Shown here: positions 1 to 47,314 of the stretch, one piece after another | Numbering within the stretch: position 1 is the stretch's first letter | Layout of the letters: each line of letters starts with the position of its first letter | Origin: a virus | IMG/VR virus record: IMGVR_UViG_3300009433_000010 | Span: 1-47,314 of that record | Reading direction: 5' to 3' (one strand) | Length of the DNA stretch: 47,314 nucleotides | Program-made: the position numbers and the translations under genes | The notes under the pieces: generated by a model | Told to the model about the DNA's origin: nothing | What the model saw: only the letters and a program-made list of their open reading frames with translations | The model's database searches: none

Positions 1-3000
1 ATTATTACCATCAAAATCAAATACTCTTAAACTATTTAACCCATTTGTGACTATTGTTGGTGTACCATTAACATTTAAAGTACTATACGTTCCTGTTTTA
101 TCATTTACTGAGGATAATGTACCGGTAGACGGGCTGTATGAAGTGGTGTCTGAAGCGTCAACCCATGACACTACATTTACATCTGTAGGTGACCAATCTA
201 CGGGTGGGGATGTTGATGGAGTAATTGTAGGTGTTACTGTAGGTGTTACTGTAGGTGTTACTGTAGGCGTGACTGATTGGGTTGGTGTTGGTGTTGGTGT
301 TACACAATCATCGGCGACATATCCTGAACTACCCCCTCCATTATTTTGGAAAATATTTCTTAGTGTTGTAAAACTAGGTTTAGTCAGTACTGGTGCAAAG
401 TAATTATTAAACAATGTATATCCTGAAATGTTATTAGTTTGAATTCCTGATGGAGTTCTCATACTATCATTCCATTCTGGAGATAATGACCCACCATCCC
501 AAAACTCGGACATTTCCCACATACCGAAGTTTAATAAGTACATATACTCTTTATATGCCACTTGAGCTTGACCTGTATCCCCACTCCAATTAGGGGCGTA
601 GTCAGTTGGGTCATACATACCATTCTCGATAGCTTGTTTCATGGATAAGTGTAAGTCTGTTGTTTGCCAATTTGGATTTTCTTCTGCCATCCAATTTACC
701 GCGGTCGATGAGCCGGGAACCGCACCCATTATCCCAAATAGATGTACGGTATGTAAAATATGTTCAAATACCTCAGTTATTACCGTATCACCACTTGTGG
801 AACCGCTTTGGTACCATACCATGTCATTAACTGCATGAGTATCTAAGAATTCTTGATATCCTGTGTATCCTGATATACCCTCATCTGTTAACCAATTAGG
901 GTCATAGTCATCCCCACTACCGTACCCGACTCTTTGTGCCGTTGGTAACCCTGCGTGTATAGTACCCTCATCACCTCTTAAAGTTGCTACTAAATTATTT
1001 TGATATGATAAGGTAATTCCTGTGGCTAATGGGTCCATTATTAATTGGAATGAGCGAGCGACTTTTTTAGAAAATTCATCAGGTACCGCTGCCTGTCCTC
1101 CAACAGCGCCCGCAATAACCTCTAATACTCCACTAACGTTAATACTTCTATCGAATACCGCTCCGTTAGATGTGTCGGCAGTTAATGGACCGGCAACATA
1201 ACAACTAAGTAATGAGTTGATTGATGGAGTAGGTGTCACAGAGTTAGTAGGTGTTATTGTATTGGTTGGGGTTACCGAATTAGTAGGTGTTATTGTATTG
1301 GTTGGAGTTACCGAATTAGTAGGTGTTACTGAATTAGTTGGAGTTACCGAATTAGTAGGTGTAACTGAGTTAGTAGGTGTAACTGAGTTAGTTGGTGTTA
1401 CAGAGTTTGTCGGAGTGACTGAAGAAGTTGGTGTTACTGAATTGGTAGGAGTGACTGAATTAGTTGGAGTTACCGAATTAGTAGGTGTAACTGAGTTAGT
1501 TGGTGTTACAGAGTTTGTCGGAGTGACTGAAGAAGTTGGTGTTACTGTATTTGTAGGTGTAATGGTATTTGTTGGACTTATTGTTGGTGTTACTGTTGGA
1601 GTGGATGATTGGGTTGGTGTTGGTGTAGGGCTTGCACATAAATCTTTTAGTACAATTAGATTACCATCATCGTCAGTTATATAATCTCCATTATCGTCGA
1701 CTAAGTATTCGAAACACGGAGTTAATGATGGAGTTGGAGTTGTGGATGGTGTCGTAGTTGTAGATGGGGTTTGTGTTACTGAATTGGTAGGAGTGACTGA
1801 AGAAGTTGGTGTTAAAGAGTTTGTCGGAGTTATTGAATTAGTAGGAGTTATTGAATTAGTAGGAGTTATTGAGTTTGTCGGAGTGACTGAAGAAGTTGGT
1901 GTTACAGAGTTTGTTGGAGTTATTGAATTAGTTGGTGTTACTGAGTTTGTAGGTGTGATAGATGGAGTAGGTGTTGTAGATGAGTCAGGTGTTAGTGTTG
2001 GTGTTACAGAGTTTGTCGGAGTTATTGAATTAGTAGGAGTTACAGAGTTGGTAGGAGTGACTGAAAAAGTTGGTGTTACCGAGTTAGTAGGTGTGATAGA
2101 TGGAGTAGGTGTAACTGAGTTGGTAGGACTTATAGATGGTGTTACTGAATTAGTTGCTGTAACACTAATAGTTGGTGTTATAGAGTTAGTTGGAGTAACG
2201 GAGTTGGTTGGTGTAACACTAATAGTTGGCGTTATAGAGTTAGTTGGTGTGAGTGTTGGTGTTATTGTTTGTGTAGGTGTCGGACTAACTGGTAAATCAT
2301 TAAAGTTTAATTCATAAATAAAATTAGTTTTAAAGTTACAGTTAAATGGTGTTGTTGTGGCTGATACTGTAGTCGCTGACAACACATAAGAACCTGTTTC
2401 AGTTAACGCACTAAATTCATAATCATTTAAAGTTTTTATACCCGTAGAACCCGTACTATTTCCCTTTAATATTGTTATGTTCTCATCAAAAGTAATTGTC
2501 CCACCCGTTACAGTATCGAGTAAACAAGTAAAACTAATATTATAATCTTCGTTACAAATCGTAGTTGCAGACGCGTCAAATGAATAAACTATAGAACCAG
2601 GGTTAAAAGACCCACTAATGTCTATTTCTTCAACGGTACAATCCTTACAGTTGTCACACCAAAAATCATATAAGTTAAACTTATCTTTTAAAATTCTAAA
2701 ATTATGTTGTATTTGTGGTGAGGACAAAGGTTCAGTATACATCCTAAATTGAGATATACCACCCATGAATGTACCACCAAATGTAGGTTCCATAATAATA
2801 TCTGTAGTCAAACCTGATAAACTAGTACCTGATAAGGTTTGATTTGGCATAAGTTCAGGGTCCTGAATATATGGACCTTCACGATTCGTACACCCACTAA
2901 ACGCTAAACTTTCTCTTAATCCCTGTGTACCTCCTCCGATTGAGATATTAAATGGTACACCCAACTGTTTTTCTTTTTCGGTATTTAATTCATGTGGTAT

Positions 3001-4515
3001 TATTTCTTCGAAATCTGCAATTTCCATGAACAGATACCCATTAACATAAATTTTTAGAACACCTAATCTTTTAATTCTATCCTCAAACCATTTTCTATTT
3101 AATTCAATATAGGAACGTAACTCTTCTTTAGTGTCACCACTGTGTGTTTGTGGAGGCATAATCATATTATATGACGCACCATTAAGCTCAGATGGGTAGA
3201 ACAGTTCTCTAACATCACCTAACCCACCCCAATTCAATAAGTCGCAATCTTCTAAAGTAACGTACCTTTCGAAAACAGTACTAACCATAACCCAAGACTC
3301 GTCTTTTGTTAATGTACAACCACTATATAAGCAATCATCATAAATTCCGTTAGTTGAACATGTTTCTACTATTGTGTATCCCGAAGAATATGTGACGCCT
3401 GTATTTTCACAAGTACCTGTTGTAATACAGTCCCCTGTAAATTTAATATATTTTACACAAATTCTTGGGTTTTGTGGGTCACCCGAAAAACGTATGGACA
3501 GAGCATTTGAAAATAAGTCATCGTCGGGGTCTTGTAGTTTTACCGGAACTGATTCAGTGTAACTACCACAACTACCGGTCCTGTGTACTTGAGTTGTTGC
3601 AGTTTGAGGATAAACTTTGAAACAATCTGAATTAGTTACTCCTGTATCTGCACACGCACATGTTTTAATACATTCAGTAAGTCCTGAAGTCACTCTAGTA
3701 TAACCAGTATCACTTACAGGTGAACCTGAAGCGGGGTGATAGTACTTGTTTTCAGCTCTTGTACCCATAAAAAAGAAAGTACCTGAATTACCTGAATAAA
3801 CATCATTTAGGTAAGTTTGACCTGAAGATGGGAAATAAATTTCTTTTAATCTTGGCTTTAGTAGTAATTCTGATGTCCACCCTTTATTTACTCTTTCAGG
3901 GAATACTTCGTAATCGTAACCAAATAATTTATAGAACCCTTGGTAAAATCCTCCATACAATTCATTATAATAACCTACAGTACTACCGGTTTTAGAAACT
4001 ATATTGTAAAGAGTCTCTTTTGAGTTACCTGAAAATCTTTGGTTGGGTGAGTTTGTATAACCTGTTACAGGGTGTAACTTAAATCGTCTATCATAATAAT
4101 GTGGGTTAAACTGTTCAAAGTCGTTAATACCCATAGTAAAAGTTATACTCTCACCTGACATTTTATCATAAAGTCCATTATCTGTTGCAGTTAAACCTAT
4201 GTCACATAGTGTAGTTGCGGTTTTACAACTTAAATCCTCGTTATTTGGGTTATAGTATGTTTTAGATATTAGGGTATTACCGGAATAAAATTTATCCCAT
4301 AGTAAATTTTCTTTTTGATTACATAAATCTGAATCTAAATCTATATTAATTGGTAAAAGATTACTGTTGTTATAACCGATAATCTTGTCTGAAAATACTA
4401 CTTCTGTGTCATAACCATCCTTATCTGAAGATAGCGTAATATCAAAATAACCGTACTCTGAAAGTTTAGCATCTAATTTATTAAAATAATAATTATTTAT
4501 ATTCTGCCCGGGCAT
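1..4515 (-). CDS. Giant repeat-rich adhesin / tail-fibre protein (C-terminus off window)
   Basis: An open frame runs from ATG at 4515 without a stop to base 1, so at least 1505 codons are visible and the C-terminus is missing. Residues 1-740 are a Cys-containing region that ends in a LamG/concanavalin-A-like segment; GISQFRMYTEPLSSPQIQHN at 586-605 is the typical last-strand signature. Thr/Pro repeats of the type TPTNSV/TPTNSI follow at about 742-924 and 960-1098, separated by a short acidic Cys-bearing insert. A non-repetitive domain (about 1100-1400) contains FEHILHTVHLFG near residue 1250, then comes a short TPTV repeat (1402-1434) and the start of a second lectin-like domain (VVSWVDASD). 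The likely role is a receptor-binding or surface-attached virion fibre; lectin-like modules joined by Thr/Pro stalks suit glycan binding. The gene is divergent from the 4572 gene. AGGAG lies only one base before the ATG, too close for a normal ribosome binding site. The frame is certain; the function is inferred. Confidence 0.85.
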   Translation of the reverse strand, partial: MPGQNINNYYFNKLDAKLSEYGYFDITLSSDKDGYDTEVVFSDKIIGYNNSNLLPINIDLDSDLCNQKENLLWDKFYSGNTLISKTYYNPNNEDLSCKTATTLCDIGLTATDNGLYDKMSGESITFTMGINDFEQFNPHYYDRRFKLHPVTGYTNSPNQRFSGNSKETLYNIVSKTGSTVGYYNELYGGFYQGFYKLFGYDYEVFPERVNKGWTSELLLKPRLKEIYFPSSGQTYLNDVYSGNSGTFFFMGTRAENKYYHPASGSPVSDTGYTRVTSGLTECIKTCACADTGVTNSDCFKVYPQTATTQVHRTGSCGSYTESVPVKLQDPDDDLFSNALSIRFSGDPQNPRICVKYIKFTGDCITTGTCENTGVTYSSGYTIVETCSTNGIYDDCLYSGCTLTKDESWVMVSTVFERYVTLEDCDLLNWGGLGDVRELFYPSELNGASYNMIMPPQTHSGDTKEELRSYIELNRKWFEDRIKRLGVLKIYVNGYLFMEIADFEEIIPHELNTEKEKQLGVPFNISIGGGTQGLRESLAFSGCTNREGPYIQDPELMPNQTLSGTSLSGLTTDIIMEPTFGGTFMGGISQFRMYTEPLSSPQIQHNFRILKDKFNLYDFWCDNCKDCTVEEIDISGSFNPGSIVYSFDASATTICNEDYNISFTCLLDTVTGGTITFDENITILKGNSTGSTGIKTLNDYEFSALTETGSYVLSATTVSATTTPFNCNFKTNFIYELNFNDLPVSPTPTQTITPTLTPTNSITPTISVTPTNSVTPTNSITPTISVTATNSVTPSISPTNSVTPTPSITPTNSVTPTFSVTPTNSVTPTNSITPTNSVTPTLTPDSSTTPTPSITPTNSVTPTNSITPTNSVTPTSSVTPTNSITPTNSITPTNSITPTNSLTPTSSVTPTNSVTQTPSTTTTPSTTPTPSLTPCFEYLVDDNGDYITDDDGNLIVLKDLCASPTPTPTQSSTPTVTPTISPTNTITPTNTVTPTSSVTPTNSVTPTNSVTPTNSVTPTNSVTPTNSVTPTSSVTPTNSVTPTNSVTPTNSVTPTNSVTPTNSVTPTNSVTPTNTITPTNSVTPTNTITPTNSVTPTPSINSLLSCYVAGPLTADTSNGAVFDRSINVSGVLEVIAGAVGGQAAVPDEFSKKVARSFQLIMDPLATGITLSYQNNLVATLRGDEGTIHAGLPTAQRVGYGSGDDYDPNWLTDEGISGYTGYQEFLDTHAVNDMVWYQSGSTSGDTVITEVFEHILHTVHLFGIMGAVPGSSTAVNWMAEENPNWQTTDLHLSMKQAIENGMYDPTDYAPNWSGDTGQAQVAYKEYMYLLNFGMWEMSEFWDGGSLSPEWNDSMRTPSGIQTNNISGYTLFNNYFAPVLTKPSFTTLRNIFQNNGGGSSGYVADDCVTPTPTPTQSVTPTVTPTVTPTVTPTITPSTSPPVDWSPTDVNVVSWVDASDTTSYSPSTGTLSSVNDKTGTYSTLNVNGTPTIVTNGLNSLRVFDFDGNN
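1217..2290 (-). repeat. Degenerate 18-bp tandem repeats coding TPTNSV, two tracts
   Basis: Two tracts (about 1217-1640 and 1745-2290) of an 18-bp unit encode six-residue units T-P-T-N-S-V/I on the minus strand. Copies differ mostly at synonymous positions (GTA/GTT/GTC for the neighbouring Val codons and so on), with occasional variants SISP, TISV and SSSV. A shorter related tract of 12-bp TPTV units lies at 221-300. Because every unit is a multiple of three, gain or loss of copies would lengthen or shorten the stalk without a frameshift. There are no unique spacers, so this is not a CRISPR. Confidence 0.9.
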
Positions 4516-4530
4516 ACTCCTTTTTTTATG

Positions 4531-4557
4531 ATAAATACTTCCTTCGAGGTATTTATA
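4531..4557. promoter_or_regulatory. Divergent pair of putative late-promoter TATTTATA boxes
   Basis: In the 56-bp gap between the divergent adhesin and 4572 genes, TATTTATA stands at 4550-4557 on the plus strand, 14 bases before the ATG at 4572. TATTTATC stands on the minus strand at 4537-4530, 14 bases before the ATG at 4515. The same box occurs before at least ten other genes here. It is the reverse complement of the T4 late box TATAAATA, and a gp55-like sigma factor is encoded at 16910. Promoter function is inferred. Confidence 0.5.
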
Positions 4558-4571
4558 GAAAAAAACTAAAT

Positions 4572-5318
4572 ATGAAGTCATATCTTTTCAGGACAAAAGA
4601 AGAAGCTTTAGAGGTCGCAAAAGAGCTTGGTTGTGATGGTTATCACAAAACTAAAAGAAAGTCATTTAAACCTTGCAATTCACAAGGGGAATTAGATGAG
4701 TTAGAAAATAACGACAAAAAGTCTGAGATAGACGAATTAGTTGACTATGATGGTACAATGAATAATTCTAAAATACCCATTCTTGACCCTGCGACAACCG
4801 CACCTGGTTTATCCACTATGGATAAAAGAGTCGCTGCGGGACACCAAACCCAAGACCCACTTACTAGAGGGTATCGAGTGTACTATGGTGAATCTGTAGT
4901 TAGGGAAGAGGATATGTCGGATGCTTTCGGATATGAAGAAACTGAAGATGCGGATTTTATGACTACCGTAAATACCTTTATTAAAGATTTTGGATTTGAT
5001 GAGGACAAAGCTAAAGAGAGGGCTAGAGAACAGGGTAAAGTTCCTGATACAGAAATTTCGGATAATAATGAACTAAAGAAAAAGAAAGGTTTTATCGATA
5101 CTATGCGTCTTGTGGAAAAAGAAAAAAGTCTAACTAAAGATGATGTTCAAAAAATGGCAGAAAATATTCTATTACAGAAGTCAGATGATAGGACAATCTC
5201 ATCAAAAGATGAGGAGGTATCTCCTATTATATTAAGAAATATAAAAGCATTAAAAAACATGGCAGACGCTGAGGGTATTTCGATACCAAAGATAATTAAA
5301 ATGTTTAAAGATGAATAA
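4572..5318 (+). CDS. Unknown phage protein with N-terminal GC-G-H...PC motif
   Basis: A 248-residue protein that opens the plus-strand block. The N-terminus (about residues 3-36) has a predicted helix and then GCDGYHKTKRKSFKPC, a Cys-x-Gly-x-His...Pro-Cys pattern seen in short domains of marine phage structural proteins (DUF3721-like; my recollection, not checked). The remainder is acidic and Lys-rich, with a helical C-terminus (about 165-248). There is no signal peptide or membrane segment. A TATTTATA box lies 14 bases upstream and no Shine-Dalgarno sequence is visible. The stop overlaps the next start by 8 bases, suggesting coupled translation. It may be a head or neck accessory protein, but nothing here proves that. 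Confidence 0.75.
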   Translation: MKSYLFRTKEEALEVAKELGCDGYHKTKRKSFKPCNSQGELDELENNDKKSEIDELVDYDGTMNNSKIPILDPATTAPGLSTMDKRVAAGHQTQDPLTRGYRVYYGESVVREEDMSDAFGYEETEDADFMTTVNTFIKDFGFDEDKAKERAREQGKVPDTEISDNNELKKKKGFIDTMRLVEKEKSLTKDDVQKMAENILLQKSDDRTISSKDEEVSPIILRNIKALKNMADAEGISIPKIIKMFKDE

Positions 5319-5775
5319 AGATTTATACCATAGAAAGGCAAAACTACCTGAATCACTAAAAAACCATTTACAGAAATCTTTTGAAATGGTCGAAGGTGAT
5401 AGTAACACTGAGGGATATAATCGTAATAAAGAATTGAGGGAGACGGGTATTGTCGGTTATCCTGTAATTAAAAGGATTAAGAATTGGTTTGAAACGTACA
5501 ATGGAGATGGTAAAGATAGTCCATATATATTAAATGGAGGTGATAGAATGAATAAGTGGTGTGACCACGTTCTTGATGGGTGGAGAAAGTCTTTAGAAAA
5601 TGGTAAAACTGTGAAGTCAGATACAGGAATGGAAAATCAACACATAAAAAACCATGAAAAAGATGGTATAGTTGTTAATCCTCACGATAAACACGAGAAA
5701 GGTATAAATAAATTTGACACTTCCATAACGGAAGAAATAAAAAAAATAAACCAACTATTTAAAACAATAAAATAA
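5311..5775 (+). CDS. Conserved-looking phage protein of unknown function
   Basis: A 154-residue soluble protein. It begins with a basic helix (LPESLKNHLQKSFEM), followed by a segment rich in Gly, Asn and aromatic residues (VGYPVIKRIKNWFETYNGDG, then GGDRMNKWCDHVLDGWR at about 78-94) and a His/Lys-rich C-terminal half. I recognise no catalytic motif. It overlaps the preceding gene by 8 bases and shares one base of TAATG with the next, so it is part of a translationally coupled run of small genes. Its place among late genes makes a virion or assembly role plausible, but that is inference from position only. Confidence 0.75.
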   Translation: MNKDLYHRKAKLPESLKNHLQKSFEMVEGDSNTEGYNRNKELRETGIVGYPVIKRIKNWFETYNGDGKDSPYILNGGDRMNKWCDHVLDGWRKSLENGKTVKSDTGMENQHIKNHEKDGIVVNPHDKHEKGINKFDTSITEEIKKINQLFKTIK

Positions 5776-6107
5776 TGGCAACTCAAAATGATAGATTAGA
5801 TTTCGAACAACCTAAAAACCAACTTTCGTCAATTGCGGAAGCTGAAAGGTCAAAGTTGTTTCCGAAGAACGACTTTTCACCAAAGTCTGATAGATATTCA
5901 CCGGTACATCCAGACGCAGTTTCTGATGGAGATGAGATTGGTAGAGGAACAGGTACCTTTTTAGACGTTTATAACGAAAACGCGGGTACATCTACAGATG
6001 TTTTTGAAAGAAAAGACGAACTAAAAATCAACAGGTATAACTCAAAACAACCATATACTGTTGAGGGTGAGGGTGCGAGAGGTAAGACTCCTACTCAAAT
6101 AAGATAA
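5775..6107 (+). CDS. Small hydrophilic phage protein of unknown function
   Basis: A 110-residue polar protein with low predicted order: many Asp, Glu, Lys, Ser and Pro residues, no hydrophobic core longer than a few residues, no Cys. The start ATG overlaps the previous stop as TAATG, and the next gene starts three bases after its stop. The sequence reads like a short virion-associated or linker protein (for example GRGTGTFLDVYNENAGTS at about 56-73). I do not recognise a family. Confidence 0.7.
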   Translation: MATQNDRLDFEQPKNQLSSIAEAERSKLFPKNDFSPKSDRYSPVHPDAVSDGDEIGRGTGTFLDVYNENAGTSTDVFERKDELKINRYNSKQPYTVEGEGARGKTPTQIR

Positions 6108-6110
6108 ATA

Positions 6111-6491
6111 ATGAAATTATTAACAACATTTAAATCGTTATTGACTGAAATATCTTCGTTAGGAGATATTCAAGACTCAATAAATAAAAAAATTGTTGTT
6201 ACAATTTATTATGACGGTGATATACCAGGTGGTAAAGGATATAGAAGAATTGAACCTGTATGTGTGGGTTATAGTAAAGCAGGTAATTTAGTAGTTAGGG
6301 CATGGGATATTGATGGGGCGTCTCACACTGCAACAATAGGTGAGAAACCCCTACCTGGGTGGAGATTGTTTAGAGCGGATAAAATATTTACTTACCAACC
6401 AACTCAAGATACCTTTAGTCAGGTAAGACCAAACTATAACCCTAATGGGGATAAAAGTATGGAAAGAGTCATATTAAACGCAAAATTCTAA
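6111..6491 (+). CDS. WYL-like beta-barrel domain protein
   Basis: A 126-residue protein, essentially one small beta-rich domain. The middle reads RRIEPVCVGYSKAGNLVVRA, then WDIDGAS, then GWRLFRADKIF. This matches the order of a WYL domain: an Arg/Glu-Pro first strand, a hydrophobic strand ending in a W/Y-D turn, and a closing hydrophobic-R-x-D-K/R-I strand. WYL domains are ligand- or nucleic-acid-sensing modules usually fused to a helix-turn-helix; here no DNA-binding domain is attached. The N-terminal 25 residues form an amphipathic helix. The gene lies 3 bases after the previous stop and about 10 before the next start. The assignment is by eye and moderate; an unrelated SH3-like fold is the alternative. 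Confidence 0.6.
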   Translation: MKLLTTFKSLLTEISSLGDIQDSINKKIVVTIYYDGDIPGGKGYRRIEPVCVGYSKAGNLVVRAWDIDGASHTATIGEKPLPGWRLFRADKIFTYQPTQDTFSQVRPNYNPNGDKSMERVILNAKF

Positions 6492-6501
6492 TACAAAAAC
6501 C

Positions 6502-7083
6502 ATGAGTGATTTAATGCAAAAATTAGCAATGTCTAAAAAAATTATGGATAAACATAATGAAGTTCCAAGGGGGCAAGATTCTGGATTAGCTATGGTTAAT
6601 CAAAACGTAAACGCAAAATACAATATACCGAGTGATGTTTTATCTGAATCCACACCTCAGCAACAACCAAAAATTCAAGATACCATCTCAACTAAAACCG
6701 TAACAAATGACGCGGTACTTAATTCTAAGTTACCTGATGAGATTAAAAAACTTATGATTGAAAATCCGATTGTACAACCACAAATGAACGGAGCAACGCT
6801 ATCTAACGATATTATAGAGGGTGCCGCCAGATTAATGAATAACGGGAGCACAAACCAACAATTAACACAGGAAACAACTAACACAAACACATCCAATAGT
6901 GATTTAAAGCAAATGATAAGAGATGTTGTTAGAGATACTGTAAGGGATGTGGTTAAAGAGGAGTTAACTAACGCCGGATTAATCAGTGAGGGTAATCAGA
7001 AAATAAATGAAACATTATCATTAAGGGTAGGTAAACATATTTTTGAGGGTAAGGTTACAAAAATCAAAAAAGTCAAACAATAA
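6502..7083 (+). CDS. Unknown protein with C-terminal coiled coil
   Basis: A 193-residue protein. Residues 1-70 are Met/Gln/Asn-rich and probably disordered. A central part (about 70-130) contains DEIKKLMIENPIVQP and IIEGAARLMNN helices. A strong charged heptad segment (DLKQMIRDVVRDTVRDVVKEEL, about 134-155) is followed by a short beta-rich, basic tail (LRVGKHIFEGKVTKIKKVKQ). The coil suggests oligomerisation. It is the last of five small genes after 4572; the 49-base gap after it carries a weak box (TATTTACT) before the glycosyltransferase gene. No family recognised; a virion-assembly role is a guess from context. Confidence 0.7.
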   Translation: MSDLMQKLAMSKKIMDKHNEVPRGQDSGLAMVNQNVNAKYNIPSDVLSESTPQQQPKIQDTISTKTVTNDAVLNSKLPDEIKKLMIENPIVQPQMNGATLSNDIIEGAARLMNNGSTNQQLTQETTNTNTSNSDLKQMIRDVVRDTVRDVVKEELTNAGLISEGNQKINETLSLRVGKHIFEGKVTKIKKVKQ

Positions 7084-7132
7084 CTTTTCTTATAAAGCAT
7101 TATTTACTATACTTTTTCTAAACTGAATAAGT

Positions 7133-8347
7133 ATGTCAAAAATTAATGTTTTAGTTTTACCATCTGACCGTACAGGTGTTGGTAAATTCAGGTCGGTAGA
7201 CCCCCATGTATATCTACAAAATCATTATTCCGAGGAATTTCATGTAGATATTGATTATGAACCAAGAATTAACGATGAAAACTACTGGAAAAAATACCAA
7301 ATAGTACATTTTCATAGAGTTATAGGTAGAGATTATATAAACTCCCCTAAAATTATTGAGCAATTAGGTAAGTGGGGAATAGTAACTATTTGTGATATTG
7401 ATGATTATTGGTCTCCAGGTAAAGAACATCCCGCATATGATTTAGTTAAGAAAAATAATTTAGAATTCCATATACGAGAAAATATAAAAGCCGCTCAGTA
7501 CGTAACAACCACAACTACTTTATTTGCGGATGAGATTAAAAAAATCAACAAGAACGTTTTCGTACTACCAAATGCTGTAGACCCCGAAGAGGAACAATTT
7601 AAGGCTAAGACTGAAGAGTCTGAAAAATTACGTTTTGGGTGGTTAGGTGGTTCATCTCACTTACATGATTTAATGTTATTAGACGGTACCGTTAGTAAGT
7701 TAATCAACTTTAAAGACGAGTTCCAAATGTATGTATGTGGGTTTGATATAAGAGGTTCTGTAACCGAAATTAATCAGAGTACGGGAGAACAGAAACAGAG
7801 ACCCATTAAACCACATGAGACTGTTTGGAAAAAATACGAAGAAATTTTCACCAATAATTACAAAACCTTAAGTGAGGACCATTACAATTATTTAATGAAG
7901 TTTGAAGTTGATGGTCAGTATTCAGATAAGAATGCTTTTTATCATAGAGTATGGACACAACCTGTCACAAGTTATGCGAAAAACTACTCTAATTTTGATG
8001 TGTCCTTATCTCCGATTAAAGACACTATGTTTAATAGAATGAAGTCTCAACTTAAAGTGATTGAGGCAGGATTCTATAAGAAAGCGTTAATCGCTTCTGA
8101 TGTTGGTCCTTATACCATTGATTTGAACCACGCATTAAATAAAGGAGAATTTACGGATGGTAATGCCCTTGTCGTTGATAAACATAGGAATAAGTCTGAT
8201 TGGGCAAAATACATTAAAAAAATAATTAAAAACCCATCTTTCGCCGAAGATTTGGGTGAGAGGTTGTATGAGACAGTTAATGGGACTTATGATATGAAGA
8301 CTGTAACTAAAACTCGTTCAGAGATATATAAAGAAATTGTAAGATGA
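7133..8347 (+). CDS. Glycosyltransferase, GT-B fold (GT4-like)
   Basis: A 404-residue GT-B-type glycosyltransferase. The N-terminal domain carries GVGKFRSVDP (about 16-24) and the conserved turn ICDIDDYW (about 87-93). The C-terminal domain begins near residue 185 with RFGWLGGSSHLHDL and includes the donor-side acidic region (KVIEAGFYKKALIASDVGPY). The C-terminus ends in a helix typical of the family. Such enzymes transfer a sugar from a nucleotide sugar to a glycan, lipid or protein; the acceptor cannot be told. This is the first gene of a carbohydrate cassette running to about 16910. Its stop overlaps the next start as ATGA. A marginal TATTTACT box precedes it by about 23 bases. Confidence 0.85.
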   Translation: MSKINVLVLPSDRTGVGKFRSVDPHVYLQNHYSEEFHVDIDYEPRINDENYWKKYQIVHFHRVIGRDYINSPKIIEQLGKWGIVTICDIDDYWSPGKEHPAYDLVKKNNLEFHIRENIKAAQYVTTTTTLFADEIKKINKNVFVLPNAVDPEEEQFKAKTEESEKLRFGWLGGSSHLHDLMLLDGTVSKLINFKDEFQMYVCGFDIRGSVTEINQSTGEQKQRPIKPHETVWKKYEEIFTNNYKTLSEDHYNYLMKFEVDGQYSDKNAFYHRVWTQPVTSYAKNYSNFDVSLSPIKDTMFNRMKSQLKVIEAGFYKKALIASDVGPYTIDLNHALNKGEFTDGNALVVDKHRNKSDWAKYIKKIIKNPSFAEDLGERLYETVNGTYDMKTVTKTRSEIYKEIVR

Positions 8348-9045
8348 TTGAAGTACCATTAAATAAACTTTTATTTTTCGATTTGGAGACTGTGGGTGTT
8401 GAAAAGGATTATACCACTCTAAATAATAAAAACCCTGAGATGGGTAGACTTTTTGAAAGTTATCGTAATTGGTTTACAAAAAGATATCCTGATGATGACG
8501 GTAAAACTTTAGATGAAATTTTTACTAATCATGCCGCTTTAGTTTCTGACTTCTCAAAAATTATTGTTGCATCATTTTCATTCATAACACCTAAAGGTGA
8601 AATCCATACAACAACTTTTGCTGAAGATGATGAAAAGAAATTGTTAGAAGGCGTCAAAGACTTACTTAACAAAGTATTAAAGTTAGATTTTTACTTGTGC
8701 GGTCACAACATAAAAGGTTTCGACATGCCAATGTTATCCAAAAGATTTGTTGTGAACGGTATTAAACCACCAAAGATTTTACCAGCATTAGGAACTAAAC
8801 CGTGGGAGTTAAAAGCAGTTGACACAAAAGAGTTATGGCAATTTGGTTCATTTAACTCACCCGCATCTTTAGATTTGATGTGTGTTGCTTTAAACGTAGA
8901 AAGTCCTAAGACAGGTGAAGTGTCAGGAAATATGGTTCACGATACGTATTGGAATTCTAATGGGTTACAACCAATCGCGGACTATTGTGAAAGAGATGTT
9001 AAAGTATTGATTGATGTAATGAAAAAAATATATAGTTTAAAATGA
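8344..9045 (+). CDS. DEDDy-type 3'-5' exonuclease (PolB/DnaQ-like)
   Basis: A 233-residue stand-alone proofreading-type exonuclease. Exo I is FFDLET (Asp13, Glu15), Exo II is CGHNIKGFD (Asn122-Asp127), and Exo III is YCERD (Tyr214, Asp218), which makes it the DEDDy rather than the DEDDh class. The family removes nucleotides from 3' ends using two metal ions held by these acidic residues. It has the length of a bare exonuclease domain and no polymerase domain is attached; no DNA polymerase is in the window. It is coupled by ATGA to both neighbours, the glycosyltransferase before it and dUTPase after it. Likely roles are replication, repair or scavenging of host DNA. Confidence 0.88.
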   Translation: MIEVPLNKLLFFDLETVGVEKDYTTLNNKNPEMGRLFESYRNWFTKRYPDDDGKTLDEIFTNHAALVSDFSKIIVASFSFITPKGEIHTTTFAEDDEKKLLEGVKDLLNKVLKLDFYLCGHNIKGFDMPMLSKRFVVNGIKPPKILPALGTKPWELKAVDTKELWQFGSFNSPASLDLMCVALNVESPKTGEVSGNMVHDTYWNSNGLQPIADYCERDVKVLIDVMKKIYSLK

Positions 9046-9644
9046 TAGGAAAATTTAACGAGTTTAAGAATAGTCTTAAAACACTCAAAGAACTTGAGTC
9101 TAAACTGACAAATGTTGATATGTCAGACCCCAGTGAAATGTTGAAAAACTTAGGTATCGACATCAATGAAATTGAAGATAATTTCAACGAACAATATGAA
9201 ATACCTAAAGTAAGTATGAATTATGTTTATAAGTCTGAAAATAAAGAACCTGAGTATGCATACGCAACCGATTCAGGTTTCGATTTAAGGGCAAATGAGA
9301 CAGTAACCTTAGAACCTTTTGGTAGAGCGTTAGTCCCTACAGGTTTGTTCTTAGATGTTCCTGAAAGATGTGAGGTTCAAGTTAGACCTAAAAGTGGTTT
9401 GGCAATTAAAAGAGGTCTATCCGTCCTTAACACACCGGGGACTGTTGACTATGGTTATACAGGTGAAATTAAAGTCATTGTTTTTAATTTTACCAACGAA
9501 ACACAGATAATTAATGAAGGAGACAAAGTAGCACAAGCAGTTGTGTGTCCTGTAATACAAGGAAATCAGATAGATTTAGTGAGAGTAAACGAAATAAAAG
9601 AAAAAGACCGAAACGATAATGGGTTTGGGTCTACAGGAAATTAA
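9042..9644 (+). CDS. dut: dUTP diphosphatase with N-terminal extension
   Basis: Hydrolyses dUTP to dUMP and pyrophosphate, keeping uracil out of phage DNA and feeding dTMP synthesis. All five trimeric dUTPase motifs are visible: ATDSGFDLRA (75-84), RPKSGLA (115-121), NTPGTVDYGYTGE (130-142), EGDKVAQ (159-165) and RNDNGFGSTG (190-199), including the catalytic-site Asp in motif 3 and the C-terminal P-loop-like motif 5. The enzyme core starts near residue 55; the first 55 residues are an acidic, helical extension not needed by the family. The start overlaps the exonuclease stop as ATGA. Very confident in function; the role of the extension is unknown. Confidence 0.96.
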   Translation: MIGKFNEFKNSLKTLKELESKLTNVDMSDPSEMLKNLGIDINEIEDNFNEQYEIPKVSMNYVYKSENKEPEYAYATDSGFDLRANETVTLEPFGRALVPTGLFLDVPERCEVQVRPKSGLAIKRGLSVLNTPGTVDYGYTGEIKVIVFNFTNETQIINEGDKVAQAVVCPVIQGNQIDLVRVNEIKEKDRNDNGFGSTGN

Positions 9645-9654
9645 TTAATTAATT

Positions 9655-10083
9655 ATGAAAAAAACAATTGAACTAAAGACAACAACAGATGATGAGGGAT
9701 ATGCGAATAGTCCCACATTACCCGATGGATTAAAAAACTATCTAATAGATATTGATGGCACAATAACTGATGATGTACCTAACGAGGAACCTGAGCGTAT
9801 GAGACAAGTAATACCCTATGAGGGGTCAGTTGAAACTTTAAATGGATGGTTTGATGAAGGACATATTATAACCTTCTTTACCTCACGTACAGAAGAGGTG
9901 AGAGAAATAACCGAAGAGTGGTTAGACAAATGGGGATTCAAATATAGTAACCTATTAATGGGTAAACCTCGTGGTGGTAATTACCATTGGATTGATAATC
10001 ACATTGTTAGAGGTACTCGTTACAAGGGTCAGTGGACTGAGCTGACAAATAGAACGGTAGAAATTCAAGTATTTGACGACTAA
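9655..10083 (+). CDS. HAD-superfamily phosphatase
   Basis: A 142-residue compact HAD phosphatase. Motif I is IDIDGTITD (nucleophile Asp32, acid/base Asp34), motif II is FFTSR (Thr76/Ser77), motif III Lys104 lies in LMGKPRGG, and motif IV is HWIDNH (Asp114). The GGNYHWIDNH ending resembles small capsule- or sugar-phosphate phosphatases found beside glycosyltransferases, so a sugar-phosphate or nucleotide substrate is likely. It stands 10 bases after dut, the gap being a run of TTAA units, and shares TAATG with the following glycosyltransferase. The fold is clear; the substrate is inferred from context. Confidence 0.85.
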   Translation: MKKTIELKTTTDDEGYANSPTLPDGLKNYLIDIDGTITDDVPNEEPERMRQVIPYEGSVETLNGWFDEGHIITFFTSRTEEVREITEEWLDKWGFKYSNLLMGKPRGGNYHWIDNHIVRGTRYKGQWTELTNRTVEIQVFDD

Positions 10084-11474
10084 TGATTACAATAGGTTAT
10101 TGTACAAAGAAAGTAGACCCTGAATTTAGAGACTATATTGAAAAATCATCAGGTGTTCATAAGGTAGAAGTTATACCTTTTGAAAACCCTGGTACCCATT
10201 CTTTAAGTGAAGCCTACAATATAATTTTAGAAAAAGCAACTAATGATATTGTAGTGTTATGTCATGATGACTTATATTTTGAAAAAAAGAATTGGGGTAA
10301 TAAACTCCTAAAACATTTTAAACGGAACCCTGAGTACGGTATTTTAGGTGTAGCAGGAACTAAGTTCTTTCCTAAATCGGCTAGATGGTGGGAAATTAAT
10401 ACAGAAATGTTAGGGATAGTAAATCATCAACAAGGGGACAAAAAATGGACAAGTAAGTATAGCGAATCAAAAGGTAGTAAATTAGATGATAGTATTATTG
10501 TTGATGGTTTATTTATTGCAATAAATAAAAACAAAATAAAACATAATTTTGATGAGAGATTCGATGGTTTTCATTTCTACGATTTAGGATTTTGTTTTAA
10601 GAATTATATAGAAAATGTTAAAATTGGTGTATTATACGATATTAGAATCACTCATTTATCAATAGGTCAAACAAATCAAAAATGGGAAAGTAATAGATTA
10701 AAGTTTCTTACTTTTTATGAAGATAAATTACCAATCTTATTACCTACTTCATTTGATAAAAAACCAATTAAAAAGGGAGAACCCTTAGTCACTCTGGCCA
10801 TGCCGATATATAATTACGCTAAAAGATTAAATCCTACATTACAGTCAGTGTTTAACCAAGACTATACTAACTTTGAAATTACGATAGTTAATGACGGCTC
10901 TGATGATGAGTATTGTTTAATGAAATTAGATTCGTTAGAAGGACATGAGGGTATAAGAATAATACATAAAGAAAATACTGGTGTTTCTGACACTAGAAAT
11001 GTTGCGGTTAGAGAAGGTAAAGGTGAATATATATTACCTTTAGATGCCGATGACATGATACTACCAGATTATCTTAAAACAGGTGTCAACTTAATAAGAA
11101 AGAACCCTAAAATAAGTCCTGTTTATTGTGATACTATTCATGTAGGGGAAATGCAAGGATTAGAGAAAAGACCTGAATGGTCACCTGAAAGACTTTTATC
11201 GGGTCCATTTATTGTTAATAGTTCAATATATTCCCGTGAGGCTTATGAAAGTATTGAAGGGTATAACACCGAAATGAAAGGATGGGTTGATTATGATTTG
11301 TGGGTTCAAATGATGGATGCAGGATTTATAGGTAAGAGAATTCCTAAGGGACTATTTATATATTTCCATCACGAAAGTGAGGGAAAAGGTTCAGTTTCAA
11401 CCTCAGCTAGACAAAATATGAAACAATTACATAAAACAGTTTTAGATAGACATAAACTTAGGAATAATGAGTAA
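10083..11474 (+). CDS. Two-domain glycosyltransferase (StrF-like + GT2)
   Basis: A 463-residue fusion of two GT-A glycosyltransferase domains. Residues 1 to about 225 resemble the StrF-like group: DIVVLCHDDLYF near 58-69, GVAGTKFFPKSARWWE, and a terminal FDGFHFYDLGFCFKNY. Residues about 230-455 are a canonical GT2 domain: PLVTLAMPIYNYAKRL, ITIVNDGSDD, ENTGVSDTRN, and the metal-binding LPLDADDMILPDYL, then WVDYDLWVQMMDAG. Such enzymes use nucleotide sugars and divalent metal. Two active sites in one chain suggest building a disaccharide or repeating unit. It overlaps the next gene by 8 bases. Acceptor unknown. Confidence 0.88.
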   Translation: MITIGYCTKKVDPEFRDYIEKSSGVHKVEVIPFENPGTHSLSEAYNIILEKATNDIVVLCHDDLYFEKKNWGNKLLKHFKRNPEYGILGVAGTKFFPKSARWWEINTEMLGIVNHQQGDKKWTSKYSESKGSKLDDSIIVDGLFIAINKNKIKHNFDERFDGFHFYDLGFCFKNYIENVKIGVLYDIRITHLSIGQTNQKWESNRLKFLTFYEDKLPILLPTSFDKKPIKKGEPLVTLAMPIYNYAKRLNPTLQSVFNQDYTNFEITIVNDGSDDEYCLMKLDSLEGHEGIRIIHKENTGVSDTRNVAVREGKGEYILPLDADDMILPDYLKTGVNLIRKNPKISPVYCDTIHVGEMQGLEKRPEWSPERLLSGPFIVNSSIYSREAYESIEGYNTEMKGWVDYDLWVQMMDAGFIGKRIPKGLFIYFHHESEGKGSVSTSARQNMKQLHKTVLDRHKLRNNE

Positions 11475-11943
11475 TTCTGTAACTTTTTTTGGTAATTCCT
11501 GTGTTTCAGGATGGGTTTATTATTATATGAAATTAGACTATAATAATCCGTTTATATGGCACTTAATATTGAATGATGTAGATTTTATTAAAGTATGTAA
11601 AAACTTTAATTATTATATTTCACAAGAACCAACTTTTGTTGATGAGGATTTAAAAAACGGTAGGTACTTAAGTCATAATTCTATAGATAAAAATTACCCG
11701 ATATTAAGATTAGATGATGTTAATTTTCATTTTATTCATCATAAAGATAAAAATAAAGTACTAGAAAAATACCTCAGACGAATAGAAAGAATTGGTAATT
11801 CACTCTTAGTTCCTGTAGCGTGGGATAAAGAAATAAAAGATAAATCACTAATACCTGAATTTGAATCTTTAGATAACAGTATATTAGTTAATGCCAAAAC
11901 TCAAGAAGACGCCGCTAAAAAAATAATTAAAAAACTTGGTTAG
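11467..11943 (+). CDS. DUF1919-family polysaccharide-associated protein
   Basis: A 158-residue protein whose N-terminus SVTFFGNSCVSGWVYYYMKL followed by YNNPFIWHLILNDVDFIKVC fits the DUF1919 pattern (short strand, N-x-C, G-x-x-Y, then NPF and a second strand). Near 118-135 it carries KYLRRIERI, the conserved W/Y-x-x-R-x-x-R-I helix of the group. DUF1919 proteins are usually encoded in exopolysaccharide or capsule clusters and are thought to modify glycans, but their chemistry is not settled. It sits between a double glycosyltransferase and a GT-D-like gene, which agrees. Recognition is by sequence pattern only. Confidence 0.7.
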   Translation: MSNSVTFFGNSCVSGWVYYYMKLDYNNPFIWHLILNDVDFIKVCKNFNYYISQEPTFVDEDLKNGRYLSHNSIDKNYPILRLDDVNFHFIHHKDKNKVLEKYLRRIERIGNSLLVPVAWDKEIKDKSLIPEFESLDNSILVNAKTQEDAAKKIIKKLG

Positions 11944-11993
11944 TGAGATGTACCAAGACGACATTAAATTAGGTGATTACAAATTTTAAAAAA

Positions 11994-12677
11994 ATGGATA
12001 TAAAAATAAAAAATAACCCAATAGAGTTTTATATAGACAAAATTACTAATAAAGATAATTTCTCATTTACTCGATGGGGTGACGGGGAATGGTTTTGTTC
12101 AATGGGAGTGCCAGGTCAAAATTGTGATGGTCATAAATATTTTCCTGAAATGAGGGAATCGCTCAATACCGCGTTAAATAACGATAAAGGATATTATAAA
12201 GCGATATGGAACTTAGACCATGGTCAAATAAAAAATATACTTAATGTATTATTACCATTTATAAAAAGCAATAATATAAATATTGATTGGGTTAATGCGG
12301 GAATATGGGAAGATGCCGCATTAAATGGTCAATTAAAGCCATTAATTAAATCGTTAGAAAGTAGAAACTTTATTATTGTATCAAGTGACAAATTAAAAAA
12401 AATAGATATTAAATATACCGATTTTATTAGTGTACCACCTGTTAATTGTTTTTTAGAAAAAGAAAGAATTAAAAGTGATATGATAAAAATGACGAAAAAA
12501 TACGATGACGTAGTCTTTGGTCTATCATCTTCTATGGCGACTAATGTTATCGTAGACGAACTTTACGATGAGATTGGTGATAAGTGTAGTATGATTGATT
12601 TTGGTTCGATATGGGACCCCTTTGTGGGTCATATAGGAAGGTCATACCACAAACAATATGTAAAAACAATTTTATGA
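11994..12677 (+). CDS. GT-D-fold glycosyltransferase (DUF1792-like)
   Basis: The start of the domain reads FSFTRWGDGEWF (about residues 19-30 from this ATG), the hallmark F-x-x-x-R-x-GDGE segment of the DUF1792/GT-D family. The C-terminal half has VVFGLSSSMATNVIVDEL and ends in SMIDFGSIWDPFVG, matching the conserved G-D/S-I-W-D donor-site block. Family members add glucose or a similar sugar to bacterial surface or glycoprotein glycans. I chose ATG 11994; an in-frame GTG at 11973 would add seven residues. Neither has a Shine-Dalgarno sequence. The stop overlaps the next start as ATGA at 12674-12677. Confidence 0.78.
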   Translation: MDIKIKNNPIEFYIDKITNKDNFSFTRWGDGEWFCSMGVPGQNCDGHKYFPEMRESLNTALNNDKGYYKAIWNLDHGQIKNILNVLLPFIKSNNINIDWVNAGIWEDAALNGQLKPLIKSLESRNFIIVSSDKLKKIDIKYTDFISVPPVNCFLEKERIKSDMIKMTKKYDDVVFGLSSSMATNVIVDELYDEIGDKCSMIDFGSIWDPFVGHIGRSYHKQYVKTIL

Positions 12678-13381
12678 TTAACTGTAATCCATATGGTGGT
12701 ATTTCTAATAGAATGAAATGTATTATATCATCTATAGTGGAATATGGTGATATAAATCTTTTATGGGATGTACCTAAAAGTGGTGGTGGAGTTAGATGTA
12801 AGTTTAATGATTTATATAAAAATATTTACACAGGTAATGGTATAGGTAGAGTATCTGACTGTAAATTTATTCACCCTCAAATGAATACACATAATGAAGG
12901 GGGTAAAGATAAGTTACCTATTGACCTTAAAAAAAGATATATTGAAGTTATTAAAACTTTAGAACCTATCGATTATATTTCAAATAAAATTAAAGAAGAA
13001 AAAGAAAAGTTAGGAGAATATAGTGCAGTTAGTGTTAGAACTTTTAGAAGTTTTCCTGCGGAATATAACTCATGGGGGAGACATTTTAAAGAAGATAATC
13101 TTTTTAAGGTAATGGATGAAATTAAAGGTAAAATTTTATTAACCTGTGATGATACTGAGATAACAAATTTAATTAAAAAAAGATATGATGTTTACACCAC
13201 ACCTAAAAGAACCAAATTTGGAGATTTTACTACTGTGGAAGGTATGCAAGATATATTGGTAGACCAATACTTAGGTAGTTTATCTACGGACATTTACGGT
13301 ACCCATATGAGTAGTTTTTCTGAAATGCAGTGGTGGTTAGGGCAATGTAAACCTAATTATATAAACATGAATTTACATTAA
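12674..13381 (+). CDS. NodZ/O-fucosyltransferase-like glycosyltransferase
   Basis: A 235-residue protein from ATG 12674, chosen because it overlaps the previous stop as ATGA; the reading frame extends back to 12611 but that would bury 21 residues in the previous gene. The N-terminus NPYGGISNRMKCIISSI matches the GG-x-x-NRM entry loop of the GT23/NodZ and GT11-like fucosyltransferase superfamily. The C-terminal part has SVRTFRSFPAE and ILLTCDDTEITNLIKKRYD, which resemble the donor GDP-fucose motifs (H/R-x-R and S/T-D-D). Activity on fucose is inferred; another deoxysugar is possible. Last gene of the first part of the glycan cassette. Confidence 0.72.
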   Translation: MINCNPYGGISNRMKCIISSIVEYGDINLLWDVPKSGGGVRCKFNDLYKNIYTGNGIGRVSDCKFIHPQMNTHNEGGKDKLPIDLKKRYIEVIKTLEPIDYISNKIKEEKEKLGEYSAVSVRTFRSFPAEYNSWGRHFKEDNLFKVMDEIKGKILLTCDDTEITNLIKKRYDVYTTPKRTKFGDFTTVEGMQDILVDQYLGSLSTDIYGTHMSSFSEMQWWLGQCKPNYINMNLH

Positions 13382-13413
13382 CCAAAAAAAGATTAAACTT
13401 AAAAAAAAATTAC

Positions 13414-14097
13414 ATGCCATATAAAGTAGTTAAAAAAGAAGAGATAAAAAGTATAATCGGAAAAGTTTCACGAAAAAAATTCTTATCAGAAAATCAAAAA
13501 GAATATTATAATCAGTTAATTAATAATGAAATTACAATCTGTTCTGGTCCTGCCGGCGTTGGTAAATCTTATGTAGCAATGAGAGCCGCTATAGATTTAC
13601 TAATGGATGAATCTAATTCTTACGAAAAAATTATAATAGTTAGACCTGCAGTTGAAGCCGAAGAAAAGTTAGGGTCCTTACCTGGTAATTTAGAAGAAAA
13701 GTTAGACCCGTATATTTTCCCATCTTATTATCTTTTAAATAAGATAATAGGAAAGGAGTCGAGAGAAAAATTAAAACAAAACGATGTTATTGAAGTATTT
13801 GCTTTAGCGTACATGAGAGGGATGAATATTGATAATTCTATCTTGATATTTGAAGAGTCTCAAAACTCTACACCGTCACAAATGAAATTGTTACTTACTC
13901 GTATAGGATTTAATTCTAAATTTTTCATATCAGGAGATGTTGAGCAAACTGACAGATATAGGGATAAGACTCAGTCAGGGTTATACGACGCATTAAACCG
14001 ATTTAGAGAAATAGAAAATATTGGAGTTTTTGAGTTTGAAAATAAGGATATTATAAGAAATCCTTTGATAAGTAAAATTTTAGATAAGTACGAATAA
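13414..14097 (+). CDS. phoH: PhoH-like ATPase
   Basis: A 227-residue P-loop ATPase of the PhoH family. It has Walker A SGPAGVGKS (44-52), the PhoH-specific PAVEAEEKLGSLPGN (80-94), ALAYMRGMNIDNS, Walker B ILIFEESQN (145-153), TPSQMKLLLTRIG and sensor ISGDVEQTD (174-182). PhoH genes are frequent in marine phages; the suggested role is RNA or nucleotide metabolism under phosphate stress, but this is not settled. It lies in a run with the following HAD gene (TAATG overlap). A 32-base A-rich leader precedes it without Shine-Dalgarno sequence. Confidence 0.93.
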   Translation: MPYKVVKKEEIKSIIGKVSRKKFLSENQKEYYNQLINNEITICSGPAGVGKSYVAMRAAIDLLMDESNSYEKIIIVRPAVEAEEKLGSLPGNLEEKLDPYIFPSYYLLNKIIGKESREKLKQNDVIEVFALAYMRGMNIDNSILIFEESQNSTPSQMKLLLTRIGFNSKFFISGDVEQTDRYRDKTQSGLYDALNRFREIENIGVFEFENKDIIRNPLISKILDKYE

Positions 14098-14738
14098 TGA
14101 AAATCGCATTTGATTTAAATGGAGTTATTAGGGATGTTTTTTTAAAAACTGAGCAGGTCTATACCAAGTTTTACTTAGAAGAAAAAGATGAGGATGTGGT
14201 TTCGGAATACAATGAAGATACTGAACAATGGGAAGAAAGTAGTGGTAAAGATAGTTTTGATTACGGTTTAAATCTTCCTGTAACCTCTATGGATTTAATT
14301 AATCATTTTAAGTTTGAAACACCTGAGGAACTGTATAACTTTTTTTATATCGATTTCCCTATGAATATTTTTGGACATAGCCCTTCAATAAGTGGAAATA
14401 CGTTTAACATACTTAATGATTTATATGTTGACTATAGAGACAATAATGAGATATACATAATTTCAGATGAGATTGGTAAGTCTAAACCGGCAACTCTATT
14501 TTTCTTGTCCAAATACGGATGTCTTATTGAAAACATTAAATTTTATTCAAAATCAACTTTAGGGGATACTTTCAGTGAGTTTGATATTATTATTACATCA
14601 AATCCTGATTTCCTATCGAAAGAAGATGTCAATAAAAAAATTATAAAGATTAACACAACATATAATCAAGAATATGATGCAGATTTTATACTTGATGATA
14701 TTTCAGAGGTTAATGATATACTTAAAAAAATAATTTAA
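14097..14738 (+). CDS. HAD-like protein, possible nucleotidase
   Basis: A 213-residue protein beginning IAFDLNGVIRD (residues 3-13), a HAD motif I in which the second acidic residue is replaced by Asn (D-x-N). YIISDEIGKSKPATLFFLSKYG (about 121-142) is motif II/III-like, with Lys129 a candidate for motif III, and ADFILDDISEVNDIL (about 195-209) supplies motif IV acidic residues. The long acidic cap (20-70) is unusual. Loss of the general-acid Asp may mean a slow or non-phosphatase enzyme, as in nucleotide-binding or transferase HAD proteins. Coupled to phoH by TAATG. Confidence 0.65.
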   Translation: MKIAFDLNGVIRDVFLKTEQVYTKFYLEEKDEDVVSEYNEDTEQWEESSGKDSFDYGLNLPVTSMDLINHFKFETPEELYNFFYIDFPMNIFGHSPSISGNTFNILNDLYVDYRDNNEIYIISDEIGKSKPATLFFLSKYGCLIENIKFYSKSTLGDTFSEFDIIITSNPDFLSKEDVNKKIIKINTTYNQEYDADFILDDISEVNDILKKII

Positions 14739-14740
14739 TA

Positions 14741-15010
14741 ATGTTAGAAGTATTGGGTGAACTATATTATATAGACTTAGATGGCGTCAGTGATACTATT
14801 GATATGCCGAGTCACAATTTATCGGGAGACACCGAACAAACTATTAACTTAGTTTCGTTTGAGGTTATAAAAATAATGCTAGAGATTATAATGACGGAAA
14901 GGGAAGAAGTTGATAATAACTTGGGAGTCACTAATATAAAAGACTTAAGTATTCCTTTTAAGATAGCATTTAATACATTATTAAAACATAAAATATTAAA
15001 ACATTTATAA
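14741..15010 (+). CDS. Small protein of unknown function
   Basis: An 89-residue protein. ELYYIDLDGVSDTIDMPS at the N-terminus is beta-like; the rest is helical (IKIMLEIIMTEREEVDN, then a C-terminal hydrophobic LKHKILKHL). No family recognised. It starts 3 bases after the HAD gene and ends 1 base before the glycosyltransferase at 15012, so it is surely in the same transcript. No membrane segment. Confidence 0.65.
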   Translation: MLEVLGELYYIDLDGVSDTIDMPSHNLSGDTEQTINLVSFEVIKIMLEIIMTEREEVDNNLGVTNIKDLSIPFKIAFNTLLKHKILKHL

Positions 15011-15011
15011 A

Positions 15012-16076
15012 ATGAATGAAGAAACAATATTAAAAGTAGAGCAATCTGTTAAAAATTTATCAGATAAAAGTTGTCGTATTTACTTTTTGTGTCAAGACAC
15101 TAAAGGTAACGCCAAGGCGGGAGTTAAAATGATATATGAGATGGCTTTAACTCTTAAAAATAACGGATTTAATACCATTATAATGCACGAAAAAAATGAC
15201 TATTATGGAGTAGAATCTTGGTTGGGTAAGGAATATTCTGAACTACCCCACTCATGTATTGAAAATCAAGATTTAAAGGTGTCTCCTGAAGATTTCATAG
15301 TAATACCTGAAGTTTATGGTCATGTCATGGAACAGATATCAAAACTTTCATGTGCTAAAATTGTCTTATGTCAGTCATATGACCACATGTTAGAGACTTT
15401 ACAACCAGGAACATCATGGTCGACTCATGGATTTACCAAGTGTATAACGACTAATGAAGCTCAAAAAGATTACATTAAAGACATTATGAAAAATGTGAGT
15501 TTTGACATTATACAACCATTAATAAGTGATGAGTACACCCCTAAAACTTTACCGTCTAAACCTATCGTATCTATACATACGAGGGAGCAGAGAGACACTA
15601 TGAAAATAATAAAAACATTCTATCTTAAGTACCCACAATATAGATGGATTACATTTAGAGATATGAGAGGTTTATCACCTGAAGAGTTTTCTGAATATTT
15701 AAAAGACTCATTCGTATCTGTATGGGTTGATGACACCTCAGGTTTTGGTACCTTCCCGTTAGAATCTATGATAACAAGAACACCTGTAATAGGTAAAGTA
15801 CCTAATTTAAAACCTGAATGGTTGAATGATAACAATGGTGTTTGGACATACGAACAGAACAACATTCACGATATCTTAGCTGAATTCATTCAAAATTGGT
15901 TGGAGGATAATATTAACGAGGAGCTTTACGATAAGGGTGTTGAAATGGGTAGTAAGTATAACGATAAGGAGTTGTTTACTGAAAAGGTAACGACATTATT
16001 TGATTCTTATATAAATCAAAGAAAAGATGTATTTAAGAGTCAATTAGAAAAAATAAAAGTTGAAGAAGAAGGATAA
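15012..16076 (+). CDS. Glycosyltransferase, GT-B fold
   Basis: A 354-residue GT-B-type enzyme. The N-terminal Rossmann half contains CRIYFLCQDTKGNAKAGVKM (about 21-40) and FIVIPEVYGHVME. The C-terminal half (from about 165) has IVSIHTREQR, then FVSVWVDDTSGFGTFPLESM (235-254), which is the donor-binding E-x-x-x-x-G/F-P-x-E motif of GT4-like enzymes. It then has TRTPVIGKVPNLKPEWL. The chain ends in a charged helix. The acceptor is unknown. It follows the small 14741 gene by one base and precedes a GT2-like gene by three. Confidence 0.82.
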   Translation: MNEETILKVEQSVKNLSDKSCRIYFLCQDTKGNAKAGVKMIYEMALTLKNNGFNTIIMHEKNDYYGVESWLGKEYSELPHSCIENQDLKVSPEDFIVIPEVYGHVMEQISKLSCAKIVLCQSYDHMLETLQPGTSWSTHGFTKCITTNEAQKDYIKDIMKNVSFDIIQPLISDEYTPKTLPSKPIVSIHTREQRDTMKIIKTFYLKYPQYRWITFRDMRGLSPEEFSEYLKDSFVSVWVDDTSGFGTFPLESMITRTPVIGKVPNLKPEWLNDNNGVWTYEQNNIHDILAEFIQNWLEDNINEELYDKGVEMGSKYNDKELFTEKVTTLFDSYINQRKDVFKSQLEKIKVEEEG

Positions 16077-16079
16077 AAA

Positions 16080-16910
16080 ATGGAAAACTTAAATATATCA
16101 GTAGTATTACCAATAGAGTCATCAAAACATAAAGGTTTTGACAATTTATTTAAATCATGTGTTATCTCTATTATAAATCAAGTTAAGGTCTGTCCCAAAA
16201 GAGGTCAGTGTGTGGAAGATATAGAATTGGTACTTGTTCATTCAGGTGAAGAGGGTTTAGAAACGTATATTAACAGTTTCGATTTCAGCGGTCTAACTAC
16301 GAATATTGTACATAATACAGGTGATACAGATTTTTGCAGTCAAATAAATTTGGGTGTGGAAAAGTCAACTAACGAATGGGTGAGTGTTTTTGAATTCGAT
16401 GACGAGTATTCTAGCATATGGTTTAAGAATGTTTCTAAATACATAGATTCGTATCCTGATGTAAAAGCGTTTTTACCTTTAGTGGTGGACACCGATGAAA
16501 AAGGAGTTTTTGCAGGATTTACAAATGAGGCTACTTTCGCAGCTAATATGAACAGTGAGATTGGTTACTTAACTAACGAAGTATTGTTAAATTACCAAAA
16601 CTTTCAAACAAGTGGAATGGTATTTAAAAAATCATTATTCGATGATTTCGGAGGGTTTAAAAAGTCGATTAAATTGACCTTCGTATATGAGTTGTTACTT
16701 AGATTGACTTATAACTCGACATCTATTATGACTATACCTAGAATTGGATATAAGCATTCTAATATGAGGGAAGGTTCAGTTTTTTGGAATTATAAGTTTG
16801 GTAATAACCCATTAACTCAGGACGAAGTTTCGTTTTGGATTGATTTAGCTAAAAAAGAACATTTCTTTAAGGAAGATAGAAATATAAAATATGAATTAGG
16901 TGAAGTTTAA
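16080..16910 (+). CDS. GT2-like glycosyltransferase
   Basis: A 276-residue GT-A protein: ISVVLPIESSKHKGFDNLF (5-23), the nucleotide-binding VLVHSGEEGLE, a DTDFCSQINLGVEKSTNEWV segment (82-101) and the metal-site-like VFEFDDEYSS (103-112). QTSGMVFKKSLFDDFGGF lies near 180, typical of GT2 C-terminal regions. The acidic triad reads D-D-E rather than D-x-D, so activity should be viewed with some caution. Its stop TAA shares a base with the ATG of the late sigma factor gene (TTTAATGG), linking glycan synthesis and late transcription in one transcript. Confidence 0.8.
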   Translation: MENLNISVVLPIESSKHKGFDNLFKSCVISIINQVKVCPKRGQCVEDIELVLVHSGEEGLETYINSFDFSGLTTNIVHNTGDTDFCSQINLGVEKSTNEWVSVFEFDDEYSSIWFKNVSKYIDSYPDVKAFLPLVVDTDEKGVFAGFTNEATFAANMNSEIGYLTNEVLLNYQNFQTSGMVFKKSLFDDFGGFKKSIKLTFVYELLLRLTYNSTSIMTIPRIGYKHSNMREGSVFWNYKFGNNPLTQDEVSFWIDLAKKEHFFKEDRNIKYELGEV

Positions 16911-17668
16911 TGGTTCTTACTGGAGACACCCTTACAGGGGAAACTAAAGACTCCGAAGTAAAAAAACGGGGGAGAAAAGCTAAATCTCAAAATTATTTTG
17001 ATGTTAGGGAAGAGAAGGCTGTGAGGATGTTCCTTACTGCTTCTACTTGGAATGAAAAAAATCAAATATATAATGAGTTTTTAAGGGCTCCTTTAGATAA
17101 AATGATTGAGTCAATAATTAGGAGATATAAGTTATATAGAAAAAATATGGACTTTATTGATATTCATAATGATACTCATTCATTTTTAATGACTAAGGTT
17201 GAAAAGTTTAAACCAGATAAGAATAAAAAGGCTTACTCATATTTTGGCACTATCTGTAAAAATTACTTGATGGGTCAAATCATAAAAGACCAAAAGGAAC
17301 AGAATAGGAAAATATCTTACGAGGATATTACAACTAAACTAGAGAGTAGACCAGATATGATTTATTATTTAGAATATGAAAAAGTTACCGCAGAACAAGT
17401 AATTAAAGAGTTTTTAAAGGAATTAGAAAAGTTCATAGAAAATACTTCGTTAAACAACAATGAATTAAAGTTAGGATACGCTCTATTAGAATTATTTGAG
17501 AATTATGAGGAGATATTCATAGGTACCGATAATAACAAGTTTAATAAAAATATTATTTTACTTTCATTACGTGAAATGACCAATATGAATACCAAGGAGA
17601 TTAGAACCTCTATGAAAAAATTTAAAAATTTATATTTTGACTTAACTGTTAAGTTGAATAACTTATAA
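16910..17668 (+). CDS. 55: gp55-like sigma factor for late transcription
   Basis: A 252-residue divergent sigma factor. Residues 60-130 form a sigma region 2: MIESIIRRYKLYR, DIHNDTHSFLMTKVEKF, KPDKNKKAYSYFGTICKNYL and MGQIIKDQKE, closely following the F-D/K-P-x-x-x-x-A-[YF]-SYF-x-x-I-x-KN-[YF] pattern of sigma factors and T4 gp55. The N-terminus has a basic KKRGRKAK patch. There is no clear region 4, as in gp55, which relies on co-activator gp33 and the sliding clamp instead. In T4, gp55 directs host RNA polymerase to late promoters with only a -10-like box. The matching box here is probably the recurring TATTTATA. Confidence 0.85.
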   Translation: MVLTGDTLTGETKDSEVKKRGRKAKSQNYFDVREEKAVRMFLTASTWNEKNQIYNEFLRAPLDKMIESIIRRYKLYRKNMDFIDIHNDTHSFLMTKVEKFKPDKNKKAYSYFGTICKNYLMGQIIKDQKEQNRKISYEDITTKLESRPDMIYYLEYEKVTAEQVIKEFLKELEKFIENTSLNNNELKLGYALLELFENYEEIFIGTDNNKFNKNIILLSLREMTNMNTKEIRTSMKKFKNLYFDLTVKLNNL

Positions 17669-17682
17669 AACCCATACTCAAA

Positions 17683-17690
17683 TATTTATA
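17683..17690 (+). promoter_or_regulatory. Putative late-promoter box TATTTATA
   Basis: TATTTATA ends 5 bases before the ATG at 17696, in a 27-base gap after the sigma factor gene. The surrounding AAATATTTATAG is shared with other boxes in the window. So short a distance would give an almost leaderless transcript. Confidence 0.45.
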
Positions 17691-17695
17691 GTATT

Positions 17696-18067
17696 ATGGG
17701 AAGACCTAAGAAAAAAGAAATAGTTTTAAGTAAGGACTCTGTTTTAAGTCTAATGCAGGAAATTTACAATGAGCTCGTTGAGCAAAGAGCGACTGCAATA
17801 AGAATTCAGAATAAAATGTTGGGGCTTTTAAAAGGAGCTGAGGATATGGCGGTTATTGGACCTGTAATTAAGGAACAACAAAAAATAATAAACGACACTA
17901 TCGAAAAGAAATTATCTTTATCTAAATTACAATCATCCATATGGGAGAAGTCTTCAAATACAAACGAAGAAGATTTTAATTTATCAGAAATGGATGATGA
18001 TGTTTTACAGGCGTTAATACAAAAAGATACTGGTAAAGAGAAAGATGATGGTTATAAAATGAGTTAA
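17696..18067 (+). CDS. Coiled-coil protein of unknown function
   Basis: A 123-residue protein starting MGRPKKKEIVLSKDS, an AT-hook-like GRPKKK, then a long helical segment (about 15-100) with heptads (LVEQRATAIRIQNKMLGLL, IKEQQKIINDTIEKKLSLSKL) and an acidic tail (EEDFNLSEMDDDVLQALIQKD). It follows the gp55-like gene, where T4-like phages may keep late-transcription partners. I looked for a gp33-like C-terminal clamp-binding motif and did not find a convincing one. It is followed by a virion gene 2 bases later. Confidence 0.65.
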   Translation: MGRPKKKEIVLSKDSVLSLMQEIYNELVEQRATAIRIQNKMLGLLKGAEDMAVIGPVIKEQQKIINDTIEKKLSLSKLQSSIWEKSSNTNEEDFNLSEMDDDVLQALIQKDTGKEKDDGYKMS

Positions 18068-18069
18068 TT

Positions 18070-20016
18070 ATGGCAACAGATATAAAACAGGGATATAACG
18101 ACATTAAATCTACTATTAATTCGTATAATACAACTATCTCAACACAGGCCGGCGAAAAAACTCTAAAAAAATTATCTTTAGGTAATAATTTTGAATTATC
18201 TAAAAGTGAATCTTTAAAGCAACTTAACAATATTGGTGATACCAAACAAAGACTACAGTCTGAAATAAAAAATCAATATGAGGAGTTAATAGATTTAGTA
18301 AAAACTTCACTTCCAAGTAAACCGACAAGTAATTCCAATACCATTAACTTTTTAGTTAAGCAAGTTTTACAGGCGTCACAGAATACAAAAAGTAGAATAT
18401 CTGAAGTCGTTATTGAAGAAAGTATGAAGGTTGCGGGATGTTCTCAAGAACAGACTTTTGAGGGTAATGCCGATAATAATGGACCTAATAAAATATATGT
18501 TAGGGTAAATCAAATAGATTTATTTAAACTACTTAAGAAAGACCCATCTGAAGGTTACAATAAAATTCTTTATGAAAAAGAAAATCCTGTAACAGGGATG
18601 ATTCCATTCCCCATGGATAAGGAACTATACAATAGATTACAAAATGAAGGGGTATCTTTGAGTGATGAATTTGGTAGTGACTATATAGGAGCATCTGGGA
18701 AACAAATAATGGACGTTAAATACGTAACAGAGTATGTACAAAATGGAACTACTTATTACGGAGATTTTTACGAGATTACTTTACGTAACAGACCAAACTT
18801 AAATAGGGTCTCAGACTTTCTTAGAGATTACTATAAATCAATCGATATGTTAAATTTTGACGCATTGATGCCAAAAATTATGAATTCTTTAACTGAATTT
18901 ATAGACATATCGGGTGGACTAACTACCTCCGATAAAGAAGAACAATCAAAATTTGAAAAGGTAATACAGAGAATTTTAGGACTATGTTTTGATAGTAATA
19001 AAGAAATTGATGTTTCAGGTACTGCAAAACTTTCATCCTTAGATAATTTAGATGACTCTTTTTTTGAGATGACCTCATCAGATTTACGTAACATTGAAAA
19101 TCAAGTTAATAATATGGTTTTGGGTGTTACGGAATTCGAAGACTGTGGTAATGTTAAATTACCTGTGAATACTCAAGCAATATTTGAAGATATAAATGAA
19201 ATCCGAGAGTTACCTGAAAATGAAAAGGTGGATGCGTTTATAGAGAAAACAGAGAAGTTAACTAAGGATGAAAATTGGAAACTACAATTACCTGATGGTA
19301 TAAACATAGACGTAGCAATAAAAGACGGTCTACTTAAAGTAATACCTAGGGCAGTTGTTACCACAATTTTATCACCTAAAGTGTTATTAGGTTTAATGGT
19401 CATACTAAAGTCTTTAGGAAGTACTATTGTAGATGAGATTGAGGATTTTGCAACATTTATGAAAAATATGAAAACCTACTTAGTAAATATGGTAAGTAGA
19501 ATAGCGTCAATATTTGTAGAGGAGTTGTTTAAACTATTAAAAAAGAATATTAGGCGTTTGGTAGAGACGTTAATGGTGGAGATAATAAAAGAGTCTAAAA
19601 ACGCACAATTAAAAGTAATAACGGGAATAATTTATATATTATTACAATTAGCCTCTGCGGTTGTTGATTGGAGACAATGTAAAAGTGTTGTTGACGAGAT
19701 ACTAAACCTATTAAATTTAGCAATACCAGGGGGAAGTAGACCCCCCACATTCGCCTTAGCAACAGCAGGATTATTACCGGGCTCGTCACCGACGAGAGCA
19801 ATGGCAAACATAACAGGAAAAATTCAAAAACTAGGTTTACCTACAGGAGATATGCCTGATGGTTCACCTAATTTAATGTTACCTGCAACTTTACAACAAT
19901 TAAAAGGAGCGGAGGATGAAAAACTTGAAAATGGTGTCGTACATACTTGGTGTGCGCCAGTTGCCGTAGGTCTTGTAGTTACCGGACCCATAAGATGTAC
20001 AGGAAAAAGTATGTAA
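18070..20016 (+). CDS. Large virion structural protein, probably baseplate
   Basis: A 648-residue protein. The N-terminal 100 residues are helical and coiled (NSYNTTISTQAG, LKQLNNIGDTKQRLQSEIKNQ). A mixed middle domain follows. Residues about 430-560 contain two long hydrophobic helices (LSPKVLLGLMVILKSLG, VITGIIYILLQLASAVV) separated by amphipathic helices. The C-terminal 100 residues are rich in Gly, Pro and Thr (RPPTFALATAGLLPGSSP) and end CAPVAVGLVVTGPIRCTGKSM. The position directly before the gp5-like hub suggests a baseplate wedge or hub-associated role. The hydrophobic helices recall tape-measure-like or membrane-interacting segments. No specific T4 homologue recognised. Confidence 0.75.
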   Translation: MATDIKQGYNDIKSTINSYNTTISTQAGEKTLKKLSLGNNFELSKSESLKQLNNIGDTKQRLQSEIKNQYEELIDLVKTSLPSKPTSNSNTINFLVKQVLQASQNTKSRISEVVIEESMKVAGCSQEQTFEGNADNNGPNKIYVRVNQIDLFKLLKKDPSEGYNKILYEKENPVTGMIPFPMDKELYNRLQNEGVSLSDEFGSDYIGASGKQIMDVKYVTEYVQNGTTYYGDFYEITLRNRPNLNRVSDFLRDYYKSIDMLNFDALMPKIMNSLTEFIDISGGLTTSDKEEQSKFEKVIQRILGLCFDSNKEIDVSGTAKLSSLDNLDDSFFEMTSSDLRNIENQVNNMVLGVTEFEDCGNVKLPVNTQAIFEDINEIRELPENEKVDAFIEKTEKLTKDENWKLQLPDGINIDVAIKDGLLKVIPRAVVTTILSPKVLLGLMVILKSLGSTIVDEIEDFATFMKNMKTYLVNMVSRIASIFVEELFKLLKKNIRRLVETLMVEIIKESKNAQLKVITGIIYILLQLASAVVDWRQCKSVVDEILNLLNLAIPGGSRPPTFALATAGLLPGSSPTRAMANITGKIQKLGLPTGDMPDGSPNLMLPATLQQLKGAEDEKLENGVVHTWCAPVAVGLVVTGPIRCTGKSM

Positions 20017-20017
20017 A

Positions 20018-20215
20018 ATGGATGAAAAAATAAAAAATATAATTAATGATTATAAATCTTTACCGAATAAAGATTTAGAGTTCGGGTTGGGTAAAATCAG
20101 TGAGGATTTTGAAGAAACTAAAAAGTTGATAGTTAAATTATCACATCATTTAGATTCATTAGAAAATAGTTATAATAATATTTTAAAGGAATACAAATCA
20201 CGTAATACTAAATGA
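20018..20215 (+). CDS. Small coiled-coil protein
   Basis: A 65-residue, highly charged helical protein (KIKNIINDYKSLP..., LIVKLSHHLDSLENSYNNILKEYK) that probably forms a short coiled coil. It starts one base after the previous stop and overlaps the gp5-like gene by four bases (ATGA). It may act as an assembly partner of one of its neighbours. Function unknown. Confidence 0.6.
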   Translation: MDEKIKNIINDYKSLPNKDLEFGLGKISEDFEETKKLIVKLSHHLDSLENSYNNILKEYKSRNTK

Positions 20216-21798
20216 TTGGTAAAGAAGATAATAGTAGAGAACTCAGGAGGGGTCAAATAATTTACAAAGGTCAATGTATTGACAGTGATGACCCTATGCG
20301 TTTAGGTCGTATTCGCGCCATATTAAAAACAGAGAATCAAGATGATAGAGAAACTGCTAACGAAAATTTTGGTAAACAAACTTATCGAAATTGGGACGAA
20401 AAAGACCCCTTTGTTTTCAAACCACTATTACCTTTTTTTATTAACACCCCACCTAAAAAAGACGAGTATGTACACCTTTTTTATAATAATATAAAAAGAA
20501 AAGGTAGTAAAGATAAATACTATATCGGAGGGGTATACAGCTCTCCAACCACATCAAATGTAGAAGTCTATGACTCATCAGTTACTAATTTAGATGAGGG
20601 TTCAAGAAATAAACCATTCCCAAATTTATTAAACGAAGATGGGGAGTATTTTATTAAAGACTCTAAAGGTATATATGCCGACCCTAATGATGTAACATTA
20701 TACGGTAGAGGTTGTTGTGATATAGTAATAAAAGATGATACCGTACTATTAAGGTCGGGTAAAAATAAACCATATAAAAGGGGTCAAGTACCTATAAAAA
20801 ACGAAAAAAGGGCGTTTATTCAACTATCTAAGTTTAATCAAAGAACGGTATATGGGGACCCACAGAAAAAACTAATTTTTAGTTTTCAACATCAAAACGT
20901 AAAAAAGTTAGTTGAATATAATATCATAAATCCTGAGAACGGAAGTGATTTATTTACAGGAGATATTTACATCTATAACATAGCACAAAAAGACGGATTA
21001 TCATTAAGTACAGAAGTTGTTAATGTCGATACTCAAATACCTGAAACTTCAAAGTCTTTACAAACCAAAGTTTCATTTAGTAATAAAACATTAACAAAGG
21101 TTATTAAATTAATTAATCAAACCTTGGAAGGTTTAATTAAAGGAAATATTGGTAGTATAATAAATCAAGATGTTGAAAATGTGACTATTAGTGGACCGCA
21201 AAGATTTGACCAAGGTAGTACATTCCCATTTTATTTCCGACCCCAGAGTAGTCTGTTTAAAAAATACGGGGGAGTCTCACCAACCACCGATATGCAAGAA
21301 CTAAGTAACTTAGGTACATTATTCGCCGGTGTTAGCGTCGTCACTTTAGACTTAAGTACAGGTTATGGTTTAGTATATGATAAAAACAAAACAGATACAG
21401 TACCATTTAAACCAACAAAACAAAATATAATACCAAAAATTACAAAACCCTTTGATAAATCAATCGGTGTTATGGGTGGTGATGAGTTATACCTACTTTC
21501 ACATCTATCACAAAAAGTTGACGGAGGTGGTCGTATAGATTTAAGTAATACTTTATATGGTATAGACGAAAATAAATTTGCCGACGAAATAGAACCAAAA
21601 ACATCATCTTTAGTAAGGGGTGAAGAATTATTAGACTTAATAAATTTAATAATTAGATTTTTAACTAATCATGTACACGCATACCCTGGTTTAGCTCCTG
21701 TTCAAACAAGTACTGACGGAGTAACCATAGACAACTTACTGAAAGAAGTGTTAGAAGCCCAAGAAAAGATATTGAATAAGAATATTCGGATTAACTGA
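20212..21798 (+). CDS. 5: gp5-like baseplate hub protein
   Basis: A 528-residue protein with an N-terminal OB-fold of the T4 gp5/VgrG type: GQIIYKGQCIDSDDPMRLGRIRAIL (split here as GQIIYKGQCIDS and DDPMRLGRIRAIL, about 14-38), then FVFKPLLPFFINTPPKKDEYVHLFYNN (reading LLPFFINTPPKKDEYVHLF, about 69-95), the P-x-x-P-x-x-G-E-[YW]-V hallmark of hub OB domains. The remainder is beta-rich. I see no muramidase domain (T4 gp5 has one inserted) and no evident beta-helix needle. The C-terminus, with NHVHAYPGLAPVQTSTDG, may bind a tail-tip partner. In gp5-type hubs the trimer sits below the tail tube and begins envelope penetration. Confidence 0.75.
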   Translation: MIGKEDNSRELRRGQIIYKGQCIDSDDPMRLGRIRAILKTENQDDRETANENFGKQTYRNWDEKDPFVFKPLLPFFINTPPKKDEYVHLFYNNIKRKGSKDKYYIGGVYSSPTTSNVEVYDSSVTNLDEGSRNKPFPNLLNEDGEYFIKDSKGIYADPNDVTLYGRGCCDIVIKDDTVLLRSGKNKPYKRGQVPIKNEKRAFIQLSKFNQRTVYGDPQKKLIFSFQHQNVKKLVEYNIINPENGSDLFTGDIYIYNIAQKDGLSLSTEVVNVDTQIPETSKSLQTKVSFSNKTLTKVIKLINQTLEGLIKGNIGSIINQDVENVTISGPQRFDQGSTFPFYFRPQSSLFKKYGGVSPTTDMQELSNLGTLFAGVSVVTLDLSTGYGLVYDKNKTDTVPFKPTKQNIIPKITKPFDKSIGVMGGDELYLLSHLSQKVDGGGRIDLSNTLYGIDENKFADEIEPKTSSLVRGEELLDLINLIIRFLTNHVHAYPGLAPVQTSTDGVTIDNLLKEVLEAQEKILNKNIRIN

Positions 21799-21799
21799 A

Positions 21800-21807
21800 T
21801 ATTTATT
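21800..21807 (+). promoter_or_regulatory. Putative late-promoter box TATTTATT
   Basis: TATTTATT ends 13 bases before the ATG at 21821, in a 22-base gap. It differs from the box TATTTATA in the last base only and the A-rich leader that follows has no Shine-Dalgarno sequence. Confidence 0.4.
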
Positions 21808-21820
21808 ATAAAAACTAAGT

Positions 21821-23329
21821 ATGTCTCTTTACAGGTCTTATTTCAGCAAGAACGATACTCTAATTTATAATTCGTATACTAATACTGCGAGAAATCCTGT
21901 TGTAGAGTTATTTTATGGTAATGTAGACAACTTAATCTCCGACAAAGGGTTCACAAGATTTATTTTCGATGTAGACCTAAATGACTTAGAAACTAAGGTA
22001 TCTAACGGAGAAATTTCCACAGGATGTAGTTACAATCTTAAACATACTTTAAGAATGACCAACACATCGTCCTTTGACAAGGAGTTAATCAATACTAAGT
22101 GGTCGAATGGTAGACGAAGAGCATCTTCGTTTGACTTAGTCCTATTTAGAATACCTAAAACGTCAGGAGCTACAGGAAACCCCCAAACATGGGATGAAGG
22201 TGTGGGTCAAGACTATTATAAAGGGAGTCCAATAGGTAATTCAAATACTGTTGCTGTTAAAAATGTTGTCGAGACTGATAACTCATACTCAGACAGACCC
22301 GTAAACTGGTTTCAAAGGTCTACAATAAAAGATTGGACTGAAGACGGTATATATGATAACTCAAACTCTTTAACGTCTTTAACGGGTCTTAATTACAGTG
22401 CTATTACTATAGTTGATACACAACATTTTGAATTTGGTAATGAAGATATCGAATTTGATATGACTGATGAAATAAATGACATCCTTACAGGTGGTACTAC
22501 AGGTTCCACAGGGTGGGGAATTGCATTTGTTCCTGATGTTGAAAATATTACAGGGTTAACTGAGAACTACTCGGTCGGTTTCTTCTCAAGACACACCCAA
22601 ACATTTTATGAGCCTTTCTTAGAAACATCATTTAACGATTTAATCCAAGATGACAGAAACACTTTCTACGAAAAAAGAAATAACAAATTGTACCTTTATT
22701 CTTTTAGGTATGGTGTCCCCCAAAGCTTCGATTCAAACCCAACTGTGGATATATTAGATGCTAATGGAAATGAAGTAGCTGGTTTTACGGGGTTAACAAG
22801 TTGTCAAATACAAAAGGGGGTTTATGAGGTAAATGTAAGTGGTTTAACATCATCCACAGTTCCTTGTGTGTTTTATGACAATTGGAAGGGGATAGAAATA
22901 AATGGTGTTGAATTAAACACCGTTGAGAATCAATTCATTGTGAACCCTATTTCAGATTTGTATCAGATAGGTATGGAAGACAATGAACCAAAATTATATG
23001 GTTTTGATTTCTATGGAATAAAACAGGACGAAAAAATATTAAATACTGACACCAGAAAGGTTAATGTAGTATTAAAAAAGGCATATACCACAAACGAGGT
23101 TTTAACTCAAGTGGACGCATATTATAGAGTATACGTTAGGGAAGGTCAAACTGAGGTTCAAGTTGAGGATTGGACTCCGATTAACAGGACACCCAACGGA
23201 TACTATTTTATTTTTGAAACAAAAGACAAAATCCCAAATGAATATTTCATTGATATCAAAGTCATCACAGACAGGGAGGTTAATACCTATAAACGAGAAT
23301 TAAAATTCCAAATAGTAAACAAAAAATGA
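21821..23329 (+). CDS. Virion structural protein (tail or baseplate associated)
   Basis: A 502-residue beta-rich protein. The central part with WFQRSTIKDWTEDGIYDN and EFGNEDIEFDMTDEINDIL resembles carbohydrate-binding-module-like (DNRLRE) beta sandwiches. The C-terminal half repeats short beta strands (VDILDANGNEV, YYRVYVREGQTEVQVEDW) as in baseplate or fibre-connector proteins. A late box lies 13 bases before the ATG, and the stop overlaps the next start by four bases. Position just after the hub supports a tail role; identity with a specific T4 protein is not claimed. Confidence 0.72.
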   Translation: MSLYRSYFSKNDTLIYNSYTNTARNPVVELFYGNVDNLISDKGFTRFIFDVDLNDLETKVSNGEISTGCSYNLKHTLRMTNTSSFDKELINTKWSNGRRRASSFDLVLFRIPKTSGATGNPQTWDEGVGQDYYKGSPIGNSNTVAVKNVVETDNSYSDRPVNWFQRSTIKDWTEDGIYDNSNSLTSLTGLNYSAITIVDTQHFEFGNEDIEFDMTDEINDILTGGTTGSTGWGIAFVPDVENITGLTENYSVGFFSRHTQTFYEPFLETSFNDLIQDDRNTFYEKRNNKLYLYSFRYGVPQSFDSNPTVDILDANGNEVAGFTGLTSCQIQKGVYEVNVSGLTSSTVPCVFYDNWKGIEINGVELNTVENQFIVNPISDLYQIGMEDNEPKLYGFDFYGIKQDEKILNTDTRKVNVVLKKAYTTNEVLTQVDAYYRVYVREGQTEVQVEDWTPINRTPNGYYFIFETKDKIPNEYFIDIKVITDREVNTYKRELKFQIVNKK

Positions 23330-23562
23330 GTAAGTTAAGACTAACAGAGGAGCAACTTGTTGAAATGATACAACAAATTATTTCCGAAAAGAAGAAAAAA
23401 ACCACTCTTTGTGCTAGAGGAAAATCCGCAGCCAAGGCTAAGTATGATGTTTATCCATCTGCTTACGCTAATGGATATGCAGTTCAAGTATGTAAAGGTA
23501 CTAAACCTGGTTTAGACGGTAAAAAAAGATGTTCAGGAAAATATTGTTCGGGTAAGAAATAA
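23326..23562 (+). CDS. Small basic Cys-rich protein (DUF5872-like)
   Basis: A 78-residue protein. It opens with LTEEQLVEMIQQIISEKKKK, a short helix also seen as a leader on other proteins of such phages, and continues CARGKSAAKAKYDVYPSAYA and NGYAVQVCKGTKPG. This matches the DUF5872-like pattern (C-x-x-G-K-x-A-A-x-x-K-[FY]-x-VYPSAYAN). The C-terminus KRCSGKYCSGKK is basic with paired Cys. No function is established; nucleic-acid or capsid association is plausible from charge. The start overlaps the previous stop by four bases (ATGA). Confidence 0.7.
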   Translation: MSKLRLTEEQLVEMIQQIISEKKKKTTLCARGKSAAKAKYDVYPSAYANGYAVQVCKGTKPGLDGKKRCSGKYCSGKK

Positions 23563-23574
23563 ACCTTATATTTG
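23543..23574 (+). promoter_or_regulatory. Bacteroidota-type promoter (ATTG-N20-TATATTTG)
   Basis: TATATTTG at 23567-23574 fits the Bacteroidota -7 box TAnnTTTG, and ATTG at 23543-23546, exactly 20 bases upstream, fits the TTTG -33 box with one mismatch. It drives a 57-aa gene whose ATG is at 23592. The -33 element lies inside the preceding coding region. The same architecture is found before the peptidase gene near 43895. Confidence 0.6.
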
Positions 23575-23591
23575 TAACAAACTTACTGAAA

Positions 23592-23765
23592 ATGATTCAA
23601 GTTAATAACAATAAGTATCAACTCTTAAAAGAAGGTCAAATAGTTGTAGAAACTGAAGCCGCCACATTTGATAACGCAATTGATTACTTCTTCGAAGTAC
23701 ATCCAAAAGCTTATGGAGATGAACGATATACTTTTAAAAGAGTTAAAAGACCCTACGAATACTAA
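23592..23765 (+). CDS. 57-aa unknown protein under host-type promoter
   Basis: ATG 23592 to TAA 23765, 57 residues: MIQVNNNKYQLLKEGQIVVE then TEAATFDNAIDYFFEVHPKA and a basic end. The chain reads as a small beta-strand/helix domain with plausible composition and no rare pattern. It follows a strong Bacteroidota promoter. Its stop overlaps the stop of the convergent cupin gene in 4 bases (CTAA), a feature shared with two other convergent pairs here. Function unknown. Confidence 0.65.
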   Translation: MIQVNNNKYQLLKEGQIVVETEAATFDNAIDYFFEVHPKAYGDERYTFKRVKRPYEY

Positions 23766-24025
23766 TACTCTTCTATTAGTATAGTTAAATCCGTTGTACC
23801 TTTTATAACTCTATGAAAGGTTTCTTTCGGTATATCAAATTTGACCCCTTTTTTTAAGGGAATGGGTAATTTATTATCCATCTGAAAGTACCAATCGGTA
23901 TCTTCGAGAACTTCAACTAAACGATTCTCCTTATCTCTATGCCAAACGAGTTCTTTCTCAGGAATATCTTGAGAAAAAACTCGTTTGAATTTATTAGATG
24001 TTATATTTTCTTGAGTGTAAATCAT
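23762..24025 (-). CDS. Cupin-like small protein
   Basis: An 87-residue single-domain protein. It has VWHRDKENRLVEVLEDTDWYF, in which the conserved small-cupin HRD and the E-V-L-x-x-x-x-W strand pair are visible, and then LPIPLKKGVKFDIPKETFHRVI (reading LKKGVKFDIPKETFHRVI) with the G-x-x-F-x-I-P-x-x-x-H-R-V-I closing strands. Small cupins of this kind occur in T4-like marine phages, without known substrate. I chose ATG 24025, which overlaps the preceding stop as ATGA; an in-frame ATG at 24046 would add seven residues. The stop meets the 57-aa gene's stop in a 4-base overlap. Confidence 0.75.
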   Translation of the reverse strand: MIYTQENITSNKFKRVFSQDIPEKELVWHRDKENRLVEVLEDTDWYFQMDNKLPIPLKKGVKFDIPKETFHRVIKGTTDLTILIEEY

Positions 24026-24201
24026 TGTTTGAAATTCATAGACCATTTTGCACTTGTAGTAAATATACTACTATACTGTTGGTGGTTTTTTAAAGAAACA
24101 TCACAACTTCGTAATGCAGTTTGTAAAGTGTCGATTACTACCTTCAACTCTCTATTTTCGTCTTCTAATTTTTTTATCTTTAATCTTATTTCTCTATCCA
24201 T
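24022..24201 (-). CDS. Small coiled-coil protein
   Basis: A 59-residue protein starting MDREIRLKIKKLEDENRELK, a clear heptad leading into VVIDTLQTALRSCDVSLKN. It probably dimerises. I chose ATG 24201, which overlaps the previous stop as TGATG; a TTG at 24207 would add only two residues. The stop overlaps the cupin start as ATGA. This ordering (basic protein, coil, cupin) reads as one minus-strand operon. Function unknown. Confidence 0.6.
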   Translation of the reverse strand: MDREIRLKIKKLEDENRELKVVIDTLQTALRSCDVSLKNHQQYSSIFTTSAKWSMNFKQ

Positions 24202-25112
24202 CACCAAAATCTCCCTGAAACGTTTTTACCGAAATCTTTATGAGCTCTACATGCCCAATACCCCGCCTTTGTCTTATCTTTTTTCTTTGCACACTGATGT
24301 CGAGCCGCAAATGACTTTCTTGCATCAGGGTCATTCCATTTTGCGGTCATAGTAGGTGAACCGTAACTAACTTTCTTAATTTTTTTTGTTTTTGGATTTC
24401 TAACATAAACATACCATTTTTTAGGTCCTCCTGACTTAGGCTTGTTTAATGAAACTTTTTTTCCTTTATACTCTGCTTCGTTAAGTGACTCATACTCGAA
24501 AGGAAAATCTAAGGCTACTGTCTTACCACTTTTTAACTTAACAAATGTTCCTACGTCTGACTCTAAAATTTCTTTATCAAAGTCGTTAAATCGATACCCG
24601 TTATTATAAAGTTCTCTAGCCTCGTTGATAACATCAAAGTATTTTTCACTACCATGTCTAAAGGCGTTGTCAGTAATAGATAAATTATTGTCAAAATTAT
24701 ACTGTAATTCTTCAGAAATTTGTATTTCGTTAAGTATGGATTTATTAATACTTTCTTTAATAATATTTTTTATATACACAGATTCGTTCTTTTTTTTCTT
24801 TTTATAGTTTTTCACTTTAATACGAGTAGGTTGTTTACCTTTAGTATCTTTCGACCTTCCTTTTTCTTTTTCTCTTTTTCTCCTACATGCCGAATCTTTA
24901 GCCGATTGTGACATTTTACCAGCAACACCTGCGGCTCTACATACAGGGTAACCTCCCTTATCCGAATCATTTCTACCGCAAGAAGGGTGACCACCTCCTT
25001 TTTTCTTTTTACAGATATTGACCCAAGGACCTTTAGGTTGTTTGGAACCCTTCTTTTTTTTCTTTTTTCCAAACCATACGGCTAAATCTTCTGATAAAAT
25101 ATACTTATTCAT
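24201..25112 (-). CDS. Basic Cys-rich modular protein of unknown function
   Basis: A 303-residue protein in three parts. Residues about 10-110 are very basic with paired Cys (GPWVNICKKKKGGGHPSCGR, YPVCRAAGVAGKMSQSAKDS), resembling DUF6321-like domains. A central acidic and helical part follows (about 115-200: SVYIKNIIKESINKSILNE). The C-terminal part holds KKWYVYVRNPKTKKIKKVSYG and SFAARHQCAKKKDKTKAGYW, which recurs in marine phage proteins of unknown role. High charge and Cys content suggest nucleic-acid or metal binding. A late-type box lies 21 bases upstream. Confidence 0.75.
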   Translation of the reverse strand: MNKYILSEDLAVWFGKKKKKKGSKQPKGPWVNICKKKKGGGHPSCGRNDSDKGGYPVCRAAGVAGKMSQSAKDSACRRKREKEKGRSKDTKGKQPTRIKVKNYKKKKKNESVYIKNIIKESINKSILNEIQISEELQYNFDNNLSITDNAFRHGSEKYFDVINEARELYNNGYRFNDFDKEILESDVGTFVKLKSGKTVALDFPFEYESLNEAEYKGKKVSLNKPKSGGPKKWYVYVRNPKTKKIKKVSYGSPTMTAKWNDPDARKSFAARHQCAKKKDKTKAGYWACRAHKDFGKNVSGRFW

Positions 25113-25133
25113 TTGACTTTATGTTACTTTTTT

Positions 25134-25141
25134 TATAAATA
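25134..25141. promoter_or_regulatory. Shared divergent late-type box
   Basis: The sequence TATAAATATT (plus) is AATATTTATA on the minus strand. It lies 21 bases before the minus start at 25112 and 20 bases before the plus start at 25162, so one near-palindromic box could serve both genes. On the plus strand it has the T4-like orientation, on the minus strand the orientation usual in this window. Confidence 0.45.
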
Positions 25142-25161
25142 TTAGGTAAAATACATTTATC

Positions 25162-25410
25162 ATGGAAGAACAGAACGAAAACGTAAATACTCTATTTAAT
25201 ACTATTAATTATAAAGAACCTCACGAATTAAATAAGTTCATAGATGGGATGAATGTGGACCAAGCTTTGTTTTGTTTAGTTCACGCCACTCGACATGCAC
25301 ATAATAGAGGTCTGTACAACATTGAAGAGTCAGAAGTAGTTTCTAAAGCTATTAGAATACTGACAACGCCCAATCCCTTACCACAGGAAGAATCTAATGA
25401 CGAAGGATGA
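25162..25410 (+). CDS. Small protein of unknown function
   Basis: An 82-residue acidic helical protein (NTLFNTINYKEPHELNKFID, DQALFCLVHATRHAHNRGLY). The histidine-rich HATRHAH near 40-46 may be structural or metal-binding. It overlaps the next gene by 14 bases, so the two are probably translated together. It is preceded by the shared divergent box. No family recognised. Confidence 0.65.
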   Translation: MEEQNENVNTLFNTINYKEPHELNKFIDGMNVDQALFCLVHATRHAHNRGLYNIEESEVVSKAIRILTTPNPLPQEESNDEG

Positions 25411-25600
25411 ATTATCTAGTAGAGTTATTCTTCTACAGTCTGAAATAACAGATGCTATTTTACGGGGTCACAAGGCTCACGATGAAGATGAATTCAAATC
25501 ACATAGAATTGAGTTAATGATACTTCGTTGTATGTTATATGGTGAAGATTCTAAAATATGTAAGACTGAAAAGGCTAATTGTAGAAACTGTAAGAAATAA
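25397..25600 (+). CDS. Small Cys-rich protein of unknown function
   Basis: A 67-residue protein: a helical N-terminal half (LSSRVILLQSEITDAILRG) and a C-terminus with four Cys (RCMLYGEDSKICKTEKANCR, then NCKK), which could bind a metal or form disulfides. It overlaps the previous gene by 14 bases and is followed directly by a strong terminator. No family recognised. Confidence 0.65.
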   Translation: MTKDELSSRVILLQSEITDAILRGHKAHDEDEFKSHRIELMILRCMLYGEDSKICKTEKANCRNCKK

Positions 25601-25632
25601 AAAAGGGAGACCGAAGTCTCCCTTTTCTTTTT
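25601..25632. terminator. Strong bidirectional intrinsic terminator
   Basis: GGGAGAC-CGAA-GTCTCCC (25605-25622) forms a 7-bp G+C-rich stem with a CGAA loop, flanked by AAAA on the left and TTTTCTTTTT on the right, so the stem can extend to 11 bp. It ends the plus-strand pair 25162-25600 and, on the minus strand, the capsid gene that stops at 25650. Confidence 0.92.
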
Positions 25633-25649
25633 ATGTTTAAGATAAAATA

Positions 25650-27443
25650 TTATCTTAACTCTCTTAAGTCAAATGTTCTAACACCATCAACTGTAATCTT
25701 ACCGTAGAAACGGTTGTTCACCATCTTCTTAGCGTATCTTGTCATGATACCCTTGATTGGTGTAAAGTTGAATGGGTTGTACATTGTTGGAGTCAACTGT
25801 AGAGGTACGTATGGAGCGTATACATATCCTGTATCAAGTAATGATGTACCTTTGTGTCCCAACAATACTGTGTTTGGTGGGAAGTAAGGGTCACGGTAAA
25901 CTTGATATCTACCTGATAATGTACCAACTCTTTCGATACCCATGTTGTAGTTGTCCTGGTCAGGAGCCGCGTTTGAAACGTGGAAGTACTCAAGGTCATC
26001 GAAGATTGCTGAAATCTCTGAAGATACAACAATCCAGTTAGCACCACCTCTTAGAGTTGATTTATGGATTTGTGCAGAAACTTGATTGATTGCAGTAATC
26101 AATGTCTGATTCCAATCCTTTTGGTTGTAGTTGACAGAAGCGTTAGACACTCTCTTCCAACCGTTGTAGTCCCATCTTAATGACCAAGCCGCACCTTTTC
26201 TTAAGTCTCTCAAAATCTCACGGTCAATCTCTGCTGCAACCTGTTCTGACAACAATGCTGTCAATTCAGCTTCCGCATCGATGTTGTGGAATGCAGAGAC
26301 GTCTTGTGCGAGTTCTGGTGACCACTGAGCTCTTAACTTTCTTTCTGTAACAGAAACAGTAACAGCTTCTAAGTCAAATGAGACTTCACCGATAGCGTCT
26401 TCAAATTCTAACGTTGCATATACTCTGTATGAACCATAGAATGTATCACTATCAGCGATATCACTTCCTGTGTATCCGTCTAATGTTGGTGAGTTAATCG
26501 CAACTGGAGTTGAGAAGTCAACTTCCAAGTAGATTTTACCTTCAGCGTCACATACATTGTCGTACTTTCCGCCTGGACCTGGATAAGAACCACTATAGAA
26601 AGTAGTTTTTTGTTCTCCACCATAGTTAACGATACCTTTACCGTACTTCTGAGTTACAACTCTGAAGTTCCAGAAGGTACTACTGTTACCTAATCCTGCT
26701 ACGTCTGAAACTTCTAATGAAGCCAAGAAGTCTTCAGTGTCCATTTCTTGTCCGTCAGGACCGATTAATTTACTAGCACCCGCTGCTGAGAATCCTGTCA
26801 TCATAAAGATTAAAGACCTTACATTTGCAGTAGCCGCGGTACCTGTACCACCAGTTGCGTAACTTAAAGCAGTTCCTAATGTAACCGCACTTAACGCTCC
26901 ACCATTCCATATAACAGGAACTAATTCTGGTGTTTGCTCTTCGAAAGCACCCTTCGAGTAATCGAATAAACCAGCTGGGTCTGAATTTGGAGTACTACCT
27001 TCGTAAAATTGGTCATACAAGTTTGTGTTGTTAGTATAACCTGAAGTAGTAGTCGATGGTCCGTTTGGTGCTCCAAATGGAGGGATATGCGTTCCATCAG
27101 CGTTTCTGTTCTGAATCTTTGGTACAAAGTAGAACAACTTACCGATTGGTAGGTTCATAGCTTGAACTGAGACAATGTCGTTAGCCAATAACTTAGAGAA
27201 AACTCTTCTTACGATTGGAAAAACAACAGTCTCGAATGAACCTGAACTGTCAGATGAAGCTGCTTCGTTTATCAAATATGATGCTTGGTTCTCATATAAC
27301 TGAGCCATATTTTCTTTAGTGTGGCCTTTAAGACCGTCGAGGAACCCTAATTTGTCCCACTTGTTAATTGTGTCCTCTTTGATAACCTTAAGGTGCTTAA
27401 GACCGATGTTACCAACTAGACCTGATTCTAATAATGCTCCCAT
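25650..27443 (-). CDS. 23: gp23-like major capsid protein
   Basis: A 597-residue T4-type major capsid protein. The N-terminal region KENMAQLYENQASYLINEA (about 43-61) is the gp23 neck helix. VFPIVRRVFSKLLANDIVSV (about 74-93) followed by QAMNLPIGKLFYF matches the gp23 core (RRV-x-P-x-L-x-A-x-D-I-V-x-V-Q-x-M). The C-terminus PYVPLQLTPTMYNPFNFTPI, then GIMTRYA, matches the gp23 end. Subunits form hexamers of the icosahedral or prolate shell. LLE at residues 4-6 could be a gp21-type (L/I-x-E) processing site, so the removed propeptide would be very short. It lies 24 bases after the scaffold gene. Confidence 0.93.
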   Translation of the reverse strand: MGALLESGLVGNIGLKHLKVIKEDTINKWDKLGFLDGLKGHTKENMAQLYENQASYLINEAASSDSSGSFETVVFPIVRRVFSKLLANDIVSVQAMNLPIGKLFYFVPKIQNRNADGTHIPPFGAPNGPSTTTSGYTNNTNLYDQFYEGSTPNSDPAGLFDYSKGAFEEQTPELVPVIWNGGALSAVTLGTALSYATGGTGTAATANVRSLIFMMTGFSAAGASKLIGPDGQEMDTEDFLASLEVSDVAGLGNSSTFWNFRVVTQKYGKGIVNYGGEQKTTFYSGSYPGPGGKYDNVCDAEGKIYLEVDFSTPVAINSPTLDGYTGSDIADSDTFYGSYRVYATLEFEDAIGEVSFDLEAVTVSVTERKLRAQWSPELAQDVSAFHNIDAEAELTALLSEQVAAEIDREILRDLRKGAAWSLRWDYNGWKRVSNASVNYNQKDWNQTLITAINQVSAQIHKSTLRGGANWIVVSSEISAIFDDLEYFHVSNAAPDQDNYNMGIERVGTLSGRYQVYRDPYFPPNTVLLGHKGTSLLDTGYVYAPYVPLQLTPTMYNPFNFTPIKGIMTRYAKKMVNNRFYGKITVDGVRTFDLRELR

Positions 27444-27467
27444 TTTAATATTTGTTTTAAGGAATTT

Positions 27468-28934
27468 TTATTTTAATTTACTCATTAAATCTCTCATTCT
27501 TAAGAACTGAGGATTTTCATAAGTTTTACTCTCGATAAGATTGTTTGCAGAGCCTTTAGATGGAGTCTTAGAAACTTTTGATTGTACTGATTCAGTAACA
27601 ACATCTGTTTCCTTTCCACCTAAATCTTCTTTGACTGTCTTATAAAGAGATTTTGATTCTTTAAGAGTCTCGACACCATCGAAACGTCTTAAAATATTTA
27701 TTTTTTCTTGCTTCGTAGTAGAATGTTCAGTGAACAAACGAGTAGCATAAGCTAAATTAGAATTGAAAACCGCAACTTCGTTAAGTTTGTTTTTGAATAC
27801 GTTAAGTGCCTTACGGTACTCTTCATTTTTTTCTCTTAACTGTTGTACTTCAGTTTTTAATTCTTTATTTTCTCTAACTGCCGGTCTTAATCTACCCTTA
27901 GCATAAGTTCTCACCTCTTCAGGTGCTGACTTAGCGTTTGGATATTTTCTAAGTGACGCGTTAGTTCTAGCCGTTTCGGAGGTTTCACCTTCATTAGATT
28001 CATAATCTCTGTGTGACTTAGACTCGTCGCCTTTGTTACCACCGTACTTACCTTCATTAGATTCATAATCTCTGTGTGACTTAGACTCGTCGCCTTTGTT
28101 ACCACCGTACTTACCTTCAGAAGTTTCTTCTTCTTCCATGTAATCTCTGTGGGACCTAGACTCATCGCCTTTGTTTCCACCATACTTACCTTCGTTAGCT
28201 TCGTAATCTCTGTGTGACTTAGACTCATCGCCTTTGTTTCCACCGTAATCACCTTCACTCATTTCTTCTTCGTGAGCATCTTCCTCACCAATCTCAATTT
28301 CATAAACAACGTCTTCTTCTGTTTCATCTTCGCCTAAATGGTCACCCATTGATTCAGCGACTTCTTCTTCTTCAGATTCACCTAACTGAATAACATATTC
28401 AGAGTCGGTTTCACTATCCGCTAAGTGTACGTCATCACCATCTTGTTTTACGATAATTCCGTCTTCTTCTCCCATAGCCTTAAATACTTTTAAGACTTCG
28501 TCGTCAGAAGCTGCGGTTAAATCGAGAGGTAATAGAACTTCTTCTTCATCATCGACTTCTAAGTCGTCACCAGGTAAATCAGTCATTAACATTTCCTCAT
28601 CACCCAAGTCTAACTCTTCGTCGTTATCAGATTCCATATCGCCACCCATATCAAGACCTAAGTCTTCAAGGGCATCTTCTATGTCGTCTTCTGCATCATC
28701 AACTTCAACATCTTCAACGTCAATCTCTTCCTGTTCGGACATTTCAACGTTTTCTTCAGTCTCCATTTCAGACACTTTTTCAACCTCTTCTTCACCGAGA
28801 GATTCTTTTACTAATTCACTGATTTCTTCCTTCATAGTAGAAGCAAGTATTCCTTTTGCATTATTAGTTATGGCTTCTTGTAGATTTTCCATCTGCAATA
28901 AAGCTTCTTCAACTAGGTTTTTTTTGTCTGCCAT
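27468..28934 (-). CDS. Acidic prohead core / scaffold protein (gp22-like)
   Basis: About 488 residues. The N-terminal half (about 45-225) is very acidic (DVEDVEVDDAEDDIEDALED). It is followed by four tandem GKYGGNKGDESKSHRDYESN-type repeats (about 230-320) and a C-terminal helical part with coiled coil (ENKELKTEVQQLREKNEEYR) that ends like T4 gp22 (FLRMRDLMSKLK). The position between protease and capsid and the gp22-like acidic-coil-tail layout identify it as the scaffold core, which gp21 would digest. I chose ATG 28934; an in-frame GTG at 28949 adds five residues. The TATTTATA box at 28978-28971 is 36 bases upstream. Confidence 0.8.
   Translation of the reverse strand: MADKKNLVEEALLQMENLQEAITNNAKGILASTMKEEISELVKESLGEEEVEKVSEMETEENVEMSEQEEIDVEDVEVDDAEDDIEDALEDLGLDMGGDMESDNDEELDLGDEEMLMTDLPGDDLEVDDEEEVLLPLDLTAASDDEVLKVFKAMGEEDGIIVKQDGDDVHLADSETDSEYVIQLGESEEEEVAESMGDHLGEDETEEDVVYEIEIGEEDAHEEEMSEGDYGGNKGDESKSHRDYEANEGKYGGNKGDESRSHRDYMEEEETSEGKYGGNKGDESKSHRDYESNEGKYGGNKGDESKSHRDYESNEGETSETARTNASLRKYPNAKSAPEEVRTYAKGRLRPAVRENKELKTEVQQLREKNEEYRKALNVFKNKLNEVAVFNSNLAYATRLFTEHSTTKQEKINILRRFDGVETLKESKSLYKTVKEDLGGKETDVVTESVQSKVSKTPSKGSANNLIESKTYENPQFLRMRDLMSKLK
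27988..28251 (-). repeat. 63-bp tandem repeats in scaffold gene
   Basis: Four tandem copies coding for 21-residue units with the core YGGNKGDESKSHRDY. Two adjacent copies, 27988-28050 and 28051-28113, are identical over 63 bp. A third (28114-28188) has a 12-bp insertion and the fourth (28189-28251) several substitutions. All lengths keep the reading frame. Confidence 0.9.
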
Positions 28935-28970
28935 ATTATTTTTTTGCACAAAAGTTTATTTTACTTATCA

Positions 28971-28978
28971 TATAAATA
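28971..28978 (-). promoter_or_regulatory. Putative late-promoter box TATTTATA
   Basis: TATTTATA on the minus strand with flanking C-A and T-G (CATATTTATATG). It lies 36 bases before ATG 28934 and 21 before the alternative GTG at 28949. It precedes the scaffold gene and may drive scaffold and capsid together, as no box is seen before the capsid gene. Confidence 0.42.
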
Positions 28979-29017
28979 TGTTAAATATGAAAAAAGTGTT
29001 TTTTTAATAACTTTAAG

Positions 29018-29050
29018 CAAAAAAAAATCGGGTATTACCCCGATTTAAAA
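29018..29050 (-). terminator. Intrinsic terminator downstream of DUF4494-like gene
   Basis: AAATCGGG (29025-29032) pairs with CCCGATTT (29039-29046) around a six-base loop; on the minus strand the stem is followed by a run of about nine T. It ends the small minus-strand gene at 29069 and would separate the protease transcript from the scaffold-capsid pair. Confidence 0.85.
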
Positions 29051-29068
29051 AAGATTTTTTAAAATAAA

Positions 29069-29278
29069 TTACTCGTAAACCTCATCAATTTTACTTTCAA
29101 CACAAGCAGTGATTCTCCAATCATAAACGAAATCTTTAAAGTTTGTTGTAACTTTAGACTCAACATCTGTTACGTTATAACCCTTTACGAGTTTCTCCTC
29201 TCTGATTTTTTTAATTTTACCTGAGTTTTCATCGGGTAGGTCATACTGAACTTTTGCTACGAAATATTTTTCCTCCAT
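29069..29278 (-). CDS. DUF4494-like small protein
   Basis: A 69-residue protein reading EKYFVAKVQYDLPDENSGKI then KKIREEKLVKGYNVTDVESK, VTTNFKDF and a closing CVESKIDEVYE. The pattern (K-V-x-Y...K-K...E-x-x-L-V-x-x-x-x-x-x-x-A/V-E-x-x-V...I) resembles DUF4494, common in Bacteroidota phages, but I could not check it. It lies 19 bases downstream of the prohead protease gene and ends at a terminator. Function unknown. Confidence 0.65.
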   Translation of the reverse strand: MEEKYFVAKVQYDLPDENSGKIKKIREEKLVKGYNVTDVESKVTTNFKDFVYDWRITACVESKIDEVYE

Positions 29279-29297
29279 GGTTTTTTATTTAAACGGT

Positions 29298-30020
29298 TTA
29301 ATAACCTAAATAATCGGAAAGTCTTTTCATTAAGTCAACACTTTTACCTAAACCACCGTCAATCTTTGGTTCTTGTGCCCTTAATTGAGTCTCTTCTTCT
29401 AAACTTTCTTCATACCTACCTTTATCATCTTTATTTAAGAAAAGGTACGCACCTGGTGTAGACGGAGATGAAACTAAATCAAAACAGATTAATTCGAAAT
29501 CTTCCTGTACTTCATTTCTTTCACCTTTCTTAACCAACGAACCAACACCACGAGAAGAAACCCCCATAGTAACCCCTTGTCTCATTAAGTTAGCTGCTTG
29601 GTCACCAGGACAGGATACAATACCCTTTTCATGGAAACCTGGTGAGGTTAATAACTTAATCTTACCCATAAGAGTATTACCTTCCCACCAAACATCAGTT
29701 ATAAGGTGAGAAACACGGTCTAAATCAATTAAAGACGATTCGGGGTGGTTAAGTTCTGAAATAGATAATCCTTTTTCGATAGCGGTTTTGTAAACATCGG
29801 CTTCCCTACGTAAAATCTTTTCGGGATAGACTCTACCGTTTCTGTTTGGGGTATCAAACTTTTGTAATGTTGCGTAAAACTCAAAAGGTTTTGAATGGTC
29901 TAATTGTCCGTAAGATTCCTTAATAACTTCAGCGTTACGACTATCGTTAGGATTTACAATCCCCGCGTCCCATTCTACTAAAATTCCCTTACCTAAATCG
30001 TTTGGTCCTAAAATCTTCAT
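29298..30020 (-). CDS. 21: gp21-like prohead protease
   Basis: A 240-residue His-Ser protease of the T4 gp21 type (herpes-assemblin-like fold). His92 sits in SELNHPE, the serine in MGVSSRGVGS (Ser155/156), and a third acidic residue is Asp181 in FELICFDLVSSPS. The N-terminus contains GRVYPEKIL. The enzyme cuts scaffold and capsid after L/I-x-E sites when the prohead is complete, allowing DNA packaging. It lies between the 147-aa gene at 30041 and the scaffold gene. A late box (30038-30031) precedes the start by 10 bases. Confidence 0.9.
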   Translation of the reverse strand: MKILGPNDLGKGILVEWDAGIVNPNDSRNAEVIKESYGQLDHSKPFEFYATLQKFDTPNRNGRVYPEKILRREADVYKTAIEKGLSISELNHPESSLIDLDRVSHLITDVWWEGNTLMGKIKLLTSPGFHEKGIVSCPGDQAANLMRQGVTMGVSSRGVGSLVKKGERNEVQEDFELICFDLVSSPSTPGAYLFLNKDDKGRYEESLEEETQLRAQEPKIDGGLGKSVDLMKRLSDYLGY

Positions 30021-30030
30021 GTTTTTTCTT

Positions 30031-30038
30031 TATAAATA
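30031..30038 (-). promoter_or_regulatory. Putative late-promoter box TATTTATA
   Basis: CATATTTATAAAG on the minus strand, 10 bases before the ATG of the prohead protease gene. The box lies just upstream of the gene and inside the 20-base gap after the 30041 gene. Confidence 0.45.
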
Positions 30039-30040
30039 TG

Positions 30041-30484
30041 TCAGACCACTTCTTTTGTCGTTTTACTCTTATGTATTTCGAAATATCTCATACCTCGTAA
30101 ACAGTCTGTATATACTGATTGTATTACTTTTTTAATATTGTTTTTAAGTAAGGGGGACTTAAATTCAAGGTGATTCTTTAGGTATAAAGTGATTTCTAAA
30201 CTCATAAAACTTCTTTTACCTCTCTGTATACCACTACTCCTCAAATCTAAATCTACGATATTATGTTTTTCAAATATTTCAGGGTTTAATATCTCTAATA
30301 AAACGTGTTTAATATTACGCTCCATCATCCCTGTCGCTCTATCCCAATTTTCAAACTCCCTTATGGGTTCTACCCATGACTGTAAAACTATGTATACTGT
30401 CTTTAAATTCTTCGCATCTACGGTGCCATAATGACACTTAGCATCACTGAATAATTTTAGTTGTGATGTTTTTCCTTTTTTCAT
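30041..30484 (-). CDS. Conserved-looking phage protein of unknown function
   Basis: A 147-residue protein: a basic N-terminus (MKKGKTSQLKLF), beta strands (LKTVYIVLQSWVEPIREFEN), a helix (RATGMMERNIKHVLLEIL), DLDLRSSGIQRGKRSFMSLE and a C-terminal helix. The pattern VDLDLRSSG near 96-104 resembles a nucleic-acid- or phosphate-binding turn but I cannot name a family. It sits between the portal-side genes and the protease, where T4 has prohead core genes 67 and 68; that position suggests head assembly, nothing more. Confidence 0.6.
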   Translation of the reverse strand: MKKGKTSQLKLFSDAKCHYGTVDAKNLKTVYIVLQSWVEPIREFENWDRATGMMERNIKHVLLEILNPEIFEKHNIVDLDLRSSGIQRGKRSFMSLEITLYLKNHLEFKSPLLKNNIKKVIQSVYTDCLRGMRYFEIHKSKTTKEVV

Positions 30485-30557
30485 ATAAATCCATACTTAT
30501 AATGTTTATTAGTTTTTATTAAATATACTATACTTGTTGTTATATGTCAAAGACGTA

Positions 30558-30565
30558 TATTTATA
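30558..30565 (+). promoter_or_regulatory. Putative late-promoter box before bS21 gene
   Basis: TATATTTATAG on the plus strand, with the box at 30558-30565, lies 17 bases before the ATG at 30583. It is in the same orientation as other boxes and supports expression of the isolated plus-strand bS21 gene. Confidence 0.5.
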
Positions 30566-30582
30566 GACAAACAATACTGTAA

Positions 30583-30768
30583 ATGCTAATAATTAAGGTA
30601 AAAAATAAAAACATTGAATCTGCTTTGAAGAACTATAAATCCAAGGTTTATAAAACTAAGCAACTTAAGAACCTTAATGAAAATAAAGAGTACACCAAAG
30701 ATTCCGTAAAAAAGAGAGAGGAAAAGAAGAAAGCAATTTACGTGAACAAGAAAAGAAACGACCTTTAA
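30583..30768 (+). CDS. rpsU: Ribosomal protein bS21 (phage-encoded)
   Basis: A 61-residue basic protein. MLIIKVKNKNIESALKNYKS matches the bS21 start (M-L/I-I-x-V-K...I-x-x-A-L-x-x-[YF]-K), and KTKQLKNLNENKEYTKDSVK with KKREEKKKAIYVNKKR matches the middle and tail, close to the length of Bacteroidota bS21 (about 64). bS21 binds the 30S platform near the 3' end of 16S rRNA. In Flavobacterium ribosomes it helps hide the anti-Shine-Dalgarno sequence, so a phage copy may exchange into host ribosomes and change message choice. It is a lone plus-strand gene within the minus-strand head module. Confidence 0.85.
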   Translation: MLIIKVKNKNIESALKNYKSKVYKTKQLKNLNENKEYTKDSVKKREEKKKAIYVNKKRNDL

Positions 30769-30866
30769 CTATTAGAATACCACTGGTCGAAAATATCCAA
30801 ATTTTTTCTTATCTCAGCGTAACTAACAGTAGTATTGGACCATTTAAGATATTTTCTGTCTGACAT
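30765..30866 (-). CDS. 33-aa small protein coupled to holin-like gene
   Basis: ATG 30866 to TAA 30765, 33 residues: MSDRKYLKWSNTTVSYAEIR then a short aromatic-rich end (NLDIFDQWYSNS). The start overlaps the preceding stop as TAATG, and the stop overlaps the bS21 stop in four bases (TTAA). Both edges fit the packing style of the region, which is the main support; the protein is too short to judge. It could be a holin partner. Confidence 0.42.
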   Translation of the reverse strand: MSDRKYLKWSNTTVSYAEIRKNLDIFDQWYSNS

Positions 30867-31099
30867 TATTCTTCGACTCCTCTATTCCTTGAAAATTTTT
30901 CAAGTGTGGTGAATCCTAGTCCGGCTCCAACAATATACATCATACCATCCCAAACATATCTTTGTAGAGGTATTTCCATAAAGATGTTGGATATAAATGC
31001 AATACACATCATTACAAAGGCAAATAACGTAATTATTCTTTTAGATGATTTTTGCCCATCTACATCATTAAGGATAGAACCTAAAAATTTTCTTATCAT
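30866..31099 (-). CDS. Holin-like two-helix membrane protein
   Basis: A 77-residue protein with two likely membrane helices at about 21-40 (RIITLFAFVMMCIAFISNIF) and 50-66 (WDGMMYIVGAGLGFTTL), a charged N-terminus and basic C-terminus (EKFSRNRG). The layout matches small class II holins, which make the lesion that frees the lysis enzyme. The start overlaps the preceding stop as ATGA. No endolysin is visible in the window. It could also be a general membrane protein; the label is by topology. Confidence 0.6.
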   Translation of the reverse strand: MIRKFLGSILNDVDGQKSSKRIITLFAFVMMCIAFISNIFMEIPLQRYVWDGMMYIVGAGLGFTTLEKFSRNRGVEE

Positions 31100-31830
31100 A
31101 ACCCTTTTTCTAACTGTTTTAATTTGTACAGTGAGGTAAGGGTATAATCAGTTTCGTTTATTTTATTTAAAGTTTTTTGAATTTTTTCTTTAAGTTCTTC
31201 ATCGTTAGATTCATTTAAGTTATTACTTAATTTGTTAGAAACAGATGTTTTATACTTATTAATTTCTTCAAATAGTTCTGTTTTATCTAATGATGTAAAA
31301 AATTTAAATTCTTTCTTTTCTTCTTCATTAAGATTAGAAAACTCATTATTAAATGTTTTTGTGGCGATTTGTAACATCGAAGATATAGGTATATTGAGTG
31401 TCGACTCATTTACCTCGACAACTTCAGAACTAAGTAAAGTTTTTTTAATTCTATTTTTTGACTCAAGTAATGATTCTAAGTTTTTAGTTACATTTTTAGT
31501 GTAAACTTGAATATCAATATCGTTATAAACATTATTATTCTCAATAACTAATTGGTCAATCCACTGATTAATCTTATTAATCTCATTCTGATTATCATTG
31601 ATTAAATTTCTTAATTGTTCGAATGACTCGGAAATATAATCGTCCACAATATCCTCGTTTAGACCTTTTTTAGATGATAATTCATCATATATAAAATATA
31701 CCTCACATAAATCACTATTTTCAAGTATCATAGATTTAAATGATTTAATATGGTTTTTGAACTCAGGTTTTCCGTAAGTAGATTCTAATAACCTTTCAAT
31801 CTTAGTTTTAATAATTCCGAATGATGTCAT
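31096..31830 (-). CDS. Unknown coiled-coil protein in head cluster
   Basis: A 244-residue helical protein rich in Asn, Glu and Lys, with several heptad-like stretches (EINKINQWIDQLVIENNNVY, then KNLESLLESKNRIKKTLL and LKEKIQKTLNKINETD). It lies between the portal and the holin-like gene, where T4 has prohead core genes. It is probably an elongated assembly or scaffold factor, but no family was recognised. A TATTTATA box (31850-31843) lies 12 bases upstream. Confidence 0.65.
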   Translation of the reverse strand: MTSFGIIKTKIERLLESTYGKPEFKNHIKSFKSMILENSDLCEVYFIYDELSSKKGLNEDIVDDYISESFEQLRNLINDNQNEINKINQWIDQLVIENNNVYNDIDIQVYTKNVTKNLESLLESKNRIKKTLLSSEVVEVNESTLNIPISSMLQIATKTFNNEFSNLNEEEKKEFKFFTSLDKTELFEEINKYKTSVSNKLSNNLNESNDEELKEKIQKTLNKINETDYTLTSLYKLKQLEKGL

Positions 31831-31842
31831 GACATTTTTTTA

Positions 31843-31850
31843 TATAAATA
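31843..31850 (-). promoter_or_regulatory. Putative late-promoter box TATTTATA
   Basis: GATATTTATATA on the minus strand, 12 bases before the ATG at 31830, in the 45-base gap downstream of the portal gene. Confidence 0.45.
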
Positions 31851-31875
31851 TCATGTAAGTAGTATTATTCACATT

Positions 31876-33753
31876 TTAGTCTTTCAGAAGGGCGTTAAGT
31901 TCCTTTTCTATTTCACCTAAAGACTCTCTACCTTTAGATAAATCTAATATACTTTTACCTTTAATCAGGTCGTCCTCAACTAATAAATCTAAATCTTTAT
32001 TTCTTACTAATCTTTCAGCTGGGATTTCTTCGGGGGTGATATCCTCCCCACCTGAATCTCCTCCTAAATCTCCTCCTAAATCACCACCTAAATCACCACC
32101 TAAATCACCACCTAAGTCTAAATCACCACCTGATGGAGGACTTCCTAAGTCACCCACACCTGAGTCGGTTGTTTCATCACCTAGAGGGTCACCACCTTCA
32201 CCTGGTTTATTACCATATAATTTATCTATGTTGGCAAATACACCAGTCTTACTTATTATCTCCGAAGTTTTTTCTAACTCACTTGCAACTGCTTTTTCAA
32301 TTCTCTGTTGTTGTAAGTCTAACTTAATTTCCTCATCACTAAACCCAAGTATATGTTTTTTAGCCCAAGATGAAGAAACTGGTAATATACCGTTACCTGG
32401 GTCTGAAACAGCATCTCTATATAACTGAATCTTCTGTTGCCACTGCTCAACCTTAAGTAATTCTGCCTGTGTAGACGGATTAGTAAGCCCTAAAGTAAAA
32501 TTACCTAACTCATCCTCAAAACCTAAAAGATATAAATGTATTATTGCGATTTTATTCAGTTCTTGAATCATTGATTTTTGAATCCTGTTAATCGTTCTAG
32601 CGAATCTTATATCTTGTAATGATAAGTTTTTACCATCACCAACAACTTCTTCAAAACCTAAGAAAGCTTTAGGAACTCTTAAAGACGTTAATAATTTTTT
32701 CTGTATATACTCAATATCTGCAATTTCAGACAGGTTCTGAGCACCTGGTAATGTGTCTATTGGATTAGGTGCGTTAGGGTCCCTAACAGGAATAAAGTAA
32801 TCTTGGTCTACCGCCATTTGATTATACCTTAAGTCAACATTACCATTCGTTGAATCAACTACTTGGTCTCTCTTAAACTTATTCGCAACTCGGTTTACGT
32901 ATGGTTCGACATCTTTGTCGTCCATGTTTCCAACAAATACTTTAAATACTCTTCTCTCAGGGGCTCTTGAAGTTCTATATATTAACATAGCGTCTTCTGA
33001 TAGTATCAATTGTTTCCAAATACGTCTACCTTTTTCCAACATAGAGGTACCGTATGGAAGTTTTCTGTCATCACCTAGTAATCTAAAGTGGGCGATTTCC
33101 CACGTATTAAATTCCATGTCCTTGGTTTGCCATATGAACTTTAATGCGTCGTTTTCAGTACTTGTAGAGTTTCTCTCTGGCTTCATTTTCATACCCCTCT
33201 CTTGTCTAGTGATTTCGATGTTAGGTAATTGTTGAGCTCCCATAATACCTTTTTCAGGGTCTAATTTTAGGTACACAAAGTTATCACCATATTTACATGT
33301 GTTTCTTGTCCACATAGGTAAGTTGGTATTAATGTCTAATCTGTTGTTAAATAAGTCACCTAAAACAGATTTAATTCTTTTACTCTCAGAATATATCTGT
33401 AACATATAACCATCTTCATCAGGTGTAGTGGACTCTTCTGCATATATATCCAAGGCTGCGGATATTTCAGGAGTGTATTCCATACTCTCGTAGTCGTAGA
33501 AAGACGCTAAACGAGTCGGTTCATAATAAACCGCTTGGGTATATAAATTATTTTCAATCTTTTGCCATTGCTGACCTAAGTATAATGTTTGTTGTGCCTG
33601 TAACTTTTCTTTTTCATACTCTTGTTTGTTGGTGGTCTTGAGTATTTCTTTTTTATCAAAGTTATAAACGGGGGCTTGTTGGTCTAGAGTTGAGTCAGGA
33701 CCAAAAACTTTGGTGAGTCTTTGCCAAATTGTAAAATCGTTGTTTTTCGCCAT
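31876..33753 (-). CDS. 20: gp20-like portal protein
   Basis: A 625-residue portal of the T4 gp20 type. The middle contains EYTPEISAALDIYAEESTTP (reading EISAALDIYAEEST near 92-105), FIWQTKDMEFNTWEIAHFRL (about 205-224), LPYGTSMLEKGRRIWKQLIL, EDAMLIYRTSRAPERRVF and QKKLLTSLRVPKAFLGFEE, in the order of the gp20 clip, wing and stem. The C-terminal 130 residues are Gly/Asp-rich repeats and acidic. The portal is the unique vertex through which terminase pumps DNA and to which the neck attaches. A TATTTATC box is 9 bases upstream. Confidence 0.9.
   Translation of the reverse strand: MAKNNDFTIWQRLTKVFGPDSTLDQQAPVYNFDKKEILKTTNKQEYEKEKLQAQQTLYLGQQWQKIENNLYTQAVYYEPTRLASFYDYESMEYTPEISAALDIYAEESTTPDEDGYMLQIYSESKRIKSVLGDLFNNRLDINTNLPMWTRNTCKYGDNFVYLKLDPEKGIMGAQQLPNIEITRQERGMKMKPERNSTSTENDALKFIWQTKDMEFNTWEIAHFRLLGDDRKLPYGTSMLEKGRRIWKQLILSEDAMLIYRTSRAPERRVFKVFVGNMDDKDVEPYVNRVANKFKRDQVVDSTNGNVDLRYNQMAVDQDYFIPVRDPNAPNPIDTLPGAQNLSEIADIEYIQKKLLTSLRVPKAFLGFEEVVGDGKNLSLQDIRFARTINRIQKSMIQELNKIAIIHLYLLGFEDELGNFTLGLTNPSTQAELLKVEQWQQKIQLYRDAVSDPGNGILPVSSSWAKKHILGFSDEEIKLDLQQQRIEKAVASELEKTSEIISKTGVFANIDKLYGNKPGEGGDPLGDETTDSGVGDLGSPPSGGDLDLGGDLGGDLGGDLGGDLGGDSGGEDITPEEIPAERLVRNKDLDLLVEDDLIKGKSILDLSKGRESLGEIEKELNALLKD
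32055..32117 (-). repeat. 12-bp GGDL repeats in portal C-terminus
   Basis: Near-perfect 12-bp units encoding GGDL (GGDLGGDLGGDLGGDLGGDS) with one interruption (DLDLGGDLGG). The tail joins the acidic Asp/Glu part of the portal. Variation in copy number would not change the reading frame. Confidence 0.85.
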
Positions 33754-33762
33754 AGTTTTTTA

Positions 33763-33770
33763 GATAAATA
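33763..33770 (-). promoter_or_regulatory. Putative late-promoter box before portal gene
   Basis: ATATTTATCTAA on the minus strand, 9 bases before the portal ATG at 33753; one base from the TATTTATA consensus. Confidence 0.4.
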
Positions 33771-33796
33771 TAAACTTTACTCAAATTAATTAAAGG

Positions 33797-35572
33797 TTAT
33801 CTCCTTCCCCCACCAAATAACCAATTATATTGTTCATAATCTTGTCTTGTTATTCCGTTAGGTCTGTGATGATTGTTGTTGTTTGGCATAACCGGTATTC
33901 CAGGATTAAATTCTTTTGAACTATTTTTTACAGGTGTCTCGTTAACCATCCAACTTTCCATCATTGCCTTCGTTTGTTCGGTGACTTTTTCCAATTTTGT
34001 GAATGAATTATCCCCTACATATATTGCCATAGCCATTGCCATTATTAAATCGTCGTGTTGACCCTTTATGTGGTCAGGTCTTCCATTAATATAAACAAAA
34101 GTATTTAATTCGTTAATCAAACGAGATGACCTTACAATAAAATTGTGTCTCAAAGATTCTTCAAAAGACGCGACTATTTGTACTCTTTTTGAATTAAAAT
34201 TTAAACCTGGAATTTTATCCACTGTGTTAGGATTGTATTTCCATTTATCTGCAGTGTTTGTACCCTCAACATATAAGTCTTTATAGTTCATTTCCTGAAG
34301 CTTACGTGAGGTGGATACCCCCATACCACCTGTTATATCAATAACAACAAAAGCGGAATACATAGTAGCCCATTTAAAAGCTATCTCGGCAGCAACATCA
34401 GGAGGAACCTTACCCAGATACTCTAATACCTGCTCCCTCTCATCAAAATCTATAATACAGAAAGTCGTAAAATCCTCACTATCACCACGAGAAACATCAA
34501 TACCCATAATGTATTTGTGCCCAACAACAGGTTCCTTCCATTGCCATAATGCACCTCCCATAAATTTATTTTCAGGTTCACGAATAAAATTTTCTTTAAT
34601 TTTTTCTATCGTATCGCTTGGTATTACATTGTCACCTGAACCTAAGAAGTTACACTCTAATTCCTGTGCAATCTTACGTCTATCAAACTTAAGTTTTTTT
34701 GCCATACCCTCAAACCAAGAAGAATATGGCTTATAACCATCTAAGGAATGTTTTTTAATTTCTTCAAAATCTCTTTCCATAGGGTCTACAGATGTATAAT
34801 CAATTGTAATTTCTTCATCATTATAATCCTCCCTATTTAACATGTAATGAACAATATCGTTACATTTAATAAGTTTTAAATCTTTAGCGTACCTAGGGTC
34901 ACGGTACCAAAACATTTCAGTAATCTTGAAGTCATTCATCCCCCTTAAACACTGGTCGTAAATAGAGTAATATATACGGTCAAATCCATTGGGGGTTGAT
35001 ATAACAATTACCTTACCTCCTGTAGATAGTGACGCCATACACGCTGACCAAAAGTCATTATCAGCCTCAATAAATGCCGCCTCGTCAAATACGAGTATTG
35101 TTGGTGTATACCCTCTAAGTGCGTCTTTAGAAGTTGCAACTGACTTTACCTCACATCCATTTGTAAGTTTGTAATGTCTTTGTGAATTTTTCTCATTTGA
35201 GAAATTTACACCGAACCAACTGGGCCATTGTTCAATAAATGCACGTATCTTACCTGCCATCTCAACAGAGGTGTCAAGTTTGTTCGCAATTATTAGAATT
35301 TTTTCAGGTTTCGATTTGGACGCCGTAACTAATTTTTTTGACACCCATGCAGACGTTACTGTTGAGACACCGGCCTGTCTGTACTTTAGGGCGATATTTT
35401 CTTCATGAGTGTCGTAGTCTTTAATTAAACTATCTTGGTCGGGAAATAACCTTAAAGGAACATACTTTGATTGCGTGTTGTCGTAAGTTTGTAGATATGT
35501 CCTTAATGCATACGAGGTGTCTTTTACACACCTCGCATACTCTAATAATACTTTTTCTTTTGTTAACGCCAT
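33797..35572 (-). CDS. 17: gp17-like large terminase subunit
   Basis: A 591-residue packaging motor. The ATPase half has Walker A-like KYRQAGVST (63-71), Walker B ILVFDEAAFIE (159-169) and coupling motif ISTPNG (191-196). The nuclease half has Asp359 in MGIDVSRGDSEDFT, Asp412 in VIDITGGMGVST and Asp507/Asp508 in KGQHDDLIMAMAMA. The protein translocates DNA into the prohead through the portal and cuts the concatemer. It lies 43 bases upstream of the portal gene; T4 has sheath and tube genes at this point, absent here. No small terminase was recognised in the window. Confidence 0.95.
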   Translation of the reverse strand: MALTKEKVLLEYARCVKDTSYALRTYLQTYDNTQSKYVPLRLFPDQDSLIKDYDTHEENIALKYRQAGVSTVTSAWVSKKLVTASKSKPEKILIIANKLDTSVEMAGKIRAFIEQWPSWFGVNFSNEKNSQRHYKLTNGCEVKSVATSKDALRGYTPTILVFDEAAFIEADNDFWSACMASLSTGGKVIVISTPNGFDRIYYSIYDQCLRGMNDFKITEMFWYRDPRYAKDLKLIKCNDIVHYMLNREDYNDEEITIDYTSVDPMERDFEEIKKHSLDGYKPYSSWFEGMAKKLKFDRRKIAQELECNFLGSGDNVIPSDTIEKIKENFIREPENKFMGGALWQWKEPVVGHKYIMGIDVSRGDSEDFTTFCIIDFDEREQVLEYLGKVPPDVAAEIAFKWATMYSAFVVIDITGGMGVSTSRKLQEMNYKDLYVEGTNTADKWKYNPNTVDKIPGLNFNSKRVQIVASFEESLRHNFIVRSSRLINELNTFVYINGRPDHIKGQHDDLIMAMAMAIYVGDNSFTKLEKVTEQTKAMMESWMVNETPVKNSSKEFNPGIPVMPNNNNHHRPNGITRQDYEQYNWLFGGGRR

Positions 35573-35592
35573 ATAGACATTTTAGTAAGAAT

Positions 35593-36888
35593 TTATGTTA
35601 AAGAAATACCTAAATCACCTAATAAGTCTGAAAGTCCGTCATCGTTGTCATCATCTTCGTCACTATATTGTGACATGGCGTCTTCATATTCAAACCTTTT
35701 AAGTTCCTCAATAATTTCATTAACCATTTTAGACACTATCTTTTTACCGTCATCGGACCCTGATAGTATTAATCTTGCAACCTCGAAAAACTCGTCGGTA
35801 GATAATGATGAGAATCTTGAGAAGAGATAGTTTTGAATTTCTCCCATATCGTCTTCATACAACTTTTCAGGGTACGCTTCGGTGAACTTTCTCCAAATAA
35901 CTGGTCCTAATCTCAAATCCCAAACTTCATATGGTAAGGTGTCTGTTTGTCCTACAACCATCTCAGCGGCTCTTGGGTCGTCAGGTAATCCATGTGTACC
36001 CATCACCTCATAAACACCCTTAATTAATTCGTGAACCAACACAGGGAAGAATAATCCTTTTGCTCTAATAGTTGGAGGGTCAGTGGTGTCATCAATTTCT
36101 TCAGAACCTTGTACACCTTCTCCGTCACCAGCAGCTGACATAATCATTTGGTCAGGCATAATCCAATACAATAGGTCGTTAATAGACATTAATACACCAT
36201 ATAGGTTAAGTAGACGTGGGTTTATAGTATTAAGTTGCTCTTCAACCAGGTGAAACATGTAGTGTCCTTTTTTAGACGCTCCCTGAATTAAAGAATTTAT
36301 AAATCTTCTTTTTGCCTTTTCTAAATCAAACTTTTCAAAAGCTGCCATAAAGTTTTCTAAATCATCCTCAGCCTCATCAGAACTAACACCGAACTGTTGT
36401 TGAACCTCCTCATCATCAAGCTCCTCAGGTTCTGATATCATTTGAGAAGTGTCAATCTGACCTGGCATAGATGTTAACTCGACATCGAATTGAAATGCGT
36501 CGTCAGGAATAGATAATTCCTTTTTCACTAAATCAACAGCTAATTGCTCTAAAAACCCTTCGTTATTGGATTCTATAGATTTCACTTCTTGTACTGCTTG
36601 CATCAACATCATCTGAAGTTGCATAAACGCATTTTGACCTGATACGTCATCCATACCAGTATATCGTTTAACCTTCTCTACAACTTCTTTAAATCTTTCA
36701 GACGCAATAAGTTCAGAAAATGAATTATCAAATTCATCCTCTTCTTTACCTGGTAAACCCGGATTATCCGACATAGGAGTCTCCCCACTTGATATTTTTC
36801 TCTCTATCTCACGGTCCATTCTTTCAGGACCATCGTACTGAATTTGTTCTTGTACGGCTTTTTGTATTTTTTTCTTTAAATCACTCAT
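35593..36888 (-). CDS. Large unknown protein of the head region
   Basis: A 431-residue acidic, helical protein. GLFFPVLVHELIKGVYEVMG (about 287-306) is the most distinctive stretch; it has an H-E-x-x-K-G pattern but no second metal ligand that I can place, so I do not call it a protease. FMQLQMMLMQAVQEVKSIES and ISMNDLLYWIMPDQMIMS-like hydrophobic helices follow acidic linkers. The last 25 residues are Asp-rich. It overlaps the previous gene by 8 bases and lies 20 bases before the terminase. Probably a virion or packaging-associated protein. Confidence 0.65.
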   Translation of the reverse strand: MSDLKKKIQKAVQEQIQYDGPERMDREIERKISSGETPMSDNPGLPGKEEDEFDNSFSELIASERFKEVVEKVKRYTGMDDVSGQNAFMQLQMMLMQAVQEVKSIESNNEGFLEQLAVDLVKKELSIPDDAFQFDVELTSMPGQIDTSQMISEPEELDDEEVQQQFGVSSDEAEDDLENFMAAFEKFDLEKAKRRFINSLIQGASKKGHYMFHLVEEQLNTINPRLLNLYGVLMSINDLLYWIMPDQMIMSAAGDGEGVQGSEEIDDTTDPPTIRAKGLFFPVLVHELIKGVYEVMGTHGLPDDPRAAEMVVGQTDTLPYEVWDLRLGPVIWRKFTEAYPEKLYEDDMGEIQNYLFSRFSSLSTDEFFEVARLILSGSDDGKKIVSKMVNEIIEELKRFEYEDAMSQYSDEDDDNDDGLSDLLGDLGISLT

Positions 36889-37867
36889 CTCTAAACTTGA
36901 TATTTAAGTTGTTAAATTTAAGGAATTCTGGTAATCCTCCCTCATCACCCGCTTTAGGTTTTGGATTACTACCCGGTTTAGTCCTATAAGGACTAAATCT
37001 TTCAGGTTTTGTCCCTGGGTCGACTTTGGGTTGCGCGGGTTTGACCTCTGTACCTGCTTTAGGTTTTGGATTACTACCCGGTTTAGTCCTATAAGGACTA
37101 AATCTTTCAGGTTTTGTCCCTGGGTCGACTTTGGGTTGCGCGGGTGCAATCTTAGGTTCTTCTGAAAGAATATCTTTTTTAGTTAACATTTTACCTTGTG
37201 ATTTCTTAATCAAAGATACAATACTTTCTTCAAGATGACTAATTTTTTCTTCCTTACTTTCTTTTTTAACGCAATTTGGAACTTTTTTACCAAACATAGT
37301 CTTCATACCTTTCTTCTCATAACCTTTCCAACACTTCGTACCTTTACTTGTCTCTTCAAACATACCTAAAGTTGTTAAAGTACCGATAGGTTTTTTCATT
37401 TTTTTCTTTGAGTTTCCGAATAACTCATCTATTACAACATCCTCGTCAATATCACCATAAAATTCTTCGTTAGCCATCATTTTTCTGTTATTATCAGAAT
37501 CATCATCCATCCCATCAGGTGCCATATCATCGGAATCATGAGGCATTTCTTGTCCTGTGGCGGTTTGCATGGCTAATTTACCTAACGCATTAGTGTCATC
37601 TATTTCTTCTTCCATCTGCTGTGTTACAGTTACTGAACCATCATCGTTCGGTGTAACGGTACCATTAACGTTTATACCTCCGTTTTTATTTTTTATCTGC
37701 TGTACTTCAGACTTACTATATGTTGTTTTTTCTACTGTAGAAGTTTCCTCCTCATTAACAAGGTTTTTATAAATCTTATTAATATGATAATCGTTCATTT
37801 TCTTAATAGTATCATAAGAAAACCCTTCTTCTAATAGCCTTACTATTTTTTGTTCTTTATTCTTCAT
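36881..37867 (-). CDS. Unknown virion-region protein with duplicated Pro-rich segment
   Basis: A 328-residue modular protein: a helical N-terminus, an acidic middle, the Cys-bearing motif CWKGYEKKGMKTMFGKKVPN followed by C (about 182-203; such C-W-x-G-Y-x-x-x-G...P-N-C motifs are common in marine phage proteins), a helix and two copies of a basic Pro-rich repeat (KPERFSPYRTKPGSNPKPKA). The start overlaps the previous gene by 11 bases and the stop overlaps the next by 8. It resembles a linker or decoration protein; function unknown. Confidence 0.7.
   Translation of the reverse strand: MKNKEQKIVRLLEEGFSYDTIKKMNDYHINKIYKNLVNEEETSTVEKTTYSKSEVQQIKNKNGGINVNGTVTPNDDGSVTVTQQMEEEIDDTNALGKLAMQTATGQEMPHDSDDMAPDGMDDDSDNNRKMMANEEFYGDIDEDVVIDELFGNSKKKMKKPIGTLTTLGMFEETSKGTKCWKGYEKKGMKTMFGKKVPNCVKKESKEEKISHLEESIVSLIKKSQGKMLTKKDILSEEPKIAPAQPKVDPGTKPERFSPYRTKPGSNPKPKAGTEVKPAQPKVDPGTKPERFSPYRTKPGSNPKPKAGDEGGLPEFLKFNNLNIKFRDE
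36951..37145 (-). repeat. Perfect 90-bp direct repeat, 105-bp period
   Basis: 36951-37040 and 37056-37145 are identical over 90 bp by eye, with a 15-bp spacer, so the coding unit is 35 codons. The repeat includes TAGTCC-TATAA-GGACTA, a short inverted repeat with a five-base loop. Lack of any synonymous difference indicates a recent duplication or active gene conversion. Confidence 0.9.
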
Positions 37868-38267
37868 GTGTCACAAAACTTTTTTCATAAGAAAGGACAA
37901 TATCTCTTTCATATAATTTATCTTCTACGGATTTTACTGTGTCTCCGTATCTAAAGACTAATCTTTTATAGTTACTATCGACTACAAACTCAGAATCAGA
38001 TTTTTCCCATCCTAAAGATATAACATCCTCAACTGCGTCATAAACAGAAAAAAAGTCAGAGTTTTGAACTAACTCTAATTCAATATCTGAGTTTCTCAAA
38101 ACACCAACTTTTTTAATATATTCAACATTAGGTGGTAATGGTTTACCTGAAGCCGGTTCAGAATCCCAATCCTCACCCCATACTTCTTCTACGTCAGAGA
38201 ATATAAACTCATATATATTATCCCCTTTATAGTTGGGACCCAATTCATTGACGTATATTAATTTCAT
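37857..38267 (-). CDS. Unknown conserved-looking phage protein
   Basis: A 136-residue acidic protein: MKLIYVNELGPNYKGDNIYE, FIFSDVEEVWGEDWDSEP, PPNVEYIKKVGVLRN and DAVEDVISLGWEKSD. The chain alternates strands and short helices with no membrane segment. It overlaps the next gene by four bases and starts inside the previous gene by four bases. I recognise the N-terminal pattern from marine phage proteins but no function. Confidence 0.65.
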   Translation of the reverse strand: MKLIYVNELGPNYKGDNIYEFIFSDVEEVWGEDWDSEPASGKPLPPNVEYIKKVGVLRNSDIELELVQNSDFFSVYDAVEDVISLGWEKSDSEFVVDSNYKRLVFRYGDTVKSVEDKLYERDIVLSYEKSFVTHEE

Positions 38268-39451
38268 ACTAATTCTCCATTAGGTGATACTTTCAATTGT
38301 TTACCTTCTATTTCGAAAATTAAATTCTTTTTATTTGTTTTTCCTAAAAACTTAGAACCCTTATTTTCTTTCATAATAAACTCTGAAGTTAATTCTTGTT
38401 CTAAAGTTTCGGACATCTCTTTAATTTCAGAGATAACTTTTACTTTAGTTACTTTCTCTGTGATAAATCTTTTAACGTCTTTAGATTCAATGTCTTTTTT
38501 CTCTTCTTCTGAAATAACGAAATACTTTGATAGTACCTTTTCAATTTTTGACTCGGAGAATATCTCATCTACAATCTGTCCAACATCACTTCCCTCACCT
38601 AATTCCTCATCTGATATAGGCTCTTCTCCCATATCTAAATCTAAGTCATCGACTTCTTCATCACCTGCTTCGATTTCTAACTCACCCTCAACACCATAGT
38701 CAATTTCTTCATCTTCAAAATTAGATAAAACATCTTCTAAATCTTCTTCTGATAAGTTTTCTAAATTCACGGCAGATATAATCGAATTTAAAACGTACTT
38801 GATATCTTCAGAAGAAAGTCCTTCTTGAGAATCTAATGTTCTTAATTTTTGACCTAACTTTCCAGTTAGTTTTTGAATTACTCTGAAAGAAATGTCTTCT
38901 TCCTCTCCTTCAATACTCTCAGGTTCTGATTCGTCACCTAAATCCATATCTAAATCCAACTCTTCGTCACCTTCAGGAGTACTTAAATCTAAGTCTAAAT
39001 CTAAATCTTCACCACCCCCTTCTGGTGATGGTTCTATAGATGGTTCTGATACGTCACCCATATCACTCATTTCCGATTCAGGAGTTTTTAACACGAATTT
39101 TTTTTGTTCACCAATTAAATTAATATTTTCACTATGTTCGTGTAATCTATTTAACTCACCTGCTAAAAGATTTATCTGTTTCATTGCCTGAGAATATGAC
39201 TTATGAAACTTTCTATTCTGCATAGGTTCACGGTATTCCATTTCTGATTCGTTAATACCTGATTTTACGATGTAACCGTTTTTTTCATTTACGATACCGT
39301 AAAAGTTACCGTCAGCTAATTGTATTGTATAGTCGGCTCTACTTTCATTTACATTTTGTGAAGACTCGTTATAACGAGAAATCTCAAGGATACGGTTAAT
39401 CTTTTCCATACCTTGTAATTTTTCACTTCCTAAAGGGTTTAAATCTGCCAT
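38264..39451 (-). CDS. Acidic protein with D/E-rich low-complexity stretch
   Basis: A 395-residue protein. Residues about 40-115 form a folded N-terminal part (NFYGIVNEKNGYIVKSGI). Residues about 130-185 and 235-275 are acidic Asp/Leu-Asp repeats (DLDLDLDLSTPEGDEELDLD). Between and after them lie coiled helices (FRVIQKLTGKLGQKLRTLDS, EKVLSKYFVISEEEKKD). The C-terminus is a small beta unit (FEIEGKQLKVSPNGELV). Acidic low-complexity regions also occur in the scaffold and portal here. A head-assembly or virion role is likely but unproven. Confidence 0.65.
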   Translation of the reverse strand: MADLNPLGSEKLQGMEKINRILEISRYNESSQNVNESRADYTIQLADGNFYGIVNEKNGYIVKSGINESEMEYREPMQNRKFHKSYSQAMKQINLLAGELNRLHEHSENINLIGEQKKFVLKTPESEMSDMGDVSEPSIEPSPEGGGEDLDLDLDLSTPEGDEELDLDMDLGDESEPESIEGEEEDISFRVIQKLTGKLGQKLRTLDSQEGLSSEDIKYVLNSIISAVNLENLSEEDLEDVLSNFEDEEIDYGVEGELEIEAGDEEVDDLDLDMGEEPISDEELGEGSDVGQIVDEIFSESKIEKVLSKYFVISEEEKKDIESKDVKRFITEKVTKVKVISEIKEMSETLEQELTSEFIMKENKGSKFLGKTNKKNLIFEIEGKQLKVSPNGELV

Positions 39452-39476
39452 ATTTTTGTTTTTTAAAATTCGTTAA

Positions 39477-39662
39477 TTACATAAACACACCATTACCTCC
39501 AAGTTTTACTTCCCCACATTGTACTCTTTCTTGGTTCGTGTATCCACTTAGTGAGTCGTCATATACTACTGTATATGCCACAGGGTGTACTGTAGGAGTA
39601 TCCCCTGAATATAAATTGTACGTAGTAGACGCACTCTGAGTACATGCTGAAAAACCTGCCAT
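39477..39662 (-). CDS. Small Cys-containing protein of unknown function
   Basis: A 61-residue protein: MAGFSACTQSASTTYNLYSG, DTPTVHPVAYTVVYDDSLSG and a Gly/Asn-rich end, with Cys7 and Cys49 able to form a disulfide. It is beta-like and without a signal peptide. A box (TATTTATTTATA, 39681-39674) lies 11 bases upstream. It stands 25 bases before the start of the 38264 gene. The box and position support it; the protein itself is short. Confidence 0.55.
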   Translation of the reverse strand: MAGFSACTQSASTTYNLYSGDTPTVHPVAYTVVYDDSLSGYTNQERVQCGEVKLGGNGVFM

Positions 39663-39673
39663 GATGATATTTT

Positions 39674-39681
39674 TATAAATA
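39674..39681 (-). promoter_or_regulatory. Putative late-promoter box TATTTATA
   Basis: CATATTTATTTATAAAA on the minus strand contains two overlapping box-like elements, the nearer ending 11 bases before the ATG at 39662. Confidence 0.42.
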
Positions 39682-39721
39682 AATATGTGATAAATTAGTA
39701 TTTTCTAATATTTACTATCTA

Positions 39722-40462
39722 TTACTTTAAATTTTCTTGTATAGAAAGGTTCTTATCTATCAAATCATTTTTATTATCAAACAATTTTTGAATATATCCG
39801 TTACGTCTTAAAAATTTAAAAACTAAGTTTTCGTAAGAATATTCACCCCCTTTTTCTAAACCACTAGTCCTAAATTTTTTAATTTTATCTTTTACGGAAT
39901 CTAACATTTCTACTGAATTCTCTAAATCACCAACCTCCAAATCTTCTATTGTATTATCAATGATGTCCATCCATTGTTGTGATTTATCTTCTATTTTCTT
40001 TTTATCTATCTTAACTTCTTTTGGTTCAGGTCTTTCTAACCACTCGTCGTATAAAACAGAGTACACACCAGTGGACATGTGAGGTTCATTCATGTCTTGA
40101 ACGTACAACTCAACTTCATAACCTTTTACTGTTATGTCGTGTTGCGAGTTAAATATAGTCTTTTTTAAATTAAATAAATCTTTGAATAATTCTTCTTGCT
40201 CTCCTGATTCCTTAAAATCATATATAATGTGTAAATCTATATCTGAGTAGTCCGACCAATTGAAGTTTGCTAATGAGCCTGTCATTGTAACATCTTGAAC
40301 AAAAATATCAAACCCCAAGAATTCTATGAACTCATTTGCAATCTCTAATAAACCGTCTCTTATCTCGGACTTCATTTTTGATTCTTCAATATTATCGTGG
40401 TCACTCCAAATCTCAGAATTCAAAGAATCTTTAACAAAAAAACTACTAATTATATTATCCAT
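39722..40462 (-). CDS. Minimal nucleotidyltransferase-fold protein
   Basis: A 246-residue protein with the nucleotidyltransferase signature TMTGSLANFNWSDYSDIDLH (59-78): Gly62-Ser63 and the metal-binding Asp74-x-Asp76. A later acidic residue in the ELYVQDMNE strand (about 118) could be the third ligand. The C-terminal half is helical (IEDLEVGDLENSVEMLDSVK). Family members transfer a nucleotide to RNA, protein or a small molecule; the substrate here is unknown. It overlaps the KTSC gene by eight bases, which suggests joint function. Confidence 0.75.
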   Translation of the reverse strand: MDNIISSFFVKDSLNSEIWSDHDNIEESKMKSEIRDGLLEIANEFIEFLGFDIFVQDVTMTGSLANFNWSDYSDIDLHIIYDFKESGEQEELFKDLFNLKKTIFNSQHDITVKGYEVELYVQDMNEPHMSTGVYSVLYDEWLERPEPKEVKIDKKKIEDKSQQWMDIIDNTIEDLEVGDLENSVEMLDSVKDKIKKFRTSGLEKGGEYSYENLVFKFLRRNGYIQKLFDNKNDLIDKNLSIQENLK

Positions 40463-40709
40463 TTTTTTCTATTTTATTGTAGGTGAATTTTTTAGCAACT
40501 TCTTTATTAAAAAAACTACCTTGTGACTTGGCCATTCTAAACTTGGTAAAGACTGAGTGTGGTACATCCTCATATTCATATTTAACGTCACCTTTGAATG
40601 TGACCAATAACTTTCCGTTTGAGGTGTCGTACTCAGCCTCTATGAGAGTTGTTGAATCAATCTCACAGATTATCTTCTTACCTAATATTCTTTCTGTTTT
40701 AATAGCCAT
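40455..40709 (-). CDS. KTSC-domain protein
   Basis: An 84-residue protein that is essentially one KTSC domain. STTLIEAEYDTSNGKLLVTF (19-38) is the S-x-x-I-x-x-x-x-YD...L-x-V-x-F strand pair, and KYEYEDVPHSVFTKFRMAKS then QGSFFNKEVAKKF match the Y-x-Y-x-x-VP...A-x-S-x-G-x-F-F-N tail. The domain occurs in lysyl-tRNA synthetase tails and alone in phages; its role is unknown. It follows the 154-aa gene by 1 base and overlaps the nucleotidyltransferase start by eight bases. Confidence 0.85.
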   Translation of the reverse strand: MAIKTERILGKKIICEIDSTTLIEAEYDTSNGKLLVTFKGDVKYEYEDVPHSVFTKFRMAKSQGSFFNKEVAKKFTYNKIEKNG

Positions 40710-40710
40710 T

Positions 40711-41175
40711 TTATTCTTCTGTATTAAAGTATTCTTCTAAATCTTTATTCGGTATTGTATATTGGGCTCTCCATCCATCTACAGTTCCTGAAGTGGTTTC
40801 TACTTTTATATTATCGTGAGACCTAGCATATGGATATGACACTATATTCTTAATACCTAACTCTTCTAAAATCATTTCTAATTTTGTTCTGGCAATATGT
40901 TCATTTATCGAATCGTAATAAAATATAGTATCGTCTTTATATATATTATAGTTAACTCCTTCTACTGAACCTGAATTTAGTTCTTCAGGTTCTTGTTCTA
41001 ATGGTTTGACATCTTCCATGTCATTATTTTTATTAAAAATATTTTTAATAAATTTTTTACCCTTATCAATTCCTCTCTTTATCGCGTCTATAATACCCTG
41101 TTCTTCTATAACTTCTTCATTTAAACCCATTAACTCACGATTACGTTTGACTTCATTTAATATGTTATTCTCCAT
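40711..41175 (-). CDS. Unknown protein with short helical leader
   Basis: A 154-residue protein. The N-terminal leader MENNILNEVKRNRELMGLNE is a short helix often found on proteins of Bacteroidota phages. A basic, amphipathic helix (AIKRGIDKGKKFIKNIFNK) follows, then an acidic linker and a C-terminal beta-rich part (NYNIYKDDTIFYYDSINEHI, VETTSGTVDGWRAQYTIPNK). No family recognised. A TATTTATA box (41196-41189) lies 13 bases upstream, and the KTSC gene follows directly. Confidence 0.6.
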   Translation of the reverse strand: MENNILNEVKRNRELMGLNEEVIEEQGIIDAIKRGIDKGKKFIKNIFNKNNDMEDVKPLEQEPEELNSGSVEGVNYNIYKDDTIFYYDSINEHIARTKLEMILEELGIKNIVSYPYARSHDNIKVETTSGTVDGWRAQYTIPNKDLEEYFNTEE

Positions 41176-41188
41176 AATAATATTTTAC

Positions 41189-41196
41189 TATAAATA
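41189..41196 (-). promoter_or_regulatory. Putative late-promoter box TATTTATA
   Basis: AAGTATTTATAGTAAAA on the minus strand, 13 bases before the ATG at 41175 and just downstream of the terminator of the UVR gene. Confidence 0.48.
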
Positions 41197-41207
41197 CTTG
41201 AGAGAGT

Positions 41208-41241
41208 AAAAAAACCCCTCAGTTTGTATGAGGGGTTTTTT
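41208..41241 (-). terminator. Intrinsic terminator after UVR gene
   Basis: CCCCTCA (41215-41221) pairs with TGAGGGG (41229-41235) around loop GTTTGTA, extended by AAAAAAA/TTTTTTT on the flanks to give about 13 bp. It stands directly after the stop of the minus-strand UVR gene at 41243 and has a U-run in both directions. Confidence 0.92.
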
Positions 41242-41242
41242 A

Positions 41243-41683
41243 TTAGGAATTATACTTCTTAATTTTATCTCGAAGTTTGATTGCCTTTTCAAAATCTTGT
41301 TTAGACACTGCATCGTCTAGTTGAGACTGTATCTCTTGAATCTTTTCTTTATTAGATTCGATAGAAATAATCTTATCTCTCAACTGAGCTGCGGTTTCGT
41401 AATCTTGTGATTCTACAGCCTTATTCATTTTATCTCTTAACGAAGAAACTTCGATAGAATCTTTTTTGTGTGTTGAGTCACTGTAACGGTAAATGGAGGT
41501 TATTTGATATGTTCCATCTTCGGATGTGAATGTTTCTTTTGTCCATGCTCCATTCTCATCTTCACCACTATCAACATCCTTTTTACCCCTTACTATCATA
41601 GGATTGTTATAGGAACCAAATCCATCGAATAATGAGTCAAACTCAGATAACAAGTCATTAAAATTAAATTTTCTACGTAACAT
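41243..41683 (-). CDS. Double-UVR-motif protein, possible Clp adaptor (McsA-like)
   Basis: A 146-residue protein. Residues about 1-70 are an aromatic- and Asp-rich region (NDLLSEFDSLFDGFGSYNNP). Residues 79-106 (SLRDKMNKAVESQDYETAAQ, then LRDKI) and 115-143 (EIQSQLDDAVSKQDFEKAIK, then LRDKI) are two tandem UVR motifs (L-x-x-x-M/L-x-x-A-V-x-x-x-D-[YF]-E-x-A-x-x-L-R-D-x-I). McsA of Bacillus has a UVR motif and acts with ClpC. The gene is divergent from the Clp-like gene, whose M-domain itself carries a UVR-like segment. Role as an adaptor is inferred from this pairing; UvrB/C-type partners are an alternative. Confidence 0.75.
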   Translation of the reverse strand: MLRRKFNFNDLLSEFDSLFDGFGSYNNPMIVRGKKDVDSGEDENGAWTKETFTSEDGTYQITSIYRYSDSTHKKDSIEVSSLRDKMNKAVESQDYETAAQLRDKIISIESNKEKIQEIQSQLDDAVSKQDFEKAIKLRDKIKKYNS

Positions 41684-41764
41684 TTTTGGTTTTTTTATTT
41701 AAGTTTATTAATTTTACACTCATATTATCAATATCGTGCCAAACGATAAATTATACCATTAGAC

Positions 41765-41777
41765 TGACATTATGTCA
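41765..41777. promoter_or_regulatory. Palindromic operator candidate 1
   Basis: TGACATTATGTCA, a perfect 6-bp inverted repeat around one base. Its centre (41771) lies 31 bp from the centre of the second palindrome, close to three helical turns, so bound dimers would lie on one DNA face. It is about 87 bases before the Clp start and 81 before the UVR start. Confidence 0.65.
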
Positions 41778-41795
41778 TGTAACTTAAAAATTAAC

Positions 41796-41808
41796 TGACA
41801 GAATGTCA
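41796..41808. promoter_or_regulatory. Palindromic operator candidate 2
   Basis: TGACAGAATGTCA, a 5-bp inverted repeat (TGACA-GAA-TGTCA). It shares TGACA-N3-TGTCA with the first site. It lies close to the TATAAT-like element of the Clp gene, so a bound protein could repress it. Confidence 0.65.
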
Positions 41809-41864
41809 ATAGTTGATTTATTGGTATAATCTTTACTATAATTGAATTAAATAATTTTTAAAAT

Positions 41865-43883
41865 ATGATTGAATCAGTAGACCCAAACGACAAAGGACCG
41901 AGAAAAAAGAAAGAACAGAGTACATCTAAGACACCTGTACTTGATAATTTTTCTAGAGATTTAATTAAACTAGCATCTGAGGGAAAACTCGACCCAGTAA
42001 TTGGTAGGGACAGTGAGATTAAAAGAATCGCTCAGATTCTTTCTCGTAGGAAAAAGAATAATCCAATTATAATCGGTGAACCTGGTTGTGGTAAAACCGC
42101 AATCGTTGAAGGTTTGGCTATGAAGATTTTTGAGGGTGATTGTCCTCAAAATCTCTGTGATAAAAGACTCGTGTCTTTAGATATGACTTCTATAGTTGCG
42201 GGTACCAAATACCGTGGACAATTTGAGGAAAGACTTAAGGTAATTCTTGATGAACTTCAAGATAATAACGATATTATTATCTTCATTGATGAAATTCACA
42301 CTATTATCGGTGCAGGTAATACATCTGGTTCCCTTGACGCTTCTAACATTTTTAAACCCGCATTGGCACGAGGTGAACTACAATGTGTTGGAGCGACCAC
42401 TCTTGATGAATACCGTGAGAACATCGAGAAGGACGGTGCCTTGGAACGAAGATTTCAAAAGGTAATGGTTGATGGTTCAACTACCGAAGAGACGTTAGAG
42501 ATACTTCAGAATCTAAAATCTCGTTATGAGGACCACCATAAAGTAATATATACTGATAAAGCTCTTCAGACTTGTGTAACACTCGCAGACCGTTACGTAA
42601 CTAATAGGGAGTTCCCTGATAAGGCAATCGATATTATGGATGAGGTTGGCGCCAGAGCTCAAATCAACATTAAACTTCCTGAAATTATTGAAGAACTACG
42701 TAATGAAGCTCTTGAAATTAAGGATAAAAAGATTCAAGTAGTAAAAAGTCAAAAATATGAAGAAGCTGCTCAACTTCGTGACCGTGAGCGAAAGATTATA
42801 GAAAAATTAGAGTACGAAAAAAATATCTTCGACTCTAAAAAAGATGAGGAACGTAAAGAAATTACTGAAGATATGATTTACGATGTTGTTTCACATATGA
42901 CTAAAATACCCCTATCTAAGTTGAACGCGGAGGATAAAGAAGGTTTGTTGGATTTGGAGAATAATCTTAATTCCTCAGTTATTGGTCAAGAAGAAGCGGT
43001 TAAAACGATTTCAAAGGCAATCCGTAGAAACCGTGTAGGTATTAAAGACCCTAATCGACCAATCGGTTCGTTTATCTTCTTGGGTTCTACAGGTATTGGT
43101 AAGACACACTTAGCTAAACAATTAGCGAAAGAAATATTTGGAGATGAAGAGTCCTTAATTCGTGTAGATATGTCTGAGTACCAAGAAAAGTTCTCTATGA
43201 GTAGATTGATTGGTTCACCTCCAGGTTATGTTGGGTACGACCAAGGAGGTCAATTAACCGAAGCAGTTAAAAACAAACCATACTCTGTAGTATTGTTTGA
43301 TGAGATTGAAAAGGCAAACAAGGACATCTTTTCCATCCTACTACAAATGATGGATGACGGTCACCTAACAGATTCTTTCGGTAGAAAAATTAATTTTAGA
43401 AACTGTCTAATTATTATGACTTCTAACTTAGGTGTTAAGAAACTTCAGGACTTCGGTTCAGGTGTTGGATTCGATACTACCACACGAATCTCAAATAATG
43501 AAGCGATGAAAAAGTCTTTGTTGGAGAAAGAATTGAAGAACCATTTTACTCCTGAGTTCTTGAATCGTGTAGATGAGGTAGTGGTGTTTAATCCTCTCAG
43601 AGAGAGCGAAGTAGAACAAATCGTGGAGATTGAGTTGTCAAAACTAAACCGTAGACTTGACCGACTAGGTTATGTAGTGTCCATCGATAAAAAAGTTAAA
43701 AAGTTCTTATCAGAGGTAGGTTTTGATGAAAAATACGGGGCAAGACCAATTAAAAGAGCAATTCAAGAGAAAATCGAAGATTTGATTTCAGAAGAAGTTC
43801 TTAGAGGTAATATCGTTGAGGGGTTATCTTGTAAGTTGAAAATGAAAGGAGAAGAGGAGGTTGTTTTAGAAAAGGGGAAATAA
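41865..43883 (+). CDS. clpC-like: ClpC-like double AAA+ unfoldase without N-domain
   Basis: A 672-residue Hsp100 protein with two AAA+ modules. D1: Walker [10 protein letters not shown] (71-79), pore loop KYRG (115-118), Walker [10 protein letters not shown] (137-145), arginine fingers in ALERRFQ (192-198). A short UVR-like middle segment lies at 283-311 ([17 protein letters not shown]). D2: Walker A GSTGIGKT (407-414), pore loop GYVGYDQGG (454-462), Walker B VVLFDEIE (475-482), arginine finger Arg568. GSGVGFDT (531-538) matches the ClpP-docking loop ([LIV]-G-[FL]) of ClpA/ClpC. The usual N-terminal substrate domain is missing. It would use ATP to unfold proteins, probably for host ClpP. Confidence 0.93.
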
Positions 43884-43897
43884 TTCCCCTTTTTTTT
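43870..43897 (+). terminator. Intrinsic terminator overlapping Clp stop
   Basis: AAAAGGGGAA (43870-43879) pairs with TTCCCCTTTT (43884-43893) around loop ATAA, followed by more T. It begins inside the last codons of the Clp gene and ends in the T-run that also supplies the -33 box of the peptidase promoter. Confidence 0.88.
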
Positions 43898-43926
43898 GTT
43901 TTAATGAAATATTTGTTGTATATTTG
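43895..43926 (+). promoter_or_regulatory. Bacteroidota-type promoter (TTTG-N20-TATATTTG)
   Basis: TTTG at 43895-43898 and TATATTTG at 43919-43926, spacing 20, fit the Bacteroidota promoter consensus exactly. The ATG of the peptidase lies 18 bases after the -7 box, so the leader is very short. The -33 box is embedded in the terminator U-run of the Clp gene. Confidence 0.78.
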
Positions 43927-43944
43927 TATATAAATCAACCACAA

Positions 43945-45015
43945 ATGAACAACGAACAACTTAATCGTCTCAAAGAAGTACTTTCAATCCCAACCAAAAC
44001 CTATAAGGAAGATGGGATGGTAGACTACATTATTAATATTCTTGAGACAATTGATGGTGTAACGTATTACAATGACCCGATGAATAACGTTTACGCCACT
44101 AAAGGTACATTACCTGATGGTGAGTTTTATCCGATGTTTGTTGCACATACTGATACGGTTCATGAACTGGTTGAAGACATTGTTGTTGAGGAGGAGAATC
44201 TCGAAAAACCACCCACTTTTGGTCGAACGTTTACTGAAGAACTAAACTTATCTCTAAAGGGATACACTCCACAAGGGAATCCAACGGGAATCGGTGGTGA
44301 CGATAAATGTGGTGTTTTTTTGGCACTCGAACTCCTTCGCACTTTGTCACATGTAAAGGTCGGTCTTTTCGTATCTGAAGAGACTGGTTGCCACGGCTCG
44401 AAAGAGTGTGATGTGGAGTTCCTTAAAGACGTGGGATATGCGATTCAATTTGACGCACCTGGAAATCATTTAATTACCGAAGTTTGTTCGGGGGTTCGTT
44501 TATATGAAAATAAAGGTGATTTTATTAGTCGTATTATCCCCGTCTTTGAAAACACAATGGGTGTTTCCCCTTATCAACAGTCACACCCCTATACCGATGT
44601 ATCTCAAATCAAAATGAAGGGTGACTTCTCTTGTATCAACTTCTCTTGTGGTTACTACAACATGCATACCTCTTCTGAGTTTGTTGTTGTAAAAGACGTG
44701 GAAGACGCCTTTAACTTAGCCGTTGGAGTTGTAAAAGAACTCGGTAATAGTAAGTTTAACTATACTTACGTTCGTCCTACTACTGATTACTACAGTCAAG
44801 GTAATTTGTTTGCTAACTACGAAGATGAAGATGAGGATGATTGTTACGATTACCCTGATTGGGTTGACGGTGATAACCACTACTTTCACATCTCTGAAAG
44901 TGAACTTGAGATTGAGTCTAAATCCACCGGTGATGTAGTGTCTTTGAGTTTAAAGGATATGGGTGAGTTGTACCTCCTTATTCGGGAGCGTCTGTTGGAG
45001 AATGAAGAGGTTTAA
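43945..45015 (+). CDS. M20 metallopeptidase, PepT-like
   Basis: A 356-residue zinc peptidase with the full M20 ligand set: His68-x-Asp70 in FVAHTDTVH, Asp119/120 in GIGGDDKCG, Glu145/146 in FVSEETGCHGS, Asp170 in IQFDAPG, and His241 in CGYYNMHTSSE. The order and the H-x-D-T-V / E-E / SEE-T pattern match the tripeptidase T branch. It would cut small peptides to amino acids in the cytoplasm. I chose ATG 43945; a TTG at 43924 lies within the promoter. It follows the Clp-like gene, and its stop overlaps the convergent gene's stop in TTAA. The C-terminal 70 residues include a D/E-rich stretch (NYEDEDEDDCYDYPDWVDGD). Confidence 0.88.
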   Translation: MNNEQLNRLKEVLSIPTKTYKEDGMVDYIINILETIDGVTYYNDPMNNVYATKGTLPDGEFYPMFVAHTDTVHELVEDIVVEEENLEKPPTFGRTFTEELNLSLKGYTPQGNPTGIGGDDKCGVFLALELLRTLSHVKVGLFVSEETGCHGSKECDVEFLKDVGYAIQFDAPGNHLITEVCSGVRLYENKGDFISRIIPVFENTMGVSPYQQSHPYTDVSQIKMKGDFSCINFSCGYYNMHTSSEFVVVKDVEDAFNLAVGVVKELGNSKFNYTYVRPTTDYYSQGNLFANYEDEDEDDCYDYPDWVDGDNHYFHISESELEIESKSTGDVVSLSLKDMGELYLLIRERLLENEEV

Positions 45016-46874
45016 AAAGGTTCAAAAAGTGTGTAGTTGCTCAACAGTTTAATTATTGTTGTCAATTTCGCACTTCCCTTTTTTCTTTCACCGTCAGGTT
45101 TTACCAAATCAAAATTAATTTTTGAGTTTTTTGGGTTTACTCCGGTGAAAATTATTTGAGTTTCGTCTTCTGCAGTTTTTATTGGGTATGGTCGATTTAA
45201 CCCGAACTTTTTACTGATGTAGTTTAATATACTTCTATACTCAGTTGCGTTAGTAACAATATCCTCATCCATTTCTAAACCTTCTAAAGTGTTTTCTAAT
45301 AGATTTGTCATATCACTGTTAAACGAGTCACTAAACACGTCCAAATCCTGATATTCGTTTACACTATCCATAAAATATGTGTTCAAATAAACATTCTGTT
45401 GGATTATATTCTCCAAAACCTGCTCCGAGGACAATTCTTTATTATAATCTAAATTATCTTCATAGATATCAATAAGTTTATCAATACTAATTTTATATTG
45501 ACCAAAACAATTTTCATCGTCAACTTTTGTTAATCCTATTTCATCATAAAGGTTACATATTTCATCTTCAATATGTTTTATCACACCTTCATGTATAGAC
45601 CTATCCTCCGACTCAGAATACAAATAACCAAAATCTTCATATAGTTTTGGTAACCGGTCTTTTATAAATTCCGATAATTTTACGTCCCAATCACCATCAC
45701 GTTTAATTTCACTACCATCAAAAGATTCTAACAACTCAGGTTCTATTATCTCAACAATAGAACGTAATATATCTATATGTTCAGGTGTTAACACATAAAG
45801 AGGATAACCTTCCCTCATATCTTCATCAAATCTCGATGTCTCATAAAAGAAATCACCATTAGGGTTTTCATATGCCCATAGATAATAATCTATCGCATCT
45901 TCACCAATCTCATCTTCCATAAAGTCCAAATAATTCTTAAGTTCATTACTGAAATTAAAAATCGCGTTTTCACCATCAAACCTATCAAAAAAATGTGAGG
46001 TTAGCCCTTCATACATCGTAATTTTAGGATTGTTTTTAATTTTCTTTAAGGTTTCATAATCATCACCCCGTTCGGTTAGTTTCTTAATTTCTTCTTTAAT
46101 CGGTGCGAACCTCTCTAACAAAAATGTGTATCGTTCACCACCATCCTGTTGATTATAAATTTCAGGAGTCCCGTTACCAAATGGTACCAAAAGAGCCATC
46201 TTACCATACGTTCTATCTGAAGACTTTTTATCAATTATATAATATAACTTACCTCTTGACGTATATTTGTTAAAATAGTCATCGTTATTTTCTGTCGTAG
46301 TACACCACTTGGTAGCCGCCCCGTAGTAACATGATGATTTGTGGGATAAAGGTCGTATAATTAAAAATCTATTGTCCTCGTAAACCTTTTCAACTTCTTT
46401 TTTTACTTCACTTTTAGTTTTTATTTCACTTAAATAATCATCGTACCTATTTACAAACCGAAATAAATCGTTAATAGTGTCAAATGATGTTATATCTTTT
46501 GGATTTAACTTTATTTTCTTTTCAGTACTTTCACTGCTAAATTTTCCGGATAAGTTTAAAACTTTAAATATATCATCAACTTTTTGAGTTGATAAACGGT
46601 CAATAATGTTATGATAATTTTTGATATAGGTCTCTAATATATCAGCGACTCTGTTTGGTACTCCTCCACCTACAACTGTAGATGTAGGGTTTTTTATTTC
46701 TTCTATAAATTGTTTAATTGCCCACTCAGAATACTTCTTAGTTGCACTTGGGTCTTGGTCTATTATCTTTTCGGCGTATTGTATCGATTCGTCACCTAAT
46801 GGTTCGAGTTGACTTCGGAACTTATCTATTATACGCTCCTTTTTACCTTCTATTAATAGATTTATAAACTTCAT
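45012..46874 (-). CDS. Large unknown phage protein with WCTT motif
   Basis: A 620-residue protein. The N-terminal 170 residues are helical. The most conserved-looking part is LSHKSSCYYGAATKWCTTTE (about 175-195), followed by DYFNKYTSRGKLYYIIDKKS and an LLVPFGNG strand. Similar C-x-x-x-A-T-x-W-C-T-[AT]...G-x-L-Y-x-I-x-[DN] blocks occur in T4-like phage proteins and PcfJ-like proteins (my recollection). The rest is acidic and helical. No catalytic set can be assigned. The ATG shares TAATG with the upstream gene; the stop shares TTAA with the peptidase gene. Confidence 0.75.
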   Translation of the reverse strand: MKFINLLIEGKKERIIDKFRSQLEPLGDESIQYAEKIIDQDPSATKKYSEWAIKQFIEEIKNPTSTVVGGGVPNRVADILETYIKNYHNIIDRLSTQKVDDIFKVLNLSGKFSSESTEKKIKLNPKDITSFDTINDLFRFVNRYDDYLSEIKTKSEVKKEVEKVYEDNRFLIIRPLSHKSSCYYGAATKWCTTTENNDDYFNKYTSRGKLYYIIDKKSSDRTYGKMALLVPFGNGTPEIYNQQDGGERYTFLLERFAPIKEEIKKLTERGDDYETLKKIKNNPKITMYEGLTSHFFDRFDGENAIFNFSNELKNYLDFMEDEIGEDAIDYYLWAYENPNGDFFYETSRFDEDMREGYPLYVLTPEHIDILRSIVEIIEPELLESFDGSEIKRDGDWDVKLSEFIKDRLPKLYEDFGYLYSESEDRSIHEGVIKHIEDEICNLYDEIGLTKVDDENCFGQYKISIDKLIDIYEDNLDYNKELSSEQVLENIIQQNVYLNTYFMDSVNEYQDLDVFSDSFNSDMTNLLENTLEGLEMDEDIVTNATEYRSILNYISKKFGLNRPYPIKTAEDETQIIFTGVNPKNSKINFDLVKPDGERKKGSAKLTTIIKLLSNYTLFEPF

Positions 46875-47314
46875 TAATTATATGCTGCACAACCTATACC
46901 ACCACTATCTTCAAAAAATCCACCACCACCCTTTTTTATTCGGTTAAAGATAATACGGTTTTTATTTCCACCTCCACTACCCCCTTCAGGTACTATCTTA
47001 ATACCCCATTCACCAAGTGTGGAGGGAGGTTTAGGGTCAGTACCTCCTGTATCATAATCAAATTTAACCGCTAGTTGTATTACACAATATTTGTATTGCT
47101 CATATTCGTTTGGTGAGTTATGTGGTTCTTGTCCGTTAAAGTCTCTATTCCCATCTTTTTTAAACGATTTAGGGTCTCCCCCTCCATCAGAAAATAGATT
47201 AGGTGAAGGAGGGTTTGGACCTGATGAACCGTCTTTATTTTTACCATTAGAATTCAAAGTAACCTTAGAAGTGCTTATATCAGGTATTATAGAACTTAAC
47301 TCGTTAACGATATA
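46874..47314 (-). CDS. Glycine/proline-rich protein, N-terminus off window
   Basis: The frame is open from the window edge (47314) to the stop at 46874, so 146 codons are visible and the true start lies to the right; a TTG at 47257 is probably not the start. The visible part begins YIVNELSSIIPDISTSKVTL and continues with Gly/Pro/Asn-rich and acidic stretches (GSSGPNPPSPNLFSDGGGDP). It has a beta-like middle (YKYCVIQLAVKFDYD) and a Gly-rich end (EGGSGGGNKNRIIFNRIKKG). The composition suits a virion fibre, decoration or tail-tip protein. It shares TAATG with the downstream gene. Confidence 0.7.
   Translation of the reverse strand, partial: YIVNELSSIIPDISTSKVTLNSNGKNKDGSSGPNPPSPNLFSDGGGDPKSFKKDGNRDFNGQEPHNSPNEYEQYKYCVIQLAVKFDYDTGGTDPKPPSTLGEWGIKIVPEGGSGGGNKNRIIFNRIKKGGGGFFEDSGGIGCAAYN

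Follow-up and report, generated by a model that had tools for sequence, protein, structure and literature searches.

Genes and gene order around bS21

The window, that is, the whole 47,314-base linear IMG/VR record analysed here, contains a single match to PF01165, an ORF that begins with ATG, ends with TAA and encodes a 61 aa bS21 protein (Table 1). The match scores 39.4 bits (E 4.8e-10) against a curated cut-off of 27 bits and covers positions 2-54 of the 55 in the Pfam profile; the full-length bS21 read from the letters in an earlier note on this DNA is therefore found exactly where that note had placed it. The AF2 model of the protein has two helices, spanning residues 11-33 and 40-60, and the nearest solved structures are the bS21 chains 9i5v and 7jil, the latter from the F. 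johnsoniae ribosome. In a Foldseek search with this model, six of the seven matches were ribosomal chains of S21 size, all of them weak (E of at least 0.5). Close relatives are encoded by 44 stretches of viral contigs, the median dN/dS of the phage clade is ~0.045 (a rough figure, with synonymous sites near saturation), and the gene order around bS21 is kept in nearly all of ~90 distinct loci. For these three reasons the ORF is not a chance occurrence, and the gene is under strong purifying selection.

Table 1. Features at the bS21 locus and the candidate sigma factor gene, in window coordinates
Feature	Position	Strand	Remarks
Candidate late sigma factor, weak sigma-70 region 2	16910..17668	+	PF04542 E 0.014, below cut-off
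Major capsid protein (MCP)	25650..27443	-	phrog_138, E 2.1e-66
Acidic scaffold-like protein, 493 aa	27468..28949	-	between protease and MCP
p69, DUF4494 domain	29069..29278	-	PF14902 above cut-off
Prohead protease	29298..30020	-	phrog_207, E 1.9e-41
CN147, divergent neighbour of bS21	30041..30484	-	next to bS21 in nearly all loci
Host-type promoter TTGACA-17-TATATT of CN147	30522..30550	-	11/12 matches
Late-type promoter box of bS21 (putative), TATTTATA	30561..30568	+	14 nt before ATG
Very short SD-less leader of bS21	30569..30582	+	predicted transcript start
Phage bS21 gene	30583..30768	+	PF01165 above cut-off; residue table against 97 cellular proteins; two AF2 helices
d77, small protein convergent with bS21	30866..31099	-	
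d244, conserved hypothetical with late-type box	31096..31830	-	
Portal protein	31876..33753	-	phrog_213, E 2.6e-66
Terminase large subunit (TerL)	33797..35572	-	phrog_2, E 2.4e-38

The bS21 gene is read from the strand opposite to the TerL-portal-protease-scaffold-MCP block that surrounds it. The same arrangement is described by Chen et al. 2022 (PMC9723584) for bS21-encoding Bacteroidetes jumbo myoviruses of clades a-e, in which hypothetical genes also flank bS21 on both sides and Bacteroidota hosts were likewise inferred. The gene is real, and the kind of phage that carries bS21 in such a position is already in the literature through that paper. The genomes reported there measure ~293-331 kb, as against the 47-kb linear fragment available here. 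Because a relative with a 90% identical TerL, linear too, is 270 kb long, the window probably represents part of a jumbo phage genome. Ten long relatives each contain one copy of bS21. By MCP (~42% identity) and TerL (~26%), the nearest isolate relatives are the Flavobacterium phages immuto; megablast of the bS21 region against isolate phages gave no match. These isolate relatives, together with the TTG-N17-22-TAnnTTTG promoters of the 270-kb relative, support the assignment to phages that infect Bacteroidota, in keeping with the label of Bacteroidota-type phage given earlier.

The CN147 protein probably corresponds to bS21_CN of Chen et al. When its sequences from 33 diverse phages are aligned, 22 columns are invariant, and its AF2 model is of the alpha/beta type (pLDDT 85.8). 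A structure search returned no PDB match below E 0.001, and neither Pfam nor the isolate phages yielded a match; for want of a convincing match in any of the three, the attempt to assign a function from structure was dropped. On the other side of bS21, the stretch leading to d77 varies among relatives and is ~1 kb longer in some (L005, L026, L038). A 33 aa ORF at 30766-30866 (- strand) has a stop codon that overlaps that of bS21, and GAGGAG precedes its ATG.

Elsewhere in the window, glycosyltransferase-like genes at 7133-8347, 10083-11474 and 15012-16910 (all + strand) are scattered among genes of nucleotide metabolism, and a nucleotidyltransferase or poly(A) polymerase-like protein is encoded at 39722-40462 (- strand), its PF01909 match barely above the cut-off. 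A very long ORF at 1-4581 (- strand), of at least 1526 aa, runs off the end of the record and has almost no family match; it may encode a tail or fibre protein.

Residues of phage and cellular bS21

Phage bS21 proteins (88 distinct sequences) were aligned with 97 distinct ones from cellular Bacteroidia, and their residues were compared in F. johnsoniae numbering. The cellular sample leans to Flavobacterium and near relatives, which made up 80 of the 137 loci present before duplicates were removed. In the bS21 tree the two sets split without exception, with a support of 0.99. Position 21 is Arg or Lys in 97/97 cellular and 0/88 phage proteins, and position 24 is Asp or Glu with the same counts. 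Gln occupies position 28 in 85/88 phage proteins and in none of the 97 from cells, while Lys or Arg at position 27 is found in 87/88 and 10/97, respectively. The window protein bears the phage signature S20-K-V-Y-K-T-K-Q27, which places S, V, Y and Q at positions 21, 23, 24 and 28, where cells have R/K, mostly F, D/E and mostly T/V. These altered residues map to the last part of helix 1 and the turn that follows, away from the Tyr54 shield. Tyr54, represented by Tyr53 in the window protein, is kept in 87/88 phage proteins and is replaced by His in the remaining one. With Tyr54 kept and positions 21, 24, 27 and 28 changed, phage bS21 retains the shield residue, while the helix 1 end and the adjoining turn are rewritten.

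The earlier note had spoken of altered residues and had proposed an alignment with host bS21, above all at the contacts with the 16S 3' end. The alteration is borne out by the perfect split at positions 21 and 24 and lies at the end of helix 1 and its turn; the shield residue Tyr54 is conserved in the alignment. The phages of Chen et al. 2022 have an aromatic residue at position 54, here Tyr, and share with the window protein the divergence at positions 21, 23, 24/25 and 28 (PMC9723584). As a strict discriminant between phage and cellular proteins, drawn from a larger set than that of the paper, positions 21 and 24 appear to be new.

Promoter boxes and leaders

A TATTTAT box is located 5-23 nt before the ATG in 78/90 phage bS21 genes. 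The same box precedes the genes for the protease (79/81 leaders), portal (77/82), d244 (88/93) and scaffold (74/84) and is nearly absent upstream of p69 (0/77), MCP (1/53), d77 (0/24) and CN147 (3/85), all counts being taken over related sequences and hence not independent trials. Of all 8-mers upstream of genes in the 270-kb relative, ATATTTAT has the strongest strand bias (42 sense vs 9 antisense), and in the window it shares first place (9 sense vs 1 antisense). Against shuffles of the same leaders, the box occurs 8 times in the window, with 0.67 expected, and 40 times in the 270-kb relative, with 4.8 expected; these shuffles and the absence of the box from the p69, MCP and CN147 leaders rule it out as a chance product of AT-richness. 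The late box of the T4 type has the sense form TATAAATA. A box of that type and sense was considered and rejected, as the sense-enriched form here is TATTTATA instead.

Genes of the ATATTTAT class, which include those for the portal, a head-tail adaptor and a protease, have no TTG at -33. A second promoter class of the 270-kb relative is of host type, TTG-N17-22-TAnnTTTG, and precedes genes for DNA polymerase, a Clp-like ATPase, polynucleotide kinase and a methylase. The host-type motif is present in 74/94 CN147 leaders vs 0/95 protease leaders; in the window, the host-type promoter of CN147 stands back to back with the late-type box of bS21. Judged by its position and company, the TATTTATA/TATTTAT box is likely to be a late promoter that gives very short leaders, and its presence at both bS21 and head genes suggests that these would be expressed late together. 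The distribution of the box predicts the transcription units protease-p69 and scaffold-MCP, which agree with pairs found to be co-transcribed in the RNA reads of Chen et al. 2022, and late transcription of bS21 is itself a trait of those phages (PMC9723584). The divergent sigma-70 region 2-like protein listed in Table 1 is possibly the late sigma factor; it is 89% identical to its counterpart in the 270-kb relative (G001:103613-104347), for which the PF04542 match reaches E 7.6e-4.

The leader of the window bS21 gene lacks a Shine-Dalgarno sequence (SD), as had been claimed: its duplex with the anti-SD is calculated at +0.5 kcal/mol. By the same calculation, Flavobacterium-type rpsU leaders have an extended SD in 80/80 loci (-17.1 to -19.1 kcal/mol). 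Pairing below -13 kcal/mol, the mark of the extended SD in SD-autoregulated rpsU (McNutt et al. 2023, PMC9976891), is found in 0/90 phage genes, the window gene falling outside it as well. The Flavobacteriales rpsU of that study encodes the same protein family with the same shield tyrosine, whereas the phage gene has no SD, a late-type box and a rewritten end of helix 1. The contrast with the cellular gene drawn in the earlier note thus stands against Flavobacterium but not Bacteroidia-wide, where 3 of the 27 rpsU leaders sampled fall below -13 kcal/mol; for this phage, it holds only if the host has rpsU of the SD type.

Nor is an SD-less bS21 gene universal among the phages. Pairing is weaker than -7 kcal/mol in 82 of the 90 distinct phage genes, as in the window, but lies below this value in the other eight, which include one neighbouring group at -7.3 to -9.1 kcal/mol (L037, L039, L040, L043, L044 and L073) and a second at -12.2 kcal/mol (L360/L374). 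At most SD-bearing loci the SD of bS21 is the strongest of all genes, and the CN147 tree shows about four switches in SD state. Because of these two groups, escape from autoregulation cannot be generalised to all bS21 phages. Over all phage genes, SDs occur at the level expected by chance from shuffles of the same leaders. Comparison with upstream mock windows had suggested that SDs are avoided, a claim that was dropped when the shuffled leaders gave the chance level.

Possible role of phage bS21 in host ribosomes

In F. johnsoniae, loss of bS21 or the change Y54A increases translation of rpsU and decreases SD-less initiation, and Y54A raises SD-dependent translation (PMC9976891). The earlier note had allowed that a phage bS21 might either keep or open the shield over the anti-SD. 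With Tyr54 retained and SDs at chance level, an opened anti-SD would bring the phage no obvious gain, and for this reason the data favour a phage bS21 that keeps the shield.

Building on the observed gene, context, residues, box and missing SD, we tentatively propose that a TATTTATA promoter of its own would drive bS21 late, together with the head genes, and yield an mRNA whose SD-less leader is very short. The protein would replace host bS21 in host 30S subunits, and its conserved C-terminal helix and tyrosine would keep the 16S 3' tail sequestered. As ribosomes that lack bS21, and so have an exposed anti-SD, boost rpsU of a Flavobacterium-type host, ribosomes filled with phage bS21 would damp the synthesis of host bS21; the phage mRNA would be immune, and phage bS21 could take over. 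The changes at the end of helix 1 (positions 21-28) may set these ribosomes apart at the mRNA channel in a phage-specific way, the likeliest effect being improved initiation on the short-leader, SD-less late mRNAs of the phage. Late synthesis and 30S exchange follow published precedent (PMC9723584, PMC6375957), and the retained shield follows from Tyr54 together with the lack of SD use by the phage; the transcript start, incorporation into the 30S subunit, repression of rpsU and mRNA preference are what we infer.

In favour of this proposal are the identity of bS21, purifying selection, the conserved Tyr54, the split at positions 21 and 24, the box common to capsid genes, the agreement of its boundaries with the transcription units in the RNA data, the different promoter of the neighbouring gene, the candidate sigma factor, the SD contrast with rpsU, the chance level of SDs in phage genes and the effects of bS21 loss and Y54A in F. 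johnsoniae. The bS21 of Pelagibacter phage HTVC008M (Mizuno et al. 2019, PMC6375957), likewise borne by a myovirus but of an alphaproteobacterial lineage, has been shown to enter E. coli ribosomes, whereas the present case is made from sequence. This sole phage bS21 to be tested leaves E. coli ribosomes with ~5% activity, which counts against the proposal, as do the two phage groups with an SD before bS21 and the many Bacteroidia without an rpsU SD. Taken as a whole, with a functional phage bS21 gene as one of its parts, we give the proposal a little less than an even chance. That the phage specifically exploits the host feedback circuit, with rpsU turned off, the SD-less phage mRNA exempt, the host copy diluted and late ribosomes of phage type, is somewhat less probable still. 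In the two SD-bearing groups, the SD would tie the output of phage bS21 to ribosomes empty of the host protein.

Other roles for the protein were weighed against the same evidence. It could simply make good host bS21 that is lost or limiting late in infection and leave the choice of mRNA unchanged, a role to which the retained core residues, the late-type box common to structural genes (PMC9723584) and the exchange of bS21 between ribosomes (PMC6375957) are all well suited; the strict phage-only residues across divergent clades (cellular type at 21 and 24 in 0/88 vs 97/97) suggest a specific, altered role, and simple supply is rather unlikely. The near inactivity of E. coli ribosomes with pelagiphage bS21 (PMC6375957) would also fit a poison that shuts off host translation, and a function outside the ribosome, such as packaging in the head, is in line with the place of the gene in the head module and was raised for virions by Chen et al. 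(PMC9723584). Late timing suits synthesis better than shut-off, however, and the core residues of the family, Tyr54 included, are conserved, which makes this pair of roles improbable. Least probable is a phage bS21 that enters ribosomes, frees the anti-SD and favours SD-bearing phage messages: the rewriting at positions 21, 23, 24, 27 and 28 and the few phage groups with SDs, strongest before bS21 itself, would accord with it, but Tyr54 is kept in 87/88 proteins, the SDs of phage genes are at chance level, and portal and protease start from very short, AT-rich leaders.

That phage bS21 may redirect ribosomes is, as a general idea, already published (PMC9723584, PMC9976891). Four elements appear new: the box of late type, the survey of leaders together with its exceptions, the residues that strictly separate phage from cellular proteins, and the hypothesis of takeover by feedback. 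No earlier report of any of these was found in the open-licence literature, and the accessible text of Chen et al. 2022 (PMC9723584) contains no mention of the box, an SD survey of leaders or strict discriminants at positions 21, 24 and 28. A vague published idea is thereby divided into parts that can each be tested: residues 21/24/28 vs Tyr54, the box TATTTATA, and whether or not an SD precedes phage bS21. The reporters and bS21 mutants needed already exist in F. johnsoniae (PMC9976891). If true, the proposal would provide an example from nature of a virus that makes specialised ribosomes by way of the host's own bS21 feedback.

Phages of this kind have been speculated to encode a protease against host bS21 (McNutt et al., PMC9976891). 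In the window, genes for a Clp-type AAA+ unfoldase (41865-43883, + strand) and an M42-like peptidase (43924-45015, + strand) adjoin each other, and this pair is a candidate for such a protease; the counterparts of both in the 270-kb relative have host-type promoters.
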